Shown in pieces: positions 1-64,000 of a DNA stretch of 64,000 bases. The notes beneath the pieces were generated by a model. The model was not told where the DNA came from and searched no databases. It worked only from the letters and a program-made list of their open reading frames with translations. The translations under genes were made by a program, and so were the position numbers. The stretch is from Desulforhabdus amnigena (GTDB lineage Bacteria > Desulfobacterota > Syntrophobacteria > Syntrophobacterales > Syntrophobacteraceae): the NCBI RefSeq assembly GCF_027925305.1, contig NZ_BSDR01000001.1:4172501-4236500 (forward strand). The letters are read 5' to 3'. Each line of letters opens with the position of its first letter. Position 1 is the stretch's first letter.

Positions 1-3000
1 TTTCATCTTCCGAAGTCTTTGGGTTGTGCGTAAACATCACTCCCGCCCCCGAGCGATTGTCCAGATTTCCGAAGACCATGGCCTGGATAGCCACGGCGGT
101 TCCCCAATTTTCCGAAAGCATCATGATTTCTCTGTAGGTTTTGGCCTTCTCGGAATACCAGGATTCCATCACCTGGCCGATGGCGGTGAAAAGTTGTTCC
201 TTGGGCGAGTCCGAAAAATCAATATGGTGCTCTTCCAGCTTTTTCCTGTAGGCGAGAGCCAGTTCGCGGATTTCTTCGGGCTTGAATTCTCTCTTTACGA
301 GGCGGCCGTGAACCTTCTTGTAATATGCCATGATGGCATCGAATTCATCGCGCTGCATTCCGAAGGACATCCCCCATGACTGGATGAATCGCCGGTAATT
401 GTCCCAGGCAAACCAGGATTGGCCCGTCTGCCGAATAAGCCCTTCGACCACCTGTTCGTTGATGCCGACGTTCAGAAAGGTGTTCATCATTCCCGGCATG
501 GATACGGCAGCCCCACTGCGCACCGACAGGAGAAGGGCATTTCCAGGGCAGCCGAATCCCCGGCCCGTCTCTTCTTCGAGCTTGGTGATATGATTCATCA
601 CCCGTTCCTCGAAGTCCTCCCTGGCCTGGGCGAAATCGGTGATAACGCTGCGGCAGCGAAAGTATTCCGTTGTGATGACAAATGCCGGCGGCACCTTGAT
701 GCCGATGGAGTAAAGTTTGGCCAGGTTGTATCCTTTGTTCCCCATGTGTATGAGATCATAGGTCTTGGGGTTGGGCTTGTAGACGAGGGAAATGGTCTTT
801 TCCGGATCATAGCTGAGGAGAAGATCGAGTTTATCGGTACTGAGTACTTCCCGCTGGGTGGCCAGGGTCGTCAGGATGCTCCCGATGAAGTGGTCGAAGT
901 ATTGCAATCCGAAGGTGCGTGCGATGAGATCTCGCAGGAAACTCTCCGATACCCTCTGGTTGCGCTCCGCTTGCGATTCCGCATGGCCTTCCCGCTGGTA
1001 GCGGGGCAGGAGGTTTTCCGGCCCCAACTGCTTGATGACGAGATCCAGGTTCGCTTCATGGACCGAGTGGTAGTTGGTCTGGATGATCTGCTTGATGGCT
1101 TCCGAAAAACCTCGAAAAATATCCATGAATTGAGAGTGGGAAAACCGGCGGACTTCCAGGGATTTGAGGAATAATTCCGTCTGCAGTTCCAGGCGGTTGG
1201 AGGTGATGCCGTCGATTGCCAGGGCCTTGATGAAAAGAGGCAGGAACTTGGCAATGCGGAAAAATGTGGCTCTCGTGATGAAGCTCAGATTGAAGGAAAA
1301 GATGATTTCCTCAAAAAGCACATTGGCCAGGTTTTCCAGGCGGAAAGTCAGTCCGAGGGCGTCAAACTTGTGTTCGTTGTAGGTGCCGTACATGGAGGGA
1401 ATATCTACCGCAATGTGTCGTTTGTAATAGATGTTTTCCTGAATGTGAAGTTCGCTGGGGGTATGAATGACCTCCTTGAGCTCCATCAGGTAGTCCAATA
1501 TGGCTTCAAGTTTCATGCCCGGATCGGGGTATTCCAGAGCTTCCAAAAGATGGGTTGGATCCGGCAATCCCAGGTTGGCAGCCCTCTGGAGATGGATGTG
1601 AATGTCCTTGAAACTCAGAGCATATTTTTCATGCAGCAACTGATAAAGCTGGATGATTAAAAAGGCCCGTTTACGCTCCCTGTCGGAAAGATCCGGGACC
1701 TGTTGAATGAGCGACAGCGCATCTTCTTCGGACAAATCCAGAAGATCCTTGACGTGATGAATGGTCTTGGATTCGAAAATGAGAGTGAAAATACGGTGGA
1801 CTTCATCGACCAAAGGCCCTGACGTGACGATTTCCGAATAGATTTCTGCCGGGACAAGTTCCTTGAGTTTACTCTTGTCCAGGGTTCTCCAGAAATTGAT
1901 GATGGCTTCGATGAAGGAAACCACCACATTGTTGCTTTCCACATGGCTCTGCTTGCGGAGGAAGTGAATGAGCCGGTCACTTCTTCCCGTCAATTCATCC
2001 ACATCCGTGGATACGGCCCTGAGCTGACCTTCTGCTCCGATCTGGTTGAAATAGACAGGGAAAAGCTTGGCCAGCTGTTTGATGAGATTGTAGGCCGTGC
2101 GAATGGGGGCGTGGAGCAGCTGGCTCACATCTTTTTGAAACAGGTCTGTGTCCCGGATATAAATCCCTCCCAGGGAGAGATTTACGATGAGGGCGGAGAG
2201 GAGCATCTTCGTCCTGGCTGGGTTCTTCTTAATGATTTCCAGCCAGATGCGGATGTTGGGAAGATGCGCCGGATTGACGTCTCTTTGCCAATGCTCGCTG
2301 ATTCCCCCCAATTTGGGTGTCTGGAAACCCATACAAATGATCCGCTTCAGAAAAGGGTCGATCAAAGAGGGAATCCCCGTATGGATCACTTCAACCCCAA
2401 TGGTGCGCACTATCTGAAGAGCCGCTTCGGGATAATTTTTCATGCAGACTTCCAGAACATCGAAAATGCGGTTCAGAAAGTTTTGCAGGCCTTCCGCAGG
2501 CTCCTGCCGGATGATTCTGGCGATATCGAAGTTGATTTCCCTGAGTGTTTCTTCATGGATACCTTCCAGTCCCCTGGTTTCCATTATCTTGAGGCGCATG
2601 AGCATGCTGAGGTGCGTTCCGTCGTCTGCGGTTTCATAGCGCTTCAGTTCTTCAGGAAGTTTGAAATAGTGGCGCACAATTTCATGAAAATCCGGCAGTT
2701 CCGTGAGCTTCGCCACCGCTTCCCGATGATCTTTTTCCCGTTCGATCTCCGTTTTGAGCATCTGCAGCCGTACCTGGAACTGATGATGACTGACGAAGGA
2801 GCAGAGGTTAACCCAGGGGGCCGCAGCACAGGAGGATTGTCCCTGCTGGTTGAGCCATTCACAGGGGTCTTCCCTAAGGAGCCAGAAGTGATAGGTTTCT
2901 TCCGTTAAACGTTGCATCAGGGCACGAAGTTCCAAAAATGACGCGGTTTCCGTCCATATCTTGAGCAGTCGTTTTGCGAGTTTTTTGGGTTGATAGTAGC

Positions 3001-3544
3001 TCCGCATGAGATGTTCGAAAGGGCGTTCGTCCAGTTGGGAGAGCTCCCTGAGGAAGAATCTCGGGATTCCCTGATGGCAGGCGGTGATATCGGGTACCGC
3101 CTGATCCATGATTTCGAGGGATACTCCAGCCGGGACCGGCCGTGAAATCTCTTCGGACATCTCTTCTGAAATCTTGAGCCAAAAAGCCAGAAGATGATCT
3201 GCAGCGAGATTGCGGATTTCCGAACGTTCGGATTGTCTGAGGGCTCCCAGGAGAATATGAGACAAAAGGTAGACCACCATGCCATTGAGGGGATGGTTGC
3301 GGTAGAGGCGCAGGTTGGAAGTGGCGTATCGCCAGGTCTCTTGAATAACAAACTGCCAGTTGCGATAGAGGTGGTGATACTCCAAGAGGAGTTCTCTCGC
3401 CTGCTGCTCCTTTCCAGCATAACCTTTGACTGCCTCGACGAGGATCTCGAAATGAGGAGGTACCTCAACCTTGACATTGGTCAAGTCCAGGTTCTTAGTC
3501 AGGGCGTCGGATTGGATTCTATCTAATTCCAGTAAGTTGTTCAT
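1..3544 (-). CDS. Pyruvate phosphate dikinase-like protein with very long N-terminal extension (3' end beyond window)
   Basis: The reading frame stays open from an ATG at 3544 (AGAGGAT Shine-Dalgarno upstream) to base 1, giving 1181 codons with no stop. From about residue 923 onward it matches the nucleotide-binding part of pyruvate phosphate dikinase (PPDK), including GNKGYNLAKL and, near residue 1005, SVRSGAAVSMPGMMNT, which contacts ATP in PPDK/PEP synthase. PPDK interconverts pyruvate, ATP and phosphate with PEP, AMP and pyrophosphate. The phosphohistidine and PEP-binding domains should lie left of the window. The first ~920 residues show no family I recognise; they look helical and soluble, with no signal peptide or membrane segment. 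Ordinary PPDK starts directly at the ATP-grasp domain, so this is a large fusion. Assignment of the C-terminal part is firm; the role of the extension is unknown. Confidence 0.85.
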   Translation of the reverse strand, partial: MNNLLELDRIQSDALTKNLDLTNVKVEVPPHFEILVEAVKGYAGKEQQARELLLEYHHLYRNWQFVIQETWRYATSNLRLYRNHPLNGMVVYLLSHILLGALRQSERSEIRNLAADHLLAFWLKISEEMSEEISRPVPAGVSLEIMDQAVPDITACHQGIPRFFLRELSQLDERPFEHLMRSYYQPKKLAKRLLKIWTETASFLELRALMQRLTEETYHFWLLREDPCEWLNQQGQSSCAAAPWVNLCSFVSHHQFQVRLQMLKTEIEREKDHREAVAKLTELPDFHEIVRHYFKLPEELKRYETADDGTHLSMLMRLKIMETRGLEGIHEETLREINFDIARIIRQEPAEGLQNFLNRIFDVLEVCMKNYPEAALQIVRTIGVEVIHTGIPSLIDPFLKRIICMGFQTPKLGGISEHWQRDVNPAHLPNIRIWLEIIKKNPARTKMLLSALIVNLSLGGIYIRDTDLFQKDVSQLLHAPIRTAYNLIKQLAKLFPVYFNQIGAEGQLRAVSTDVDELTGRSDRLIHFLRKQSHVESNNVVVSFIEAIINFWRTLDKSKLKELVPAEIYSEIVTSGPLVDEVHRIFTLIFESKTIHHVKDLLDLSEEDALSLIQQVPDLSDRERKRAFLIIQLYQLLHEKYALSFKDIHIHLQRAANLGLPDPTHLLEALEYPDPGMKLEAILDYLMELKEVIHTPSELHIQENIYYKRHIAVDIPSMYGTYNEHKFDALGLTFRLENLANVLFEEIIFSFNLSFITRATFFRIAKFLPLFIKALAIDGITSNRLELQTELFLKSLEVRRFSHSQFMDIFRGFSEAIKQIIQTNYHSVHEANLDLVIKQLGPENLLPRYQREGHAESQAERNQRVSESFLRDLIARTFGLQYFDHFIGSILTTLATQREVLSTDKLDLLLSYDPEKTISLVYKPNPKTYDLIHMGNKGYNLAKLYSIGIKVPPAFVITTEYFRCRSVITDFAQAREDFEERVMNHITKLEEETGRGFGCPGNALLLSVRSGAAVSMPGMMNTFLNVGINEQVVEGLIRQTGQSWFAWDNYRRFIQSWGMSFGMQRDEFDAIMAYYKKVHGRLVKREFKPEEIRELALAYRKKLEEHHIDFSDSPKEQLFTAIGQVMESWYSEKAKTYREIMMLSENWGTAVAIQAMVFGNLDNRSGAGVMFTHNPKTSEDE

Positions 3545-3766
3545 TTTACTTATCCTCTTGAAAGAGCGCTCTTTCGGGATGAAATGAAGATGGTGAGAAG
3601 TCACTTTGCTTCGGATGGGCGACCGCAGGCCATGGGTCAGAAAATGCAATGCATTTGAGTCGAACCGGGAAAACTCTGGACCCTCTCTTTTTGAATGTGA
3701 ATGATAGGGCTGACTTCATCCTGGAAAAAAGCAATACTTCAAAGTACTTCAATATCTTAACTCATG

Positions 3767-3792
3767 AAGGGACCGTTTTAAAAGGGTCCCTT
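3767..3792 (-). terminator. Hairpin overlapping the rimI stop codon
   Basis: AAGGGACC (3767-3774) pairs exactly with GGTCCCTT (3785-3792), and the loop contains the UAA stop of rimI. No strong T-run follows on the minus strand, so termination is possible but not shown. It may instead protect the mRNA 3' end. Confidence 0.35.
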
Positions 3793-4353
3793 TCCCCCTA
3801 TGCGCATTTCCATCAGGATCGCCGGTTCTCTTATGACTCCATAGTAGTCGGGGCGTTCTCCAACCACCTGGAATCCCAGGTTTTCATAGAGCATTCGTGC
3901 AGGAAGATTGCTTTTCCTCAATTCCAGGACAATGCTCTGGGCACTGCTTTCCCTGGCCAGTTCTAAGACATGATGGAGAAGCCTTCGCGCGATTCCTCGC
4001 CTGCGCCATTTTTTGTCGACGGTGACATTGAGAATTTGTATTTCATCGGCCACGCACCAGAAGCAAATATAGCCGGCCATGCGGAATGAAAGATTGCCGC
4101 GTGGCGCCTGGACCGATCCTTCGCGGGCCTGCCGGGCTTTCCGTCCATCATCGGGCTCACGAACCTGCGCCACAAGGATCTGAGAAAAAGAGTGACCCAG
4201 TTCTTCCAAAAAGGACTCTCCGGACCATGGTTCAAGATGACTCTCCCGCTCGATAGCCAGGATCTGCGGCAGCTCTTCTTCATGCAGTCGAGTGAGCCGA
4301 ATTTCCAGTGGGTGCTCCATGCCCGGATTTTTATTCGTTTCCTTACCTTGCAT
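3778..4353 (-). CDS. rimI: Ribosomal protein S18-alanine N-acetyltransferase (RimI-like GNAT)
   Basis: A GNAT-fold acetyltransferase that would transfer acetyl from acetyl-CoA to a protein N-terminus, classically S18. It has the acetyl-CoA pyrophosphate loop (RRRGIA, about residue 118), then LELRKSNLPARMLYENLGF, the RimI-type segment carrying the conserved Asn and Tyr. The length of 191 residues exceeds the usual ~150 because of an 11-residue N-terminal addition and an Arg/Glu-rich insert of about 25 residues (around 68-93, between early strands). An in-frame ATG at 4320 is an alternative start and neither has a strong ribosome site. It lies downstream of the EIIA gene on the same strand, separated by a small repeat. 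Family is sure; the S18 substrate is inferred. Confidence 0.8.
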   Translation of the reverse strand: MQGKETNKNPGMEHPLEIRLTRLHEEELPQILAIERESHLEPWSGESFLEELGHSFSQILVAQVREPDDGRKARQAREGSVQAPRGNLSFRMAGYICFWCVADEIQILNVTVDKKWRRRGIARRLLHHVLELARESSAQSIVLELRKSNLPARMLYENLGFQVVGERPDYYGVIREPAILMEMRIGGKGPF

Positions 4354-4389
4354 AAAAAATTCTTAGGAAGTTGGCGGATTCCAATGTCC

Positions 4390-4420
4390 CGTTATTCACC
4401 ACGGAGACACGGAGGATGCG
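4390..4420. repeat. Dispersed CACGGAGACACGGAG-type repeat fragment
   Basis: The rimI-EIIA gap carries a CACCACGGAGACACGGAGG segment. A closely similar segment lies in inverted orientation at about 35433-35460. I recall this motif as a short intergenic repeat common in many bacterial genomes. No coding function is evident. Confidence 0.55.
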
Positions 4421-4466
4421 GAGAAGATTTTGGAATTCTTATGGAATTTTTCTCCCGCTCTTTGTG

Positions 4467-4901
4467 TCACTCCGCTTTCACTGTGCGTGCCAAAACTTCG
4501 CTGGCAAGCGATATGTGGCGTTGCCCATACTCCTTGGCCAGCTTCGCGGCTTCATTGAGGGTATGATCTTTGCGGCAGGATGCCAGCTTGATGAGCATGG
4601 GCAAATTCATGCCGCAAACGACTTCCACTTTGGGGCCAAGAAAAGAAAGGCTGATATTTGCCGGTGTGCCGCCAAAAAGATCTGTGAGGATCAATACACC
4701 TTTCCCCTGGTCCAGTTCTTTGATGGCTTCCCCCAATTGCTTCACCATTTCCTCAACGGGCTGATCGGCTTTAAAGCAAAATGCCTTACACGCTTCGAGA
4801 CGTCCCACGATCAGTTCCGCAACCTTCAGCATTTCTTCAGCCAGCCGGCAGTGAGAGATCGCCACGATTCCAATGACTGCCCGGTCGTTATCCTTTGACA
4901 T
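4467..4901 (-). CDS. PTS EIIA component, mannose/fructose (EIIA-Man) family
   Basis: A 144-residue cytoplasmic phosphotransfer protein of the EIIA-Man fold. The phosphorylatable histidine is His17 in the AISH segment after the first strand, and the family motif LTDLFGGTPAN lies near residues 73-83. EIIA-Man normally passes phosphate from HPr to EIIB, but no EIIB or EIIC gene is nearby, so a regulatory PTS role is more likely than sugar uptake. Its start is 9 bases from the end of rapZ, which implies one transcript. In E. coli the equivalent slot after rapZ holds npr (an HPr paralogue). No HPr or EI gene is visible in this window. Confidence 0.88.
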   Translation of the reverse strand: MSKDNDRAVIGIVAISHCRLAEEMLKVAELIVGRLEACKAFCFKADQPVEEMVKQLGEAIKELDQGKGVLILTDLFGGTPANISLSFLGPKVEVVCGMNLPMLIKLASCRKDHTLNEAAKLAKEYGQRHISLASEVLARTVKAE

Positions 4902-4910
4902 CAGCCCCTC

Positions 4911-5786
4911 TCATTCCAAATGGATGTCCCGGTGAAAAACGTTTACAAAATAGTCATTTTTTTCCAGCTTATCTGCAACTTGATCGGCAATAACCACGGA
5001 ACGATGTTTTCCTCCCGTACAGCCGATGGCGATGGTCAGGTAACGCTTTCCCTCCGACACATAGGAAGGTAGGAGCTTCAGCACAAGACGGCTGAAATCG
5101 TCGATGAAATCCTGAGCCGCAGGCCATTGAAGGACCCAGGAACGGATCTCGGAAGTGGATCCGTCCAGTTTTCTCAGATTTTCGACGAAATGAGGGTTTG
5201 GCAGAAAACGGACATCCATGACCAGGTCCGCTTCGAACGGCAGCCCGTATTTGAATCCGAAAGAAAGCACTTGCACTGCCAACATCTCTTTTTCCCTGAT
5301 CATGGAAAAAGATCTCGTGATCATCGCCTTGAGTTGATGTACCGAGAGATTTCCCGTGTCCAGGATGCGTGTCGCCCGACTGCGCAGAGCCTTCAGTTGT
5401 TCCCGTTCGGAATGAATGGCATCGAGGAGCAGAGAATCGGAAGATCCTGCGGGATGGACCCGGCGCGTCTGGCTGTACCGACGCTGCAGAATGTCCGTCG
5501 CCGCCTCAAGAAAGATCATCTCAAAAGAATAGCCCAAGTCTTCCAGGCGTTTGAAGATGGTTTCATAATCTTTAAGGAATTTCCGTTCCCGAATGTCAAT
5601 GCCCAGGGCAATCTTGCTGATGTCGGGCATATCTTTCTCACAAAGGGAAAGAAAATCGGGAAGAAGCGGGACAGGCAGGTTGTCGATGCAAAAATAATCC
5701 AGATCTTCGAAGGCCTTGATTGCCGTGCTCTTGCCGGACCCTGAGAGTCCGGTGACAACCACCACGTGGACTTTTCTTTCCGTCAT
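4911..5786 (-). CDS. rapZ: RapZ/YvcJ-family nucleotide-binding protein (RNase adapter)
   Basis: A P-loop protein of 291 residues. Walker A GLSGSGKS is at residues 13-20, and the invariant C-terminal CTGGKHRSV motif is present. In E. coli RapZ guides RNase E to the small RNA GlmZ and so controls glucosamine-6-phosphate synthase; in Gram-positives YvcJ binds nucleotides. Which role applies here is not visible. I chose the ATG at 5786 because the family begins a few residues before the P-loop. A GTG at 5888 would add 34 residues without homology. It sits between ptsN and EIIA, as in the conserved rpoN neighbourhood, linking envelope precursor supply to the regulatory PTS. Confidence 0.9.
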   Translation of the reverse strand: MTERKVHVVVVTGLSGSGKSTAIKAFEDLDYFCIDNLPVPLLPDFLSLCEKDMPDISKIALGIDIRERKFLKDYETIFKRLEDLGYSFEMIFLEAATDILQRRYSQTRRVHPAGSSDSLLLDAIHSEREQLKALRSRATRILDTGNLSVHQLKAMITRSFSMIREKEMLAVQVLSFGFKYGLPFEADLVMDVRFLPNPHFVENLRKLDGSTSEIRSWVLQWPAAQDFIDDFSRLVLKLLPSYVSEGKRYLTIAIGCTGGKHRSVVIADQVADKLEKNDYFVNVFHRDIHLE

Positions 5787-5977
5787 ACCTTGTATCCCTG
5801 GTTTTTTATGAAGGATTTCCTCCTCACCCGAAAAGTCAATACCGGTATTGGAGCAGGGGGAAGAAAGAATGGAATGCTCTGCTGACACAGATAAAGATCT
5901 GTCGATGTGAGACGGTCAAGATTGAGAGAGGGGGAGCATGAGTCGACCCCTCATCACTTCAATGTGTGTCTTCATGT

Positions 5978-6439
5978 TCAGAAGTCTTCATCCTCCTGGC
6001 GGATGATGGAGTAGATCTCTTCCCGGCTTGAAACGCTCCCCAATTTCTTGCGCACCGCGCTGTTCTTGAGAAGCCGGGCTATCTTCGCAAGGGCCCTCAG
6101 GTGAATCCCCGCACAATTTTCCGGGGCGACCAAAAGGAAAAAGAGGTGCACAGGTTTGCCGTCCATGGACTCAAAATCTACCCCCCCGGTTGATCTTCCG
6201 AAAGACAGAACGAGCTGGTCCAGATCCTTGAGTTTGCCATGAGGGATGGCGATGCCGTCGCCTATCCCGGTGCTTCCAAGGCGTTCTCTCTCCAGCAAGA
6301 CGGCCATCAATCGGCTGCGGTCCAGTTGAGGTTTGTGTTCCAGCACCGCATCGATGAGCTCTTCCAGAACCTGCTTTTTGGTCTTGCCTTTAAGCTCCGT
6401 TATGACTGATTTCTCTGTCAAGATATCCAGAATCTTCAT
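5978..6439 (-). CDS. ptsN: Nitrogen-PTS phosphoacceptor EIIA-Ntr
   Basis: This 153-residue protein belongs to the fructose/nitrogen EIIA family. The active histidine is His67 in GIAIPHGK, preceded by the typical RERLGSTGIGDG segment. There is no attached EIIB or EIIC domain. In proteobacteria EIIA-Ntr is the output of a regulatory phosphorelay and, in E. coli, binds the potassium transporter TrkA and the kinase KdpD; whether that holds here is unknown, but a kdp operon is in the same window. Start ATG has AAGAGGGATAG upstream. It lies between hpf and rapZ in the standard order. Confidence 0.92.
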   Translation of the reverse strand: MKILDILTEKSVITELKGKTKKQVLEELIDAVLEHKPQLDRSRLMAVLLERERLGSTGIGDGIAIPHGKLKDLDQLVLSFGRSTGGVDFESMDGKPVHLFFLLVAPENCAGIHLRALAKIARLLKNSAVRKKLGSVSSREEIYSIIRQEDEDF

Positions 6440-6632
6440 CTATCCCTCTTGTCCTCGTGCGCTCTTCAGCTGGAATCATCGAATGTGCATTGATCCATCA
6501 GTCGGGGCGTTGTATGGGATGCCGGATGGCCCTCCACATTCAAAATCCGATACCCTCTCGCGGAGCATATTTCCACGTATGATTCGAATCTGGAATTGCT
6601 AGTCCTGCAAACCCTTTATGGGGCGACCTGAG

Positions 6633-7175
6633 TTATGAAATCGTTTCTATGAGGCCGTAATTGCCGTCCTTGCGCCGATAAAGCACATTGATTCTATTGG
6701 TGTTCCGGTTGTTGAAAACTATAAATTCACCATTGGAAAGATTCAATTGCATCACCGCTTCGTCAAGGTCCATGGGTTTTGCAAAGACCTGTTCCGACCT
6801 GATGATGCGCGCTTCCTCTTCATCTTGTGGCGGCTGTGTTCGTACGAATTCTCCAGGCGCACCGAGGCGCTTGGAATGGTTTCCTCCCTTGTACCGGTTG
6901 GACCTCTCTTTGCTTTTTTTCGCCTGCCCCTCAAGGGTATCGGTCAACATGTCGATGGCGGCGTACATATCTTCCATTTCTTCCGTTGCGTTCAGACGCA
7001 ATCCGCCGGCATCGATGGTTGCTTCCGCGATGTGCCGGAATTTTTCCACTTTGAGAACCACATGCGCATCGATGGGTTCCTTGAGATATTTCTTTATGCG
7101 CGAAATCTTTTCTTCGGTGTAAGTCCGCAACGGCGGGGACGGATCAATATGGCGAAACGTCACGCTGATTTGCAT
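6633..7175 (-). CDS. hpf: Ribosome hibernation promoting factor, long form
   Basis: A 180-residue protein with the S30AE/YfiA fold at residues 1-100 (MQISVTFRHIDPS opening; KVEKFRHIAEATI strand) and a separate C-terminal domain at about 125-180 (EQVFAKPMDLDEAVMQLNL) that defines long HPF. Short HPF of enterics lacks this domain. Long HPF dimerises through it and joins two 70S ribosomes into inactive 100S particles in starvation. The start is supported by GGAGGATCTTACAG. It lies between rpoN and ptsN, as in many proteobacteria. Confidence 0.93.
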   Translation of the reverse strand: MQISVTFRHIDPSPPLRTYTEEKISRIKKYLKEPIDAHVVLKVEKFRHIAEATIDAGGLRLNATEEMEDMYAAIDMLTDTLEGQAKKSKERSNRYKGGNHSKRLGAPGEFVRTQPPQDEEEARIIRSEQVFAKPMDLDEAVMQLNLSNGEFIVFNNRNTNRINVLYRRKDGNYGLIETIS

Positions 7176-7375
7176 CTGTAAGATCCTCCATGGTGAATGC
7201 CTGCGCAGGAATTTCCGTTATGCGCTTCGGAAGCTTTTCGTAAAGAATCGGGCAAGGCAAGTCCACTTCAACATGAATATTATTCACCCTTGAGCCTCTA
7301 GCTTTGGCCGGTGGAGAAAAGTTTTCAAAGGCATCTCTTATCTCTTTTGCATGCCGACAAACCAGGGTTGCGATG

Positions 7376-8824
7376 TCAAGACTCCCAGAAAGATGACCTA
7401 CGTTTGCTGGAAGGCAATATATTTAGCATTTCCCTATACTTGGCTACGGTGCGTCGAGCGATGTTGACATTCTCTTTTTTGAGGATTTCGACGATTTCCT
7501 GATCACTGTAAGGCTTCTTCGAATCCTCTTCCCGGATGATCTGTCGAATCCTCTCCTTGACGCTCTCTGAAGCAACCGCTTCTCCCAAAACGCTATTTAT
7601 GGAACTGTTGAAAAAATATTTCAACTCAAAAATCCCATGGGGAGTATGCATATATTTATTGGATGTCACCCGGCTGATCGTGGACTCGTGCATTCCCACA
7701 TCTTCAGCCACATCCCTCAAAACCATGGGCCTGAGATAGGCCACACCCTTTTCAAAAAAATCCGACTGCAGTTTGAGGATACTCTGAGCAACTTTGTAAA
7801 GGGTCCGCTGACGCTGGTGAATGCTTTTGATCAACCATGCGGCCGATCTCAGTTTGTTTTGAATGTAGTCCTTGGCATCTGCTGGCAATACGGCATCTTC
7901 ACTGAGGGCCTCTTTATAATAGGAACTGACTCTCAGCTTGGGCATTCCATCTTCGTTCAGAACAATCACGAATTCATCATCCACCTTGACGACATAGACG
8001 TCCGGGCTGATGTATTCAACCGACTCTTCGTTGTACGCGCTGCCCGGACGGGGATCGAGCTGCAGGATGATATCGATGGCTGCCTTGACTTCTTGAGGCG
8101 TCTTTTTCAAGGTCCGCACCAGCGCCTGGTAGTTCTTGGTTTCAAGGTAGTGCAGATGCTGGTCGATGATCTGATGGAGCAGTTCGTTGTCGGGATAAAG
8201 GACCTTGGCTTGAATGAGAAGGCATTCCCGCAAATCACGAGCTCCCACGCCCAGAGGATCGAGGAGTTGAATCTTTTCCAGAACGGATTCCACTTCTTTG
8301 GTGCTCACTTCCCCCATTTGGGCGATTTCCTCTATCGTTGCATCCAGGTAACCGTCTTTATCCAGGTTTCCAATGATGAGAGCTCCGATTTGCTTTTCGG
8401 ATTCTGTAACATCAGACAGGCGAAGCTGCCAGACGAGGTGGTCTTCCAGCGTATCGGGAAGTGTCAGACGATGATCGTAGGATGCCCATTCCTGGTTAGG
8501 GTCTGTTTCCACCACCACGGGGCTCCCCGAACTGTATTCGTCCAGGTAGCCCTCCCAGTCGAAATCTTCTCTGATTTTTTCAGTAATTTCAACAGATTCA
8601 AAAGGTTCATCCGCTTTGAGGGGCTCGGCCGTAACTGATTCGTCTCCTTGCACGATCTCTTCCTGCGTCTCCTCGAGCAACGGATTGGTTTCCAGTTCCT
8701 GGTTGATGGTCTCCAAGAGTTCGAGACGGGAAAGTTGAAGGAGCTTGATCGCTTGTTGCAACTGAGGGGTCATGATCAGTTGCTGGCTGAGTTTCAGCTG
8801 TTGTCTCAGTTCCAGTGCCGCCAT
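7376..8824 (-). CDS. rpoN: RNA polymerase sigma-54 factor
   Basis: A full-length sigma-54 of 482 residues. Region I is the Gln/Leu-rich N-terminus (LKLSQQLIMTPQLQQAIKLL) that contacts activators; an acidic region II follows at about 50-110; the core-binding and helix-turn-helix regions come next; and the diagnostic RpoN box ARRTVAKYRE is at about residues 456-465 and reads the -24 element. The gene starts 12 bases after lptB ends. Three NtrC-type activators that would work with it are also in this window (25420, 48983, plus the receiver-only protein at 28797 as a possible partner). Confidence 0.97.
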   Translation of the reverse strand: MAALELRQQLKLSQQLIMTPQLQQAIKLLQLSRLELLETINQELETNPLLEETQEEIVQGDESVTAEPLKADEPFESVEITEKIREDFDWEGYLDEYSSGSPVVVETDPNQEWASYDHRLTLPDTLEDHLVWQLRLSDVTESEKQIGALIIGNLDKDGYLDATIEEIAQMGEVSTKEVESVLEKIQLLDPLGVGARDLRECLLIQAKVLYPDNELLHQIIDQHLHYLETKNYQALVRTLKKTPQEVKAAIDIILQLDPRPGSAYNEESVEYISPDVYVVKVDDEFVIVLNEDGMPKLRVSSYYKEALSEDAVLPADAKDYIQNKLRSAAWLIKSIHQRQRTLYKVAQSILKLQSDFFEKGVAYLRPMVLRDVAEDVGMHESTISRVTSNKYMHTPHGIFELKYFFNSSINSVLGEAVASESVKERIRQIIREEDSKKPYSDQEIVEILKKENVNIARRTVAKYREMLNILPSSKRRSSFWES

Positions 8825-8836
8825 TGTTCTATCCTG

Positions 8837-9574
8837 TTACGAAAGACTGAATTGATCTCCTAGGTAGGTCCTGCGAGCCAGATCGCTCTGGGCAATGCTC
8901 ACCGGATCGCCTGCTTCCAAAATTTTTCCCTGGTGCATTATGTAAGCCCAGTCACAAACCTTGAGGGTTTCACGAACATTGTGGTCTGAGATGAGAACGC
9001 CGATCCCTTTTGCCTTGAGAGATCGAATGAGTCCCTGGATCTCCAGGACGGCAATGGGATCTATTCCAGCAAAAGGTTCATCCAGAAGGATAAAGCTGGG
9101 CTGGGTCACAAGAGCTCTGCTGATTTCCACGCGACGCCTTTCCCCGCCCGACAGTCGGTCCCCCTTGTTTCCAGCAAGGTGAGCGATATTCAGATCTTCC
9201 AGCAGTTCCTTCATTCGAGCGGTTCGTTCTTCCCTGCTCATGGACAAGGTTTCCAAAATAGCCATGATGTTTTGTTCCACGGTCAATTTCCTGAAAATCG
9301 AGGCCTCCTGGGGTAAGTATGTGATTCCCTTTCGAGCCCGCAGGTACATGGGGATTTGAATGATGTTTTCACCGTTCAAAAACACCTCACCCGCGTCCGG
9401 CCGAATGATTCCCACCACGCTGTAAAACGTTGTGGACTTTCCTGCTCCGTTTGGGCCGAGCAACCCCACGATCTGGCCTGCACGCACTTCCAGGCTTACC
9501 CGATCGACTACGTATCTTCCCCCGTACTTCTTGACCAGATCCTGTACGATCAACTTTTTGGATGAATCCGGCAT
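8837..9574 (-). CDS. lptB: LPS export ABC transporter ATPase LptB
   Basis: The cytoplasmic ATPase that powers LPS extraction from the inner membrane with LptF/G and hands it to LptC and LptA. Walker A GPNGAGKST is at residues 40-48, the signature is LSGGERRRVEI, and Walker B is FILLDEPFAGID; the D-loop and switch His (SDHNVRE) are also present. The start ATG at 9574 has AAAGGA eight bases upstream and gives 245 residues, the family's usual size; an upstream in-frame start at 9631 would overlap lptA. lptF/G are not in the window. Confidence 0.95.
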   Translation of the reverse strand: MPDSSKKLIVQDLVKKYGGRYVVDRVSLEVRAGQIVGLLGPNGAGKSTTFYSVVGIIRPDAGEVFLNGENIIQIPMYLRARKGITYLPQEASIFRKLTVEQNIMAILETLSMSREERTARMKELLEDLNIAHLAGNKGDRLSGGERRRVEISRALVTQPSFILLDEPFAGIDPIAVLEIQGLIRSLKAKGIGVLISDHNVRETLKVCDWAYIMHQGKILEAGDPVSIAQSDLARRTYLGDQFSLS

Positions 9575-9578
9575 GGTC

Positions 9579-10154
9579 TCAGTCCTTTCGGGCGGGGTGG
9601 AGAACCGCCTGAACAGGAGTCTGTGCGCCACCTTCCACTACACTGCGGCCCTGAGCGATGTACAACGTGATGAGACGCCCCTGGACTTTGTCCGCACCCT
9701 GGGAAACAACGGGATTACCCATGAGAACGATCTTTTGTTCAACGTGGTAATATACCGCCTTGTCGGCAGTGGCGACCTTGTCTTGTTGGGATATTTTGAC
9801 ATCGCCCTCTATTTCGATGCGGTCTATTTTATCCATCATGCTGGACTGGGAATTTTTCTCCGTCCCCGTGGATGCGGCATAGACTTTCAGCGTTCTGCCC
9901 GTGATCGTCAAATCGTCTTGCTGCACCACCACATGCCCCTCAAAGAGGATGGTTTTCTCGTTCTGTTTGACTTCCATCCGATCACTGGCGATGTGCAGGG
10001 GAGAATCGCTTTTGAGGGCTTTTTCGCCGGGAATGGGGGAGACGGATTTTTTCTCTGCAGCGAACGAAACGTTGGGTATTGTATTCAACAGCAAGCAAAA
10101 GAGAAGCAGGACCAGAGGAACAAAATGCCTGGAATTCATATGGGATGATTGCAT
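9579..10154 (-). CDS. lptA: Periplasmic LPS transport protein LptA (OstA-like)
   Basis: A periplasmic beta-jellyroll protein that bridges LptC to the outer-membrane LptD complex. Residues 1-32 are a signal peptide with a Leu-rich core ending near NVSFA|AEK; the OstA-like repeat region (LHIASDRMEVKQNEKTILFEGHVVV) follows from about residue 52. I set the start at 10154 (AATGAGG upstream, 7 bases after the lptC stop); a longer frame to 10331 runs backwards into lptC. About 191 residues, normal for the family. Four bases separate it from lptB. Confidence 0.9.
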   Translation of the reverse strand: MQSSHMNSRHFVPLVLLLFCLLLNTIPNVSFAAEKKSVSPIPGEKALKSDSPLHIASDRMEVKQNEKTILFEGHVVVQQDDLTITGRTLKVYAASTGTEKNSQSSMMDKIDRIEIEGDVKISQQDKVATADKAVYYHVEQKIVLMGNPVVSQGADKVQGRLITLYIAQGRSVVEGGAQTPVQAVLHPARKD

Positions 10155-10161
10155 GGTGGCC

Positions 10162-10746
10162 TCATTGACTGGGTTGAGATTTGGGAGGAAGGAAAACCAC
10201 AGTCGCCCGGACCCCTCCCTCGATGATTCCCTCACGTTCCGGGATGTGGAACTGCCATCGTTTCCCTTGAAGATCCACGTCGGGTCCTGTGAGGTGAATG
10301 AGTGATTCCGACTGGATGGTCCTGGCTTCATGATTGTAGAAAGCCTTCTCTGTGGATAGAGTATACCCTTGAGGCAGCGTCGCTTCGACGGAATCCGTCA
10401 ATTCGATGTTCCGCGTCCCAGCAAACAAAATGCCCTTCTGACTTTTCAAATAAATCTCTTCTCCGCTCTTCAAAAAGAGAGTGAGTAGGACCGATGTGAG
10501 AAGCGTCTTTTGTTCATCCTGAAAATAATTTGCCTCGGATGCCTTGAGGGTCCAGATGCGATTGCCTTCCTGCATTTCCGTGTATTCCATGTCCGTAAGC
10601 TTCATTTCAGCTTCCGTCGGTTCGCTTTCCTCAACGACCCGCTGTTCTTTCATGGTTTTCCCTTTCCAGATTCCCACCATGAGCACCGACGTCAAACCCA
10701 ACGCCAGAGTCAGAACCAATCCCTGCAGTAATTTGCGAGAAGACAT
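10162..10746 (-). CDS. lptC: LPS export protein LptC
   Basis: An inner-membrane bitopic protein: one transmembrane helix at about residues 7-25 (LVLTLALGLTSVLMVGIW), then a periplasmic LptC/OstA-type domain. It takes LPS from the LptB2FG transporter and passes it to LptA. The start at 10746 (CAGG nine bases upstream) gives 194 residues, close to the family norm. ATGs at 10767 and 10860 are alternatives that would add hydrophilic residues before the helix. It is the first gene of the lptC-A-B-rpoN run; a ~430-bp gap with a dispersed repeat separates it from kdsC. Confidence 0.88.
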   Translation of the reverse strand: MSSRKLLQGLVLTLALGLTSVLMVGIWKGKTMKEQRVVEESEPTEAEMKLTDMEYTEMQEGNRIWTLKASEANYFQDEQKTLLTSVLLTLFLKSGEEIYLKSQKGILFAGTRNIELTDSVEATLPQGYTLSTEKAFYNHEARTIQSESLIHLTGPDVDLQGKRWQFHIPEREGIIEGGVRATVVFLPPKSQPSQ

Positions 10747-11175
10747 CACACTATACCTGCGCCTCATTGCCGACAGGATGCAGTCACCATGGAAAGATTG
10801 CCATCCGCCTGGCTTCCGCAAGTGGATAGCCTGGGACGCCTTCTCCGGGGACCACTTCATAAGAGAGGGTCGGCCAACTTAGAACCTATCCAGAAACCAC
10901 CTGTAGACTTTGCGACACCCCCCTTGGTCCCCCCTCGAGGGGGGAATTAAAGGGGGGTGTCCGCTGCCGAGGTAGGTTTTCGGATAGGCTCTTAACCACT
11001 TGCTTTTCTTTCAGTAATGAAGCTTGTGAAAGAAAATAAATTTATTTAATAAAATTAATTAATTACGATATCATTTTCTATTTAACATGCACTAGCTGTG
11101 CCTGTAAAGTGATATTCTATAATTTTTTTGATAGGAGCTTGAAAAAACGGGGAGAGGGGATGAAGGAAGTCGTTG
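10747..11175. other. Gene-free stretch between kdsC and lptC
   Basis: No gene is supported here. It holds copy 1 of the palindromic repeat (10879-10995) and then a very AT-rich tract (about 11010-11130, with stacked AATT motifs) that could contain the lptC promoter or the kdsC transcript end. No clear promoter or terminator could be picked by eye. Confidence 0.6.
10879..10995 (+). repeat. Palindromic MITE-like repeat, family A, copy 1
   Basis: The element begins AGAACCTATCCAGAAACC and ends with the near-complement GGTTTTCGGATAGGCTCT, so it has terminal inverted repeats of about 22 bp. The centre is itself palindromic: CCCCCCTCGAGGGGGG, flanked by ACACCCCCCTT and AAGGGGGGTGT. The whole could fold into one long hairpin. 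Other copies are at 37974, 38994 (opposite orientation) and 47193. It encodes nothing. Confidence 0.9.
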
Positions 11176-11721
11176 TCAGCTTTGGAAATAACGTTGCGTC
11201 ACTTTTTCCCACCGGCCCTGGACCTGTAAAATCAGCTCACAAACTTCTCTTCCCGCTCCAGATCCTCCCCTGGCTCGAGTCACATAATGAGCATACGGCA
11301 TTACGTGAGAGGTTGCATTGGATACAGCGACGGCGAACCCCACTCTTCGCATGACGGGGATGTCGATCAAGTCATCTCCCACATACCCTACTTCCTCGTC
11401 CTTCAGACCGGTTTCCGAAAGGATCTTCTCATAGGCTTCCACCTTGTAGTGGACTCCCTGGTAGACTTTTTTTATCCCCAGACCCTCCGCCCGGTTATCC
11501 ACCGCCCTGCAGTACCTGCCGGTCACCAGCGCCACATCGATTCCCGCCCGCTGCAGCAGCTTGATACCATGCCCGTCCTGCACATCGAAGGCTTTGATCT
11601 CCGACCCGTCATCGTGGTAGATGATGCGTCCATCGGTCAAAACGCCATCCACGTCGAAAATCACCAGTCGAACGGGTAGGATGCGCATTCGCAATTCGTG
11701 GCTTATTTCAGTAAAAGTCAT
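11176..11721 (-). CDS. kdsC: 3-deoxy-D-manno-octulosonate 8-phosphate phosphatase
   Basis: A HAD-superfamily phosphatase that removes phosphate from KDO-8-phosphate to give KDO for LPS inner core. The DxDGVLTDG nucleophile motif (FDVDGVLTDG) is near residue 25, TGR is motif II, and GDDLIDIPVM carries the Mg-binding aspartates. Like other KdsC it has no large cap domain. I chose the ATG at 11721 (GGTGG five bases upstream), giving 181 residues; the frame extends to 11787 without homology. It directly follows kdsA, the preceding pathway step. Confidence 0.93.
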   Translation of the reverse strand: MTFTEISHELRMRILPVRLVIFDVDGVLTDGRIIYHDDGSEIKAFDVQDGHGIKLLQRAGIDVALVTGRYCRAVDNRAEGLGIKKVYQGVHYKVEAYEKILSETGLKDEEVGYVGDDLIDIPVMRRVGFAVAVSNATSHVMPYAHYVTRARGGSGAGREVCELILQVQGRWEKVTQRYFQS

Positions 11722-11790
11722 TTTTTCCACCTGTCTCCGGGAAATGGTGTCTGGTACTGAGATCCTTCCATGGCCGTTCAAGCACAAGGT

Positions 11791-12612
11791 TCATTGGTCA
11801 TCCCGCACGGCATGATAGATTTTCAGAAGCTTTTCGAGCAGTGAAGGTACCTGGGAAAGCCTCAGAGAATTCGGTCCGTCGCAGAGGGCTTTGTCCGGGT
11901 CCTCATGCATCTCGAGGAATACCCCGTGGGCACCTGCTGCAACAGCCGCACAAGCCAGTGGGGCGACATATTCGCGCTGCCCGCCGGAACTCGAACCCTC
12001 TCCTCCAGGCAGTTGAACGCTGTGAGTGGCATCGAAAACGACGGGGTAGCCAAAATCGGTCATGATGGGGATGGATCGCATGTCCACCACCAGGTTATTG
12101 TACCCGTACTGACTTCCTCGTTCGGTGAGAAGGATCTTTTCATTGCCGGTCTGTCGAACTTTCTCTATCACCTGGGTCATATCCCAGGGAGCGAGAAATT
12201 GAGACTTCTTGATATTGACCGGTTTTCCCGTTTCTCCCGCTGCTCGCAAAAGGTCTGTCTGCCGTGCCAAAAAAGCCGGAATCTGAAGAATGTCCACGAT
12301 ATTCCCTGCCTGAGCGGCTTCCGGTACACTGTGGATATCCGTCAAAACGGGAACTCCGAGCTCCTCTCTTACACGGGCCAGGATAGAAAGGCCCTCTTTG
12401 AGTCCCGGTCCGCGATACGATTGCAGGGAGGTACGGTTGGCCTTATCGTAGGAGCTCTTGAAGACATAAGGGATTCCAAGATCTTCGCATGTTGCCTTCA
12501 GGAAAGCTGCGATTCTCAGCACCAGTGCTTCGTTTTCAATGACGCAGGGGCCACCGATGACAAAAAAGCGACTCTTCCCTATTTGTTGTCCCAACACTTC
12601 AAATTTTGCCAC
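11791..12612 (-). CDS. kdsA: 3-deoxy-8-phosphooctulonate synthase (KDO-8-P synthase)
   Basis: A 273-residue DAHP-synthase-type TIM barrel that condenses PEP with arabinose-5-phosphate to KDO-8-phosphate. Diagnostic segments are GGPCVIEN near the start, KSSYDKANRTS (substrate lysines), and FDATHSVQLPGG late in the barrel. The start is GTG at 12612 with AGGAG seven bases upstream. KdsA exists as metal-dependent and metal-independent forms; I did not decide between them. It lies 18 bases after pyrG and upstream of kdsC, so CTP synthesis (needed for CMP-KDO) and KDO synthesis are co-transcribed. Confidence 0.95.
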   Translation of the reverse strand: MAKFEVLGQQIGKSRFFVIGGPCVIENEALVLRIAAFLKATCEDLGIPYVFKSSYDKANRTSLQSYRGPGLKEGLSILARVREELGVPVLTDIHSVPEAAQAGNIVDILQIPAFLARQTDLLRAAGETGKPVNIKKSQFLAPWDMTQVIEKVRQTGNEKILLTERGSQYGYNNLVVDMRSIPIMTDFGYPVVFDATHSVQLPGGEGSSSGGQREYVAPLACAAVAAGAHGVFLEMHEDPDKALCDGPNSLRLSQVPSLLEKLLKIYHAVRDDQ

Positions 12613-12630
12613 GCATGTGCTCCTGAAATT

Positions 12631-14346
<1,716 letters not shown>

Positions 14347-14375
14347 TCAGGTGTGCCTCACCCAAGGCCGGTAGG

Positions 14376-14403
14376 AGTATAGCAAAAGACAAACCAAAGT
14401 CAA
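14376..14403 (-). promoter_or_regulatory. Sigma-70 promoter for pyrG-kdsA-kdsC
   Basis: On the minus strand TTGACT (14403-14398) is followed after 16 bases by TATACT (14381-14376). Each hexamer has one mismatch to consensus. The predicted start would leave a leader of roughly 65 bases before the pyrG TTG codon. Confidence 0.7.
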
Positions 14404-15015
14404 TGTCGGCGCCAGAGAAGACAAAGAAAATCGGACTTGAATGATGAATTATTGCAACAGGATATGAATTGTGAGCAGAAAATGCCATGGCCTTGTTCGT
14501 TTGGGAATTTCTTCATATGCATTTCGATGGCCCATGGGCAATCAAAGAAATCCGGCAAGTCAAAATGGGTTCTTAGAGAAGATGGTTTCTGTCTCTTGTG
14601 AAAATGAGCTTCCGCAGCTGTGCATATATGCCGACGACCGGTTAAAAAATGTTGTATTTAGTAGAGCTTGGCTTTAGAATACGCCACATTGCTGGAGTGA
14701 CCAGACGCAGTTTCGGTGGATGAGACAGGGATGAACTGCTTTTCTTAAAGAGATAGCTATAGAGAGACCGACCGTAAGGAATATCTAATTCATTGAAAAT
14801 AGGACCATTCCAGGTAGATCGGCCCTGTGCCTTTAATGTGGCCGACAGCCTGGTTCTCAATGCCTTTTTGAACGACTTGCAGTCAGAATGAATCTCGAGC
14901 GATGAAGGGGGCTAATTTTATTTGCAAGGAAAGGGGGTGGGAAGTCAGGGGCTCGTATAATTCGGTGTAATTCATTTTTCAGTTTTAAATTCAGTAATTA
15001 TGAGGAGGAAAGATC
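14404..15015. other. Intergenic region between divergent pyrG and HU gene
   Basis: About 600 bases with only short, non-conserved open frames on both strands; none carries a recognisable motif or convincing ribosome site. A TATAAT hexamer at 14956-14961, about 55 bases before the HU start, could be a -10 box, but no matching -35 is visible. Nothing else was recognised. Confidence 0.5.
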
Positions 15016-15288
15016 ATGACTAAAGCTGAATTGGTATCGAAGGTGGCTGGGGATGGCGGAATCACCAAGGCACAGGCGGAGAAGGCTGTGGATGCTATGG
15101 TTGCCGCCATCGCGGATGCCCTGTCGGGTGGGGACAAGGTGACTTTGGTGGGGTTTGGAACCTTCAGCGTTGGGGAACGGTCTGCACGTGAAGGAAGGAA
15201 TCCCAGGACCGGGGAAAAGATCAGCATTCCAGCGTCCAAGGTTGTGAAGTTCAAACCGGGCAAGAGCTTGAGCGAAAAAGTAAAATAA
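15016..15288 (+). CDS. HU-family DNA-binding protein
   Basis: A 90-residue HU/IHF-fold histone-like protein that bends and compacts DNA as a dimer. It opens [20 protein letters not shown] and carries the beta-arm segment [21 protein letters not shown] followed by the usual [15 protein letters not shown] end. The length is exactly the family's. The NPRTG arm favours HU over a specific IHF subunit. GAGGAGGAAAGATC precedes the ATG. It stands alone upstream of the TCA cluster, separated by 320 bases. Confidence 0.95.
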
Positions 15289-15608
15289 AGTCTCCCCGCC
15301 CAACAAGGCAGGACGTTGTTCGTCGATACCGGAATTAGTAATGATTGGGGCGGAGAGTGCTTTTCGGCGAGGGATGCCGATTCGGGGGCATGAGTTCCGC
15401 CCCGATCACCTTTTCAATTGAAATGAAATCCCCCTATGCATCCTTGCAACCCTTTTCTTGAATTTTGAGGGGAATTCCAAATATCCAGTGACCTGCCTGT
15501 CTTCCGCAAGGTCTTTCTTCGAGGCCCATTCCACTCTGCACTTTTGTCATTCCCCTATTCTTTTCGGCCGATTCGTTTCTTTACGGCTTTAGCTTTAAGG
15601 AGGGAAAA
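15289..15608. other. Leader region between the HU gene and aconitase
   Basis: No gene. GATTGGGGCGGA (15343-15354) and TCCGCCCCGATC (15396-15407) can pair as a 12-bp stem with one wobble around a 41-base loop, followed by ACCTTTTC; this could be the HU terminator or a structured leader. A perfect TTTCAATTGAAA palindrome follows at about 15412-15423. No known riboswitch class was recognised. Confidence 0.4.
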
Positions 15609-17561
15609 GTGGCGAAGAATCTTGTTCAAAAGATCCTTGATGCACATTTATTGGAAGGGCGGTTGATCCCAGGCGAAGAAATCGCCGTCAAGATCGACCA
15701 CGTTCTCTTGCAGGATGCCACGGGTACCATGGCCATGTTGGAGTTCGAGGCCCTCGGAATCGAAGCCGTAAAGGCCGAAGTTGCGGTGCAGTACGTGGAT
15801 CACAACATCCTGCAAACGGATAACAAAAATGCCGACGACCACAAATATCTTCAGACGGCCGCTGCTCACTATGGACTTTATTATAGCCCTCCCGGAAACG
15901 GTGTGTCCCACCAGGTGCACATGGAGCATTTTGGAGTTCCCGGGAAAACCATGCTCGGAGCCGACAGCCACACGCCGGGCGCCGCAGGTGTCTCCATGCT
16001 GGGGATTGGAGCCGGCGGTCTGGATGTGGCCATGGCCATGGCCGGATTCCCTTATTATCTGCCTTGCCCGAGAGTCCTGGGAGTCGAACTTACGGGGGCT
16101 CTGCCCGATTGGGTAAGTGCAAAGGACGTTATCCTCGAAATGCTGAGGCGTTATAACGTTAAGGGATGTGTGGGGAAAATCATCGAATATTACGGGCCGG
16201 GGGTAAAGAGCCTTTCGGCTACCGACCGCGAAACCATCGGCAACATGGGAACGGAACTGGGGGCGACCACCTCCATTTTCCCATCGGATGAGAACACCCG
16301 TGCCTATCTGGAAGCACAGGGGCGCGGGGAGTGCTGGGTGGAGCTGAGCGCCGACGAAGGGGCGGAGTACGACGAATACGACGCCATCGACCTCTCGTCT
16401 CTCGAACCTCTTATCGCCTGTCCTTCTTCTCCTGGAAATGTGGTCCCTGTCAGGGAAGTTGCCGGAATCAAAGTCGATCAGGTGATTGTCGGCAGCAGTG
16501 TGAACTCTTCCTTTCGGGATCTCATGGTAGTGGCAAAAATTGTCGAAGGGCGCCATGCTCACCCCTATACTTCTTTTCATGTGAACCCCGGAAGCCGCCA
16601 AGTTTTGGAAAACGTGGCGATTGAAGGGGGAGTCATGTCCTTTCTCATGGCGGGAGCTCGAATCCATGAACCGGGATGCTTGGGGTGCATCGGCATGGGG
16701 CAGGCTCCGGGCACAGGTGAAGTGAGCCTGCGTACGATGCCGAGAAATTTTCCCGGACGTTCCGGAACCAGGGACGATCAGGTATATCTTTGTTCTCCGG
16801 AAACCATAGCCGCTGCCGCACTGAGAGGCGTCATCACCGATCCCCGGGATCTGGGAAGCGAGATGGAATATCCCCGCATCAAGGATCCGGAGAAATACCA
16901 TGTCGACATATCTTCTATCATCGCTCCATCCGAAGAATTGAGGAGCGTCGAAGTCATCCGGGGCCCCAATATCAAGCCGCTGCCTGAGATGGATCCTCTC
17001 CCCGGGACCCTCACGGCGGAAGTGGTGTTGAAAGTGGGAGACAATATCTCCACCGACACCATCATGCCCGCAGGAAACCAGGTTCTGCCCTTGCGGTCCA
17101 ACATCGAGGCCATCAGCAAATTTGTATATTCCCAGATCGATCCGGATTTTTACAAGGAATGCCTGGCCAAAGGATCGGTGGTTGTCATTGGAGGAGAGAA
17201 TTACGGGCAGGGGTCCAGTCGCGAACATGCCGCCCTGGCTCCCCGTTTTCTCGGAGTCCGTGCGAAGATCACTCGAAGCTTTGCGCGAATTCACAAAGCC
17301 AATCTCTGTAATTTCGGGATACTTCCTCTCACTTTTAAGAACCCTTCCGACTATGACCTTTTTAAAAAGGGATCAAAGGTAGCTTTTCCCGCGGTAAGAA
17401 CGCATATTGAAAAGGGAGACGTGGAAATTCCTGTGGAAGTGGATGGTCGGAGGATTGTTACCTTTCTGAAAGTTTCGGAACGCCAGCGCAAGCACTTGCT
17501 GGCCGGCGGCGCTTTGAACTTCGTGAGGCAACATCCCCATGCCGAGGGTCGACCATCATAA
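15609..17561 (+). CDS. Aconitate hydratase
   Basis: A 650-residue [4Fe-4S] hydro-lyase that interconverts citrate and isocitrate. The large N-terminal domains carry GADSHTPGAAGVSMLGIGAGG and the cluster cysteines in CLGCIGMGQAPG (near residue 360); a further candidate is in the LIACPSSPGN segment. The C-terminal swivel domain has GENYGQGSSREHAAL with the catalytic serine. It is shorter than E. coli AcnA or AcnB and resembles the compact aconitase group of anaerobes and mitochondria; homoaconitase/isopropylmalate isomerase is less likely because both domains are fused and the partner is citrate synthase. GTG start after AAGGAGGGAAAA. Citrate synthase follows. Confidence 0.92.
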   Translation: MAKNLVQKILDAHLLEGRLIPGEEIAVKIDHVLLQDATGTMAMLEFEALGIEAVKAEVAVQYVDHNILQTDNKNADDHKYLQTAAAHYGLYYSPPGNGVSHQVHMEHFGVPGKTMLGADSHTPGAAGVSMLGIGAGGLDVAMAMAGFPYYLPCPRVLGVELTGALPDWVSAKDVILEMLRRYNVKGCVGKIIEYYGPGVKSLSATDRETIGNMGTELGATTSIFPSDENTRAYLEAQGRGECWVELSADEGAEYDEYDAIDLSSLEPLIACPSSPGNVVPVREVAGIKVDQVIVGSSVNSSFRDLMVVAKIVEGRHAHPYTSFHVNPGSRQVLENVAIEGGVMSFLMAGARIHEPGCLGCIGMGQAPGTGEVSLRTMPRNFPGRSGTRDDQVYLCSPETIAAAALRGVITDPRDLGSEMEYPRIKDPEKYHVDISSIIAPSEELRSVEVIRGPNIKPLPEMDPLPGTLTAEVVLKVGDNISTDTIMPAGNQVLPLRSNIEAISKFVYSQIDPDFYKECLAKGSVVVIGGENYGQGSSREHAALAPRFLGVRAKITRSFARIHKANLCNFGILPLTFKNPSDYDLFKKGSKVAFPAVRTHIEKGDVEIPVEVDGRRIVTFLKVSERQRKHLLAGGALNFVRQHPHAEGRPS

Positions 17562-17604
17562 GAGAGTACAAAATGTGAAACTGAATTCATCTGGGAGGCG
17601 AAAT

Positions 17605-18795
17605 ATGGCTGAGGAAGTTCGTGTCAAGAATATTGGTTTGAGAGGGGTCACCGTAGCCGATACGAAAATCAGCTACATCGATGGAGAACACGGCATTTTG
17701 ATCTATCGTGGATTTCGTATAGAGGAACTGGCCGAGCGATCCACATTCCCGGAGACCGCTTATCTTCTTTTGAATGGGGCCTTGCCGAACAAGCAACAGC
17801 TCGTTCAATTCGAGCAGGAGCTTGTGGAAGGAAGGCAGTTGCCGGCTTACCTGTACGATGTCTTCAAAAAACTCCCCAGGAGTTCGGATCCCATGGACGT
17901 GCTCCAGGCAGCCGTGCCTCTTCTGGCGGTGAATGATCCCGATCTCAACGATGAATCCCGCGAAGCCAACGTACGAAAGGCCATGCGCCTCATAGCCCGT
18001 TTCCCCGTTGTGGTTGCTGCCTGGCACAGGATACGCCATGGGCTGGAACCACTCCCTTCGGACGATTCCCTCTCCCATGCCGCCAATTTCCTGTGGCAGC
18101 TCACAGGCCAAAAGCCGGATGCAGAGACAGCGCGTGATTTTGACATTTGTCTCATATTGCATGCCGATCACACTTTCAATGCTTCGACCTTTGCCTGCCG
18201 TGAAGTGGTTTCCACCCAGGCGCACATGTATGCCGGGGTAGCTGCCGGCGTGGGCGCTCTTTCCGGAAGCCTGCATGGAGGAGCCAACGCGCGGGTGATG
18301 GAAATGCTTCAGCAGGTGGAGTCGGAAGTCAAAGCGGTGGACGAAGTCGGTGCATGGGTCAGGGATCGTATCGACCGGGGCGAAAAGATCATGGGAATGG
18401 GGCATGCCGTCTATAAGACCTTCGATCCCCGGTCCAAAATTCTCAAAGAGATGTCGTTGCGGTTGGGAAAGAAAACGGGTCGTGAAAACTGGTACCGGTT
18501 GCTCACCAGGATCGAGGAGGAAGGGATCAGGGAATTCGAAAAGAGGGGCAAAATGGGCATCAAGATCAACGTCGACTTTTACAGCGGCTCCGTTTACGCC
18601 ATGATGGGCATTCCTGTCGACATCATGACACCCGTGTTTGCCATTTCGAGAATTTCCGGATGGTGCTCCCATATTATCGAAGAAAAATTCGGTGAAGCGC
18701 AGGGTAAACCCGCCCTCTACAGGCCGAAGGCGGAATATGTGGGAGACTACTGCGGTCCCATCGGGTGTGAGTTCAAACCCCTCACGGAAAGATGA
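17605..18795 (+). CDS. gltA: Citrate synthase (Si type)
   Basis: A 396-residue enzyme that condenses acetyl-CoA with oxaloacetate. The active-site segments are visible: ADHTFNASTFA, SLHGGANARVMEML (catalytic His), GMGHAVYKTFDPR (His and Arg), and FYSGSVYAMMGIP with the catalytic-region Asp just before it (NVDFYSG). The start at 17605 has GGGAGGCGAAAT upstream; a longer frame overlaps the aconitase stop. A 2-methylcitrate synthase cannot be excluded by sequence alone, but aconitase and sdh neighbours favour the TCA role. It is Si-type, unrelated to the Re-citrate synthase found in some anaerobes. Confidence 0.93.
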   Translation: MAEEVRVKNIGLRGVTVADTKISYIDGEHGILIYRGFRIEELAERSTFPETAYLLLNGALPNKQQLVQFEQELVEGRQLPAYLYDVFKKLPRSSDPMDVLQAAVPLLAVNDPDLNDESREANVRKAMRLIARFPVVVAAWHRIRHGLEPLPSDDSLSHAANFLWQLTGQKPDAETARDFDICLILHADHTFNASTFACREVVSTQAHMYAGVAAGVGALSGSLHGGANARVMEMLQQVESEVKAVDEVGAWVRDRIDRGEKIMGMGHAVYKTFDPRSKILKEMSLRLGKKTGRENWYRLLTRIEEEGIREFEKRGKMGIKINVDFYSGSVYAMMGIPVDIMTPVFAISRISGWCSHIIEEKFGEAQGKPALYRPKAEYVGDYCGPIGCEFKPLTER

Positions 18796-18807
18796 TTCGG
18801 CTGTTGA

Positions 18808-18938
18808 ACGGAGCGGTCACAAAGAAAAATGAAAAGACGGCAAAGAGATGCAAGGCAACAGGGAAAGCGGGAAACGCTCTTGAAAAGCGATGTTACTATG
18901 AGCCACGCACTATGAGCCATGAGCTATAAACCATGAGC
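18808..18938 (+). repeat. Intergenic repeat family B, copy 1
   Basis: A segment of about 130 bases in the gltA-sdhA gap is closely similar to the reverse complement of 35473-35585. Shared blocks include AAAAATGAAAA, GGCAAAGAGATGCAA, GGAAAGCGGGAAACGCTCTT, GCGATGTTA and a tail of repeated CATGAGC/TATGAGC motifs. This copy has a longer tail (three near-repeats of TATGAGCCAT). It ends just before the sdhA ribosome site, so it forms part of the sdhA leader. Confidence 0.85.
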
Positions 18939-18960
18939 TTTCAAAAGAAAGGAGGAGCGA

Positions 18961-20682
18961 ATGGTGTTCAAGCATGATGTCGTGGTGGTGGGGGCCGGCC
19001 TTGCCGGTTTGAGGGCCGCACTTGAGGTAGCCGGCAATGCGGATGTTGCCCTGATCAGCAAGGTCTATCCCACCCGATCTCATTCCGGGGCCGCGCAGGG
19101 AGGCATTGCCGCAGCACTTGGCAATGAAGAGCCGGATTCGTGGGAATGGCATATGTACGATACAGTCAAGGGGGGAGACTATCTCACGGATCAAAATGTG
19201 GCGGAAATTCTCGCTCAGGATGCCCCTCGCGCCGTGTATGAACTCGAGCATTTCGGAGTTCCATTCAACCGCACGCCTGAAGGAAAAATCGCGCAGCGGG
19301 CTTTTGGCGGGCACACCCGGGATTTCGGCAAGGCTGCGGTGAAAAGAGCCTGCTATGCCGCAGACCGCAGCGGGCGCGTCATGATGGACACCCTCTATTT
19401 CCAGGTCGAACGCAAAGGGATCAAGGCCTATCCCGAATTCCAAATGTTGGATCTCATCTTCAAGGACAAGCAGGTGGTGGGGCTGGTGGCCTACGAGTTA
19501 GCAACGGGAGAAGTTCACTTTTTCCACAGCCGGGTGGTCATGCTCGCCACGGGTGGATATGGCAAGATCTACAAGACCACTTCCAATGCCTTCGCCAATA
19601 CGGGTGAGGGGCTTTACATTCCTTACCGCGCAGGAATTCCCCTGGAAGATATGGAGTTTGTTCAATTTCATCCTACCGGCATTTACGGCCTGGGGGTCCT
19701 GCTGACCGAAGCGGCAAGAGGGGAGGGGGGGGTCCTTCGAAATGACGCCGGTGAACGTTTCATGGAAAGGTATGCGCCGACCATCAAGGACCTTGCGCCG
19801 CGCGATATGGTCTCAAGGGCCATCTGGACGGAGATTCGTGCAGGAAGGGGAGTAGGGGGCAAGGACTACGTGCATCTGGATTTGACGCATCTGGGTGAGA
19901 AAAAGCTCGCCGAAAGGCTATCGGATATTACCTCTTTCGTGAAAATCTACCTGGGCCTCGATCCAGCCAGGGAGCTCGTTCCGGTGCAGCCCACCTGCCA
20001 TTATATGATGGGCGGGATTCCATGCGATGTGGACGGGCATGTGCTTGGAGACAAGCACGAAATCATTACGGGGCTTTATGCGGCTGGAGAATGTTCGTGC
20101 CTTTCGCTCCACGGGGCAAACCGCCTCGGGTGCAATTCCCTTTTGGACCTGGTCGTCTTCGGGCGTCGCACGGGCCTGCAGATTGTAAGGGATCTCGGTC
20201 GGTTGCCCTGGAATGAGCCGCCTGAAAATCCCGACCGCGCTACTGTAGAAAGGATTCGAAGGATCAAGGAAAGAAAAACCGGGGAGAAGGTCGGTTCCTT
20301 GAGAAGCTCCTTGCAGGAAGTCATGACCACGAACTGCTCCGTCTTCCGTCATGAAGAGACCATGGAACAGGCTTTGTTGGAAATCCGCTCCCTACAGGAA
20401 CGTTATGCACGAATCGCCATCGATAACAAGGGTCTCAAGTTCAATACGGACCTCTTGGATGCCCTGGAACTTGAGGCCCTTCTGGGGCTTGCGGAAGCCG
20501 TCACGGTTTCGGCCCTCAATCGAAAGGAAAGCCGCGGAGCGCATTCCCGGGAAGACTATCCCGAAAGGAACGATGAGGAGTGGCTGAAACATACCTTGAT
20601 CCAAAAAAAGGACGGTGAACCGCGAGTCTTCTACAAGCCGGTCACAATCACCCGCTTTCAACCCAAACCGAGGACATATTGA
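18961..20682 (+). CDS. sdhA: Succinate dehydrogenase/fumarate reductase flavoprotein subunit
   Basis: A 573-residue FAD subunit that interconverts succinate and fumarate. The dinucleotide motif [10 protein letters not shown] is at 11-20, and His41 in [10 protein letters not shown] is the expected covalent FAD attachment. Capping-domain and active-site segments follow: [22 protein letters not shown] (catalytic Arg), PTCHYMMGG, and [13 protein letters not shown]. Its SD is GAAAGGAGGAGCGA. The iron-sulfur subunit starts one base after its stop. No membrane anchor gene precedes or follows the pair. Direction (SDH or fumarate reductase) is not decided by sequence; placement with citrate synthase suggests the TCA cycle. 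Confidence 0.93.
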
Positions 20683-20683
20683 T

Positions 20684-21397
20684 ATGGAAATGAGATTCAA
20701 GATATTCCGGTTTGATCCGGAAGTGGACAAGGAACCGCGTTTCCAGAGTTATACGGTTTCTGCCGAACCGCATCACCGCATTCTGGATTGTCTGAACAAG
20801 ATCAAGTGGGAGCAGGATGGAACGCTCGGCTACCGCATGTCCTGCGGGCATGGGATCTGCGGCTCGGATGGGATGAGGATCAACGGTGTTTGCGGCCTGG
20901 CCTGTCAGAAGCTGGTCAAGGAATACGAGGGAACTGAAGTTGTTCTGGAACCGCTTCCACATTTCAAGGTGCTGAAGGATCTCATTGTGGAGATGGACGG
21001 TTTTCTGGAACAGGTAAAGAGGTTCCGTCCCTATCTGATCAGTACCAGTCCGCCCCCTGAAAAGGAGAGATACCAAAGCCCCGAGGATCGGAAAAAGGTG
21101 GGGGACGTCATCCGGTGCATCCTCTGCGCTTGCTGCACGGCCGCCTGTCCCGCTATGGATGAGAACGAAAAATACGTCGGCCCTGCGGCGCTCGTCTGGG
21201 CCTACCGCCTGATCAACGATTCCAGAGACGACGCATTCCGTGAACGGCTCAAGGCGGTTGACTTCAAGGATGGTGTCTGGTCGTGCAAAAACTACTTCGA
21301 ATGCACGCGGGTCTGTCCCAAAACGATCCCCGTTACCAAGTCCATCAACCTGCTGAAGCGAGAGATCGAGAAGACGTTCCCCGAGAGATCTCATTGA
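20684..21397 (+). CDS. sdhB: Succinate dehydrogenase/fumarate reductase iron-sulfur subunit
   Basis: A 237-residue electron-transfer subunit. The N-terminal plant-type ferredoxin domain has SCGHGICGSDGMRINGVCG, where an Asp replaces one [2Fe-2S] cysteine as in E. coli SdhB. The C-terminal domain has CILCACCTAACP for the [4Fe-4S] cluster and a CTRVCPKTI segment for the [3Fe-4S] cluster. Start at 20684 follows the sdhA stop (TGATATG). It would normally dock on SdhC/SdhD, which are absent here; the next gene is an aldehyde dehydrogenase 149 bases on. Confidence 0.93.
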   Translation: MEMRFKIFRFDPEVDKEPRFQSYTVSAEPHHRILDCLNKIKWEQDGTLGYRMSCGHGICGSDGMRINGVCGLACQKLVKEYEGTEVVLEPLPHFKVLKDLIVEMDGFLEQVKRFRPYLISTSPPPEKERYQSPEDRKKVGDVIRCILCACCTAACPAMDENEKYVGPAALVWAYRLINDSRDDAFRERLKAVDFKDGVWSCKNYFECTRVCPKTIPVTKSINLLKREIEKTFPERSH

Positions 21398-21546
21398 TAG
21401 AAGGATGGAGGGAATCGGGGAAGGAGGTAAAAAAACGGCAAGATCTTGCGAGACACCCAAAATGAGACCCGCTGAACCGGTTTTGGACGAGGCTTGAAGG
21501 TCGCGAGCGAAGTCGTCCGGCGTTCGTTTTGTGCAAAGGAGAGAAA

Positions 21547-22911
21547 ATGAAGATGCTGTCCGTCAATCCCTTTACTGAGGAAATAACCCATGAATTCGAT
21601 ATGTTCGGTGTGGAACAGGTCGATGAAGCGGTTCAGAGGGCAGAGGAAGCTCTTTTGCGGTGGAAAGCCCGCTCCGTGCCCGACCGGGTTGAGATTTTCA
21701 AGAGAGTTGCCGCCGACTTGCGGCAGCACAAGAGGAAGTACGGAGAAATCATCACCCGGGAGATGGGAAAGCCCATCAAGCAGGCCGTCTCGGAAGTGGA
21801 AAAATGCGCCTGGGTCTGCGACTATTATGTGGAACATGCAGCACGCTTCCTGCAGCCGGAAAGCATAAAGACGGATGCGGCGAAAAGTACGGTTTACTTT
21901 GAGCCCCTGGGAATCATTCTGGGGATCATGCCCTGGAATTTTCCCTTCTGGCAGGTTTTCCGGTTTGCTGTTCCCGCTATGGCGGCAGGCAATGTCTGCC
22001 TTTTAAAGCATGCCTCCAATGTGCCCCTTGCCGCTCTGGAGATAGAGAAGATATTCACATCCGCGGGAATGCCGACCGGAGTCTTTCAGACGCTGCTCAT
22101 CGATGCAGGGTCGGCAACCCGTTTGATTGAAGAGGGAAAGGTAGCCGGCGTTTCTCTCACGGGCAGCCTTGTCGCCGGCTCGAGAGTCGGTGAGGCCGCA
22201 GGGCGGAACATCAAAAAGCTCGTACTCGAACTGGGAGGGTCGGATCCGTTTATCGTACTCGATGATGCGGACCTTTCCAAAGCCGCTGAAGTCGGAATGG
22301 CGGCAAGGGCCTTGAATACCGGTCAGAGCTGCATTGCCGCCAAGAGGTTCATCGTGATGGATTCCGTAGTGGAGGAATTTCAAGTGAAATTCCTGGAATA
22401 CTTGCGCATGCTCCATGTAGGGAACCCCATGGACGAGGATACGGATATCGGTCCACTCGCCAAAAGCGAATTCGTGGAAGACCTGAACGTTCAGTTGCAG
22501 GATGCCATCGATAAAGGAGCAACCATTTTTTATGGCTCCAAGCCGCCCGAAGGAAAAGGCTTTTTCTTTCAACCGGCGGTGCTCGTCAATGTAAAAGCGG
22601 ACATGAAGGTGGCGCAGGAGGAGGTCTTTGGCCCCCTCGCTCCCATCGTTGTGGTCAAAGATGAGGAAGAAGCCGTTGCGTGGGCCAATGCAACGAAATT
22701 CGGACTGGGGGCCTCCATTTGGAGCAGGGATGTGGAAAGGGCGGTGCGCCTGGCTCAACGGATTCAATCGGGGTTTGTCGCCATCAACGACATGGTCAAA
22801 TCAGATCCGAGACTTCCCTTCGGCGGGATCAAAAAGTCGGGAATGGGGCGGGAATTGTCACATTATGGACTCAAGGAGTTTGTGAATATAAAAACCGTGG
22901 TCGTCAACTGA
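21547..22911 (+). CDS. Succinate-semialdehyde dehydrogenase-type aldehyde dehydrogenase
   Basis: A 454-residue NAD(P)-dependent aldehyde dehydrogenase. [16 protein letters not shown] and LKHASNVP form the cofactor region, [10 protein letters not shown] carries the general base Glu, [12 protein letters not shown] the catalytic Cys, and [12 protein letters not shown] the C-terminal signature. From memory these match the compact SSADH class known from cyanobacteria and mycobacteria, which oxidises succinate semialdehyde to succinate. The start at 21547 has AGGAGAGAAA upstream. Its place between sdhB and fumC suggests feeding succinate into the TCA pathway. Substrate is inferred; other short aldehydes are possible. 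Confidence 0.8.
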
Positions 22912-22986
22912 AAAAGCCGAAAAACTCGTGCGGACATTTGCCGCGGAAGGCCCCGAGAGCATAGAGAATAAGGGGCCTGGAGAAAA

Positions 22987-24372
22987 ATGATGAAATACCG
23001 GATAGAAGAAGATGCGCTCGGGAGCGTGCGGGTGCCGGAAGATGCCTATTATGGAGCTCAGACGCAGCGGGCGGTTGAAAATTTCCCTGTAAGCGGTTGG
23101 AGGTTTCCGTCATCATTCATCAGAGCGCTCGGTTTGATCAAGAAATGTGCAGCCCTGGTGAACCATGAGCTGGGCCTGCTGAGCGCCGAGTTGGCGGAAG
23201 CCATTGGTGCGGCGTCCCAAGAGGTCGTGGAAGGCAGGTTGGTGGATCAGTTCGTTTTAGATGTTTTTCAAACGGGCTCGGGAACGTCCACCAACATGAA
23301 TGCCAACGAGGTCATTGCGGGGCGCGCCAATGAAATCCTCACAGGAAGGCGCGGAGGAAAATCACCCGTTCATCCCAATGACCATGTGAACCTGGGGCAG
23401 TCCAGCAACGATGTGATTCCTACAGCCCTTCATGTTGCAGCATTGACCGCTATCAAGGATCGCCTGATTCCCGCTTTGGAAAAGCTTCAGCGGAGTCTGC
23501 TTCAAAAATCCGAAGATTTTGCGGAGGTGGGGAAAATAGGCAGGACGCACCTTCAGGATGCCGTTCCCGTTACTTTGGGGCAGGAATTCGGAGGGTATGC
23601 GCGGCAGGTGGAACTGGGGATTGCAAGAATTCGGGGAGTCCAGGCTTCTCTTTTGGAACTGGCCCTGGGGGGAACCGCCGTGGGGACAGGATTGAACACG
23701 CATCCGGATTTTGCAGCCAAAGCGATCGAGCTGATTTCCCGTGAGACGGGCTCTCCTTTCCGGGAGGCGTCAAACCACTTCGAGGCGCAGGCGGCCCAGG
23801 ATGCCGCGGCGGAGACAAGTGGAGCGCTCAAGACCGTAGCCGCCAGTCTTTCAAAAATCGCCAATGACATTCGCTGGCTGGCCTCCGGTCCCAGATGTGG
23901 GTTGGGAGAAATCAACCTGCCGGCGCTCCAGCCCGGGTCTTCCATCATGCCTGGAAAAATCAACCCTGTGATTCCCGAAGTCGTGGTTCAGGTTGCGGCC
24001 CAGGTGATGGGAAATGATGTGGCCATCACTATGGGAGTTCAGGGGGGATATTTCGAATTGAACACCATGCTGCCCCTGATTGCACATAATCTTCTCCAGT
24101 CCATAGACCTCTTGAGTGCTGCAACAACCCTTTTCGCCGAGCGATGCATCGACGGGATCACGGCCAACCGGGAGCGATGCGCTCAGAACATTGAGAGGAG
24201 TCTGGCACTTTCCACGTATCTTGCCCCGGTCCTCGGCTATGATAAGGCTTCGAAGATCGCCAGGGAGGCGTATGAATCGGGAAAAACCGTCAGGGAAGTG
24301 GTCCTGGAGGGAAAAACCATGTCGGAGAGGCAGCTCGATGAGCTTTTCAAGGAAATACGCTTCGGAAGGTAG
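22987..24372 (+). CDS. fumC: Class II fumarate hydratase
   Basis: A 461-residue iron-independent fumarase that interconverts fumarate and malate. It has TGSGTSTNMNANEV, HPNDHVNLGQSSND (catalytic His region), GRTHLQDAVP and the lyase signature GSSIMPGKINPV. Length and motifs fit FumC rather than aspartase, which usually differs in the QSSND-region context; adjacency to sdhAB supports fumarase. The start is preceded by CTGGAGAAAA. The UbiA-family gene begins 30 bases after its stop, so it is probably in the same transcript. Confidence 0.93.
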   Translation: MMKYRIEEDALGSVRVPEDAYYGAQTQRAVENFPVSGWRFPSSFIRALGLIKKCAALVNHELGLLSAELAEAIGAASQEVVEGRLVDQFVLDVFQTGSGTSTNMNANEVIAGRANEILTGRRGGKSPVHPNDHVNLGQSSNDVIPTALHVAALTAIKDRLIPALEKLQRSLLQKSEDFAEVGKIGRTHLQDAVPVTLGQEFGGYARQVELGIARIRGVQASLLELALGGTAVGTGLNTHPDFAAKAIELISRETGSPFREASNHFEAQAAQDAAAETSGALKTVAASLSKIANDIRWLASGPRCGLGEINLPALQPGSSIMPGKINPVIPEVVVQVAAQVMGNDVAITMGVQGGYFELNTMLPLIAHNLLQSIDLLSAATTLFAERCIDGITANRERCAQNIERSLALSTYLAPVLGYDKASKIAREAYESGKTVREVVLEGKTMSERQLDELFKEIRFGR

Positions 24373-24402
24373 TGGGAGACCGGTATTTCAGGGAGGAAAT
24401 TC

Positions 24403-25341
24403 TTGAACACGACATCTATGGCAAATCACTCGGGGCTTTCACGCATCAAGCTCTTCATGGCTCTTTCCCGTACCCCCCATGGCTTGCTCGATATGGCGAC
24501 GCCCGGTTTGGCTGCCGTGCTCTGGCTTGGGGCCATGCCTCCACTCATGGTGACATTTTTGGGGCTTTTGACAGCCTTTGCCGGATATACCGCTGTTTAC
24601 GCCCTCAATGACGTGGTGGACTATAAGGTGGATAGAGAAAAAATCCGGGAGCTTGGCATACCCTGGAGTGAAAATGATCTGGATGCCGTTTATGCGCGCC
24701 ATCCTCTGGCCCAGGGGCTCCTGAGCCTGAAAGAGGGGATTTTATGGACCGTTGCGTGGGGGGCGGTGGCGCTCATGGGGGCTTACACGCTGAATCCCAC
24801 TTGTGCCCTGGTTTTTGTGGGGGGGTGTGTCGCCGAAGCGGTATATTGCCTCATGCTTCGGGTGAGTTATTTTCGCACGCTGGTGAGCGGCGGAGTGAAA
24901 ACAGCGGGGGCCATTGCCGCAGTTTTCGCCGTTGTGCCGAATCCCTCCCTTCTTTTCCTGCTTTGTCTTTTTCTCTGGCTCTTTTTCTGGGAAATCGGGG
25001 GACAGAATGTTCCCAACGACTGGAGCGATGTGAACGAAGACCGTGACCTGGATGCCGAAACCATCCCCGTTCGTTTTGGGGCAGAGGGTACTGCCCGCAT
25101 CATCCTCTGTTCTCTGGCCCTGGCTATTTTGCTGAGTCTCCTGCTTTTCTGGGTGACTCCGGCCGAACTGAGCCCCCTCTATCTTGCAGGAGCGCTTGCG
25201 TGCGGGGTTTTTCTGCTGCTGATTCCCGCTTACAAGCTCTACAAGGGCAGGACTTCCAAGTACGCCGCAGCCCTGTTCAACCGGGCCAGCTATTATCCTC
25301 TGACCATGCTCATGGTCGTCTGTCTGAGCTCCTTTTTTTAA
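24403..25341 (+). CDS. UbiA-family membrane prenyltransferase
   Basis: A 312-residue integral membrane protein with about eight hydrophobic helices. The two Asp-rich prenyl-diphosphate motifs are NDVVDYKVDRE (around 70) and NDWSDVNEDRDLDAETIPVRFG (around 200), which bind Mg and the polyprenyl diphosphate. UbiA proteins attach a prenyl chain to an aromatic acceptor such as 4-hydroxybenzoate or a naphthoate. In an anaerobe a menaquinone or haem role is plausible, but the acceptor cannot be read from sequence. Start is TTG at 24403 behind GGGAGGAAATTC, or the ATG at 24418. It follows fumC closely, which may tie quinone supply to succinate oxidation. Confidence 0.82.
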   Translation: MNTTSMANHSGLSRIKLFMALSRTPHGLLDMATPGLAAVLWLGAMPPLMVTFLGLLTAFAGYTAVYALNDVVDYKVDREKIRELGIPWSENDLDAVYARHPLAQGLLSLKEGILWTVAWGAVALMGAYTLNPTCALVFVGGCVAEAVYCLMLRVSYFRTLVSGGVKTAGAIAAVFAVVPNPSLLFLLCLFLWLFFWEIGGQNVPNDWSDVNEDRDLDAETIPVRFGAEGTARIILCSLALAILLSLLLFWVTPAELSPLYLAGALACGVFLLLIPAYKLYKGRTSKYAAALFNRASYYPLTMLMVVCLSSFF

Positions 25342-25419
25342 TATAAATCTGTGCATTAAAGAGACGGGGAAAGAGGAACTGGAAATCTTGACTATAAAAC
25401 TTTCAACACACGGGAAAGC

Positions 25420-26778
25420 ATGAAGCGGAGCCAACAACAGACCTCCTCACTCAACATCCTGGTTGTGGATGACGAGACCAACATCCGCAAGACGCTTTCC
25501 TATTGTCTCGCAGTGGAAGGGCATACCGTGATTGCTGTGAGCAATCTCGTCGACGCCATTGATGAAGTCCGGAGACGTTCTTTCGACATGGCGTTTGTGG
25601 ATCTCAAACTGCGGCAAGAGAACGGCATGGATTTGATTCCTGTACTGGCAGCTGAATCTCCCTGGACGAAAACCGTCATTATCACAGCTCATGGATCTAT
25701 TGAAAGCGCGGTGGAGGCCATACGGCACGGGGCTGCCGATTATATCCAGAAACCCTTTACTCCAGACCAAGTCAGACTGCTGACTCAACGGATCATCAGG
25801 ATTCGGGAACTGGAAAACGAGATCACCGTTCTCAAGGAGGACATGCAACGCTCTAATCCGGAGACGTCGTTTCAGAGCAAGAACGTTGGTATGCGGCGGG
25901 TCATCGAAACAGCAAAGAAAGCCGCGGCTTCGGAGGCGATCGTGTTGCTTCGGGGAGAAAGTGGTACGGGCAAATCGGCTTTTGCCCGGGCTATCCACCA
26001 GTGGAGCGCTAGAACCGCCAAACCCATGGCCGTGGTGGCATGCCCCTCGGTGCCCGCCGATCTTCTCGAAAGCGAACTCTTCGGGCATGTCAAGGGTGCG
26101 TTTACAGGGGCTGTACGGGACTATCCGGGCAGAATCGCGGTTTGCGAGGGTGGGACGCTTTTCCTGGATGAAATCGCTGACATGGCCCTTCCGGTCCAAG
26201 CCAAGTTGTTGCGCTTCATTCAAGACAGGGAATATGAGAGGCTGGGGGAAGCGACGCCGCGCAGGGCGGACGTGCGCATCATCGCAGCGACCAATGCCGA
26301 TCTCGACAAGCGAGTGGCTGAAGGCCGCTTCCGCGAAGACCTGTTCTACCGCCTCAATGTGATCAGCCTTACCCTGCCACCGCTTCGGGAAAGGCCGGAA
26401 GACATCCTGCCGCTTGCCGAAAAGTTTCTCGCTCATTTCTGCCGTGCCAACCACAAGTCGATCTTCGGCTTCACCGATGAGGTAGCCGCGGCACTAAAGG
26501 GCTACAGATGGCCGGGCAATGTTCGAGAACTCCGCAATACCATAGAGCGAGCCGTGATTTTGGGGAGTGGCGAACAGATCGGCAAGGTCGATCTGCCTGA
26601 AAATATTGCTCCTGCCGCCGGCGCTCCCGCCATCGGTGACCGAGTTCCGCTCTCCGTCATTGAAGAGCTTCATATCCGAAGAATTCTGGCCGACACCTCC
26701 TCACTTCAGGAAGCTGCAGATGTTCTAGGAATGGACCAGGCAACACTCTGGCGGAGGCGAAAAGCTTACGGCATTTGA
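25420..26778 (+). CDS. AlgB-like sigma-54-dependent response regulator
   Basis: A 452-residue NtrC-type activator. The receiver domain (1-125) has the phosphoacceptor Asp61 (FVDLKL), the AAA+ domain (about 150-380) has Walker A GESGTGKS, the sigma-54-contacting loop GAFTGA, and Walker B GTLFLDEIAD; the C-terminal Fis-type helix-turn-helix ends LQEAADVLGMDQATLWRRRKAYGI. That ending, and the KinB-like kinase next to it, resemble the AlgB/KinB pair of pseudomonads. Target promoters are unknown. The sensor kinase starts 170 bases downstream behind a candidate sigma-54 promoter. Confidence 0.9.
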   Translation: MKRSQQQTSSLNILVVDDETNIRKTLSYCLAVEGHTVIAVSNLVDAIDEVRRRSFDMAFVDLKLRQENGMDLIPVLAAESPWTKTVIITAHGSIESAVEAIRHGAADYIQKPFTPDQVRLLTQRIIRIRELENEITVLKEDMQRSNPETSFQSKNVGMRRVIETAKKAAASEAIVLLRGESGTGKSAFARAIHQWSARTAKPMAVVACPSVPADLLESELFGHVKGAFTGAVRDYPGRIAVCEGGTLFLDEIADMALPVQAKLLRFIQDREYERLGEATPRRADVRIIAATNADLDKRVAEGRFREDLFYRLNVISLTLPPLRERPEDILPLAEKFLAHFCRANHKSIFGFTDEVAAALKGYRWPGNVRELRNTIERAVILGSGEQIGKVDLPENIAPAAGAPAIGDRVPLSVIEELHIRRILADTSSLQEAADVLGMDQATLWRRRKAYGI

Positions 26779-26895
26779 TCCGCCCATCAGCATTATCCTC
26801 ATTGCATTTTGCAAGATCGATTCGGCACTCGTCTTTCAGATTTCAAGATAACCTTCCCTTAATTCATATATAACTATTTGAAATATCATTGGTTG

Positions 26896-26916
26896 CATCG
26901 TGGTACGATGATTGTA
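26896..26916 (+). promoter_or_regulatory. Candidate sigma-54 promoter and operator dyad upstream of the KinB-like kinase
   Basis: TGGTAC-N5-TTGTA at 26901-26916 keeps the -24 GG and the -12/-24 spacing of sigma-54 promoters, with T for C in both elements. It overlaps a dyad CATCGT-GGT-ACGATG (about 26896-26910). The expected start lies about 20 bases before the kinase ATG. Visual match only. Confidence 0.4.
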
Positions 26917-26948
26917 AAAGGCATCGTATATGGAATGGAGGATGTTGC

Positions 26949-28787
26949 ATGTTATTGAAAAAGAAGATTCTGATCGGGTATGGCGTTGCCTTTGCCCTTA
27001 TGGGCCTGGTGGTGGCGTGGGCCGTCGTGAATCTGATATCTCTCGGCAAGGCAACCGATGCTATCCTCCGCGAGAACTATCGGAGCATTCTCGCCGCAGA
27101 AAACATGGTGGACACATTGGAAAGGCAGGACAGCGCCATTCTACTCATCTTCCTGGGCGACACCAGGAAGGGGATTTCCCAGTTTCAGGAAAGCGAAGCC
27201 ATGTTCTTGCAATGGCTGGCTCGCGCCAAGGACAATATTACGATAAAGGGCGAGGGCGAGTTGGTTGAATCCATAGATGCTGATTATGCAAAATACCGCC
27301 AACGGCTTTCCGAACTGACCGATTTACCCGGTACACAAGCCCCACCTTTGGAATATCCTCTGAGTGCCTATCATCAATCCATCTACCCGTTCTTTGCTCA
27401 AATCCGCGAGGCCTGCGTTCGGCTGCGCAACCTCAACGAGGAAACCATGTACGATGCCAGCCTTCGTGCGGGCCGAGTGGCCGGACAGGCGATCTGGTCC
27501 ACGTTGCTCGTATCATCGTCAGGGATGATCATTGCGCTGATTTTCAGTTTATGGCTTGCTGAGCGTATCGTCAGACCCCTTCGGCGCTTCATGGATGCAT
27601 CTCGAAAAATCTCGTCGGGGGACTATACGGTTCAGGTACCGGTGGAGACAAGTGATGAACTCGGGCGCCTGGCCGGAGAATTCAACCAAATGGCGGCCCG
27701 GCTTGAGCGTTATCATGAAATGAATATCGAAGAAATCATTTCCGAGAAAAGCAAAGGGGAGGCGATCCTGGCCAGTATAGAGGACGGCCTCGTGGTTTTC
27801 GATACCGACCTCAGATTGAAAGGCATCAACCCTGCGTCTCGCCGTATATTGAACCTCGAAGCCGCTGAATACACCGCTCTGCGGTGCCGGGACATCCTGC
27901 CCTCCTCCAATGTATGCGACCTGATAGAGAAAATCGTCGAAACAGGCCTGCAACCCAGTATTCCCGAAGAGCAGCGGATCGTTACGCTTTCTGAGGGAAA
28001 ACTCTTACGCCACTATCTCTTTTCCGTTACGCCGATTCGAGGCAAGGAGCGGAACCTTTTGGGCATTGTGCTGCTGCTGAGAGACGTCACCCGGCTGAAG
28101 GAAGTGGAACGACTCAAGAGTGAATTCGTCATGGCTGCATCCCATGAGCTGCGGACGCCGCTCACAAGCATGGGTATGAGCATTGATTTGCTGCTGGAAC
28201 ATGCCGCACATGGACTTGCGGAAAAGGATCGGGAATTGCTCTTTGCGGCTCATGAGGAAGTACATCGCATGAAGGCTCTGGTCAACGATTTGCTCGACCT
28301 CTCCAAAATCGAGGCCGGCCGAATCGATCTGGAGTTTGAGAGCGTTCCGGTTCAAATCCTTTTCGAGAATGTCCAAACCGTTTTCAAGGGGCAGCTGGAG
28401 AAAGAGCAGGTCGTACTCAAGTTGGAGTTGCCACGGGATTTGCCGCACATTCGTGCCGACGCCAACAAGATCACCTGGGTACTGACCAACCTGGTCTCTA
28501 ACGCCCTGCGCTATGTGGACAAGGGCGGGAATATCCAGCTCATGGCCGGCAGGATGGGGCCGTACATTCACCTCTCTGTTCAGGATGACGGTCCCGGCAT
28601 TCCTCAAGAATACCAGACGAAAATATTCGAGAAATTTGTACAGGTAAAGGGGCAGGAATCCGGAGGTACAGGTCTCGGCCTTGCCATTTGCAAAGAGATT
28701 GTGCGCGCGCACGGAGGTGCGATCTGGGTCGAGTCGGTTCCGGGTCAGGGAAGTACTTTTACTTTCACAGTGCCGGTGGTCCAATAG
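26949..28787 (+). CDS. KinB-like membrane sensor histidine kinase
   Basis: A 612-residue transmembrane kinase. Helix 1 is at about 7-29, a ~150-residue periplasmic helical sensor (NYRSILAAENMVDTLERQDS is characteristic of KinB) follows, then helix 2 at about 181-203, HAMP, a PAS domain (about 270-375), HisKA with phosphoacceptor His399 in AASHELRTPLTS, and an HATPase domain with NLVSNALRY, DDGPGIP and GTGLGLAI. The start at 26949 has GGAGGATGTTGC upstream. It probably phosphorylates the AlgB-like regulator and/or the receiver-TPR protein 9 bases downstream. The stimulus is unknown. Confidence 0.9.
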   Translation: MLLKKKILIGYGVAFALMGLVVAWAVVNLISLGKATDAILRENYRSILAAENMVDTLERQDSAILLIFLGDTRKGISQFQESEAMFLQWLARAKDNITIKGEGELVESIDADYAKYRQRLSELTDLPGTQAPPLEYPLSAYHQSIYPFFAQIREACVRLRNLNEETMYDASLRAGRVAGQAIWSTLLVSSSGMIIALIFSLWLAERIVRPLRRFMDASRKISSGDYTVQVPVETSDELGRLAGEFNQMAARLERYHEMNIEEIISEKSKGEAILASIEDGLVVFDTDLRLKGINPASRRILNLEAAEYTALRCRDILPSSNVCDLIEKIVETGLQPSIPEEQRIVTLSEGKLLRHYLFSVTPIRGKERNLLGIVLLLRDVTRLKEVERLKSEFVMAASHELRTPLTSMGMSIDLLLEHAAHGLAEKDRELLFAAHEEVHRMKALVNDLLDLSKIEAGRIDLEFESVPVQILFENVQTVFKGQLEKEQVVLKLELPRDLPHIRADANKITWVLTNLVSNALRYVDKGGNIQLMAGRMGPYIHLSVQDDGPGIPQEYQTKIFEKFVQVKGQESGGTGLGLAICKEIVRAHGGAIWVESVPGQGSTFTFTVPVVQ

Positions 28788-28796
28788 GAGGAATAC

Positions 28797-29522
28797 ATGG
28801 AAAAGAGACCGATTCTTATAGTGGATGATGAAAAGAACATCCGCCTGACGATGTCCCAATCTCTGGAACCCCTGGGAATGCCCGTCGAGACGGCGGTAAA
28901 CGGTGAAGATGCGCTGCAAAAACTTCGTGAAAAACAGTTCGGGCTGGTATTTCTGGATCTCAAAATGCCGGGCATGGATGGAATGGAGGTGCTGCACCGG
29001 ATCAAAGAGAAGTGGCCCAAAATGCAGGTGATCATCGTCACGGCTTACGGGACCGTGGAGTCGGCCGTCGAGGCCATGAAGATCGGGGCAGCCGATTTTC
29101 TCCAAAAGCCGTTCAGCCCGAGCGAAATTCGTGAGCTTGCAGCCAAAGTTTTAGAGCGCGAAGCCCTGGATGAAGAGAGTGCTACGGGTTACTTGACCCT
29201 GGTTGAACTCGCCAAACGCCACATCAGCGATAGGAACTTCGATACGGCGCTCAAGTTCACTCAAAGAGCCATTGCTGCAGACCCGGCCCAGCCCGAGGTC
29301 TACAACCTGTACGGGGCACTCCTGGAGATCAAAGGCAACCGGCTCGAGGCTCAAAAGTTTTATCGGGCCGCCCTGGACATTGACCCTACCTTTAAACCGG
29401 CAAAAGCCAACCTGGATAGAACCGCTTCCTGGCATAAGTTCGGTAAAATCGAACTCGAACCCGACCGGGAAGGAGCCGAACAGAAGAAGGAAAGTCGCGA
29501 GGGTGCGAAAGGTAAAGAGTAG
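28797..29522 (+). CDS. Response regulator with receiver and TPR domains
   Basis: A 241-residue protein with an N-terminal receiver (acceptor Asp54 in FLDLKMPGMDG, conserved Thr and Lys in VTAYG and LQKPF) and a C-terminal helical region at about 130-205 with two TPR-like units (ALKFTQRAIAADPAQPEVYN and AQKFYRAALDIDPTFKPAKA). The last ~30 residues are highly charged. It has no DNA-binding or sigma-54 domain, so it likely acts through protein contacts. It is coupled to the KinB-like kinase and ends about 110 bases from the convergent kdpD end. Confidence 0.88.
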   Translation: MEKRPILIVDDEKNIRLTMSQSLEPLGMPVETAVNGEDALQKLREKQFGLVFLDLKMPGMDGMEVLHRIKEKWPKMQVIIVTAYGTVESAVEAMKIGAADFLQKPFSPSEIRELAAKVLEREALDEESATGYLTLVELAKRHISDRNFDTALKFTQRAIAADPAQPEVYNLYGALLEIKGNRLEAQKFYRAALDIDPTFKPAKANLDRTASWHKFGKIELEPDREGAEQKKESREGAKGKE

Positions 29523-29634
29523 GCAATCGTATTCGTTGGGCAGCGGCATTTTGCATCGATCTCCTGGCCGTTTGATGGCTTTAACGTAGGATGGAAAACG
29601 TGGTTCAGACGTACCGGTCGCCGCCATGGATGGA

Positions 29635-30819
29635 CTATGCTCCAGCGTTGGCGATGTATTCTTCGGCCCGGATCTTGTGCGCCTGGGTTTCATATTTTCG
29701 CGTATCCAGAATGACGATGGTAATTCCCCTGGCATCCTCGATAAGGCGCTCGACAATGTTCTTCCTTCCAAGAATCCTTTTCCAGATGGGCTGCGTGCCC
29801 GGACTTCCGATCACGATGTGCCCCACACGGTATTCTTTCGCAAAACGCAGGATTGTGTCGGGAACGTCCTCTCCTTTATACGTGAAGACCATGGCGCCAA
29901 GCTGCCTGGCCAGGGTCAGGGTGCCGGAGAGGATGTTCTGGGTGTGGGAATCAATCATGGTGGGTGCTTCCGAAGGGGTCTGAACATATACGGCGTACCA
30001 GTTCCGGTTGAGTCTTCCCGCAAGGCGCGAAGCGTAGCGAAGGAGCTTTTCGCTGTTTGGGCCGCGTGAACTGAGGCACACCATGATCTGATCGGGTGTT
30101 GCCGGTATTTCAGGCTCCAGGGTTTCGCGGCTCCTGAGATCGATCTGCGAGGCAAGTTCCCGCAATGTGAGTTCGCGCAACTGTTCCAGGTTCGTTTTCC
30201 TGAAAAAGTTTGCAAGAGCCGTGTCAATGCGTTCCCTCGGGTAGATCTTCCCCTCTTCGAGACGCTTCTGAAGATCTTCAGTGGTAAGATCCACGTTGAC
30301 GATCTCATCCGCATCGGCGATCACACTGTCCGGAAGGCGTTCGCGCACTTTGATTCCCGAAATTTTTTCCACTGTGTCGTAGAGGCTTTCTACATGCTGA
30401 AGATTGAGGGTGCTTATGACGTGAATGCCGGCAGAAAGGAGATCCTGAACATCTTCGTACCGTTTGGCGTTCCGGCTGCCGGGAACGTTTGTGTGAGCGA
30501 GTTCGTCGACGAGTGCGACCTCGGGTTTTCGTGCAAGAACAGCGTCCACATCCATTTCTTCGATCATGATCCCGCGGTATTCCTGGCGGCGACGGGGAAT
30601 GACCTCAAGACCTTCGATGAGGGCTGCCGTTTCTGCGCGGCCATGCGTTTCCACTAGACCGACCACGACATCGAGCCCTTCTCTCTTGAGCCGATGGGCC
30701 TCTTCCAGCATCTGCCAGGTCTTCCCAACCCCTGCGCAGTACCCGAGATAGATCTTGAGGCGACCGCGCCGGGAGCGGCGAATCATACGCAAAAAGCTGT
30801 CGGCCCTGTTTGCAGCCAT
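29635..30819 (-). CDS. kdpD: KdpD sensor half only (KdpD N-terminal plus USP domain, no kinase)
   Basis: A 394-residue soluble protein that matches only the N-terminal cytoplasmic half of KdpD. The KdpD domain (about 18-230) has Walker A GYCAGVGKT at 26-34 and DELAHTNVPGSR; a universal-stress-protein-like domain follows at about 255-380. E. coli KdpD continues with four membrane helices, HisKA and HATPase; all are absent, and the natural stop lies before any such sequence. Short KdpD proteins are known from cyanobacteria, where a separate kinase is presumed. It is the last gene of the kdp run, 11 bases after kdpC. It may sense K+ or nucleotides and signal to the kinase at 35595. Confidence 0.93.
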   Translation of the reverse strand: MAANRADSFLRMIRRSRRGRLKIYLGYCAGVGKTWQMLEEAHRLKREGLDVVVGLVETHGRAETAALIEGLEVIPRRRQEYRGIMIEEMDVDAVLARKPEVALVDELAHTNVPGSRNAKRYEDVQDLLSAGIHVISTLNLQHVESLYDTVEKISGIKVRERLPDSVIADADEIVNVDLTTEDLQKRLEEGKIYPRERIDTALANFFRKTNLEQLRELTLRELASQIDLRSRETLEPEIPATPDQIMVCLSSRGPNSEKLLRYASRLAGRLNRNWYAVYVQTPSEAPTMIDSHTQNILSGTLTLARQLGAMVFTYKGEDVPDTILRFAKEYRVGHIVIGSPGTQPIWKRILGRKNIVERLIEDARGITIVILDTRKYETQAHKIRAEEYIANAGA

Positions 30820-30830
30820 TTCCTCCTTCC

Positions 30831-31454
30831 TTATCGTTTTCCATCCAGATCAAGGTTCAATTCCAGTACGTTCACTCGAGGTTCGCCGAAGAGTCCTAAA
30901 TCGCGTCCTTCGGTGTGAGTCTCTATCTTCCTGTGAACAATCTCCTGGCTGATGCCGCGGGCCAGAGCGACGCGGCGCGCTTGCAGCAGGGCGTTTTGCA
31001 CACTGATATGAGGATCCAGGCCGCTTCCCGAAGTCGTTACTGCGTCGGCGGGAATGGGGATACTGTCTACCAGCCCGTTTTCCAGACGATACCTGGCGAT
31101 ACGCTCCCGGACAGTATCGATGAGCTTTTCGGACGTGGGGCCAAGATTGCTTCCGCCGGAGCTTGCCGCATCATAGCCCTCACCTGCCGCCGAAGGGCGG
31201 GAATGAAAGTAACCGGGACCGGAAAATCCTTGGGCAATGAGGGTTGATCCCGCAGCTTTCCCTTCCCGGGTGATCAGGGAGCCGTTGGCTTTTTCTGCGA
31301 AAATCCCCTGGGCCATGCCCCAGACGATCAGGGGATAGACACCGCACAGGATGATGGCCAGGGAGAGTGTGGCAATGATGGAGGTGCGGAGTTCAGCCAC
31401 AAGGTTCCTGATATCAAAACGATTCGTATCTGGAAAATCTTTCATGGTTTTCAT
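30831..31454 (-). CDS. kdpC: Potassium-transporting ATPase KdpC subunit
   Basis: A 207-residue single-helix membrane subunit that stabilises KdpA-KdpB and helps ATP use. One N-terminal membrane helix (about 25-50, LSLAIILCGVYPLIVWG) precedes a periplasmic domain with the family segments YFHSRPSAAGEGYDAASSGG, SNLGPTSEKL and SGLDPHIS. Length is normal. AGGAGGAA sits very close to the first ATG; an ATG three codons on is an alternative start. It begins six bases after kdpB. Confidence 0.95.
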   Translation of the reverse strand: MKTMKDFPDTNRFDIRNLVAELRTSIIATLSLAIILCGVYPLIVWGMAQGIFAEKANGSLITREGKAAGSTLIAQGFSGPGYFHSRPSAAGEGYDAASSGGSNLGPTSEKLIDTVRERIARYRLENGLVDSIPIPADAVTTSGSGLDPHISVQNALLQARRVALARGISQEIVHRKIETHTEGRDLGLFGEPRVNVLELNLDLDGKR

Positions 31455-31460
31455 TTCCTC

Positions 31461-33494
31461 CTAAACGAGGTGCAACGCGTTGACCAGGAGGTCAATGAGC
31501 TTGATACCGACAAATGGTGCAGCTAGGCCGCCAAGCCCATAGATCAGGAGATTTCGGCGCAGGAGGACCGAGGCATCGAGAGGGCGGAACCGTACGCCGC
31601 GAAGCGCAAGAGGGATCAGGGCTATGATGATGAGGGCGTTGAAGATGACCGCACTCAGGATCGCGCTCGCAGGAGAGCCGAGTCGCATCAGGTTCAGGGG
31701 ACCGATGACCGGAAATGCGTTGACCAGCATTGCCGGAATGATGGCAAAGTACTTGGCCACATCGTTTGCGACGCTGAAGGTGGTAAGGGCCCCCCGGGTC
31801 ATGAGCATCTGCTTTCCGATTTCAACGATTTCGATGAGCTTGGTCGGATTTGAATCGAGATCCACCATGTTGCCTGCCTCCTTGGCTGCCTGTGTGCCCG
31901 TGTTCATGGCAACACCCACATCTGCCTGAGCCAGGGCGGGAGCATCGTTTGTGCCGTCTCCTGTCATGGCAACAAGGCGTCCCGATGCCTGCTCCTTTCG
32001 AATGAGCGCAAGCTTATCCTCCGGCCTGGCTTCTGCCAGGAAGTCATCAACTCCTGCCTCTTTGGCGATGGCTGCTGCAGTCAACTGGTTATCGCCGGTG
32101 ATCATCACGGTCTTTATTCCCATGGCGCGGAATCGTTCGAAGCGATCCTTCAGGCCTCCCTTCACGATGTCTTTGAGGTGAACCACACCAAGAACCCGCT
32201 TGCTGTCGGCAACGACCAGAGGGGTTCCCCCCTTCTGGGAGACCGTCTTCACAGCCGATTCTACCTCCGGCGGGAAGGGACTGGAGATGAAATCCCTCAT
32301 TGCTTCAGCAGCGCCCTTGCGGATTTTTCTAGCCTCCAAATCCACACCGCTCATGCGGGTCTTTGCCGAAAAGGATATGAACTCGGCATGGGGCATCTCC
32401 GTTATGGATCGGCCTCTCAAGCCATATTTCTTGGCCAGGATAACGATGCTCCTGCCTTCGGGGGTTTCGTCCGTAAGAGAGGCCAGTTGCGCCGCATCGG
32501 CCAACTCCTCCACGCGCACTCCCTCGGCCGGAAGAAATTCCGTTGCCTGGCGGTCCCCAAGAGTGATGGTCCCGGTCTTGTCGAGAAGAAGCACATCCAC
32601 GTCCCCTGCGGCCTCCACGGCTCGACCGCTCATGGCGAGCACGTTCTTTTGGACCAGCCGGTCGATTCCTGCAATTCCAATGGCGCTCAGCAGACCGCCT
32701 ATGGTCGTTGGAATAAGGCAAACCAGCAGTGCCACAAGCACTGTGACGGAAAAAATGACATTTGAGTACATGCCAAAGAGCTTGAAGGTCATGATGGCAA
32801 CCAGGAAAATAACCGTAAGAGCCGAAAGGAGGATAGTGAGAGCGATCTCGTTAGGGGTCTTCCGGCGGCTTGCCCCTTCCACAAGGCCGATCATACGATC
32901 GAGGAAACTTTCGCCGGGATCGGCCGTGACGCGGACCTTGATCCAGTCCGATAAGACCCGCGTTCCTCCCGTAACCGCACTGCGGTCCCCTCCGGCCTCG
33001 CGGATAACCGGGGCGGACTCCCCCGTTATGGCCGATTCATCCACTGTCGCCACACCTTGGATGATTTCTCCATCCGCCGGGATGATCTCGCCTGCTGAAA
33101 CGAGTACGAGATCTTCTTTCCGCAACTCATCGGCGGGAGTTTTCTCCATCGAACCGTCAGAGCGCAGCCGGTTTGCAACAGTTTGCGTGCGCGTTTTTCG
33201 CAGGGCGCCGGCCTGGGCTTTTCCTCGCCCCTCGGCAAGCGCTTCGGCAAAGTTTGCAAAGAGCACGGTAAACCAGAGCCAGAGCGTTACCTGGAGAGTG
33301 AAGGCAAGCGGTTCGCTTCCTGCACTCAAAATGAGCCCGACAGTAGTCGTGATGACCGCTGCGACTTCAGTTACGAACATGACGGGGTTTTTCGCCATTG
33401 AGCGAGGATTGAGCTTTTTTATGGAATCAAAGGCCGCCTGCGTCATGATTTCACGATCGAAAAAAGAGTGCTTTCTTGCAGCCATGGCTTTCAT
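31461..33494 (-). CDS. kdpB: Potassium-transporting P-type ATPase, catalytic subunit KdpB
   Basis: A 677-residue P-type ATPase that hydrolyses ATP to drive K+ uptake through KdpA. The phosphorylated residue is Asp305 in [23 protein letters not shown] is the actuator loop and [17 protein letters not shown] the hinge. The N-domain segment ([15 protein letters not shown]) is typical of KdpB. An ATG three codons into the frame is an alternative start. It lies between kdpA and kdpC with gaps of five and six bases. Complete and intact. Confidence 0.97.
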
Positions 33495-33499
33495 TCCTC

Positions 33500-35239
33500 C
33501 TAAAACAGCTTCCCTGATCCGGTCATGAGGAAGTGCTCGACGATGGGGGCAAGAGAGAGTGCCGGCAGAAAAGTGAGAGCCCCGACAATGAGAACCGTTC
33601 CCACCAGCAGGATCACAAAGGTTATACCGGAGACGGGAAAGCTGCCTCCGCTTGCCGGAACCCGCTTTTTAGCAGCAAGATTTCCGGCAAGGGCCAGGAC
33701 GGACACAATGACAAAGAACCGCCCGGCGAGCATCGCTATGGCAAGTGTGACGTTGTACCAGGGCGTGTTGCCGGCAAGACCGGCAAAGGCGCTTCCGTTG
33801 TTGCCGGAAGTGGAGGAGTAGGCGTAGAGGATTTCACTCAGCCCGTGTGGGCCGGTGTTGTTGAGCCCCGCAAGCCCCCAATTGCTCACCGCCGCCCAGG
33901 CTGTAAAGCCCAGAATGGAAAATATGGGCACGAGTATGGCAATGGCACTGACTTTTACATCATAGGCCTCGATCTTTTTTCCGAGGTATTCGGGGGTTCG
34001 TCCGATCATCAGCCCCGCCAGGAACACGGTCAGCACAACAAAGATGAGCATTCCATAGAGACCGGCTCCGACGCCGCCAAAAACCACCTCTCCCAGCTGG
34101 ATATTGAGAAGAGGAACGAGGCCTCCCAGGGGCGTGAAGGAGTCATGCATTGAGTTTACCGCTCCGCAGGAGGCGTCTGTTGTAATGACGGCAAAAAGGG
34201 CGGAGTTGAAGATTCCGAAGCGGATCTCCTTTCCTTCCATGTTCCCATGGGATGCATCTATGCCAAGAGCGTGCAGCCTGGGGTTTCCTGCGGCCTCCGA
34301 AGCCCATGTGACCAGAACCCCGGCAAGGAACAGCATGGCCATAGCGGTCCATAACGCCCACCCGTGCTTCTGGTTCTTGACCATTCGTCCCAGAGTGTAA
34401 GTGAGTCCGCTCGGTATGAGGAAGATCGAGAGCATCTGGAGAAAATTGGAAAGGGGCGTCGGGTTTTCGTAAGGGTGAGCGGCATTGGCATTCATAAATC
34501 CCCCACCGTTTGTTCCCAGCATTTTGATTGCCACCTGTGAGGCCACGGGGCCCTGGGCAATGGTTTGGGTGGATTGGGTAAAGGAACTCCCTTCTGCCTG
34601 TTCGATCGTTTGGGCCGTAACATATGGATGAAAGTTTTGAACGACGCCCTGTGAGACCAGGAAAAGAGAGTAGAGAACACAAGCCGGCAGAAGCAGGTAT
34701 AGATTGATCCGGACGAGATCCACCCAGAAGCTGCCGATAGTCTTTGCGGAGTGCCTTGCAATGCCGCGAATGAGGGCTGCCGCCACCCCGATTCCGGCTG
34801 CGGCTGAAACAAAGTTGTGAAAAACAAGCCCTACCATCTGGGAAAAATAGGAAAGGGTGGATTCTCCTCCGTAGTTCTGCCAGTTTGTGTTCGTGGTGAA
34901 GCTCACCGCCGTATTGAAGGCAAGGTCGGGGCTTACCGGCCCAAATCCTTGCGGGTTCAACGGTAGGAAGTGCTGCAGTCGCAAAATCGCGTAGGTAAAC
35001 AGACACCCAACCAGGCTGAAGACGATGAGAGAAAAGGCATACTGCTGCCAGCTCTGTTCCTTTTCCGGCTCTATGCCCAGAAAGCGGTACAACAGGCGTT
35101 CTAATGGCCGCATGAGAGGGTCGAGAAATGTCTTGCTCTCTCTATCCAACACGCCCACCAGGTACCTCCCCATGGGCTTTGTGAGTAGAAGGAGCAATCC
35201 CAGAAAGAGCGCCAACTGAATCCACCCGAAGATGTCCAT
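33500..35239 (-). CDS. kdpA: Potassium-transporting ATPase channel subunit KdpA
   Basis: A 579-residue membrane protein of the SKT superfamily, the selectivity-filter subunit of the Kdp pump. About ten membrane helices and pore loops are visible, including [26 protein letters not shown] and [12 protein letters not shown], corresponding to filter regions. I chose the ATG at 35239 ([14 protein letters not shown]), which matches the family N-terminus and sits behind an AAGGGGG stretch. kdpF ends 16 bases upstream. Confidence 0.96.
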
Positions 35240-35255
35240 TGATCCAATACCCCCT

Positions 35256-35339
35256 TTAGAATTTCTCCGGTCGAATGATTGTAGCAAACAGGTAGATGAT
35301 CAGAATCACTCCAATAATGCCTACAATTGCATCCATCAT
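35256..35339 (-). CDS. kdpF: KdpF small membrane subunit
   Basis: A 27-residue single-helix protein (MMDAIVGIIGVILIIYLFAT, ending IIRPEKF). KdpF of E. coli is about 29 residues and stabilises the Kdp complex in the membrane; the size, hydrophobic profile and PEKF-type end fit well. Start ATG at 35339 (or the adjacent 35336) follows AGAGG eight bases upstream. Easily missed because the frame stays open upstream to 35480 through repeat sequence. It is first of the kdpFABC genes. Confidence 0.9.
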   Translation of the reverse strand: MMDAIVGIIGVILIIYLFATIIRPEKF

Positions 35340-35399
35340 GATTTGAGCCTCTCGAAAGCCTTCACCAGCAAAGCGCAAAGGCCGAAGAAAAACACTATT

Positions 35400-35465
35400 G
35401 ACAGAATACAAATAAGATTCAACATAAGGTCTTTCTCTGTGCCCTCCGTGTCTCTGTGATTTATA
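35400..35465 (-). repeat. Dispersed CACGGAG-type repeat fragment, inverted
   Basis: The minus strand contains CACAGAGACACGGAGGGC, matching the 4390 copy in the opposite direction. It lies in the 255-base gap between the kinase gene and kdpF, next to family B copy 2. The gap therefore seems built largely of repeat debris; a kdpF promoter within it was not identified. Confidence 0.5.
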
Positions 35466-35472
35466 TGAAAAA

Positions 35473-35585
35473 AGGCTCATGGTTCATAGCTCATGGCTTA
35501 TGATAACATCGCCAAGAGCGTTTCCCGCTTTCCATATTGGCTTGCATCTCTTTGCCTTTTTCATTTTTCGTTGTGACCGTTCCGG
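35473..35585 (-). repeat. Intergenic repeat family B, copy 2 (inverted)
   Basis: The reverse complement of this stretch matches 18808-18938 over nearly its whole length, with small gaps and a shorter CATGAGC-type tail. It lies immediately after the stop region of the kinase gene and upstream of kdpF. Confidence 0.85.
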
Positions 35586-35594
35586 TCATGGGAG

Positions 35595-37436
35595 TTAATG
35601 TGACAATGTCGAGTTAAGTGTGCGGTCAGCGCGTTTCAAGCAGAACGTAAAGATGCTGCCCCGTCCTTCCTCGCTTTTCACCCTTATGGTTCCCCCGTGG
35701 GCTTCGACAATTTCTTTTGCTATGGAGAGCCCCAGCCCTTCTCCCGTTTCGCCTTCCTGAGCGTCAATGCGGAAAAATTGCTCGAAAATTCGATCGAGAT
35801 ATTGAGCCGGAATGCCTCTTCCCGTATCGGAAACCGAAAAACAAACCGAATCCTCGTCCGCTTCTGCGGAAATGGTGACTTCGCCGCCAGGCGAAGTGTA
35901 CTTGATGGCATTGGAGAGGAGATTTGCGAAGACATGCCCGATCTGGGCCTGATCCGCCAAGACTTCAGGAAGATCGTCCGAGAGCTCCGTCTTCAGGGTG
36001 ATTCCACGGTTTTTTGCTGTATTCCGGAAGGAGTCAACCTGTTCGAGGATCATCCCATGGGGAGCTACGGGCCGAAACTCCATCCGTACCTTTCCGGATT
36101 CGATGCGACTCAAGTCGAGAAGATTGCTCAAGATGGAATGCAGCCGGTCGCTCTCATCCCGTGCTGCAACTAAAAGCTCGACCTGTTTTGAGGTCAGGGG
36201 GCCCGCCTTTTCTTCGAGGAGGAGATAGATCGCCAACCTCAGAGAAGTCAGGGGCGTCTTCAACTGGTGGGAGACGGTCGATATGACCCCTCTTTTGAGC
36301 TTGTCCTGCTGCATCCGGCTGGTTACATCTTTCAAGATCAGGATGACACCTGTGGGCAGCCTTCCGGCATCAAGGATAGGAATGGCTTCAGGGCAAAAGT
36401 AGTGCTCCTCACCTCTGATGAATCTCTGAATGATGGTCTGCTTGCCCTGGGATTGGACGGTGCGCCTGCTCCTCAAGGCTTCGTCAAAAAGGTCTCCCAT
36501 CCATGTGAAAGTGAGGCTGTGGATGGGCACATCGGGTCTGAGGCCAAAGACATCGGCGGCTCTCTCTGTTGCTATTTCCACATGCCCTTCGAGGTTGATT
36601 ACAGCCACGACATCGGGCAGGCTCCGAAACACCTGCTGGATCAGGTGCTGGATACGAATCATCCTGGTACGGTTACTCCTCCGGAATTCTCGAAGGCTCG
36701 AGGTCATCTCGTTGAATGCCTCGGAAAGGCGGCCGATCTCATCGCCTGAATCCCTTTGAACGACAAGGTCAAGATTCCCCTGTCTGATTTCATCAGCCGA
36801 GCGAATGAGGCGGTTGATCGGACGAAGGATCCACCTTCCTGTAAAGAGGGTGAACAGAACAGCAACGACAGCTCCACAGAAAAGAAGGATGTACATCCGA
36901 TGCCTTGCCGCCGCTGCAGCGGCAAGTGCGCGTTCGTTGGCATCGAGCATGTTCTGTTGATTCATGTGAAGGATCTCGTCGGCCGTATTCTTGATTTGAT
37001 GAAAGAGTGGAAAGAGTTTCGTGAAATAGGCTTCCCGCCGGTCGTCAAGAGGGAGTCCCGTGTCCTGCACTTCCTGCAGAGAAGCCTTGTATTGACTGAA
37101 AAGGTCCCCAATGCGTGTCGCCCTTTCGGCTTCACCCGGAAGAGTGATGTTATTCAACGCCGTGTGAAGCGACTCCTCGAAGACGGGTATGCTTTTCGTT
37201 ATGAGCTCCTTTCCCTGTTCGGTATCCCCAAGAAGGGTGAAGAGAATACCGCTGTCCATGCGTTCAAGAGAATCTTTCATCTGCTGAGATGCAATGACGC
37301 TCCGGTAGTTTTCATGAAGGATCACGTCGATGGAATGGCCGAGAAGGGTAAGCTGCATAATGCTTTGAACACTGATGGCGATGATGATGAGGAACAGCCC
37401 CCCAAAACCTAAGGAGAGCTTTTCTCGAATGCCTAA
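35595..37436 (-). CDS. KinB-like sensor histidine kinase upstream of kdpFABC
   Basis: A 613-residue membrane kinase. Helix 1 is at about 9-30, the periplasmic domain carries NYRSVIASQQMKDSLERMDS like the kinase at 26949, helix 2 is near 185-205, then HAMP, PAS (about 270-370), HisKA with His390 in STVSHQLKTPLTSL and HATPase with NLLSNAIKY, DTGRGIP and GEGLGLSI. Start at 37436 follows GAAGGAGGACG. No receiver gene is coupled to it. It is transcribed toward kdpFABC and the kinase-less kdpD, so it is the natural candidate for the missing KdpD kinase activity; this is inference. Confidence 0.88.
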   Translation of the reverse strand, partial: LGIREKLSLGFGGLFLIIIAISVQSIMQLTLLGHSIDVILHENYRSVIASQQMKDSLERMDSGILFTLLGDTEQGKELITKSIPVFEESLHTALNNITLPGEAERATRIGDLFSQYKASLQEVQDTGLPLDDRREAYFTKLFPLFHQIKNTADEILHMNQQNMLDANERALAAAAAARHRMYILLFCGAVVAVLFTLFTGRWILRPINRLIRSADEIRQGNLDLVVQRDSGDEIGRLSEAFNEMTSSLREFRRSNRTRMIRIQHLIQQVFRSLPDVVAVINLEGHVEIATERAADVFGLRPDVPIHSLTFTWMGDLFDEALRSRRTVQSQGKQTIIQRFIRGEEHYFCPEAIPILDAGRLPTGVILILKDVTSRMQQDKLKRGVISTVSHQLKTPLTSLRLAIYLLLEEKAGPLTSKQVELLVAARDESDRLHSILSNLLDLSRIESGKVRMEFRPVAPHGMILEQVDSFRNTAKNRGITLKTELSDDLPEVLADQAQIGHVFANLLSNAIKYTSPGGEVTISAEADEDSVCFSVSDTGRGIPAQYLDRIFEQFFRIDAQEGETGEGLGLSIAKEIVEAHGGTIRVKSEEGRGSIFTFCLKRADRTLNSTLSH

Positions 37437-37467
37437 CATGCTTTCGTCCTCCTTCGCCAGTTTATGA

Positions 37468-37483
37468 AGCAATCAACATGCCG
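37468..37483 (-). promoter_or_regulatory. Candidate sigma-54 promoter upstream of the kdp-linked kinase
   Basis: On the minus strand CGGCAT-N5-TTGCT keeps the GG and GC dinucleotides at -24/-12 spacing. It has two mismatches in the -24 element; the -12 element TTGC is perfect. A start about 12 bases downstream would leave a ~20-base leader with the Shine-Dalgarno of the kinase gene. Confidence 0.45.
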
Positions 37484-37973
37484 CCGAGAGTATTTTGGGG
37501 ATATTCTTCAGATAACCCGCCAGACACTGCGTCCGAGACCTCACAGGGAACAGACGTTAGAAGGAACTACTCGGAATCATGATATGAATTACAGAGCGTT
37601 CTTGATGGATATGGCCCGAACCAGAAGCAAGCCTTTGAGAGTGGATGAGCATCAAATGATTTACATTTCCTGGATGTTGGCTAAAAGCCAACTTATTCAA
37701 TAATCCAACATTTTGTGCCCATTATCAAGAAGATGTTGTTGTGGTTATCAGGTACGGGCATTGCGAAGTGCAAAGCTGAATCGCTTCAGGCATTGCATTC
37801 TGCAAAACCCATCGAGCGGTCCCGGGGTGGCCCGGACAATTTGTTGCCTGGGTCTAAAGGACATAAGGTTTATTACCGCTTGACGGTTTTTTGGAGCCTC
37901 TTGTCCTGCGAACACGGCCGACAAGTGGTCGTGTCAACTATATAATGGATGGCGTAATGGCGATCTTGAGCAC

Positions 37974-38089
37974 TAAGAACCTATCCAGAAACCACCTGTG
38001 GACTTTGCGACACCCCCCTTGGTCCCCCCTCGAGGGGGGAATTGAAGGGGGGTGTCCGCTGCCGAGGTAGGTTTTCGGATAGGCTCTAA
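37974..38089 (+). repeat. Palindromic MITE-like repeat, family A, copy 2
   Basis: Nearly identical to copies 1 and 4, in the same orientation on this strand, with AGAACCTATCC and GGATAGGCTCT ends and the CCCCCCTCGAGGGGGG core. Confidence 0.9.
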
Positions 38090-38131
38090 GTACTGGTCTT
38101 CGTAATTACGCAGCCGTTTACCCATACGTTT

Positions 38132-38212
38132 TCGTAGGAGCGGCATCCTGCCGCGACAAGGTGTGCGGTTGCCGGTTTCTGTCACGGCTGGAAGCCGTAT
38201 CTACAAAGAAGT
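38132..38212. repeat. REP-like inverted doublet
   Basis: GTAGGAGCGGCATCCTGCCG (plus strand, about 38135-38154) and, on the complementary strand at about 38185-38208, GTAGATACGGCTTCCAGCCG face each other. Each has a small internal hairpin (CGGCATCCTGCCG and CGGCTTCCAGCCG). This is the architecture of paired REP sequences (REPIN/BIME) which RAYT transposases mobilise in other bacteria. No RAYT gene is in the window. Confidence 0.7.
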
Positions 38213-38301
38213 GGCCACGTATTTACAATTTTCAGTATTAAGAAAATTCAATGTTTCACCAAAAACTCTCGCTGAAAATGATTATAATTTTAAAAAATAG
38301 A

Positions 38302-38314
38302 TAAGGAGGTGATC
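38302..38314 (+). promoter_or_regulatory. Unusually long Shine-Dalgarno sequence of the osmC-family gene
   Basis: TAAGGAGGTGATC is complementary over 13 bases to the standard 3' end of bacterial 16S rRNA, with the ATG at 38319 correctly spaced. Other genes here match only 4-7 bases. It fixes the start codon and implies strong initiation. Confidence 0.85.
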
Positions 38315-38318
38315 AAAT

Positions 38319-38897
38319 ATGGGACAACAAGCAGCAGAACAGCAAAATGATAAAATTCTCAACGGCGTCAATGTGAGCCGTTTGCTCAGCACTATCGAGG
38401 CGATCAAGGGTGATGCAACGATCGCGAAATTTAAGTTTCGTGCCAGGAACAGGTGGATCAATGGAGGCCATAATCGCACCACGATCACCGATTTTTACGG
38501 AGCAAAACAAGATCTGTCTCACGATAAGCCTTTTGAGCTGGATGAGGATGAGCATACGCTTCTTTTAGGCGAAGACATAGGTCCCAACCCGGTAGAGTAC
38601 CTGTTGACCGGTTTGGTGGGCTGTCTGACTTCTTCACTTGTCTATCATGCAGCTGCCAGGGGAATTGAAATAAGGGGAATCGAGTCCAGGCTGGAAGGAG
38701 ACGTGGATTTGCGTGGCTTTCTTGGATTATCCAAGGATGTCAAAGTAGGGTATGAGAATATTCGAGTGTATTTCAAAATCGATGCCGATGTCTCCGAAGA
38801 AGAGAAAGAGGAGCTCATCAGGATGGCTCAGAAGTACTCACCGGTATTCAACACCGTAGCAAATCCCACACCTGTCTCAGTCAAACTCGACAAATGA
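38319..38897 (+). CDS. OsmC/Ohr-family protein
   Basis: A 192-residue OsmC-fold protein. Typical segments are GPNPVEYLLTGLVGCLTSSLVYHAAARG (the conserved region with Cys) and the C-terminal KYSPVFNTVANPTPVSVKLD. OsmC and Ohr reduce organic peroxides with two cysteines; only one cysteine is present here (in VGCLTS), so classical peroxidase chemistry is doubtful and the protein may belong to the YhfA-like group. A strong ribosome site and a good terminator flank it, indicating a single-gene unit with high expression. Neighbouring K+ and Na+/H+ systems suggest an osmotic or ionic stress link. Confidence 0.85.
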   Translation: MGQQAAEQQNDKILNGVNVSRLLSTIEAIKGDATIAKFKFRARNRWINGGHNRTTITDFYGAKQDLSHDKPFELDEDEHTLLLGEDIGPNPVEYLLTGLVGCLTSSLVYHAAARGIEIRGIESRLEGDVDLRGFLGLSKDVKVGYENIRVYFKIDADVSEEEKEELIRMAQKYSPVFNTVANPTPVSVKLDK

Positions 38898-38920
38898 TAA
38901 AGGTTCCAAGAGAGAAACCT

Positions 38921-38952
38921 TCGGGCAAGCCTTGCGTGGCTTGCCCGATTTT
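38921..38952 (+). terminator. Rho-independent terminator of the osmC-family gene
   Basis: TCGGGCAAGCC pairs perfectly with GGCTTGCCCGA (11 bp) around a six-base loop TTGCGT, followed by TTTTA. It starts 24 bases after the stop codon. Confidence 0.85.
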
Positions 38953-38993
38953 ATGGCCTCTTGATCCTTTAGAGTAAGCCAAAATCCTCCGAC

Positions 38994-39108
38994 TTAAAGT
39001 CTATCCGGAAACCTTCCTCTGCTGCGGACCCCCCCCTTCAATTCCCCCCTCGAGGGGGGCTAGGGGGGTGTTCCAAAGTCCACAGGAGGTTTCCGGATAG
39101 GCTCTTAA
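38994..39108 (-). repeat. Palindromic MITE-like repeat, family A, copy 3 (inverted and diverged)
   Basis: The reverse complement aligns with copies 1, 2 and 4. TATCCGGAAACC ends and the CCCCTCGAGGGG core are kept, but inner arms differ more than among the other copies. It lies between the osmC terminator and the 3' end of mrpG, less than 1 kb from copy 2. Confidence 0.88.
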
Positions 39109-39133
39109 GGTTGATCGAGCTGTTGCATGGATA

Positions 39134-39526
39134 TTATTCAGGATCCTGACGCTCTGGTGAGGTTGGAGAATTTTCTCCGCCCAGCAATAAGAGGTTGCAG
39201 CGGTCATAACGATCACAGAGTCGGTCTACGATGGAGTCCTTCCACAAGGGTATTCCCGAGAGGTAGGCCGCTCTGCCGATCATGTGGGCGGCAATGGGAG
39301 CGGTCAGGACGACAAAGACTATGATGGCCAGGCTGCGACTGATGATCTCGATGACCGGATACTTGACCGCTACGGCGAGAAGGAGAAAACCGACGCCCAA
39401 CGTCGAAGCCTTTGTTGCCGCGGACAATCGCATGAAAAGGTCGGGCATGCGCAGGATTCCAAGCCCTGCAATACACATGAACACGGCTCCTGTCACCATG
39501 AATATCGAATACAAAACCTCTTGCAT
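39134..39526 (-). CDS. mrpG: Mrp cation/proton antiporter subunit G
   Basis: A 130-residue membrane subunit with three helices, including ITGAVFMCIAGLGILRMPD-like family sequence (VTGAVFMCIAGLGILRMPDL) and the RLSAATKASTLG loop. The last ~35 residues are a hydrophilic tail beyond the usual MrpG end. Last gene of the Mrp operon, 12 bases after mrpF. Part of the seven-subunit complex that exchanges Na+ (or K+) for protons. Confidence 0.92.
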   Translation of the reverse strand: MQEVLYSIFMVTGAVFMCIAGLGILRMPDLFMRLSAATKASTLGVGFLLLAVAVKYPVIEIISRSLAIIVFVVLTAPIAAHMIGRAAYLSGIPLWKDSIVDRLCDRYDRCNLLLLGGENSPTSPERQDPE

Positions 39527-39538
39527 CCCCTACTCCTT

Positions 39539-39829
39539 TCATCTTTCCTCAGCATTTTCACGGTGGGAAATCCTGATCAGGTAATATGAAAAGGCGATTG
39601 TTCCCAAAAAGGCGACAAGCGCCAGGATGATCGCTACGTCCAAAAAAACCGGCTCACCGGTTGCGATTGCATAGATCCCAATGATGCCGATTGCCACTGT
39701 GGACATCAGGTCGAGGGCGACCACACGGTCCGGAAGGCTCGGTCCGCACACCATGCGAATGAAAGCAAAGACAAAAGCCAGGCTCAGGAGGGATACTACA
39801 ATGATCAAGGTAAGGCCCTGCATGTTCAT
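39539..39829 (-). CDS. mrpF: Mrp cation/proton antiporter subunit F
   Basis: A 96-residue subunit with three hydrophobic helices and the family segment RMVCGPSLPDRVVALDLMSTVAIG containing the conserved Pro and Asp. Its start overlaps the stop of mrpE by four bases (ATGA), so translation is coupled. Confidence 0.93.
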   Translation of the reverse strand: MNMQGLTLIIVVSLLSLAFVFAFIRMVCGPSLPDRVVALDLMSTVAIGIIGIYAIATGEPVFLDVAIILALVAFLGTIAFSYYLIRISHRENAEER

Positions 39830-40299
39830 CGAAGGACCTCCATTACCCGGCGCTCGAGACCTTCCTTGATGCTCCGCCTGAACTCTTCGACATGATCTAT
39901 GTACATAGCATGGATGTAGAGCACCTTCCGGTCCGTCGATACGTCCAGACTCAACGTGCCGGGAGTGAGGGTGATCAGGTTCGCGAGCAGGGTGATCTCC
40001 TCATCTGTTTGAACATCCAGGGGAATATCGACTACGCCGGGTCGCATGTGGTGATAGGGGGTTACGATGTCGTGAGCCACACGCAGGTTCGCTTTGACCA
40101 ACTCCCGCCCGAAGAAGAGGCTGAAAGAGAGGACTTGATAGACTTTTGAGAAGTAGTTGGAAGGCGCCGTAGACCTTTGGATCATCCAAAGGATCACATA
40201 AGCCAGAGCAAAGCCTATGATGAAGTTTATGGGTTCGAACAATCCGGTGACTGCAACCCAGGTGAACGCAAGCAGGATGTTTGAAAGGAATGCCTTCAT
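39826..40299 (-). CDS. mrpE: Mrp cation/proton antiporter subunit E
   Basis: A 157-residue subunit: N-terminal hydrophobic region ([21 protein letters not shown]), then a cytoplasmic part with [21 protein letters not shown] and [18 protein letters not shown], both typical of MrpE/MnhE. Overlaps mrpD and mrpF by four bases on each side. Confidence 0.94.
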
Positions 40300-41807
40300 A
40301 TAGGACCTCCCAGTACGGTTCGAATGTATTCCTCGGGATTCAATAACTGTTCTGCAGCACGACTTGCAAAGGAAATCACCGGTTCTGGAGCCAACCCGAT
40401 GAGCAATGTCAGTGATGCCAGGAAGGCGATGGGTGAAAGGAAAGCGAAAAGACTGCCTCGGGAGATAGGACGTGAAATTTCTCCGGGATCATGATCTGCC
40501 GGGGGGGATTCCTTCCAGAATACCTCGGACCAGATCTTGATCATAGAAAACAGAGTCAAGAGGCCCACAAAAAGTGCGACGGTCACGATGAAATACTCTT
40601 TGATTTGCAGACCCGCCTTGGCCAGAATGAACTTCCCCCAGAAACCGGAAAGGGGAGGAATTCCGGCAAGAGACAGGGCGGGAACCAGGAACAGGAATGC
40701 CAGAAAGGGATGAGAAATGTAAAGTCCTCCCAGGGCCTTCAATTCGTAGGAACCCCGAAGTCGATGAACGACGCCGCTCACCAGGAAAAGGTTTGTTTTC
40801 ACGATGATGTGATGGGCAATATAAAAAATGGATCCTGCAAGAGCCAGGGGGGTGAACAATCCCAGCCCAAGGATCATATAGCCGATCTGACTGATGATAT
40901 GAAAGGACAGAATACGGCGAAACTGCATCTGCGCAGCCGCTCCGAGCACTCCCGTGATCATGGTGAGCCCGGCCAGAATGACGATGAGAGAATGGGTGTA
41001 TTGCACATGGTGGACGAAAAGCAATGTGAAGACGCGGATGAGCGCATATACGCCCACCTTGGTGAGCAATCCTGCGAAGATGGCCGATACCGGAGCGGGC
41101 GGAGTGTGATAGGACGCGGGCAGCCAAAAGAAGAGAGGGAAAATCGCCGCTTTGATGCCGAATGCCACCAGAAACAGCATCGCTATGGCGGTCATTAATC
41201 CCGATTTTATGATGATATCGCAATGCATGGCCAGGTCGGCCATGTTCAAAGTTCCCGCCACGCCGTACAGAATGCCTATGGCCGCCAGAAAGAGGGCGGA
41301 AGAAATGAGATTGAGCGTGACATATTTTATGGTGCCTTCCAATTGAGCCCGCTCGCCACCCAACCCGAGCAGGACGAACGAAGCGATCAACATCACCTCG
41401 AACCAGACATACAGGTTGAAAATATCGCCCGTCAGAAATGCGCCGCATACCCCCATGAGCAATACATGCAGCAGAGGATAATAACCGAAATTTTCCCTCC
41501 CAGGGTCCATGCCCGCCAGGGAATAGACGGAGACCGCAAGGCCGACCAGACCGGCCAACACCACCATGGATGCGCTGAACAGGTCCGCGACCAGAGTGAT
41601 TCCGAAAGGAGCGGGCCAGTTTCCCAGCTGGATGGCATGGATGCCATTTTCCCATACGGAGGAAAAAAGGCAAACAGCCGCCGCCAACAAAGCCGATGCA
41701 CCCGCGACGTTGAGGAATCGCTGTGCATGGCGATGCTCCCATGCAAGAAGTGAGGCGATGGCTGTGAGAAAGGGAACCAGGATGGGGAATAGAAGCAGCA
41801 GTTTCAT
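40296..41807 (-). CDS. mrpD: Mrp cation/proton antiporter subunit D
   Basis: A 503-residue polytopic subunit homologous to the NuoL/M/N proton-channel subunits of complex I, with about 14 helices. [23 protein letters not shown] carries the conserved Glu of the channel, and [30 protein letters not shown] the conserved Lys/His helix. No Shine-Dalgarno is visible before its ATG, and a 124-base gap separates it from mrpC, the only large gap in the operon. Confidence 0.95.
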
Positions 41808-41931
41808 ATTATGGAGGCAATCTCTCTATATTCGGTTTTTGAGAAGGTTCATGAGCGAATTTTTATGCTTCGTCGATGGGAACGATCGGATGTCCGAAAA
41901 CCGGCGGTCAAGGGTGCATCCTTTCAATTTT

Positions 41932-42285
41932 TCAGTCCAAAGAGTCGGTGGACTGCATTTCGTCCAAATCGTCCGAGCCGACCGTTTCATAGAACCTCCG
42001 GATCAAAGCTGTTGCGAAGGCTTGAACGCCAAAGCCGATGACAATGGCTGTGAGAATCAATGCCTCCGGAATGGGGTCTGCAAAAGGGGGCATGAGCCGC
42101 GTGTCCCAGGTGTGCAATACGGGAGGATGGCCCCGTGTGAGCCGGCCCATGGTGAAAATGAGCAGGTTCGCGGCATGCCCGAGCAAAGCGAGCCCGATGA
42201 TCAGTTTGACGATGTTGCGTCGCATCACCAGGTAAAACCCCGCCGCATAGAGGCCGCCGATCACGAAAGAGAGTGCGACTTCCAT
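41932..42285 (-). CDS. mrpC: Mrp cation/proton antiporter subunit C
   Basis: A 117-residue NuoK-like subunit with three helices. The segment [28 protein letters not shown] carries the family helix, and the [24 protein letters not shown] stretch the conserved ending. GGAGGAATAGA precedes the start, and its start follows the mrpB stop by one base. Confidence 0.94.
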
Positions 42286-42286
42286 T

Positions 42287-42694
42287 CTATTCCTCCGCCA
42301 GAGAAAAAATAATGGTCAAGGTTACACCGATCACCACGAAATAGACTCCAAGATCGAAAAGGAAAGGGGTCCCCACTTTCCCGATAACGGGCAGATTCTC
42401 CTTCAACCACATGCCTGTCATAAAGGGTTTGCCGAAAAAAAGAGAGAAGCTTCCACTCCCGGCGGCGATGATCAATCCCACGCTGATCAATATTTTGGAA
42501 TCTAATCTGATAATATTCTTTGCCTTTTCGATCCCGGCGTTGAGGGTATAAAGAGCAAACGCCGCCGATGCCACTAACCCCCCCACAAACCCGCCTCCAG
42601 GTTCATTGTGGCCCCGCAAAAGCAGGTGCACCGAGAGCAGCAGTAAAAGCGGCAGAAGATAACGCGTTGCAGTGGAAAGAATGAGAGAGGTCAT
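42287..42694 (-). CDS. mrpB: Mrp cation/proton antiporter subunit B
   Basis: A 135-residue subunit with four helices and the family signature [22 protein letters not shown]. It overlaps the end of mrpA by four bases. The MnhB-related domain at the end of MrpA is separate, so this is the normal group 1 arrangement with seven genes. Confidence 0.95.
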
Positions 42695-45024
42695 GGCGGT
42701 TTCCTCAAAAATTTACCTGATTTTTCTTCCCCTGTCTTTCCGGCTTTCAGTTTGAGCAGTGCGTAAACACCCACGGCAGCCACGGAAAGAACCGTGATTT
42801 CCCCCAGAGTATCAAATCCTCGAAAATCCACCAGAATCACGTTCACCACGTTGCGACCTCTTGCCAGTTCCAGTGCATTCTCGGCAAAATAGGGAACAAG
42901 CCGCGCCTCTCTCTCAATAGCGGTGGCGGCCAGGATCAGAGCCGTGAACAATCCTCCGGACACCAGCGCCGCTGCGGCGTCCCGGGTGCGTTCCATTTTT
43001 GTAGAGTAGGCTTTGAACCTCGGGAGCCGAAAAATGACGAGCACCAGTAAGACGACAGAGAGGGTTTCGATGGAAAACTGAGTCATGGCCAGGTCCGGTG
43101 CGCTGAAGAGAAGGAACACCAGCGCAACCCCGTAACCCACGACTCCCAGGGCTACGACAGCGGTCAGTCTGGACTTGGACCGAACCACCATGAGGGCCGC
43201 CATGAGTATGGAGCCGGCAAGCATGGCTTCGTAAGGCCGAAGGTCCATCCATCTCCAAAAGCCCGCCAGCACGTCTTGTTCCGGAAGCCGACTTCCCACC
43301 AAAACGATGGTCGACATGATGACGATGAGAAGATAAAGATGAAGATGGCCGCTCTGAAGGAACCTTGTCTGAATACGGCAAATCCCCTCCAGGACTTTCA
43401 GCGAAGCATAATACCACTGGTTGGGTCCCCACCGAGCTGAAGAATCAAGGGGTATCAGAGTCCGTCGTATACCGGACCATCCAAAATAGAGGGTGATGCC
43501 CGCCAGGAAAACGCCGACACTCAGAAGAAGTTTGGGGTCGAACCCATGCCATAAAACCACTTCGGTGAATATGGCTTGCGCGTCTATGGCGGAGAGCGCA
43601 GGGGCGATGAGCCGTTCTGAAATGAGGTCGGGCTTGAGCCCGAACAACGCGCCCAATACGGCCAGGAGCAGCGGACCGACCCATAGAGCGAAAGGCGCCT
43701 CATGGGGCTCCCTGAGGAACGGCGTTCTCTTACCGAAGAAAGGCTTGAATCCCACGATCCCCGCCGCGGTCACAAAGGAAGCGCTCGCCAGTACGGCAGC
43801 TCCCGTCAACAGGTATGCCTGTGAAGTCGAAAGGGTGGCCTGGTACATCAGTTCCTTGCCGACGAATCCCAAAAACGGGGGAAAACCTGCGCTGGAAAGA
43901 GCCGCCAGGCCCGCAGCCAATGCCGTGATGGGCATGGATTGTAACAGCCCCCCGAGCCGTTCCGCTTCTCTTGTCCCCGTCTCGTGGTCCAATATCCCCG
44001 CCACCAGGAACAACGCGCCTTTGTAGAGAGCGTGCGCCAAAAGAAGGACCAGGGCCGCTTGAATTGCGGCTGTGCTGCCCAGACCGAGCAACAGGGTCAG
44101 AATGCCGAGTGCGCTGACGGTCGTGTATGCGAGGATGCGTTTCAGGTCCGTATGCATGAGAGCAAGATAGGCGCCTGTGAGCATGGTGAAGCCGCCCACA
44201 GGAAGGACCAGATGCATCCAGAGCTCCGTTCCGCCGAGAATAGGAGTGAACCGCGCCAGCAAATAGATTCCGGCCTTGACCATAGTGGCCGCATGAAGAT
44301 AGGTGCTCACGGGGGTCGGTGCCTCCATGGCATTGGGAAGCCAGAAATGGAAGGGAACTTGGGCGGACTTGGTGAAGGCTCCGGCGAGTACGAGCAGCAG
44401 TATGGGTGTGTAGAGAGGATGAAGCCGGATGGAATCGCCCAGGCTCGCCAAAGTGGAAATTTCCAGGCTTCCACCGGCTTCTCCTAAAAGGAGCAGTCCG
44501 GCCAGCAACGCAAGCCCTCCCGTCCCCGTCACGAGAAGCGCCTGCAGCGCTGCCGACCTTGCTTCTTCCCTTTTGTGGTCGAAGCCGATGAGAAGATAGG
44601 AACTGATGCTGGTGAGTTCCCAGAATATAAAGAGGGCGATCCCGTTGTCAGCCAAAACCAGCCCCAGCATGGAGGCCATGAAGAGCAGCAAAAAACTGTA
44701 AAAACGGCTCAGTTCCGGGTGATGGGTCAGGTATGCACCTGAATAAAAGAAAACCAGTGTTCCGATTCCGCAGATGAGGAATACAAAGAGGAGGCTCAAG
44801 CCGTCCAGATAAAAGTTTAAATGGACTCCAAGATTGGATACCCATGGGTATTCAAAAGCCAGTTTTTCTCCGGATGCGATAGACGTCGTGAATTGGGCAA
44901 AGTAGAGCATCAGAGTAACAGGGAAAACCGACAGGAGCCACCCCGTCTTCCGGCCCGTCATACGGAAAAGCCCTGGTTCCGCCAATGCCAGGATAAAACC
45001 CGATAAGACAGCGAGAAGCATCAT
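42691..45024 (-). CDS. mrpA: Mrp cation/proton antiporter subunit A
   Basis: A 777-residue NuoL-like subunit with about 20 helices. The first ~500 residues are the proton-translocating module ([46 protein letters not shown]); the C-terminal part carries the MrpA-specific [21 protein letters not shown] segment and ends with the [19 protein letters not shown] domain. I chose the ATG at 45024 (GGAGAGACC upstream). The order A-B-C-D-E-F-G equals the classic Bacillus mrp operon. Confidence 0.95.
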
Positions 45025-45132
45025 GGTCTCTCCAATTTCAAGTTGCGTGACATCCCAACAGATCGAAGGGATCACAAACTTTTTTGCGGGCCTTTTCCCT
45101 GTGTATCCTCGAAAGAGCGGCCGTTGTCATCG

Positions 45133-45984
45133 TCACCCGCGCGTCGGAATACCGAAAAGATGCGCTGCGTTCTTGCCCGATATATCAGCTGTTTCGGCCG
45201 CCGAGAGATCGGTTTCTGCCATTTCCTTGAAATAGCGCCGAGGAGCGAGGAGGGGATAGTCGCTCCCAAAGAGAATTTTGCCTTTGCGCAGTACCCTTGA
45301 CATGTGTGGGTATATCTTCGGGTCGTAGAGAAAGGGGGAGGCAGCGGTATCGTAGTAGACCTGCGACAAAACGTCTTGCGCTTCCCGTTTCAGCAATTCG
45401 TAGAAACACAAGCCCCCTCCCCAGTGAGCCAATATGAGAGGTGTTCCGGCCGCCAGTTTTGCAAGGGAATAGTAGAAATCCAATCCGAGAGGCGCCTTGC
45501 CGGGATAACTGTGCCCGACGGGTTCATTGGCGTGCACGAGCATGATCCCGGCATGAGACCTGCAACATTCGATCAAAGGCTCAAAACATTTCAGCGCCGA
45601 ATCCGCTTTGCATGCACCGTATATGGCCAGTTCACCCAATCCTCTGGCTCCCGACCTGAAACATCTTTCGGCTTCCTGGTCTCCCCTCTCGTCCAGTGGA
45701 TTGAAGCATCCCAGTGGGATGAGGCGGGATCCGTACTTTGCCGTCATTTCCAGGACATAATTGTTGTGCCGAACGGCCAGTTCCATTTCCTGCCATGGAA
45801 AACCAAAGACAACCGCATGGTCGATTCCATCTCTATCCATTGTCTCGAGAAGAGATTCTGCGCCTGCCAGCTTGGCCTTGGGTGAATCGTAAAGAAGCTT
45901 GAAGATGGGTTCGCCTTCAAAAAACCGAGCGCGATCCCGCACGATATCCGGGGGGAAAATATGGGTATGGACGTCGATTCGCAT
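45133..45984 (-). CDS. Amidohydrolase-family metal-dependent hydrolase
   Basis: A 283-residue TIM-barrel hydrolase of the amidohydrolase-2 type. Metal ligands are expected in DVHTH (His6, His8), in LVHANEPVGH and AHWGGG, and in FGSDYPLL (Asp). Relatives include decarboxylases and hydrolases of aromatic and lactone substrates, so the reaction cannot be named. It lies upstream of mrpA on the same strand with a 108-base gap; a functional link is not evident. Confidence 0.8.
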   Translation of the reverse strand: MRIDVHTHIFPPDIVRDRARFFEGEPIFKLLYDSPKAKLAGAESLLETMDRDGIDHAVVFGFPWQEMELAVRHNNYVLEMTAKYGSRLIPLGCFNPLDERGDQEAERCFRSGARGLGELAIYGACKADSALKCFEPLIECCRSHAGIMLVHANEPVGHSYPGKAPLGLDFYYSLAKLAAGTPLILAHWGGGLCFYELLKREAQDVLSQVYYDTAASPFLYDPKIYPHMSRVLRKGKILFGSDYPLLAPRRYFKEMAETDLSAAETADISGKNAAHLFGIPTRG

Positions 45985-46344
45985 TGGAATTATCCTGGTG
46001 AGGGTTTTAGGATACGCGGCCGGTGCATGCGGGACGGATGCGGCTGCATGCCATCGATGATCTCGGAATGTAGCAAAACTCTTTTTTGTTGTCTATAGGG
46101 CCTTGAATATGCATGAAAAAAGTAGAATATTGCTTCTGGAATCATTAAGGGAAAACGCAGCTGCTTAAAATTTCAATGAAAATGAGAAGAGACTGGATTT
46201 GCGGGTATTTTAGAGGCTGTCTGAAAATTCCTCTGCTTGGGAGCCGAACCTGCTTCGATTCCCCCCCACCCCCCTCAAGGGGGGAATTTTCAGACATCCT
46301 CTTAATCTTCGAGTCAGTAGATAGAGAGAAAGTCGAGGTAGGAC
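45985..46344. other. Divergent intergenic region with a repeat element
   Basis: No gene. It contains short GCATGC-rich direct repeats at about 46022-46052 and a hairpin-forming element at 46211-46304 just upstream of the inositol monophosphatase gene. Confidence 0.6.
46211..46304. repeat. Palindromic element with terminal inverted repeats, distinct from family A
   Basis: AGAGGCTGTCTGAAAATTCC at the left end is matched by the inverted GGAATTTTCAGACATCCTCTT at the right end. The core has CCCCCCACCCCCCTCAAGGGGGG. Design (about 95 bp, TIRs, C-run/G-run core) resembles family A, but the terminal sequences are different. Such TIRs resemble insertion-sequence ends, so it may be a MITE or IS remnant. 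Confidence 0.75.
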
Positions 46345-47166
46345 ATGATCCGTGCAATGGAGGGAGTAGCACACCTGGCGATGGAACAGGCGGGGGCGCT
46401 GATCAGAGAAAAAATGGGGAAGATTTCTTCGAGCGATATCCATACAAAAGGGATTTCCGATTATGTCACTCAAGTGGACATGGAGAGCGAGAGGATCATT
46501 ACCGGGATCATAGAAAAACATTTTCCCCGGCATCACATCATGGCTGAGGAAACGGAAAATGACGGCATGCATGAAGGTTTCACGTGGGTGATCGATCCCA
46601 TTGACGGAACGGCCAATTTCATCCACGGGTTTCCCTTCGTGGCCATTTCCATTGCGGTCTGTGAAAACAGGGAACCCATTCTGGGCTTCGTGCTGGACCC
46701 TGTGCGCAATGAATGTTTTACGGCAAGAAAAGGGGGAGGAGCATTCCTGAACGGTCATCCCATTCAAATGAGGAGTACGGAGGATCTGGGGGAAACAATG
46801 ATTGCCACTGGGTTTCCTCACCGGACGCGGGATATCATCGACCCCTATCTCGAGGTCTTCAAACGGGTGTTTCTGCAAACGAGTGGCATAAGGCGCGCGG
46901 GGGCTGCGGCTTTGGATTTGGCTTATTTGGCTGCGGGACGTGTGGACGGCTTCTGGGAAGCCGGGCTCAAGGCATGGGACATCGCAGCGGGCGCATTGCT
47001 CGTGCATGAAGCGGGAGGCATCGTCACCGATTTCTGGGGGGAGGAAAACTATTTGGAAAACGGGCATATCGTGGGGGGAAGTTCACTCACCCATCCCTTT
47101 CTTCTGGAACAGGTGAAGACCTTTTTGGTGCCTGCTCTGGCCTCCCGGGCAGGCGTCAAAAAATAG
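46345..47166 (+). CDS. suhB: Inositol monophosphatase family protein
   Basis: A 273-residue Mg-dependent phosphatase. The metal-binding motifs are EETEND, WVIDPIDGTANFIHGFPF and the C-terminal WDIAAGALLVHEAGG. The family includes inositol-1-phosphatase, SuhB and fructose-1,6-bisphosphatase of archaeal type; the substrate is not fixed by sequence. It starts 40 bases after a palindromic element and ends 27 bases before family A copy 4. The symbol is a family-level suggestion. Confidence 0.88.
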   Translation: MIRAMEGVAHLAMEQAGALIREKMGKISSSDIHTKGISDYVTQVDMESERIITGIIEKHFPRHHIMAEETENDGMHEGFTWVIDPIDGTANFIHGFPFVAISIAVCENREPILGFVLDPVRNECFTARKGGGAFLNGHPIQMRSTEDLGETMIATGFPHRTRDIIDPYLEVFKRVFLQTSGIRRAGAAALDLAYLAAGRVDGFWEAGLKAWDIAAGALLVHEAGGIVTDFWGEENYLENGHIVGGSSLTHPFLLEQVKTFLVPALASRAGVKK

Positions 47167-47192
47167 AACAGAAAAAAGGTATCGAGAGGGAC

Positions 47193-47307
47193 TTAGAACC
47201 TATCCAGAAACCACCTGTGGACTTTGCGACCCCCCTTGGTCCCCCCTCGAGGGGGGGAATTAAAGGGGGGTGTCCGCTGCCGAGGTAGGTTTTCGGATAG
47301 GCTCTTA
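47193..47307 (+). repeat. Palindromic MITE-like repeat, family A, copy 4
   Basis: Same orientation as copies 1 and 2, with one small deletion in the left arm (ACCCCCC shortened) and one extra G in the core. Its right end GGATAGGCTCTTA includes the TTA that reads as the TAA stop of the minus-strand gene ending at 47305. Confidence 0.9.
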
Positions 47308-47697
47308 TTCGGGGGGGGTGAGGTTCATCGCCATGAGTTTTTTACTGGTGTCGAAAATCACTTCCATCTTTTTGGGTGAGATGACTTTACTGACGACTCC
47401 CAAACCGAACTGATTATGGATGATCAGATCGCCGTCCTTGTAACTGTCTGTGTAATGATATTCGGGGACGCCTTCCCGGCTTGCTTCCAGGAGCAGCTGG
47501 CGCCAGTCATCCTCCGTCTTGGGTCTGGATACGCCCTTGTAGAGGACGGATGGCATAAGATCTTCGTCTTCCCCTTCATCTATATCTATGTCTTCCTCGC
47601 CGCTGAAATCGAGTTCCTCTCCCTGATCGTAGCTCAGATCACTATCGTCATCGAATTCTTCCACCAACTGATCGTTGTCCATATCTTTTTTCGTCAT
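47305..47697 (-). CDS. Small acidic protein with a UvrD/PcrA-tail-like (tudor-like) C-terminus
   Basis: A 130-residue protein. Residues 1-48 are extremely rich in Asp/Glu; the C-terminal part contains DLIIHNQFGLGVVSKVISPKK and a following strand MEVIFDTSKKLMAMNL. The pattern HxxFGxGxV is reminiscent of the small beta domain at the C-terminus of UvrD/PcrA helicases and of CarD-like RNA-polymerase-binding domains. I do not know its function; interaction with RNA polymerase is a guess. The stop codon lies inside the end of repeat A copy 4, so the original C-terminus may have been altered. Confidence 0.75.
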   Translation of the reverse strand: MTKKDMDNDQLVEEFDDDSDLSYDQGEELDFSGEEDIDIDEGEDEDLMPSVLYKGVSRPKTEDDWRQLLLEASREGVPEYHYTDSYKDGDLIIHNQFGLGVVSKVISPKKMEVIFDTSKKLMAMNLTPPE

Positions 47698-47942
47698 AAC
47701 CTATCTCCGTTATTTCCTTTCTATTTTATGTCGGCAAACATTCCGTGTATTAAAAGTCGATACAAACGTCAAGTGCTTTCACTGCAGCGACGTTCCCGTG
47801 GTTGACCTTTCATGGGCATTGAAATGATAACCACTTGGGTGTAAGTTGTCTGCTCCGTTTTATTCGTTCCACTGGCAAACAGTCATTTGAGCTTGTTCGA
47901 GAGACAGGAAAAATTTGAGAACCCCCCGAAAGTTATTTTCGC

Positions 47943-48872
47943 ATGTTCAATGTTTTAATCAATACCATCCTTCCGATTTTCAGTATCATATTTCTTGGAT
48001 ACTTCCTGAAGATTAAAGAAATCATAGGTTCCGACTATTCCAGGACGGCCAATCAGATCGTCTTTAATGTGGCAATTCCCGCGATGCTTTTGAGCGAGAT
48101 TGCACAGGCGCCTTTCCGCGCAAATTTCAATCTGAGAGCGGTGATATGTACTCTGGGAGCCCTTTGCGCCGTAGTGCTGATCAGCCTGGCACTCCTGCAT
48201 CTGCTGAAGGTTCCTGACAGCAGGAAGGGCACCTTTCTTCACAGCAGTTTCCATGGAAACATTGGATATATGTCTTATGCCATCGCATATTATGCGCTTG
48301 GATCGGACCACTTTCCCAGGATGGCCATTTTGAGCAGTTTCATCATGTTGGGGCAAAACCTTCTCGCGGTTTGGGCCCTCACTACTTTCAATACGGAACC
48401 CCGCCGGGAAGCCCAGGGGCACCAACTTTTGAAGCACATGCTCCGCAATCCCATCATCGTGACGGTACTGCTCGGCATAACCTATTCGGCAATGGGCTTT
48501 TCTATCCCCCACCCCTTCCAAAAGGGGCTGGACATCCTTGCCGGCATGGCTTTCCCCACAGCCCTGTTACTCATCGGGGCCAGCCTTTCCTTTGGGAGTT
48601 TTCGGCTGATGGTACGGGAAATTATGGGCATCGGCATGATGAAGCTGATTTGTCTGCCCCTGTTGGGCTATGCCTTCATGGTCTTGGCTCAGGTTCCCCA
48701 ACCGCTCATCCTGCCCGGCATCATTTTACTGGCAGCGCCACCCGCGACCATTACCTACATCATGGCCATGGAACTCGGAGGGCATCCCGAACTGGCCGCC
48801 ACCAGCATTTCCATTTTCACCCTGCTCTCCGCTTTTACATACAGTGTCATCCTTGCCATATTGGCAGCGTAA
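47943..48872 (+). CDS. AEC-family transporter (auxin efflux carrier-like)
   Basis: A 309-residue membrane protein with about ten helices in two halves. NQIVFNVAIPAMLLSEIA and GNIGYMSYAIAYYALG are typical of the first half, and PATITYIMAMELGGHPELAATSISIFTLLS of the last helices of bacterial AEC carriers. Characterised members carry malate and other organic anions; the substrate here is unknown. Divergent from the acidic protein gene. Start ATG at 47943 has only weak GAAAG upstream. Confidence 0.87.
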   Translation: MFNVLINTILPIFSIIFLGYFLKIKEIIGSDYSRTANQIVFNVAIPAMLLSEIAQAPFRANFNLRAVICTLGALCAVVLISLALLHLLKVPDSRKGTFLHSSFHGNIGYMSYAIAYYALGSDHFPRMAILSSFIMLGQNLLAVWALTTFNTEPRREAQGHQLLKHMLRNPIIVTVLLGITYSAMGFSIPHPFQKGLDILAGMAFPTALLLIGASLSFGSFRLMVREIMGIGMMKLICLPLLGYAFMVLAQVPQPLILPGIILLAAPPATITYIMAMELGGHPELAATSISIFTLLSAFTYSVILAILAA

Positions 48873-48982
48873 GCCGGGAACTGTAGATCGCATCTACCCA
48901 AGCGAAACACAATCTGCTGAATGCAAATGACCGCGTAATTATCGCGATATACCGGATTGCCGTGAGGAGGCGGGTTGGTCTC

Positions 48983-50377
48983 TTATTCGTCTTCGGTGGC
49001 CAAACCATATTTGAGGAGGCGGTAGCGGAAAGATCGGAAGCTGATGCCCAGGAGTTCAGCCGCTTTGAACTTTACTCCGTGGGCCTGCTGCAAAGCCTGC
49101 TGCAGGAGCTTCTTTTCGATTTCTGCGAGATAGCCGTCCAGATTGATCCCCTTGGGAAGTTCTGCCGGCACTGCCTGGAGCGGATCATTCTGAATCTTCC
49201 TGTAAGTCGATAAAGTGAGGCTGTCGGGAAGAATGATGCTGGACGCTTCCATAGCCACGCCACGCTCTATGATATGCTCCAATTCTCTCACATTTCCCGG
49301 AAAATCGTAATGGTTGAGGATGTCCAGAGCGTAAGAGGAAATCTTCTTGATATCCTTTCCGAATTGTTCCCGGAATTTCGCAAGGAAGTGCTGGGCGAGA
49401 ATCGAAATGTCTTCCTTGCGTTCCCTTAGAGGCGGAAGCGCAATGGGCAATACATTGAGACGGTAGTATAGATCTTCGCGAAAAGTCCCTTCGATGACCA
49501 TTTTTTCCAGGTTGCGGTTGGTGGCGGAAATGATTCGGACGTCAACAGCAATGTCTTCCGTGTCACCCACCAGCCGAATGGTTTTTTCCTGCACCAGGCG
49601 CAGCAGCTTGACCTGGAGAGTAGGAGAGAGTTCGCCGATTTCATCCAGAAAAAGGGTGCCGCCTTCAGCCGCTTCTACTAAACCTTTGTGGCCGGTACCG
49701 GCGCCGGTGAAGGCTCCTTTTTTGTAACCGAACAGTTCACTCTCAATGAGTTGTTCGGGAACTCCACCGCAGTTGACGGCCACGAAGGGCTTGTTCCGGC
49801 GTGCGCTTTGCCGGTGGATTGCTTTGGCCACCAGTTCCTTCCCCGTCCCGCTTTCTCCGGTGAGCAGGACGTTGCTGCTCGTGGCTGCCACTCGTTTGAT
49901 AAGTTCATAGACCCTCCGCATGGGAGGGCTTTCTCCAATGAGGCAGCCGAAATAAAAAGGGCCTTCCTGAGCATCCTGTAACTTTTCTTCTCCCTCTTTA
50001 CTGCGCAGTGCGTGGACGATGACGGATCGCATTTCATCGATATTGAAGGGCTTCGGCAGGTAATCGTATGCGCCTTCCTTCATTGCGGCTACCGCCGTTT
50101 CGGCGCTGGCATACGCTGAAATGATGATGACGACCGTTTGGGGAGAAAGGAGCCTGCACTTCTTGAGAACTTCAAGGCCATTGACGGGCTTCATGCGGAT
50201 ATCGGTGATGAGCAAGTCGAAAGGCTCTTCCTGGATGGCTTCCAGGGCTTCTTTGCCACTGCCGGCACAGCGAACTTGATATCCTTCCTTTTGGAGCATG
50301 ATATCGAGAAATTCCCGCATGCTCCTTTCATCGTCGACGACTAAAATTTTTGCGCTTTGGAAAGGGGATGCATTCAT
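48983..50377 (-). CDS. NtrC/PilR-type sigma-54-dependent response regulator
   Basis: A 464-residue activator: receiver domain with LLITDIRMKPVNG (acceptor Asp near 56), AAA+ domain with GESGTGKE, GAFTGA and GTLFLDEIGEL, and a Fis-type helix-turn-helix ending FKAAELLGISFRSFRYRLLKYG, a tail that resembles PilR. Its ATG overlaps the pyrC stop by four bases (ATGA), so it is translationally coupled to pyrimidine synthesis genes. No cognate kinase or pilus gene is adjacent. Confidence 0.9.
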   Translation of the reverse strand: MNASPFQSAKILVVDDERSMREFLDIMLQKEGYQVRCAGSGKEALEAIQEEPFDLLITDIRMKPVNGLEVLKKCRLLSPQTVVIIISAYASAETAVAAMKEGAYDYLPKPFNIDEMRSVIVHALRSKEGEEKLQDAQEGPFYFGCLIGESPPMRRVYELIKRVAATSSNVLLTGESGTGKELVAKAIHRQSARRNKPFVAVNCGGVPEQLIESELFGYKKGAFTGAGTGHKGLVEAAEGGTLFLDEIGELSPTLQVKLLRLVQEKTIRLVGDTEDIAVDVRIISATNRNLEKMVIEGTFREDLYYRLNVLPIALPPLRERKEDISILAQHFLAKFREQFGKDIKKISSYALDILNHYDFPGNVRELEHIIERGVAMEASSIILPDSLTLSTYRKIQNDPLQAVPAELPKGINLDGYLAEIEKKLLQQALQQAHGVKFKAAELLGISFRSFRYRLLKYGLATEDE

Positions 50378-51687
50378 TGGCTCATTCTGGAAAAGGCAAC
50401 TTTTCCTCTCACAATCGTCATCAGGGCCCGCCCCTGCATCCGGCGGCCGTGAAAGGGGCAGTTGCGGCTTTTGGAGTGGAACTCGTTTACATCCAACGTG
50501 TAGGTTTGTTCAGGATCGATAACGGTAAGATCGGTCAATGTATCTGTTTGCAGCGTTCCCAGGGGCGCTCCCAGAATACGGGCGGGGTTGCAGGTGACTT
50601 TGGCTATGGCCTCGGTTGGAGCCAATATTCCCTCCCGAACCAGGCTCAAAATGAGGGGAAGGGCGGATTCCAACCCAATCATTCCATTGGCTGCAAATTC
50701 AAATTCCGTATCCTTTTCGAGAACACTGTGGGGGGCATGGTCCGTGGCGACGGCGTCGAGGGTGCCGTCGCGCAAACCCTCCTTGATGGCCGCCACGTCT
50801 TCGGCTCTTCGAATGGGGGGATTGACCTTGAAGAGGGGATCGAAGGTCATGAGCTCTTCGTCCGTGAGAGTGAAATAGTGCGGAGCCGTCTCTGCAGTGA
50901 CCGGAACTCCCCGCGCTTTGGCGTCGCGGATAAGTCGCACCGAACCGGAGGTGCTCACGTGGGCGATATGGACCCTGCTTCGAGTGAGTTCGGCTAGGAT
51001 CAAATCCCTGGCGATCATCACTTCTTCCGCCGCACCGGGAATGCCGCGAAGTCCCAGAAGGGTGGATGTCGCCCCTTCGTTCATGAGGCCGCCCTGAGAG
51101 AGATGGATATCTTCTGCGTGGCTGATTACAGGCATATCGAAAATGCGAGCGTATTCCAGTGCCCTTCGCATCATGAGGCTGTTCATGACGGGGCGGCCGT
51201 CATCCGATACGGCCACCGCTCCCGATGCCCGCAGTTCCCCAATTTCGGAAAGGTTTTCCCCTTTGAGGCCTTTGGTGATGGCTCCTACCGGAAAAACATG
51301 GCAAGCCCCTTCCTCCCTGGCCCGTTCTAAAATGAACTCCGTCACCGCTGCAGAATCGTTCACGGGCTGTGTATTGGGCATACACGCCACTGCAACATAG
51401 CCACCCGCCACCGCCGCCTGAGTTCCCGAAGCGATGGTTTCCTTGTATTCTTCACCCGGTTCACGCAAATGTACATGCATGTCGATCAGGCCGGGAACAA
51501 TCCATTTGCCGGTCATGTCGTATTCCTGGAGTTCAGAAGTACGATCTCGAGATACCTGGATTTGCGGTCGGATTTCAGCCAACCGTCCTTCCAATATCAG
51601 AACATCTGCAATGGTATCTTTTCCCTGCTGCGGATCGATGACCCGACCCTGGCGGAAAAGAAAATTTGCGGCTTTCCCCCACTCCAT
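50374..51687 (-). CDS. pyrC: Dihydroorotase
   Basis: A 437-residue class I dihydroorotase that cyclises carbamoyl-aspartate to dihydroorotate. Zinc-ligand motifs are DMHVHLREPGEEYKET, the HAED segment (ISHAEDIHLS) and ATDHAPHS; the MPNTQP segment is also characteristic. The start is ATG 51687 (AAGGAG nine bases upstream) rather than the TTG two codons before. It lies after pyrB, the previous pathway step. All zinc-binding residues appear present, so it is not a non-catalytic PyrC' form. Confidence 0.93.
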   Translation of the reverse strand: MEWGKAANFLFRQGRVIDPQQGKDTIADVLILEGRLAEIRPQIQVSRDRTSELQEYDMTGKWIVPGLIDMHVHLREPGEEYKETIASGTQAAVAGGYVAVACMPNTQPVNDSAAVTEFILERAREEGACHVFPVGAITKGLKGENLSEIGELRASGAVAVSDDGRPVMNSLMMRRALEYARIFDMPVISHAEDIHLSQGGLMNEGATSTLLGLRGIPGAAEEVMIARDLILAELTRSRVHIAHVSTSGSVRLIRDAKARGVPVTAETAPHYFTLTDEELMTFDPLFKVNPPIRRAEDVAAIKEGLRDGTLDAVATDHAPHSVLEKDTEFEFAANGMIGLESALPLILSLVREGILAPTEAIAKVTCNPARILGAPLGTLQTDTLTDLTVIDPEQTYTLDVNEFHSKSRNCPFHGRRMQGRALMTIVRGKVAFSRMSQ

Positions 51688-51761
51688 TCTCAACAGCTCC
51701 TTGGGATGTGGTTTCGGTAATTTTTGGCTTTCATGTGTCCATTTCCAGGAACACGCTCATC

Positions 51762-52679
51762 CTACTTCTGAGATACGAGATAAAGCAGTGCCATACGCAC
51801 TGCAACCCCATTGGTCACCTGATTCATAATCACCGAGTGAGGCCCGTCCGCCACATCCGGGCTGAGCTCCACGCCTCTGTTGATGGGGCCGGGATGCATG
51901 ATGATGACGTCTTTCTTGGCTCTTTTGAGCTTTGCAGCATTGATGCCATAGTAAATGGAATACTCCCGAAGGGAGGGGAGGAGCATCTGTTGCTGCCGTT
52001 CCTTTTGGAGCCGAAGGACGATGATGACATCCGCGTCGGGGATGGCCTCTTCGGGGTGCAGACAGACTTGAGCACCCATGCTGGAAATATCCGGAGGGAG
52101 CAGGGTGGTCGGGCCGCAAACGGTGACCTCTGCTCCCATCTTGGTGAGTCCCCAGATGTCTGAACGCGCCACACGGCTGTGAATGATGTCTCCGACGATA
52201 AGAATGTTCAACCCGTCGAGACGCCCTTTCTGTTCTCGAATGGTCATCATATCGAGCAATGCCTGGGAAGGGTGTTCGTGCATGCCATCGCCAGCGTTGA
52301 TGATCGAGGCCTCTGTTCTGTGAGCCAATCGGTGGGGAGCGCCCGAGGCTGAATGGCGTATAACAAATATGTCGGGTTTCATCGCTTCGAGATTTTTCAG
52401 GGTGTCCAGAAGGGTCTCTCCCTTGACCATGGAGCTGGTAGATGCCGTGATGCTGAAGGTGTCAGCGCTCAATCGTTTGGCGGCTATGTCAAAGGATGTT
52501 CGGGTTCGTGTGCTGGGTTCGTAGAAGAGATGAATGACGGTTTTCCCACGAAGGGTGGGTACTTTCTTGATAGGCCTCGTATTGATTTCTTTCAGTGAAA
52601 AAGCCATTTCCAGGATGTGCTCTATTTCATGGACTTCAAGTTCTCGAATTCCTAGAATATCTTTTCTTTTAAATGGCAT
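51762..52679 (-). CDS. pyrB: Aspartate carbamoyltransferase catalytic subunit
   Basis: A 305-residue transferase of the first committed pyrimidine step. [18 protein letters not shown] is the carbamoyl-phosphate site, [12 protein letters not shown] and [11 protein letters not shown] are ATCase-specific, and [10 protein letters not shown] is close to the aspartate site. No pyrI regulatory subunit gene is adjacent; with the coupled active dihydroorotase this is consistent with the PyrB-PyrC complexes known in other bacteria. First gene of the pyrB-pyrC-regulator run. Confidence 0.95.
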
Positions 52680-52987
52680 GGATCATCCTCATCTCGTTTG
52701 GTAACCTCTCCTTCCTCTGTTATCTAAATCAGTTTACCATGAGATGCGCGGTGGATGGCAAGAAAATTGAAATACGCACTTTTTTGATGAGCCTCTCGTC
52801 AGCTCTCGCGCGGTATGATAAGAGAATGAAACAAACTTCGAAGGTCTTTTGACCAAGTGCTAAAGCAAAATTATTGATGGCTAAAAACACTGTCAAGAAA
52901 GAAATCCAAAGCTGGATCGATCCAACTTGACATGTGCGTGGAATACCATTAAATGGTTCTCCATTGATTTTATGAAGGGAGAAGTAG
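52680..52987. other. Divergent intergenic region between pyrB and greA
   Basis: About 300 bases with no gene. The greA promoter is at its right end. On the pyrB side no PyrR-type attenuator or clear terminator-antiterminator pair could be recognised. Confidence 0.5.
52927..52954 (+). promoter_or_regulatory. Sigma-70 promoter for greA
   Basis: A perfect TTGACA (52927-52932) is followed after 16 bases by TTAAAT (52949-52954), two mismatches from TATAAT. The greA ATG is 33 bases further on. Confidence 0.5.
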
Positions 52988-53458
52988 ATGCAAAGAGTGC
53001 CAATCACCAAAGATGGTTATGAACGGTTGAAAATCGAGTTGCAGCGCTTGCAGAAGGAAGAACGGCCGGCTGTGATCAAAGCCATTGAAGAGGCTCGTGG
53101 TCATGGGGATCTCTCGGAAAACGCGGAATATGAAGCTGCCAAGGAAAAACAGTCACTGATCGAAGGACGCATTCAGGACCTCTGTGAAAAGCTGGGGCAT
53201 TGTGAAATCATCGAAGGGGCGGAATCGGAGAACGGCAGGGCTATATTCGGGTCCAAAGTGGTGATGGAAGACCTCGAAACGGGTGAGGTCACTACCTACA
53301 CGCTCGTGGGGCCTTATGAAGCAGACGTGCAGGCTGGAACGATTTCCGTGACATCACCTCTGGGAAAAGCCCTGATCGGGAAGGAAGAAGGAGATGAAGT
53401 TCGGGTGCAGACTCCAAAAGGAATTCGCAATCTCGAAATCCTTGAAGTGCAGAACTGA
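52988..53458 (+). CDS. greA: Transcription elongation factor GreA
   Basis: A 156-residue factor that stimulates cleavage of backtracked RNA by RNA polymerase. The N-terminal coiled coil (LKIELQRLQKEERPAVIKAI, then the tip GDLSENAEYEAAKEKQ with the catalytic acidic pair) and the C-terminal FKBP-like domain (TYTLVGPYEADVQAGTISVTSPLGKALIGK) are complete. The length is typical. AAGGGAGAAGTAG precedes the start. Confidence 0.97.
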   Translation: MQRVPITKDGYERLKIELQRLQKEERPAVIKAIEEARGHGDLSENAEYEAAKEKQSLIEGRIQDLCEKLGHCEIIEGAESENGRAIFGSKVVMEDLETGEVTTYTLVGPYEADVQAGTISVTSPLGKALIGKEEGDEVRVQTPKGIRNLEILEVQN

Positions 53459-53512
53459 AGCTTTCCGTCAGAAAATCAAGCGCATAAATATGGCAAGTCA
53501 GCGATAATTGCC

Positions 53513-53542
53513 TTGACAGCTTTCCTAAGATAGTTTTAGAAT
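53513..53542 (+). promoter_or_regulatory. Sigma-70 promoter for rpsT
   Basis: TTGACA (53513-53518) and TAGAAT (53537-53542) are separated by 18 bases. A leader of about 80 bases precedes the rpsT start; GGCAA/TTGCC arms flank the region just upstream of the -35. Confidence 0.7.
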
Positions 53543-53627
53543 AGATTTTCTTAAAAATCGTGCCCTTAAAAATGAGTTAAAAACTCGATTTAGAATGTTG
53601 GATTCCATATCAAGAGGAGGTTAGACC

Positions 53628-53906
53628 TTGGCCAACCACAAGTCAGCCATCAAGCGGGCAAAACAAAACGAAGCGAGGCGGTTGCGCAATCGTATGCGGA
53701 AGACCCGTATGAAAAACGTTATCAAGGAAGTGCAGGAAGCCATCTCTTCCAATTCCCCCGAGGTCATTGTAGAACGGCTCAGGGAAGCGATTTCCACCAT
53801 CGATAAAACCGCCAGTAAAGGCGTGATCCATAAGAATAATGCCGCGCGCAAGATCTCTCGGCTGACGCGGAAAATCAACGCGATTCTGGCCGAGCAGAAA
53901 GCATAG
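53628..53906 (+). CDS. rpsT: Small ribosomal subunit protein S20
   Basis: A 92-residue basic helical protein of the 30S subunit, opening with ANHKSAIKRAKQNEARRLRN and ending with NNAARKISRLTRKINAIL, both diagnostic. The start codon is TTG, as in many rpsT genes where weak initiation permits autoregulation, placed behind AAGAGGAGGTTAGACC. It has its own promoter and terminator. Confidence 0.96.
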   Translation: MANHKSAIKRAKQNEARRLRNRMRKTRMKNVIKEVQEAISSNSPEVIVERLREAISTIDKTASKGVIHKNNAARKISRLTRKINAILAEQKA

Positions 53907-53928
53907 CCTTTTCGGTTTTTCCGGTTCG

Positions 53929-53963
53929 AAAAGCCCTTGAAGAGATACTCTTCAAGGGCTTTT
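53929..53963. terminator. Bidirectional terminator between rpsT and holA
   Basis: AAAAGCCCTTGAAGAG and CTCTTCAAGGGCTTTT form a perfect 16-bp stem around a three-base loop (ATA), with A-run and T-run flanks serving both strands. It sits between the convergent ends of rpsT and holA. Confidence 0.88.
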
Positions 53964-54958
53964 CAATTGCGCTGACAGAGATCCAGAACAAGACATTCCA
54001 GGATCATTTCGGGAGCGCTTCCACTGCTCTTGATGGCAATGTCGGCGTTGCGCAGGGCTTGATGGGCGTGAAGCAGCACGGACTCCGAAAACTGTGAAGC
54101 CTGTTGAACATAGTTTTTGACAACAAACGGAGAGAGGCCCGTACCTTGAGCGATTTGAGCCAATGCCAGTCCTCGCTGCAGTCCGTCCTTCACTTGCCAG
54201 ACCAGGCGGATCTGCCGTGCCAGCAGGGCGAGGATCGCCAGAGGGGCTTCTCCCGATAGAACGAGATTTCTCAGGGAATGAACCGCCTGATTGGTCTGGT
54301 GCAGGCCGACATGCCTGAGAAGTTCGAAAACAGAATAGCTTCTTTGCGCACTGACCACCTCCCCCACATCCTCAACATCTATTCTTGTGCGGTCTCCCAC
54401 ATAGATGGAGAGTTTCTCCAGTTCCATTTCCAGGCAATGCAAATCCAGCCCGACTTGTTCGAATAGAAAAAAAGCCGCCTGGGGAGTCAGTTGCTTCCCC
54501 AAGGTCCGGGCCCGCTCCTGAAGCCATCGGGGTGCGTCTTTTTCCGTGGGGCCGGAGAACTGGACCACGATACCCGCCGATTTTACAGCCGCTTCCAACT
54601 TGTCCAGGCCTTTTCTCTGTAGAGCGGTCAGAACGAGACATGCAGTGGGATGAGGCCGGCGTATGTAGGTTTCCAGGATCTGCCGCTCATCCCTAGGCCA
54701 CTCTTCAATGTGCTGAACCATGAGGAGCTGCCTGCCCCCAAACATGGGAAGAGTGCTCAAACGCTCCAGGACTTGAGCCGCCAGGCAGTCCCTGGCCGTC
54801 AATCTCTCCCCGTTGAAGCGTCGGGCCTTTTCCGGCACGATTTTATCGAGGAGCTTCTTCCAGGCCTCCTCCATGAGGAGTTCCGCATTGCCCGTAAAGA
54901 GATAGACTGGAGCAGGCGAGGCCTGCTTTACATGGTCAAAGAATTCGTTCAGCAGCAT
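53963..54958 (-). CDS. holA: DNA polymerase III delta subunit
   Basis: A 331-residue clamp-loader subunit. It begins with the HolA-type segment PAPVYLFTGNAELLMEEAW and has a typical RRPHPTACLVLTA region and C-terminal helical domain (LHQTNQAVHSLRNLVLSGEAPLAILALLARQIRLVW). It opens the beta clamp in the DnaX complex. It starts two bases after lptE ends; the leuS-lptE-holA order is a common proteobacterial arrangement. Confidence 0.92.
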   Translation of the reverse strand: MLLNEFFDHVKQASPAPVYLFTGNAELLMEEAWKKLLDKIVPEKARRFNGERLTARDCLAAQVLERLSTLPMFGGRQLLMVQHIEEWPRDERQILETYIRRPHPTACLVLTALQRKGLDKLEAAVKSAGIVVQFSGPTEKDAPRWLQERARTLGKQLTPQAAFFLFEQVGLDLHCLEMELEKLSIYVGDRTRIDVEDVGEVVSAQRSYSVFELLRHVGLHQTNQAVHSLRNLVLSGEAPLAILALLARQIRLVWQVKDGLQRGLALAQIAQGTGLSPFVVKNYVQQASQFSESVLLHAHQALRNADIAIKSSGSAPEMILECLVLDLCQRN

Positions 54959-54960
54959 GA

Positions 54961-55482
54961 CTAAAAATTACTGAGAAAACGGTCGTGGATGCGAATAGAC
55001 ATTTCTCTTGCCAAAAATTCCAGAGCCCGGCGCCTGTTGCTGAAAGCGATGATGGGATCTGGGTCCTGGATATACACTTGATAGTAGGTGTACTGAGGGT
55101 CCTGCCAGAGGACTTTCCCGTTTCGCACATCGTCACAGCGGATGTCCAGAGTCACATAGAGGCGGGTCAGAATAGTCTTTTCGAATTCCCGGTGGGCCAC
55201 TTCCGACGTATATATATTTTTGATAATGCCCCGGAAGATCACATCGGCCTGATCGGTGGGAACGACCCGAATCTCTCCTTTTTGAATGAAATCGTTCCTT
55301 AAGGCTCCTGCAAACATGCTCCCCAGATCGGGCTCCGAAGTGTTGTTTTCAAATACGGGGATGGCGACCGCATTTATTCCCGGCCGAGGACCCTCGCCTT
55401 CTCCTGTGAAGTGGTAGCCACAGGCGCTCAAGAACAGAAATAAAAAGCTCGAAAGGGCCATCAGCCTCATTGAAAGCCTCAT
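54961..55482 (-). CDS. lptE: LPS-assembly lipoprotein LptE
   Basis: A 173-residue outer-membrane lipoprotein. The signal peptide ends in a lipobox LSAC|GYHF near Cys21, and GYHFTGEG plus the INAVAIPVFENNTSEPDL segment are typical LptE/LptE-like openings. LptE plugs the LptD barrel, the last step of the LPS route whose earlier parts (lptC, lptA, lptB) are encoded 45 kb away in this window; lptD is not seen. A second Met four residues into the frame could be the start. Confidence 0.88.
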   Translation of the reverse strand: MRLSMRLMALSSFLFLFLSACGYHFTGEGEGPRPGINAVAIPVFENNTSEPDLGSMFAGALRNDFIQKGEIRVVPTDQADVIFRGIIKNIYTSEVAHREFEKTILTRLYVTLDIRCDDVRNGKVLWQDPQYTYYQVYIQDPDPIIAFSNRRRALEFLAREMSIRIHDRFLSNF

Positions 55483-55514
55483 GGGATCGCTTCTCCCCGA
55501 ATGATCCGCGATGA

Positions 55515-58004
55515 TCAGATCACGATGTTGATGAGTTTCTTGGGAACGACAATCACCTTTTTGACCGGTTTTCCAGCAATGAAGTCCTGGATACGCCCAT
55601 CCCCGAGCGCTGCAGCCTCCAGTTCTTCTTTGCCTGCATCGGGGGAGACCGTAATGCGGCTGCGCAGCTTTCCGTTTACCTGTACCACAATGAGCATCTC
55701 TTCAGCCTGCAACGCATCTTCCTCCCATTTGGGCCAGGGAACATTCATGATGCTTTTGGAATGACCCAGTGTGCGCCAGAGTTCTTCCGCAACATGCGGA
55801 ACGATGGGGGAGATGAGCAGGACCACGGCTTCTATGGCTTCCCTCACGACAGGCCAGAATTGCGCTTCCTGAGAGGGATTCTCGAGGACCTGATAAAGCT
55901 GATTTACCAGTTCCATGACCGATGCGATGGCCGTATTGAAGTGGAACCGGTCCCGAATGTCCTCTGTCACTTTCTTGATGGTCTGGTGGGTCTTGCGGTG
56001 CAGTTCCGAAAGAGTCTTGGAAAGTTCTGCAGAACCGGCATAGGGTGTGGCCGATTTCAAAGCCTCTTCATTGTCGGCTACCAATCGCCAGACCCGGGAA
56101 AGAAATCGAAATGATCCTTCCACGCCCTGATCGCTCCATTCCAGATCTTTTTCCGGGGGAGCGGCAAAAAGGCAGAAGAGACGCACCGTATCCGCGCCAT
56201 AGGCATGGATCATTTCATCCGGGTCCACGACGTTGCCTTTGGACTTGCTCATCTTTGAGCCGTCCTTGATTACCATGCCCTGTGTGAGGAGGTTCTGGAA
56301 GGGCTCATCTATGGCCAGATATCCCATATCCCTCAGGACCTTCGTAAAAAAGCGGGAATAAAGCAGGTGCAGCACGGCATGTTCGATGCCGCCGATGTAT
56401 TGATTGACGGGCAGCCAGTATTTGACCCGGTCGAAATCCAGAGGACCCTTATCGTATCCGGCGGAAGCAAACCGCGCAAAATACCAGGAAGATTCAACAA
56501 ATGTATCCATCGTATCGGTTTCGCGCCGCGCCGGGCCTTTGCATTTAGGACACGTGGTCTTGAAGAAGGGTTCATGGACCGGAAGAGGTGAAGCTCCATT
56601 GGGGAGCAGGGCGACATCCGTCGGGAGGACCACGGGGAGATCTTCCTGGGGCACGGGAACGACGCCGCATCTGTCGCAGTAGATGATGGGGATGGGAGCC
56701 CCCCAGTAACGCTGGCGGGAAATCCCCCAGTCGCGGAGTCTGTATTGAACGGTGCGTTCGCCGCGGCCTTTTTCCGCCAAGCCGGCCGTGATGGCTTCCC
56801 TGGCTTCCGAAGAGGTCATACCGCTGAATGTTCCTGAGTCCACCAGAACCCCATCCTCTTCGAAGGCGGCCGTAAGTTCTTCCACTTTGGGAATATCGGC
56901 TGCGTCCTGGGGTTTGATGACCACTTTCATGGGCAGCCCGTACTTGCGGGCAAATTCGAAGTCCCGCTGATCATGAGCGGGGACGGCCATGACCGCACCC
57001 GTGCCGTAAGCCATGAGAACAAAATTGGCGACGTAGATGGGCATTTTCGCCTGGGTCACGGGATTGATGCAATAGCTTCCCGTGAAGACGCCTTCCTTTT
57101 CCAGTAACTCCGTTTCACGGTCGCTTCGTTTGGAAAGTTTCGTGCGTTCCACAAACTGCAGGACTTCTTTCTCCTGAGGCTTTCCCTTGCAGAGTTTTTC
57201 CACCAGAGGATGTTCGGGAGCAATGCTCATGAAAGTTGCGCCGAACAGGGTGTCCGCCCGGGTCGTGAAGACCGTGATCTCCCCGTCGCCCGATTCGAGC
57301 GGGAAGACGAGCTTGCTGCCGTAGCTCTTGCCGATCCAGTTCTGCTGCATGACGAGTACCCGCTCGGGCCAGCCGGGAAGCTTTTCTGTGTATTCCAGAA
57401 GTTCTTCCACGTAGTCGGTGATCTTGAAGAACCACTGATCCATTTCCTTCTGAATAACCGGCTGGTCGCAGCGCCAGCAGGCCCCGCCTTCCACCTGTTC
57501 GTTGGCCAGGACCGTGTGGCAAGTTTCGCACCAGTTTACATAAGAACTGCGCCTGTAGGCCAAGCCCTGCTCGTACATCTTGAGAAAAAAGAGCTGTTCC
57601 CAACGGTAGTAATCCACATCGCAAGTAGCGATTTCCCGGGACCAATCATAGGAAAAGCCAAGTTTTTTCAGTTGGCTGCGCATGTAGTCGATGTTTTCAT
57701 AGGTCCATTTGGCAGGATGCGTATTGGCTTTGATGGCTGCATTTTCGGCCGGCATTCCGAAAGCGTCCCAACCCATGGGATGCAAAACGTTGTAGCCCTG
57801 CATCCTCAGAAAACGGGCGAGCACGTCTCCTATGGAGTAATTGCGCACGTGGCCCATGTGTATGCGGCCCGACGGATAGGGGAACATCTCCAGAAGAAAA
57901 AATTTTTCGCGGGAGGGATCTTCCTTGACGCTGAAAAGTTTTTCACTTTCCCAGTATTCCTGCCACTTTTTCTCTATAGCTTTCGGTAAATATCTCGATT
58001 CCAT
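55515..58004 (-). CDS. leuS: Leucyl-tRNA synthetase
   Basis: An 829-residue class I synthetase. The HIGH-type motif is [16 protein letters not shown] near residue 40, the CP1 editing domain lies in the middle ([14 protein letters not shown] is near its conserved Thr-rich and Asp region), and KMSKS is [15 protein letters not shown]. The Zn-type segment [10 protein letters not shown] and C-terminal anticodon and leucine-specific domains are complete. First gene of leuS-lptE-holA. Confidence 0.97.
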
Positions 58005-58341
58005 ATGTCACCCTTTTCTCATGAATCAGGAACGGTGCAGGTTCGTTTCGCAAGGATTGAATTCGGTTGTCCCGCACTCGAAAAACAGCTCTGCCAGAAA
58101 TTGCCGATTTGTAGCATATGCCGGGTGATTTCGCAACATGCACACTATACTGGGAAAAAGAGGCTTTGAATTCAAGGTGCAAGGGGGGATGTGAAACGGG
58201 GGGGGCCGGGAGCGACTTCTTCTGGAAAAGAATAATGATAGCGGGCTTATGGTATCCTTGCATGTCGGGCTTGTCAGCCCGACATGCAAGGAGGGAATGT
58301 CCGGGAACCGTTGGTACTTCACTTATCGTAGAAACTGCGCC
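58005..58341. other. Gene-free stretch between cyclophilin and leuS
   Basis: No gene. It contains a perfect 16-bp stem hairpin at 58256-58291 and a poly-G tract around 58195-58206. On the minus strand TTGCGA-N17-TACAAA about 100 bases before leuS is a weak promoter candidate. Confidence 0.5.
58256..58291. repeat. Perfect 36-base hairpin
   Basis: CCTTGCATGTCGGGCT and AGCCCGACATGCAAGG are perfect complements around a four-base loop. There is no T-run on either side, so it is not a standard terminator. It lies 50 bases after the cyclophilin stop and may act as a transcript end or be a REP-type unit. Confidence 0.75.
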
Positions 58342-58944
58342 TTACTTCAGCCTTTTGACGCTTTCTATCACCACTGGGGTTTTGGGTACGTTCTGGTGGC
58401 CTCCCACCGTTATCGTCTCCACTTTCTTGATCTTATCCACTACATCCATCCCTTTGACGACCTTCCCAAAAACCGCGTACCCGAATCCTTGGGGAGTTTC
58501 GTCCCTGTGATTGAGAAAATCGTTGTTTTTTACATTGATGAAAAACTGGGAAGTGGCGCTGTCCACGACATTCGTTCTGGCCATGGCGATGGTTCCCAGA
58601 TCGTTTCCCAGCTCCGCAGAGGCTTCATTCTTGATGGGTTCGTGCGTCTCTCGTTTTTTCATGTCCGGTGTGAACCCCCCACCCTGAATCATGAAATCAT
58701 CCATGACTCTGTGAAAAATCGTGCCGTCATACGCTCCTTCATCCACATACCTGAGAAAATTCTTTACGGTGATGGGGGCCTTGTCTTGAAAGAGTTCAAT
58801 TTGAATTTCTCCCAATGACGTTTTCATTACGACAACCGGATTGGCGGGTTTTTTTGTCTTTTCCTCCGCCACTGTGGTGGAGGGGTTGAGAAACAAAGTC
58901 GTGACTGCAATGAGCGACGTAATGGTCATTAGAATTCTGGACAT
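58342..58944 (-). CDS. Exported cyclophilin-type peptidyl-prolyl isomerase
   Basis: A 200-residue protein with a signal peptide (residues 1-26, [19 protein letters not shown]) and a complete cyclophilin domain, with [18 protein letters not shown] (catalytic Arg and Phe region), the [20 protein letters not shown] segment and [14 protein letters not shown]. It would isomerise prolyl bonds in the periplasm. I chose the ATG at 58944 (AGAGGAGGA upstream); an upstream start at 58965 adds seven residues. Confidence 0.92.
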
Positions 58945-59005
58945 GAGAGATCCTCCTCTTAGCATTTGTAGATGGATACTGGTGTGCTGAAAATCAGGCT
59001 AAACC

Positions 59006-59098
59006 GATCCGCAGATTACACAGGTTGCACAGACTAAATGATTTTCCCCCAAGATAAAAGGTTTCTTGATCTGCGAAAATCTGCGCAATCTGCGGATA
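59006..59098. repeat. Dispersed repeat with ATCCGCAGATT ends
   Basis: ATCCGCAGATTACACAGGTT at the left is inverted at the right as AATCTGCGCAATCTGCGGAT, with an inner TCTGCGAAAATCTGCG. I recall similar rCGCAGATTACGCAGAT elements scattered in many bacterial genomes. It lies between the cyclophilin and copper-ATPase genes. Confidence 0.65.
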
Positions 59099-59117
59099 AA
59101 AAAAGAATCAAAAAGCG

Positions 59118-61673
59118 TCAAACAGCTAAACTCTTGTTCTTGGAGCTGATCCTTTTCCTTGAAATGCGAAGCGTGTTTCCAATCACCGTGAGACTGCTGC
59201 CGAACATGGCCAGAACGGCGATGAGAGGATTGAGAATCCCCGTGACCGCCAGGGGAATTCCCAGGATATTGTATAGAAAGGCAAAACCGAGATTTTCATG
59301 AATGATGCGTGTCGTCGTCCTGGAGAGGTCGAGCACTTCCACTAATTTTTCGGGATGTCCCGTGATGAGGGAAATGTCCGACGCTTCCTGGAGAATGTTC
59401 GATCCCGTTCCGAGGGAAAGGCCCACATCCGCCTGGGCGAGGGCCGCCGCATCATTGATTCCGTCTCCGACCATGCCCACCCTGTGTCCTTCTCCCTGCA
59501 ACTTTCGAACGATCTCCACCTTGTCTCTGGGAAGGGCCTGGCCCACGAAGTTCAAAATGCCAAGAGCGCGGGCCACGGCACGGGTCGTTTCCTGGGAATC
59601 CCCCGAAACAAGGTGGACGGTCATGCCCCTGGCATGCAACTGATCCAGCGCACTCGACGCGCCCTTTTTGAGGGTATCCCCGAAAGCCATGCACCCCTCT
59701 ACCTTGCCGTTCCAGCCGAAAAAAACAACCGTCTCTCCGTTGCTCTCCAATTCCCTGGCATCTTCGTCCATTTGAGGGGAAAAGAGCAGCCCTTCCATTT
59801 CCATGAATGCCCTGTTGCCGGCAGCCACTGTCTCTCCTCCTACACACCCTTTCACTCCCAGTCCTTCGAATGCTTCCACATCGGATGCTTCTTCCCATTC
59901 GATGGACTGTTCCCGGGCTTTACGGAGAATTTCTTTAGCCAGAAAATGGGATGCGCCCACTTCGATGGACGCCACCTTTGCGAGGGCTTCTCTCGGAGAA
60001 ACATGGGAAGCGATGATCCGGCGCAGCGAAAAAGAGCCCTCGGTTATCGTGCCCGTCTTGTCGCAAATGAACACGTCCAGGTCTTTTGCCCGCTCCAGGG
60101 CCGAGGTGTTCCGAATGAGTATCCCGTGAGTTCTCCCCATACCGATGGCTGCCACCTTGGCCAGGGGAGTGGCTATACCGAGAGCGCAGGGGCACGTGAT
60201 CACCAGGACGGTCACGGCCCGCAGCAGGGCCTCGTCCGAGGTGAGGCCGCGGACAAACCACAGGTACCCCGCAGTCCCTGCCGCCAGGAGGAGAATGAGA
60301 GGAATAACCATGCGTGTGATGCGGTCGGCAATGATTTCAAAAGAATTTTTCCCAGTGAGCGCCTCCTGCATGAGGGTGATCATTTGCCCGATGGCGCTCT
60401 CGCTTCCCACTCGCGTGGCTTTGAGGCAAAGTTTTCCCTGTAGAAGGTGAGCGCCCCCCATGGCTTCGTCCCCCGTTGTTTTCTTGACGGGGCGTGATTC
60501 GCCGGTGAGGAAAGACTCGTCCAACTCGGCTGTCCCTGAAAGGATGATTCCATCGACGGGTATGCGTTCGCCCGCTAGAACGATGAATTCGTTGCCGGGT
60601 TCCACCGCTTCGGAAGAAACCCACCGTTCAAGGCCTGCATGCACCAGGCGGACCTTTCCCTTGGAAAGCCGGTAGAGTTCCGTGATGCCTTTGGAAACCC
60701 GTTCTCGTGCCTGGATCTCAATGTATTTGCCCACAAGCACGATGGTGACCAGCATGGCGGCCGTATCGAAATAGAGGTGCAGACTGCCCGTGCCGATGCT
60801 TACGAGGCTGTAAAAATAGGCGGAAAGAGACCCTACTGCGATGAGTGTGTCCATGGAGGTGCTCATCTGGCGAAGCCCAAGAAATGCCCGTCTGAGGATG
60901 GGGTATCCGCCATAAAAAACCACGGGGGTCGAAAGTATCCAGAGAGGGTAGGAAAGATATTCGACGGCGTCTTTACCCAGTTCCTGAAAAAAACCGAAGT
61001 AAAGGACAAAGGAAATCATCATGACATTGGCGGTCAGAATGGCGGAAACCCCCAACCGTATGAGAAGATTCTTCTTTTCCTTTGATCCGTGAGAGTCGTC
61101 TTCACTGAAAAGCGCAGCACGGTATCCGAGTTTCGATATGTGGTTCAGGATGTCCTCTAAAGAGATGATATGCGGCAGATACTTGATCTGTGCCAGATCC
61201 GAGAGAAAAAAGACCCGAACGTCGACTATGCCTGGGGTCTTGCGCAGCACCTCCTCTATGAGCCATGAGCATGCCGTGCACCACATCCCTGTCACTCGAA
61301 AGGTCAATTCCTTGGAGAGGCCTTCCGGGTATTCAGCTTTGGGTGAAAGAGCCTCCTGCAGTGGGGCCTGTTTGGCCTGAAGTGCGGCCAGTTCCTCTTC
61401 GTTGGCGGGAATGATCCCGGAAGCGACGCAGGCGCGGTAGAGCTCCGTCTCTTTGAAATCAAGGTTTGCCGCATCCGGACTATTGAATAGGATTTCAAAG
61501 ACGTACATGCATCCAGGACAGCAGAAGTCGTACGTTGTGCCATGGATCGTACGCTGAGCCGTAGATCTTCCCACGGGAAGGCCGCACAGGCTGCATTTTT
61601 TCTTTACGGGATGGTGGGACACGGCTTTGGGTTCCGAAAGTATGGACCGGCGGTGAGACGAGGCTTCAGGCAA
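59118..61673 (-). CDS. ccoI: Heavy-metal P1B-type ATPase (CcoI/FixI-like copper exporter)
   Basis: An 851-residue copper-type ATPase. The N-terminus has a cysteine-rich metal-binding module (CSLCGLPVG and FCCPGCMYVF), then an HMA domain with GMWCTACSWL, eight membrane helices, the transport motif TCPCALGIATPLA, phosphorylated Asp538 (DKTGTITEG) and the [16 protein letters not shown] hinge. This architecture is that of CcoI/FixI, which exports Cu+ for assembly of cbb3 oxidase. Start is TTG at 61673 behind AGGGGG and overlaps the SafE-like gene by eight bases. Neighbouring cytochromes support the oxidase-maturation role. Confidence 0.9.
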   Translation of the reverse strand: MPEASSHRRSILSEPKAVSHHPVKKKCSLCGLPVGRSTAQRTIHGTTYDFCCPGCMYVFEILFNSPDAANLDFKETELYRACVASGIIPANEEELAALQAKQAPLQEALSPKAEYPEGLSKELTFRVTGMWCTACSWLIEEVLRKTPGIVDVRVFFLSDLAQIKYLPHIISLEDILNHISKLGYRAALFSEDDSHGSKEKKNLLIRLGVSAILTANVMMISFVLYFGFFQELGKDAVEYLSYPLWILSTPVVFYGGYPILRRAFLGLRQMSTSMDTLIAVGSLSAYFYSLVSIGTGSLHLYFDTAAMLVTIVLVGKYIEIQARERVSKGITELYRLSKGKVRLVHAGLERWVSSEAVEPGNEFIVLAGERIPVDGIILSGTAELDESFLTGESRPVKKTTGDEAMGGAHLLQGKLCLKATRVGSESAIGQMITLMQEALTGKNSFEIIADRITRMVIPLILLLAAGTAGYLWFVRGLTSDEALLRAVTVLVITCPCALGIATPLAKVAAIGMGRTHGILIRNTSALERAKDLDVFICDKTGTITEGSFSLRRIIASHVSPREALAKVASIEVGASHFLAKEILRKAREQSIEWEEASDVEAFEGLGVKGCVGGETVAAGNRAFMEMEGLLFSPQMDEDARELESNGETVVFFGWNGKVEGCMAFGDTLKKGASSALDQLHARGMTVHLVSGDSQETTRAVARALGILNFVGQALPRDKVEIVRKLQGEGHRVGMVGDGINDAAALAQADVGLSLGTGSNILQEASDISLITGHPEKLVEVLDLSRTTTRIIHENLGFAFLYNILGIPLAVTGILNPLIAVLAMFGSSLTVIGNTLRISRKRISSKNKSLAV

Positions 61674-62364
61674 TGATTTGAGCCCCCTGAAGGATCAGAA
61701 CGATGCCCATGAAAATAATGGAGACGGCGGCCACTTTCTCTCCCAGAAATCGAACTTTCCGAGAGAGAAAAGAAGCGGAAAGCCCTGTAAAAAACAGGGC
61801 GGGTACGGTGCCCGCTCCAAAGAGAACCATTGTGATGAAACCCTGCATCGGGTTCTGAGTGGAAGCCGCCGTGACAATCATCGCCCATGACAGGCAACAG
61901 GGAATCAGCCCCGTGGCCATGCCCAACAAGAGTTTTGAAAGAACAGTTTGAGACCGGAACAGGGGAGGGAAGCAGCGGCCGAAAAAGGAACCTGGGCCCA
62001 GGGAAACGGAGGTCAAGAAAGCGGGCAGGGGAATTGCCCGAAGGAGCATCAGACCGAGAAAAACCAGCAGCGATCCCGCAACGTAAGACATTCCACTGCG
62101 TAGACTGAAAAAGATCCTGGTCAGGTCGACGGCCCGGAAAAGACCCGCAGCCAGGGCTCCGAGAATGCCGTAAGTGGCGAGTCTACCGATGTGAAAGGCT
62201 ATATGGTGGAATAGCCCGAGCCTGGCAGGAAATGTGGAAAATTTTGTCGCTGTGTCCGATTGAGATTGCAGATGGAGGGAGTAGGCTAAAACCAGGGGAC
62301 CGCACATTCCCAGACAGTGAAGGCTCCCAAGGAGTCCGATGCTTAAAGGGAAGAAAGAGAACAT
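61666..62364 (-). CDS. SafE/DsbD-type membrane protein, cytochrome oxidase maturation
   Basis: A 232-residue membrane protein with about six helices. HCLGMCGPLVLAYSL and the GMATGLIPCCLSWAMIV segment form the paired Cys-Pro membrane motifs seen in the sulfite-exporter/DsbD-like group often found between ccoI and other cbb3 maturation genes. A role in copper or thiol handling during oxidase assembly is likely from context; actual sulfite export is not implied. Overlaps ccoI. Confidence 0.82.
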   Translation of the reverse strand: MFSFFPLSIGLLGSLHCLGMCGPLVLAYSLHLQSQSDTATKFSTFPARLGLFHHIAFHIGRLATYGILGALAAGLFRAVDLTRIFFSLRSGMSYVAGSLLVFLGLMLLRAIPLPAFLTSVSLGPGSFFGRCFPPLFRSQTVLSKLLLGMATGLIPCCLSWAMIVTAASTQNPMQGFITMVLFGAGTVPALFFTGLSASFLSRKVRFLGEKVAAVSIIFMGIVLILQGAQIIA

Positions 62365-62379
62365 GAGCAGTCCTTGCCT

Positions 62380-62883
62380 TTAGCCGTTTGAAGGGCTTTT
62401 GAGAGAGCGGATGAAATGGACAATGGCCCAGCGGTCCTCCTCCGCAATGGTGTAAGCCAACGGGGGCTGTCTTTTGGCTCCAAAACTCAGCTTGTAAAAG
62501 ATTTCTCCGTCAGTCTGCGCCTGAACCTTCGGGTCTCTCAGATCGGTCGGGAGGGGATGGAAGCTCTGACCGACCGTTCCATTCCCGTCCGCATTGGGAC
62601 CATGGCACATGAGGCAATAGGTTTCGTAACCCGTTTTCCCCCTGGCCACGGATTCCTGCGAGAGGATCAGGGGATTTTGCAGGGTCTTCGGATCTGATTT
62701 TCTGGCGATTTCGATTCCTCCCCGGGTGGGAATCGTCCCTTCGGGCATTTCCGGGATGACCGTCTTGTAAGTGCGCAGCGCCTCCTGTTCTTTCATGCGT
62801 GCATAGTCGCACCCGCAGAGCAGGGAGAACGCCATCATCACTACCGGAATGTAGTAGATCAGTCTGGATGGGCAGGCAATCAT
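62380..62883 (-). CDS. Monohaem cytochrome c lipoprotein without a distal Met
   Basis: A 167-residue lipoprotein: signal peptide ending LLCGC (lipidated Cys) and a class I cytochrome c domain with the haem-binding CLMCH at about residues 90-94. The C-terminal helix (EEDRWAIVHFIRSL) is typical of short cytochromes in ACIII/oxidase clusters. No methionine occurs after CLMCH; the usual MP motif is replaced by KRQPPLAY, so the sixth ligand must differ or be absent. It overlaps the upstream gene (TAATG), with AGGAGGGAAATA as ribosome site. Confidence 0.88.
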   Translation of the reverse strand: MIACPSRLIYYIPVVMMAFSLLCGCDYARMKEQEALRTYKTVIPEMPEGTIPTRGGIEIARKSDPKTLQNPLILSQESVARGKTGYETYCLMCHGPNADGNGTVGQSFHPLPTDLRDPKVQAQTDGEIFYKLSFGAKRQPPLAYTIAEEDRWAIVHFIRSLKSPSNG

Positions 62884-63170
62884 TATTTCCCTCCTGTTGC
62901 AGGCTCAATAGGGCCGGGTGTCACTCCGGACACATGCTGCGGCGCTAAAGGGGCCGGTTGTCCAAAAATCTTTGTGGCTCGGTGCGTGGAATAGATGGAT
63001 TCCGAAGGAATATCTTCGACGATATCGAAATCCCATGAGGGTTGTCCCTTGTCTCCCACGGCAAAGAAGATGAAAATGCCCCAGCAGATAAAGGACAGGG
63101 CAATGGCGACCACAATGGCCCAGCTGCGAAGGATGGATTTTCTTTCTTGATTCGAAGAAATGCTTTCCAT
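62883..63170 (-). CDS. Small single-helix membrane protein of the respiratory cluster
   Basis: A 95-residue protein with one helix (about 15-40, WAIVVAIALSFICWGIFIFFAVG) and a periplasmic Pro/Gly-rich tail. I do not recognise a family. Its position between a predicted oxidase subunit and a cytochrome c, with overlapping ends, suggests an accessory respiratory subunit. Start at 63170 has AGGAAAG at good spacing; an ATG at 63206 overlapping the previous stop (TGATG) is an alternative. Confidence 0.65.
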   Translation of the reverse strand: MESISSNQERKSILRSWAIVVAIALSFICWGIFIFFAVGDKGQPSWDFDIVEDIPSESIYSTHRATKIFGQPAPLAPQHVSGVTPGPIEPATGGK

Positions 63171-63205
63171 GGCTTCTTTCCTGATTGGACCCGGCAGGAA
63201 TACCA

Positions 63206-63475
63206 TCAAAAAGTAGGCCCTTTGATTCCAATAAAGATGACATAATAGACGGCGAAGAAGATCACTCCCACGAGCACGAGAGCTACAACGGGCGGTATGG
63301 GGTGATGCCCGGCCCGAATGCCGGACGGGTATTCTTCCAGGGGCTTTTCCTGATCACCGCCGGCACTTGGACGGTCATAATTGCGGAAGGAGATATAGAG
63401 AACAATGAGTGTTGTGAGCCCAATGCAAATGGCGAGCACTACGTTCTGGAAGTCCAGCACCGGGAAATATCTCAT
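63206..63475 (-). CDS. Two-helix membrane protein, CcoP N-terminus/CcoQ-like
   Basis: An 89-residue protein with helices at about 10-30 and 60-85. The stretch LEEYPSGIRAGHHPIPP followed by the second helix resembles the N-terminal membrane part of CcoP/FixP, but no haem motif follows. It may be a stand-alone oxidase subunit. Assignment rests on weak resemblance and context. Confidence 0.55.
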   Translation of the reverse strand: MRYFPVLDFQNVVLAICIGLTTLIVLYISFRNYDRPSAGGDQEKPLEEYPSGIRAGHHPIPPVVALVLVGVIFFAVYYVIFIGIKGPTF

Positions 63476-63482
63476 GACCCAC

Positions 63483-63749
63483 CTAACCCTTCATATGAAT
63501 AATGGATAAGCCGATGACGGCCAACATGCCGATACCTCCAAGAGCTAAAATGAACAAAAGGGCATAAGCTCCGCGCCCTATTTTGACAGGCTCTTGTAGG
63601 TCTGGAAGATCCTTTTGTTCGATAAGAGGCAGAAACCGGGCACGTCCCTGATCGGAAAACTGCCCTGCCCGAACCGCCCAGACAAAAGCGATCAAAGCGG
63701 TCCAGACACTGACGCTTACAAGGAGTATCCAACCCATGTAGTAGGCCAT
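63483..63749 (-). CDS. CcoS-like membrane protein with an extra helix
   Basis: An 88-residue protein. The N-terminal helix ending FVWAVRAGQFSDQ matches the CcoS signature (W-A-V-R-x-G-Q-F-D/S-D) of the cbb3 assembly protein, but a ~35-residue linker and a second helix (ALLFILALGGIGMLAVIGLSI) follow, which CcoS lacks. It starts directly after the upstream cytochrome stop. Confidence 0.6.
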   Translation of the reverse strand: MAYYMGWILLVSVSVWTALIAFVWAVRAGQFSDQGRARFLPLIEQKDLPDLQEPVKIGRGAYALLFILALGGIGMLAVIGLSIIHMKG

Positions 63750-64000
63750 TTACTTTTTCTCCGCTTTTTCAGGGGGTTCATAAGCTGCATCGATCCCCCT
63801 GGGTTCCTGGTTGGCGTCTGTCTCGGAAATGAAGTACACGGCGACATAATTGCCCACATCCCAGATTTTTTCCGATTCCAGCTCCCGCTTGAAATAAGGC
63901 ATCGCCGTTCCCGTGATTCCGTTCATGATCTGGTAGTAAAGAATGCCGCCGGATATCCCTCTTCCATTTACGGTCGTAAAATTGAGAGGGGGGGGATAAA
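63750..64000 (-). CDS. Cytochrome c, C-terminal part (5' end beyond window)
   Basis: The last 82 residues of a gene entering from the right edge. PPPLNFTTVNGRGISGG, then YYQIMNGITGTAMPYF, with the distal haem-ligand methionine in GTAMP, and IWDVGNYVAVYF are typical of the end of a class I cytochrome c domain such as in CcoP or CcoO-like subunits. The haem-binding CxxCH should lie outside the window. A charged KAEKK tail ends the protein. Confidence 0.75.
   Translation of the reverse strand, partial: YPPPLNFTTVNGRGISGGILYYQIMNGITGTAMPYFKRELESEKIWDVGNYVAVYFISETDANQEPRGIDAAYEPPEKAEKK

Follow-up and report, generated by a model that had tools for sequence, protein, structure and literature searches.

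Two separate controls probably act on the kdpFABC potassium pump of Desulforhabdus amnigena: transcription governed by a membrane histidine kinase (HK1), an NtrC-type regulator and sigma-54, and post-translational shut-off of the pump by a short KdpD. The locus lies in a 64,000-nucleotide stretch of contig NZ_BSDR01000001.1, called here the window. An earlier note on this DNA had seen a distinct control circuit in it. However, as far as the available text of the sources goes, such a split, NtrC-type regulator included, had already been published for D. vulgaris DVU3334/3335/3336 (PMC3333781; sigma-54, PMC4641369). Because a circuit of this kind was published for Desulfovibrio in 2011, the D. 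amnigena locus seems to be a well-documented new example of it and not a new circuit. A regulatory observation in one Desulfovibrio thus becomes a defined module of kinase, activator, promoter, operator and short KdpD, which can be traced in Desulfobacterota and Chlorobiaceae.

The kdp genes and the separate kinase

The pump genes are flanked by the short KdpD gene and by HK1, which reads into kdpFABC.

29635 to 30819, minus strand: short KdpD, 394 aa, with KdpD and Usp domains; predicted to act as a serine kinase on KdpB
30831 to 31454, minus strand: kdpC (Pfam KdpC)
31461 to 33494, minus strand: kdpB, with the TGES motif and target serine S160
33500 to 35239, minus strand: kdpA (Pfam KdpA); the ORF call reaches 35287, the likely start read in the sequence is the ATG at 35239
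35256 to 35339, minus strand: kdpF, 27 aa (TIGR02115, 30.4 bits, cut-off 26.85)
35336 to 35425, minus strand: unannotated 29-aa single-helix ORF overlapping the kdpF start
35595 to 37439, minus strand: HK1, membrane histidine kinase with helical sensor, HAMP, PAS, HisKA (His391) and HATPase_c

Similar small ORFs occupy the same place at the kdpF start in most relatives; the 29-aa ORF itself has no NCBIfam match. A scan of the window with Rfam for a kdp riboswitch returned nothing at gathering scores.

The earlier note had placed a separate kinase at the head of kdpFABC, transcribed toward kdpF, and HK1 is indeed found there. Its ORF extends in a TTG frame over 35595-37472, and the ATG at 37439 is the likely real start. 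The phospho-acceptor is the HisKA histidine, as claimed, although its number is 391 from this ATG and not 390. The description of the kinase as KinB-like could not be established. Pfam finds HAMP, PAS, HisKA and HATPase_c in HK1 but no KinB sensor family at E 0.001, and the sensor region gives only a sub-threshold match to 4HB_MCP_1 (20.5 bits vs a cut-off of 27). The predicted structure suggests four helices in the sensor, with low global confidence (pTM 0.34). In Foldseek, the best 50 of 1446 matches to this model are histidine-kinase, LOV-kinase and phytochrome chains; none is named KinB and none covers the HK1 sensor alone. Membership of HK1 in the KinB family is therefore unsupported by Pfam, the structure model and the Foldseek matches listed, and the label is purely architectural.

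The same note had found no KdpE in the window, and this extends to the whole genome. Three OmpR-family regulators are encoded and none is a KdpE: two score 156.7 and 143.6 bits against the KdpE model (cut-off 325), and for the third this model is not among the best 25 of 30 families. A full-length KdpD (with DUF4118) and KdpE pair, which the note had proposed to look for elsewhere, was not found in the 4.54-Mb genome.

The short KdpD

Pfam assigns residues 17-226 of the 394-aa protein to KdpD and 244-351 to Usp, and nothing else; TM, GAF, DHp and CA domains are absent. This agrees with the claim that the protein stops after its KdpD and Usp domains. The absence of a frameshift is borne out as well: the short KdpD is the sole PF02702 match in a search of the whole 4.54-Mb genome, which has zero matches to the DUF4118 membrane domain; no frameshift therefore conceals the missing half. 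In NCBIfam, the best family by E-value is full-length KdpD NF007793 (384.7 bits, below its cut-off of 1123), and NF038185 KdpD_non_kinase scores 371 bits, below its curated cut-off of 550.

The protein had also been called kinase-less, a description that finds no support. According to the available text of Silberberg 2024 (PMC11018627), the N-terminal KdpD domain is an atypical serine kinase which inhibits KdpB, and each catalytic residue named there is retained here: G32, K33 and T34 (Walker A), D105 and E106 (Walker B), W35 and R186. These numbers are the E. coli numbers minus 4, W35 and R186 being the equivalents of W39 and R190. We predict from these conserved residues that the short KdpD phosphorylates KdpB. 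It is highly improbable that it is instead a functionless relic of a lost full-length KdpD. Such a reading would account for the lack of membrane and histidine-kinase parts, but the residues tested as catalytic in E. coli are retained in 49/49 aligned KdpDs, except for W->Y in L116 and L118 and W->F in L157, and the protein shares 76-82% identity with its three closest relatives in alignment A1.

The c-di-AMP binding consensus of the Usp domain, (A/G/C)XSXSX2N(Y/F), is partly kept: C248, S250 and N255 match, while R252 replaces S and S256 replaces Y/F. A diadenylate cyclase is present in 26/26 family genomes.

The NtrC-type regulator and its candidate sites

Three genes and five candidate sites bear on the transcriptional control.

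25420 to 26778, plus strand: NtrC-type response regulator (Pfam Response_reg and Sigma54_activat) with GAFTGA loop and Fis-type HTH, DQATLW helix
26802 to 26814, no strand assigned: putative operator copy TTGCATTTTGCAA, just behind NtrC, one of the 8 genome sites of TTGCANNNTGCAA
26901 to 26916, plus strand: tentative degenerate sigma-54-like site TGGTACGATGATTGTA, before the HK2 ATG at 26949
26949 to 28787, plus strand: HK2, paralog of HK1 (35%); ATG start deduced from the sequence
28797 to 29522, plus strand: response regulator with TPR repeats (RR-TPR), partner gene of HK2; same pair in G026
37468 to 37483, minus strand: predicted sigma-54 promoter CGGCATGTTGATTGCT, 44 to 29 bases upstream of the HK1 ATG, score 13 of 15
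37761 to 37773, minus strand: putative operator-like site TTGCACTTCGCAA, with one deviating base in a half-site, 32 bp from TTGCAGAATGCAA
37793 to 37805, minus strand: putative operator TTGCAGAATGCAA, upstream of HK1

With the kdp-NtrC of a genome of the same genus (G026) as query, the gene at 25420-26778 is matched at 603 bits and 61%, the next best in the genome at 331 bits. By sequence, it is clearly the ortholog of the regulator which stands directly before HK1 in relatives. The claim that HK1 has no receiver gene of its own thus holds for the flanking gene but not for the locus as a whole. The gene order in family relatives is NtrC-type regulator, HK1, kdpFABC and short KdpD. NtrC directly adjoins HK1 in 12 of 16 family loci; among the remaining four, the adjacency appears in two with edge or longer sequence (L066, L134) and contig ends cut the other two. 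In the window, NtrC lies on the other flank, the HK1-kdp block is inverted relative to it and HK2-RR/TPR lies in between, so the order of the relatives has been rearranged in D. amnigena. Since the HK2-RR/TPR pair sits elsewhere in G026, apart from NtrC, it was probably inserted beside NtrC.

A sigma-54 promoter as good as CGGCATGTTGATTGCT arises in 4 of 1000 Markov resamples, and sites of equal score are present elsewhere in the window. The prediction is therefore credible for its conserved position and not for its score: a sigma-54 site precedes HK1 in the window and in 14/14 relatives scanned. The best site directly upstream of the window NtrC scores 9.5 and none reaches at least 12; the NtrC gene is thus probably not sigma-54 driven. 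The GC element of TGGTACGATGATTGTA reads GT, and this site was read in the sequence, unscored by scans which demand GC.

The operator pattern TTGCA-N3-TGCAA (TTGCANNNTGCAA) has 8 sites in 4.54 Mb vs 1 for a reversed-pattern control, and one of the eight lies upstream of HK1 and another just behind NtrC. Some 280-320 bp separate the operators before HK1 from the promoter downstream of them, a greater distance than for the nearest operators in L058, L060 and L061. Helix and operator covary, DQATLW with TTGCA/TGCAA and DSVTLW with TTTCA half-sites, a match that rests on essentially two clades with hybrid half-sites in both. Among 15 Chlorobiaceae loci with the helix of the window regulator, a perfect operator precedes HK1 in one and is absent in 14, and 10 have no sigma-54 site close to HK1. 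Other Chlorobiaceae loci have imperfect palindromes only, for example CTTGCAAAATTCAAG in the gap between NtrC and KimA (read by eye).

HK2, directly behind NtrC, could be the partner of this regulator in D. amnigena, which is a point against its pairing with HK1. NtrC might now serve HK2-RR/TPR, with HK1 using another regulator or none and kdp being constitutive or otherwise controlled. We regard this as quite improbable. HK2 is a paralog of HK1, and an operator lies between NtrC and HK2, as does a degenerate sigma-54 site; however, the promoter and operator of HK1 are kept in a form which fits the helix of this NtrC, and in G026 the HK2-RR/TPR pair occurs without NtrC.

Proposed mechanism

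According to the preferred reading of two controls, HK1 would sense low K+, or an envelope cue linked to it, from the membrane and phosphorylate the NtrC-type regulator encoded at 25420-26778, a partnership suggested by orthology and gene order. The regulator would bind the TTGCA-N3-TGCAA sites upstream of HK1 and, together with sigma-54 RNA polymerase, fire the promoter at 37468-37483; the sites and the promoter are conserved sequences with presumed activity. HK1, the 29-aa ORF, kdpF, A, B, C and KdpD would then be expressed as one operon. Upon K+ restoration, the short KdpD, made together with the pump, would phosphorylate Ser160 of KdpB and switch the pump off, a step that we infer because the residues tested in E. 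coli are identical here.

Co-occurrence and pumpless loci

Among 395 phylum genomes, 24 of the 26 with an HK1-type kinase (called at 700 bits) carry a short KdpD, and HK1 occurs in 0/22 with only full-length KdpD (Fisher 1e-25, uncorrected for shared ancestry and descriptive only). The co-occurrence of short KdpD, HK1-type kinase and NtrC-type regulator in relatives, which the earlier note had made a point to check, is therefore strong, though 16/40 short-KdpD genomes lack the HK1 type at this threshold.

This association is also compatible with a three-component sensor, in which the short KdpD would be the cytoplasmic input module of HK1 with NtrC, reading K+ or c-di-AMP, or PTS state where it is fused, and the pump only one client. 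The note's idea of KdpD, HK1 and NtrC as one split sensor survives in this form, which we consider possible but somewhat unlikely and do not prefer. HK1, KdpD and NtrC cluster away from kdp in L132, L133 and L137, following TRAP transporter genes in L132 and L137. Some Chlorobiaceae MAGs retain NtrC, HK1 and KdpD with no KdpA found: of 10 Chlorobiaceae genomes with a pumpless locus, five lack any KdpA match, and their KdpDs keep the serine-kinase residues with dN/dS of 0.09-0.14. However, these five are MAGs of unstated completeness which do not form one clade on the KdpD tree, pump absence is judged by KdpA, and part of the divergence may predate pump loss. Moreover, the other five genomes have KdpA elsewhere, and KdpD may therefore still target KdpB in trans.

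Many relatives have KdpD with a fused PTS EIIA domain. A wider and rather unlikely reading is that KdpD (often EIIA-fused), HK1 and NtrC form a free-standing potassium signalling module which outlives the Kdp pump and, in those Chlorobiaceae in which KdpA was not found, remains linked to a KimA-type K+ transporter. The KdpD serine kinase would then have two clients, KdpB and a second one in HK1 or KimA. Since some genomes seem to keep the short KdpD without the pump, they offer a direct test of whether it does more than inhibit KdpB.

Comparison with known systems

Judged by literature titles among the matches listed, which do not prove absence, no paper treats KdpD with sigma54, a KdpD-EIIA fusion of this kind, or a second peptide with kdpFABC or upstream of kdpF; by titles, KimA in Chlorobi with potassium gave only unrelated papers. 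No literature was found under kdp with sigma-54 or enhancer binding protein in potassium transport, and the sole match for the kdp operon with NtrC and Geobacter was PMC3333781.

Control of both kdpFABC transcription and KdpB activity is shared with E. coli KdpD/KdpE. There, one full-length KdpD works with an OmpR-type KdpE, neither of which was found in the D. amnigena genome.

The short KdpD resembles the Deinococcus geothermalis type, as far as described in PMC11018627, in having KdpD and Usp only with the Walker A/B, W and R residues; KdpB TGES, the lack of KdpE and a diadenylate cyclase in the genome are further likenesses. It differs in that the D. amnigena Usp keeps the c-di-AMP consensus only partly, and serine-kinase activity is predicted here. 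In Deinococcus radiodurans, the available text of PMC5716572 describes kdpBAC-kdpD(N) with a regulator needed for induction. As in D. amnigena, a truncated KdpD lies in the pump operon, and kinase and regulator are separate genes. In contrast, SK there takes the place of the C-terminal KdpD half and the RR is likened to KdpE, whereas HK1 has HAMP and PAS and the D. amnigena regulator is a sigma-54 activator.

The closest parallel is the published circuit of D. vulgaris, where, in the text available, NtrC-type DVU3334 regulates kdp and the HK is 'split into two ORFs' (Rajeev 2011, PMC3333781); PMC4641369 gives the sigma-54 listing. As in DVU3334-DVU3339.1, kdpFABC stands under an NtrC-type GAFTGA regulator, with a short KdpD/UspA ORF and a separate HK ORF. 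The window regulator is orthologous to the kdp-adjacent NtrC of relatives (603 vs 331 bits), and a predicted sigma-54 promoter and regulator sites are present at the operon head. Orthology to DVU3334 itself may be proposed from PMC3333781, which names an ortholog of DVU3334, together with a motif, in Syntrophobacter fumaroxidans. By the published description, the D. vulgaris regulator belongs to the pump operon, whereas that of D. amnigena lies on the other flank beside HK2-RR/TPR.

Gene layout and the shortened KdpD

The genome around the window is a single contig of 4.54 Mb. On the minus strand, the membrane histidine kinase HK1 is followed by a 29-aa ORF, kdpF, kdpA, kdpB, kdpC and a KdpD of 394 aa. 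On the plus strand, an NtrC-type response regulator, HK2 (a paralog of HK1) and a response regulator with TPR repeats (receiver-TPR) end toward kdpD. The features discussed are:

25420-26778, plus strand, NtrC-type response regulator
35336-35425, minus strand, single-helix ORF of 29 aa, upstream of kdpF and overlapping it
37468-37483, predicted sigma-54 site just ahead of HK1
39134-45075, minus strand, run of membrane genes adjoining the kdp cluster, which we take from their sequence to resemble Mrp Na+/H+ antiporter subunits

Pfam finds only the KdpD and Usp domains in this KdpD, which is the sole PF02702 match in the whole genome; DUF4118 has no match anywhere in the 4.54 Mb. None of the three OmpR-family regulators of the genome is KdpE: one lies just over the heavy-metal regulator cut-off, the other two best fit BaeR and PhoB, both below the cut-offs of those models, and where a score was displayed the KdpE model reached 156.7 and 143.6 bits vs a cut-off of 325. 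The earlier note's observation of a KdpD cut down to these two domains, with no KdpE in the window, is therefore confirmed, and a genome-wide search found no full-length KdpD/KdpE pair.

NCBIfam gave no match for the 29-aa ORF of the window. By eye, hydrophobic ORFs of like size and place precede kdpA or kdpF in 29/35 loci (window counted), among them Chlorobiaceae, L158 (Acidobacteria) and L157 (Armatimonadota), the likeness being one of size and place. The product is possibly a second small subunit or a regulator of the pump.

KdpD as a putative serine kinase

According to Silberberg et al. (2024, PMC11018627), the N-terminal domain of KdpD is a serine kinase which inhibits KdpB, the short KdpD of Deinococcus geothermalis acts so under c-di-AMP control, and KdpDs lacking histidine-kinase domains go with an absence of KdpE. 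The residues named there (G36 K37 T38, W39, D109 E110, R190) correspond to G32 K33 T34, W35, D105 E106 and R186 of the window KdpD, at a constant offset of four. All being present, the protein would be a kinase of this type and hardly 'kinase-less', as the earlier note had called it. They are kept across 49 aligned KdpDs, save that the W is replaced by Y in L116 and L118 and by F in L157 (L-numbers denote loci). The window KdpB carries the TGES motif, its serine being S160. A diadenylate cyclase was found in 26/26 family genomes. Usp domains have a published c-di-AMP consensus (PMC8214093), of which the window KdpD keeps only a part, so that c-di-AMP is only a candidate effector.

A C-terminal PTS EIIA 2 domain, missing from the window KdpD, is fused to all five longer KdpDs scanned with Pfam.

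KdpD-Usp-EIIA 2 fusions (Pfam)
L058:10056-11756
L061:9931-11694
L120:9989-11695
L152:10001-11674
L154:5878-7686

EIIANtr binds KdpD in E. coli, and the fusions recall such binding.

HK1 and its NtrC-type regulator

Sixteen family loci were taken around KdpD, two of which (L059, L068) end at contig ends. In 12 of them NtrC, HK1, the pump genes and KdpD stand in line on one strand. At L066 an NtrC tail is visible at the locus edge and no pump genes adjoin KdpD; in the genome of L071 part of NtrC precedes HK1, as seen in the longer locus L134. NtrC-HK1-kdp is present in G049, a single-contig genome of the family. The window has no NtrC gene in front of HK1. When the kdp-NtrC of G026, a genome of the same genus, is compared with the window genome, 25420-26778 is the best match (603 bits, 61% identity) vs 331 bits and 41% for the second of the 26 listed, and by this measure the window NtrC is the ortholog of the relatives' kdp-NtrC, moved to another position. 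G026 has HK2 and receiver-TPR as a pair without NtrC, so the two genes look like an insertion beside it in the window.

Co-occurrence was examined in 395 evenly drawn genomes of the phylum, with at most 7 KdpD and 3 kinase candidates per genome fully scored. HK1-type kinases (at least 700 bits) occur in 26/395; 24 of these genomes have a short KdpD (a 340-619-aa frame, EIIA-fused forms counted in), while of the remaining two the first has a fragment of KdpD and the second has none. The kinase lies within 12 kb of KdpD in 19/26. Seen from the 40 short-KdpD genomes, HK1 is found in 24 at 700 bits, being missing in 16, and in 29 at 450 bits; five more kinases, of 456-510 bits, adjoin short KdpDs. 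At 700 bits the type was found in 0/22 genomes with full-length KdpD only and 0/9 with a KdpD of 620-779 aa.

Predicted promoter and operator

Predicted sigma-54 sites also stand ahead of HK1 in 14/14 relatives scanned. Equal-scoring sites exist elsewhere in the window, so the evidence for the HK1 site is its conserved place. Each of 14 upstream stretches (window and 13 relatives, that of L071 shortened by the limit of the region taken) was resampled 1000 times by a first-order Markov model; resamples as good as the real site numbered at most 4/1000 for 13 sites and 26/1000 for L064.

TTGCA-N3-TGCAA palindromes lie upstream of HK1 in the window, L058, L060, L061 and L066. Their counterpart in L062-L065, L067, L069, L070, L072 and L073 is TTTCA-N3-TGAAA or a version with half of the change. 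TTGCA-N3-TGCAA occurs at 8 places in the 4.54 Mb, the reversed control at 1. Of the 8, one stands upstream of HK1; a second, independent of the motif derivation, falls in the 170-bp NtrC-HK2 gap, where simple arithmetic (8 sites per 4.54 Mb) gives a chance expectation of about 0.0003. Wherever a perfect TTGCA site was found and the helix can be read, the recognition helix of NtrC is DQATLW; it is DSVTLW or DSVTFW at the 11 distinct loci where TTTCA half-sites were found; no DSVTLW locus has a perfect TTGCA site.

NtrC helix and operator
DQATLW, perfect TTGCA site: window, L058, L060, L061, L118, L141; also the L066 edge
DSVTLW/DSVTFW, TTTCA half-sites: L062-L065, L067, L069, L070, L072, L073, L131, L132

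Hybrid sites appear in both groups (L117, L136). Because these are essentially two clades, the apparent helix-operator match amounts to a single event or very few. The Chlorobiaceae DQATLW loci speak against the match: 14/15 lack a perfect TTGCA site before HK1, and only 5/15 (L140, L142, L144, L150, L159) have a sigma-54 site close to HK1.

Separately, two TTGCA-N3-TGCAA sites 88 bp apart (L170:6552 and 6640; G000:C1:412552 and 412640) precede a gene whose 695-aa product is weakly similar to receivers; judged by eye, nearby genes seem to encode a Usp protein and a transporter of the Kup type. A second target or a different regulator is possible.

Loci without the pump

Chlorobiaceae loci begin with NtrC, often followed by a permease of 664-685 aa, and continue with HK1, kdpFABC (present or absent) and KdpD. 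The one permease tested, that of L148, had KimA as its sole PDB match (6s3k, E 4e-65). Ten genomes have a pumpless HK1-KdpD locus. KdpA lies elsewhere in five; the KdpA search gave no match in the other five, all Chlorobiaceae MAGs of unstated completeness. With matches also in the genomes of L140, L143 and L126, KdpA is found in 8/13 in all.

NtrC, HK1 and KdpD without kdpFABC, no KdpA match in the genome (Chlorobiaceae)
L145, L148, L152, L154, L155

At four of these loci, L148 among them, NtrC and HK1 are separated by a permease ORF of KimA size. The KdpDs of all five keep the catalytic residues, with dN/dS of 0.09-0.14, and do not form a single clade on the KdpD tree; part of this conservation may predate pump loss.

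At L132, L133 and L137, HK1 and KdpD adjoin NtrC (truncated at the contig end in the latter two) away from the pump genes, with KdpA located elsewhere in the genome. Ahead of its HK1 the cluster carries a predicted sigma-54 site and a TTTCA operator of its own, and TRAP transporter genes precede it in L132 and L137 (DctM and DctQ Pfam-confirmed in L132 only). The pumpless loci, the TRAP-linked clusters and the EIIA-fused KdpDs together leave room for a part of short KdpD in HK1-NtrC signalling, a role which is possibly new here.

As a side observation, genes for TrkA and TrkH K+ uptake lie upstream of kdpA in L119 (Pfam), directly behind HK1, and in L120 (sequence similarity).

Comparison with known systems

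The earlier note had proposed a distinct control circuit made of a shortened KdpD, a separate kinase and a sigma-54 regulator, a novelty which the literature does not bear out. DVU3334 of D. vulgaris, an NtrC-type regulator, is reported to regulate kdp, with the histidine kinase split into two ORFs (Rajeev et al. 2011, PMC3333781), and is listed as a GAFTGA sigma-54 regulator of DVU3339.1-DVU3337 (Kazakov et al. 2015, PMC4641369). Deinococcus radiodurans too has a truncated KdpD with a separate kinase/regulator arrangement (PMC5716572). The kdp circuit of the window is therefore one more example of a type already described in print.
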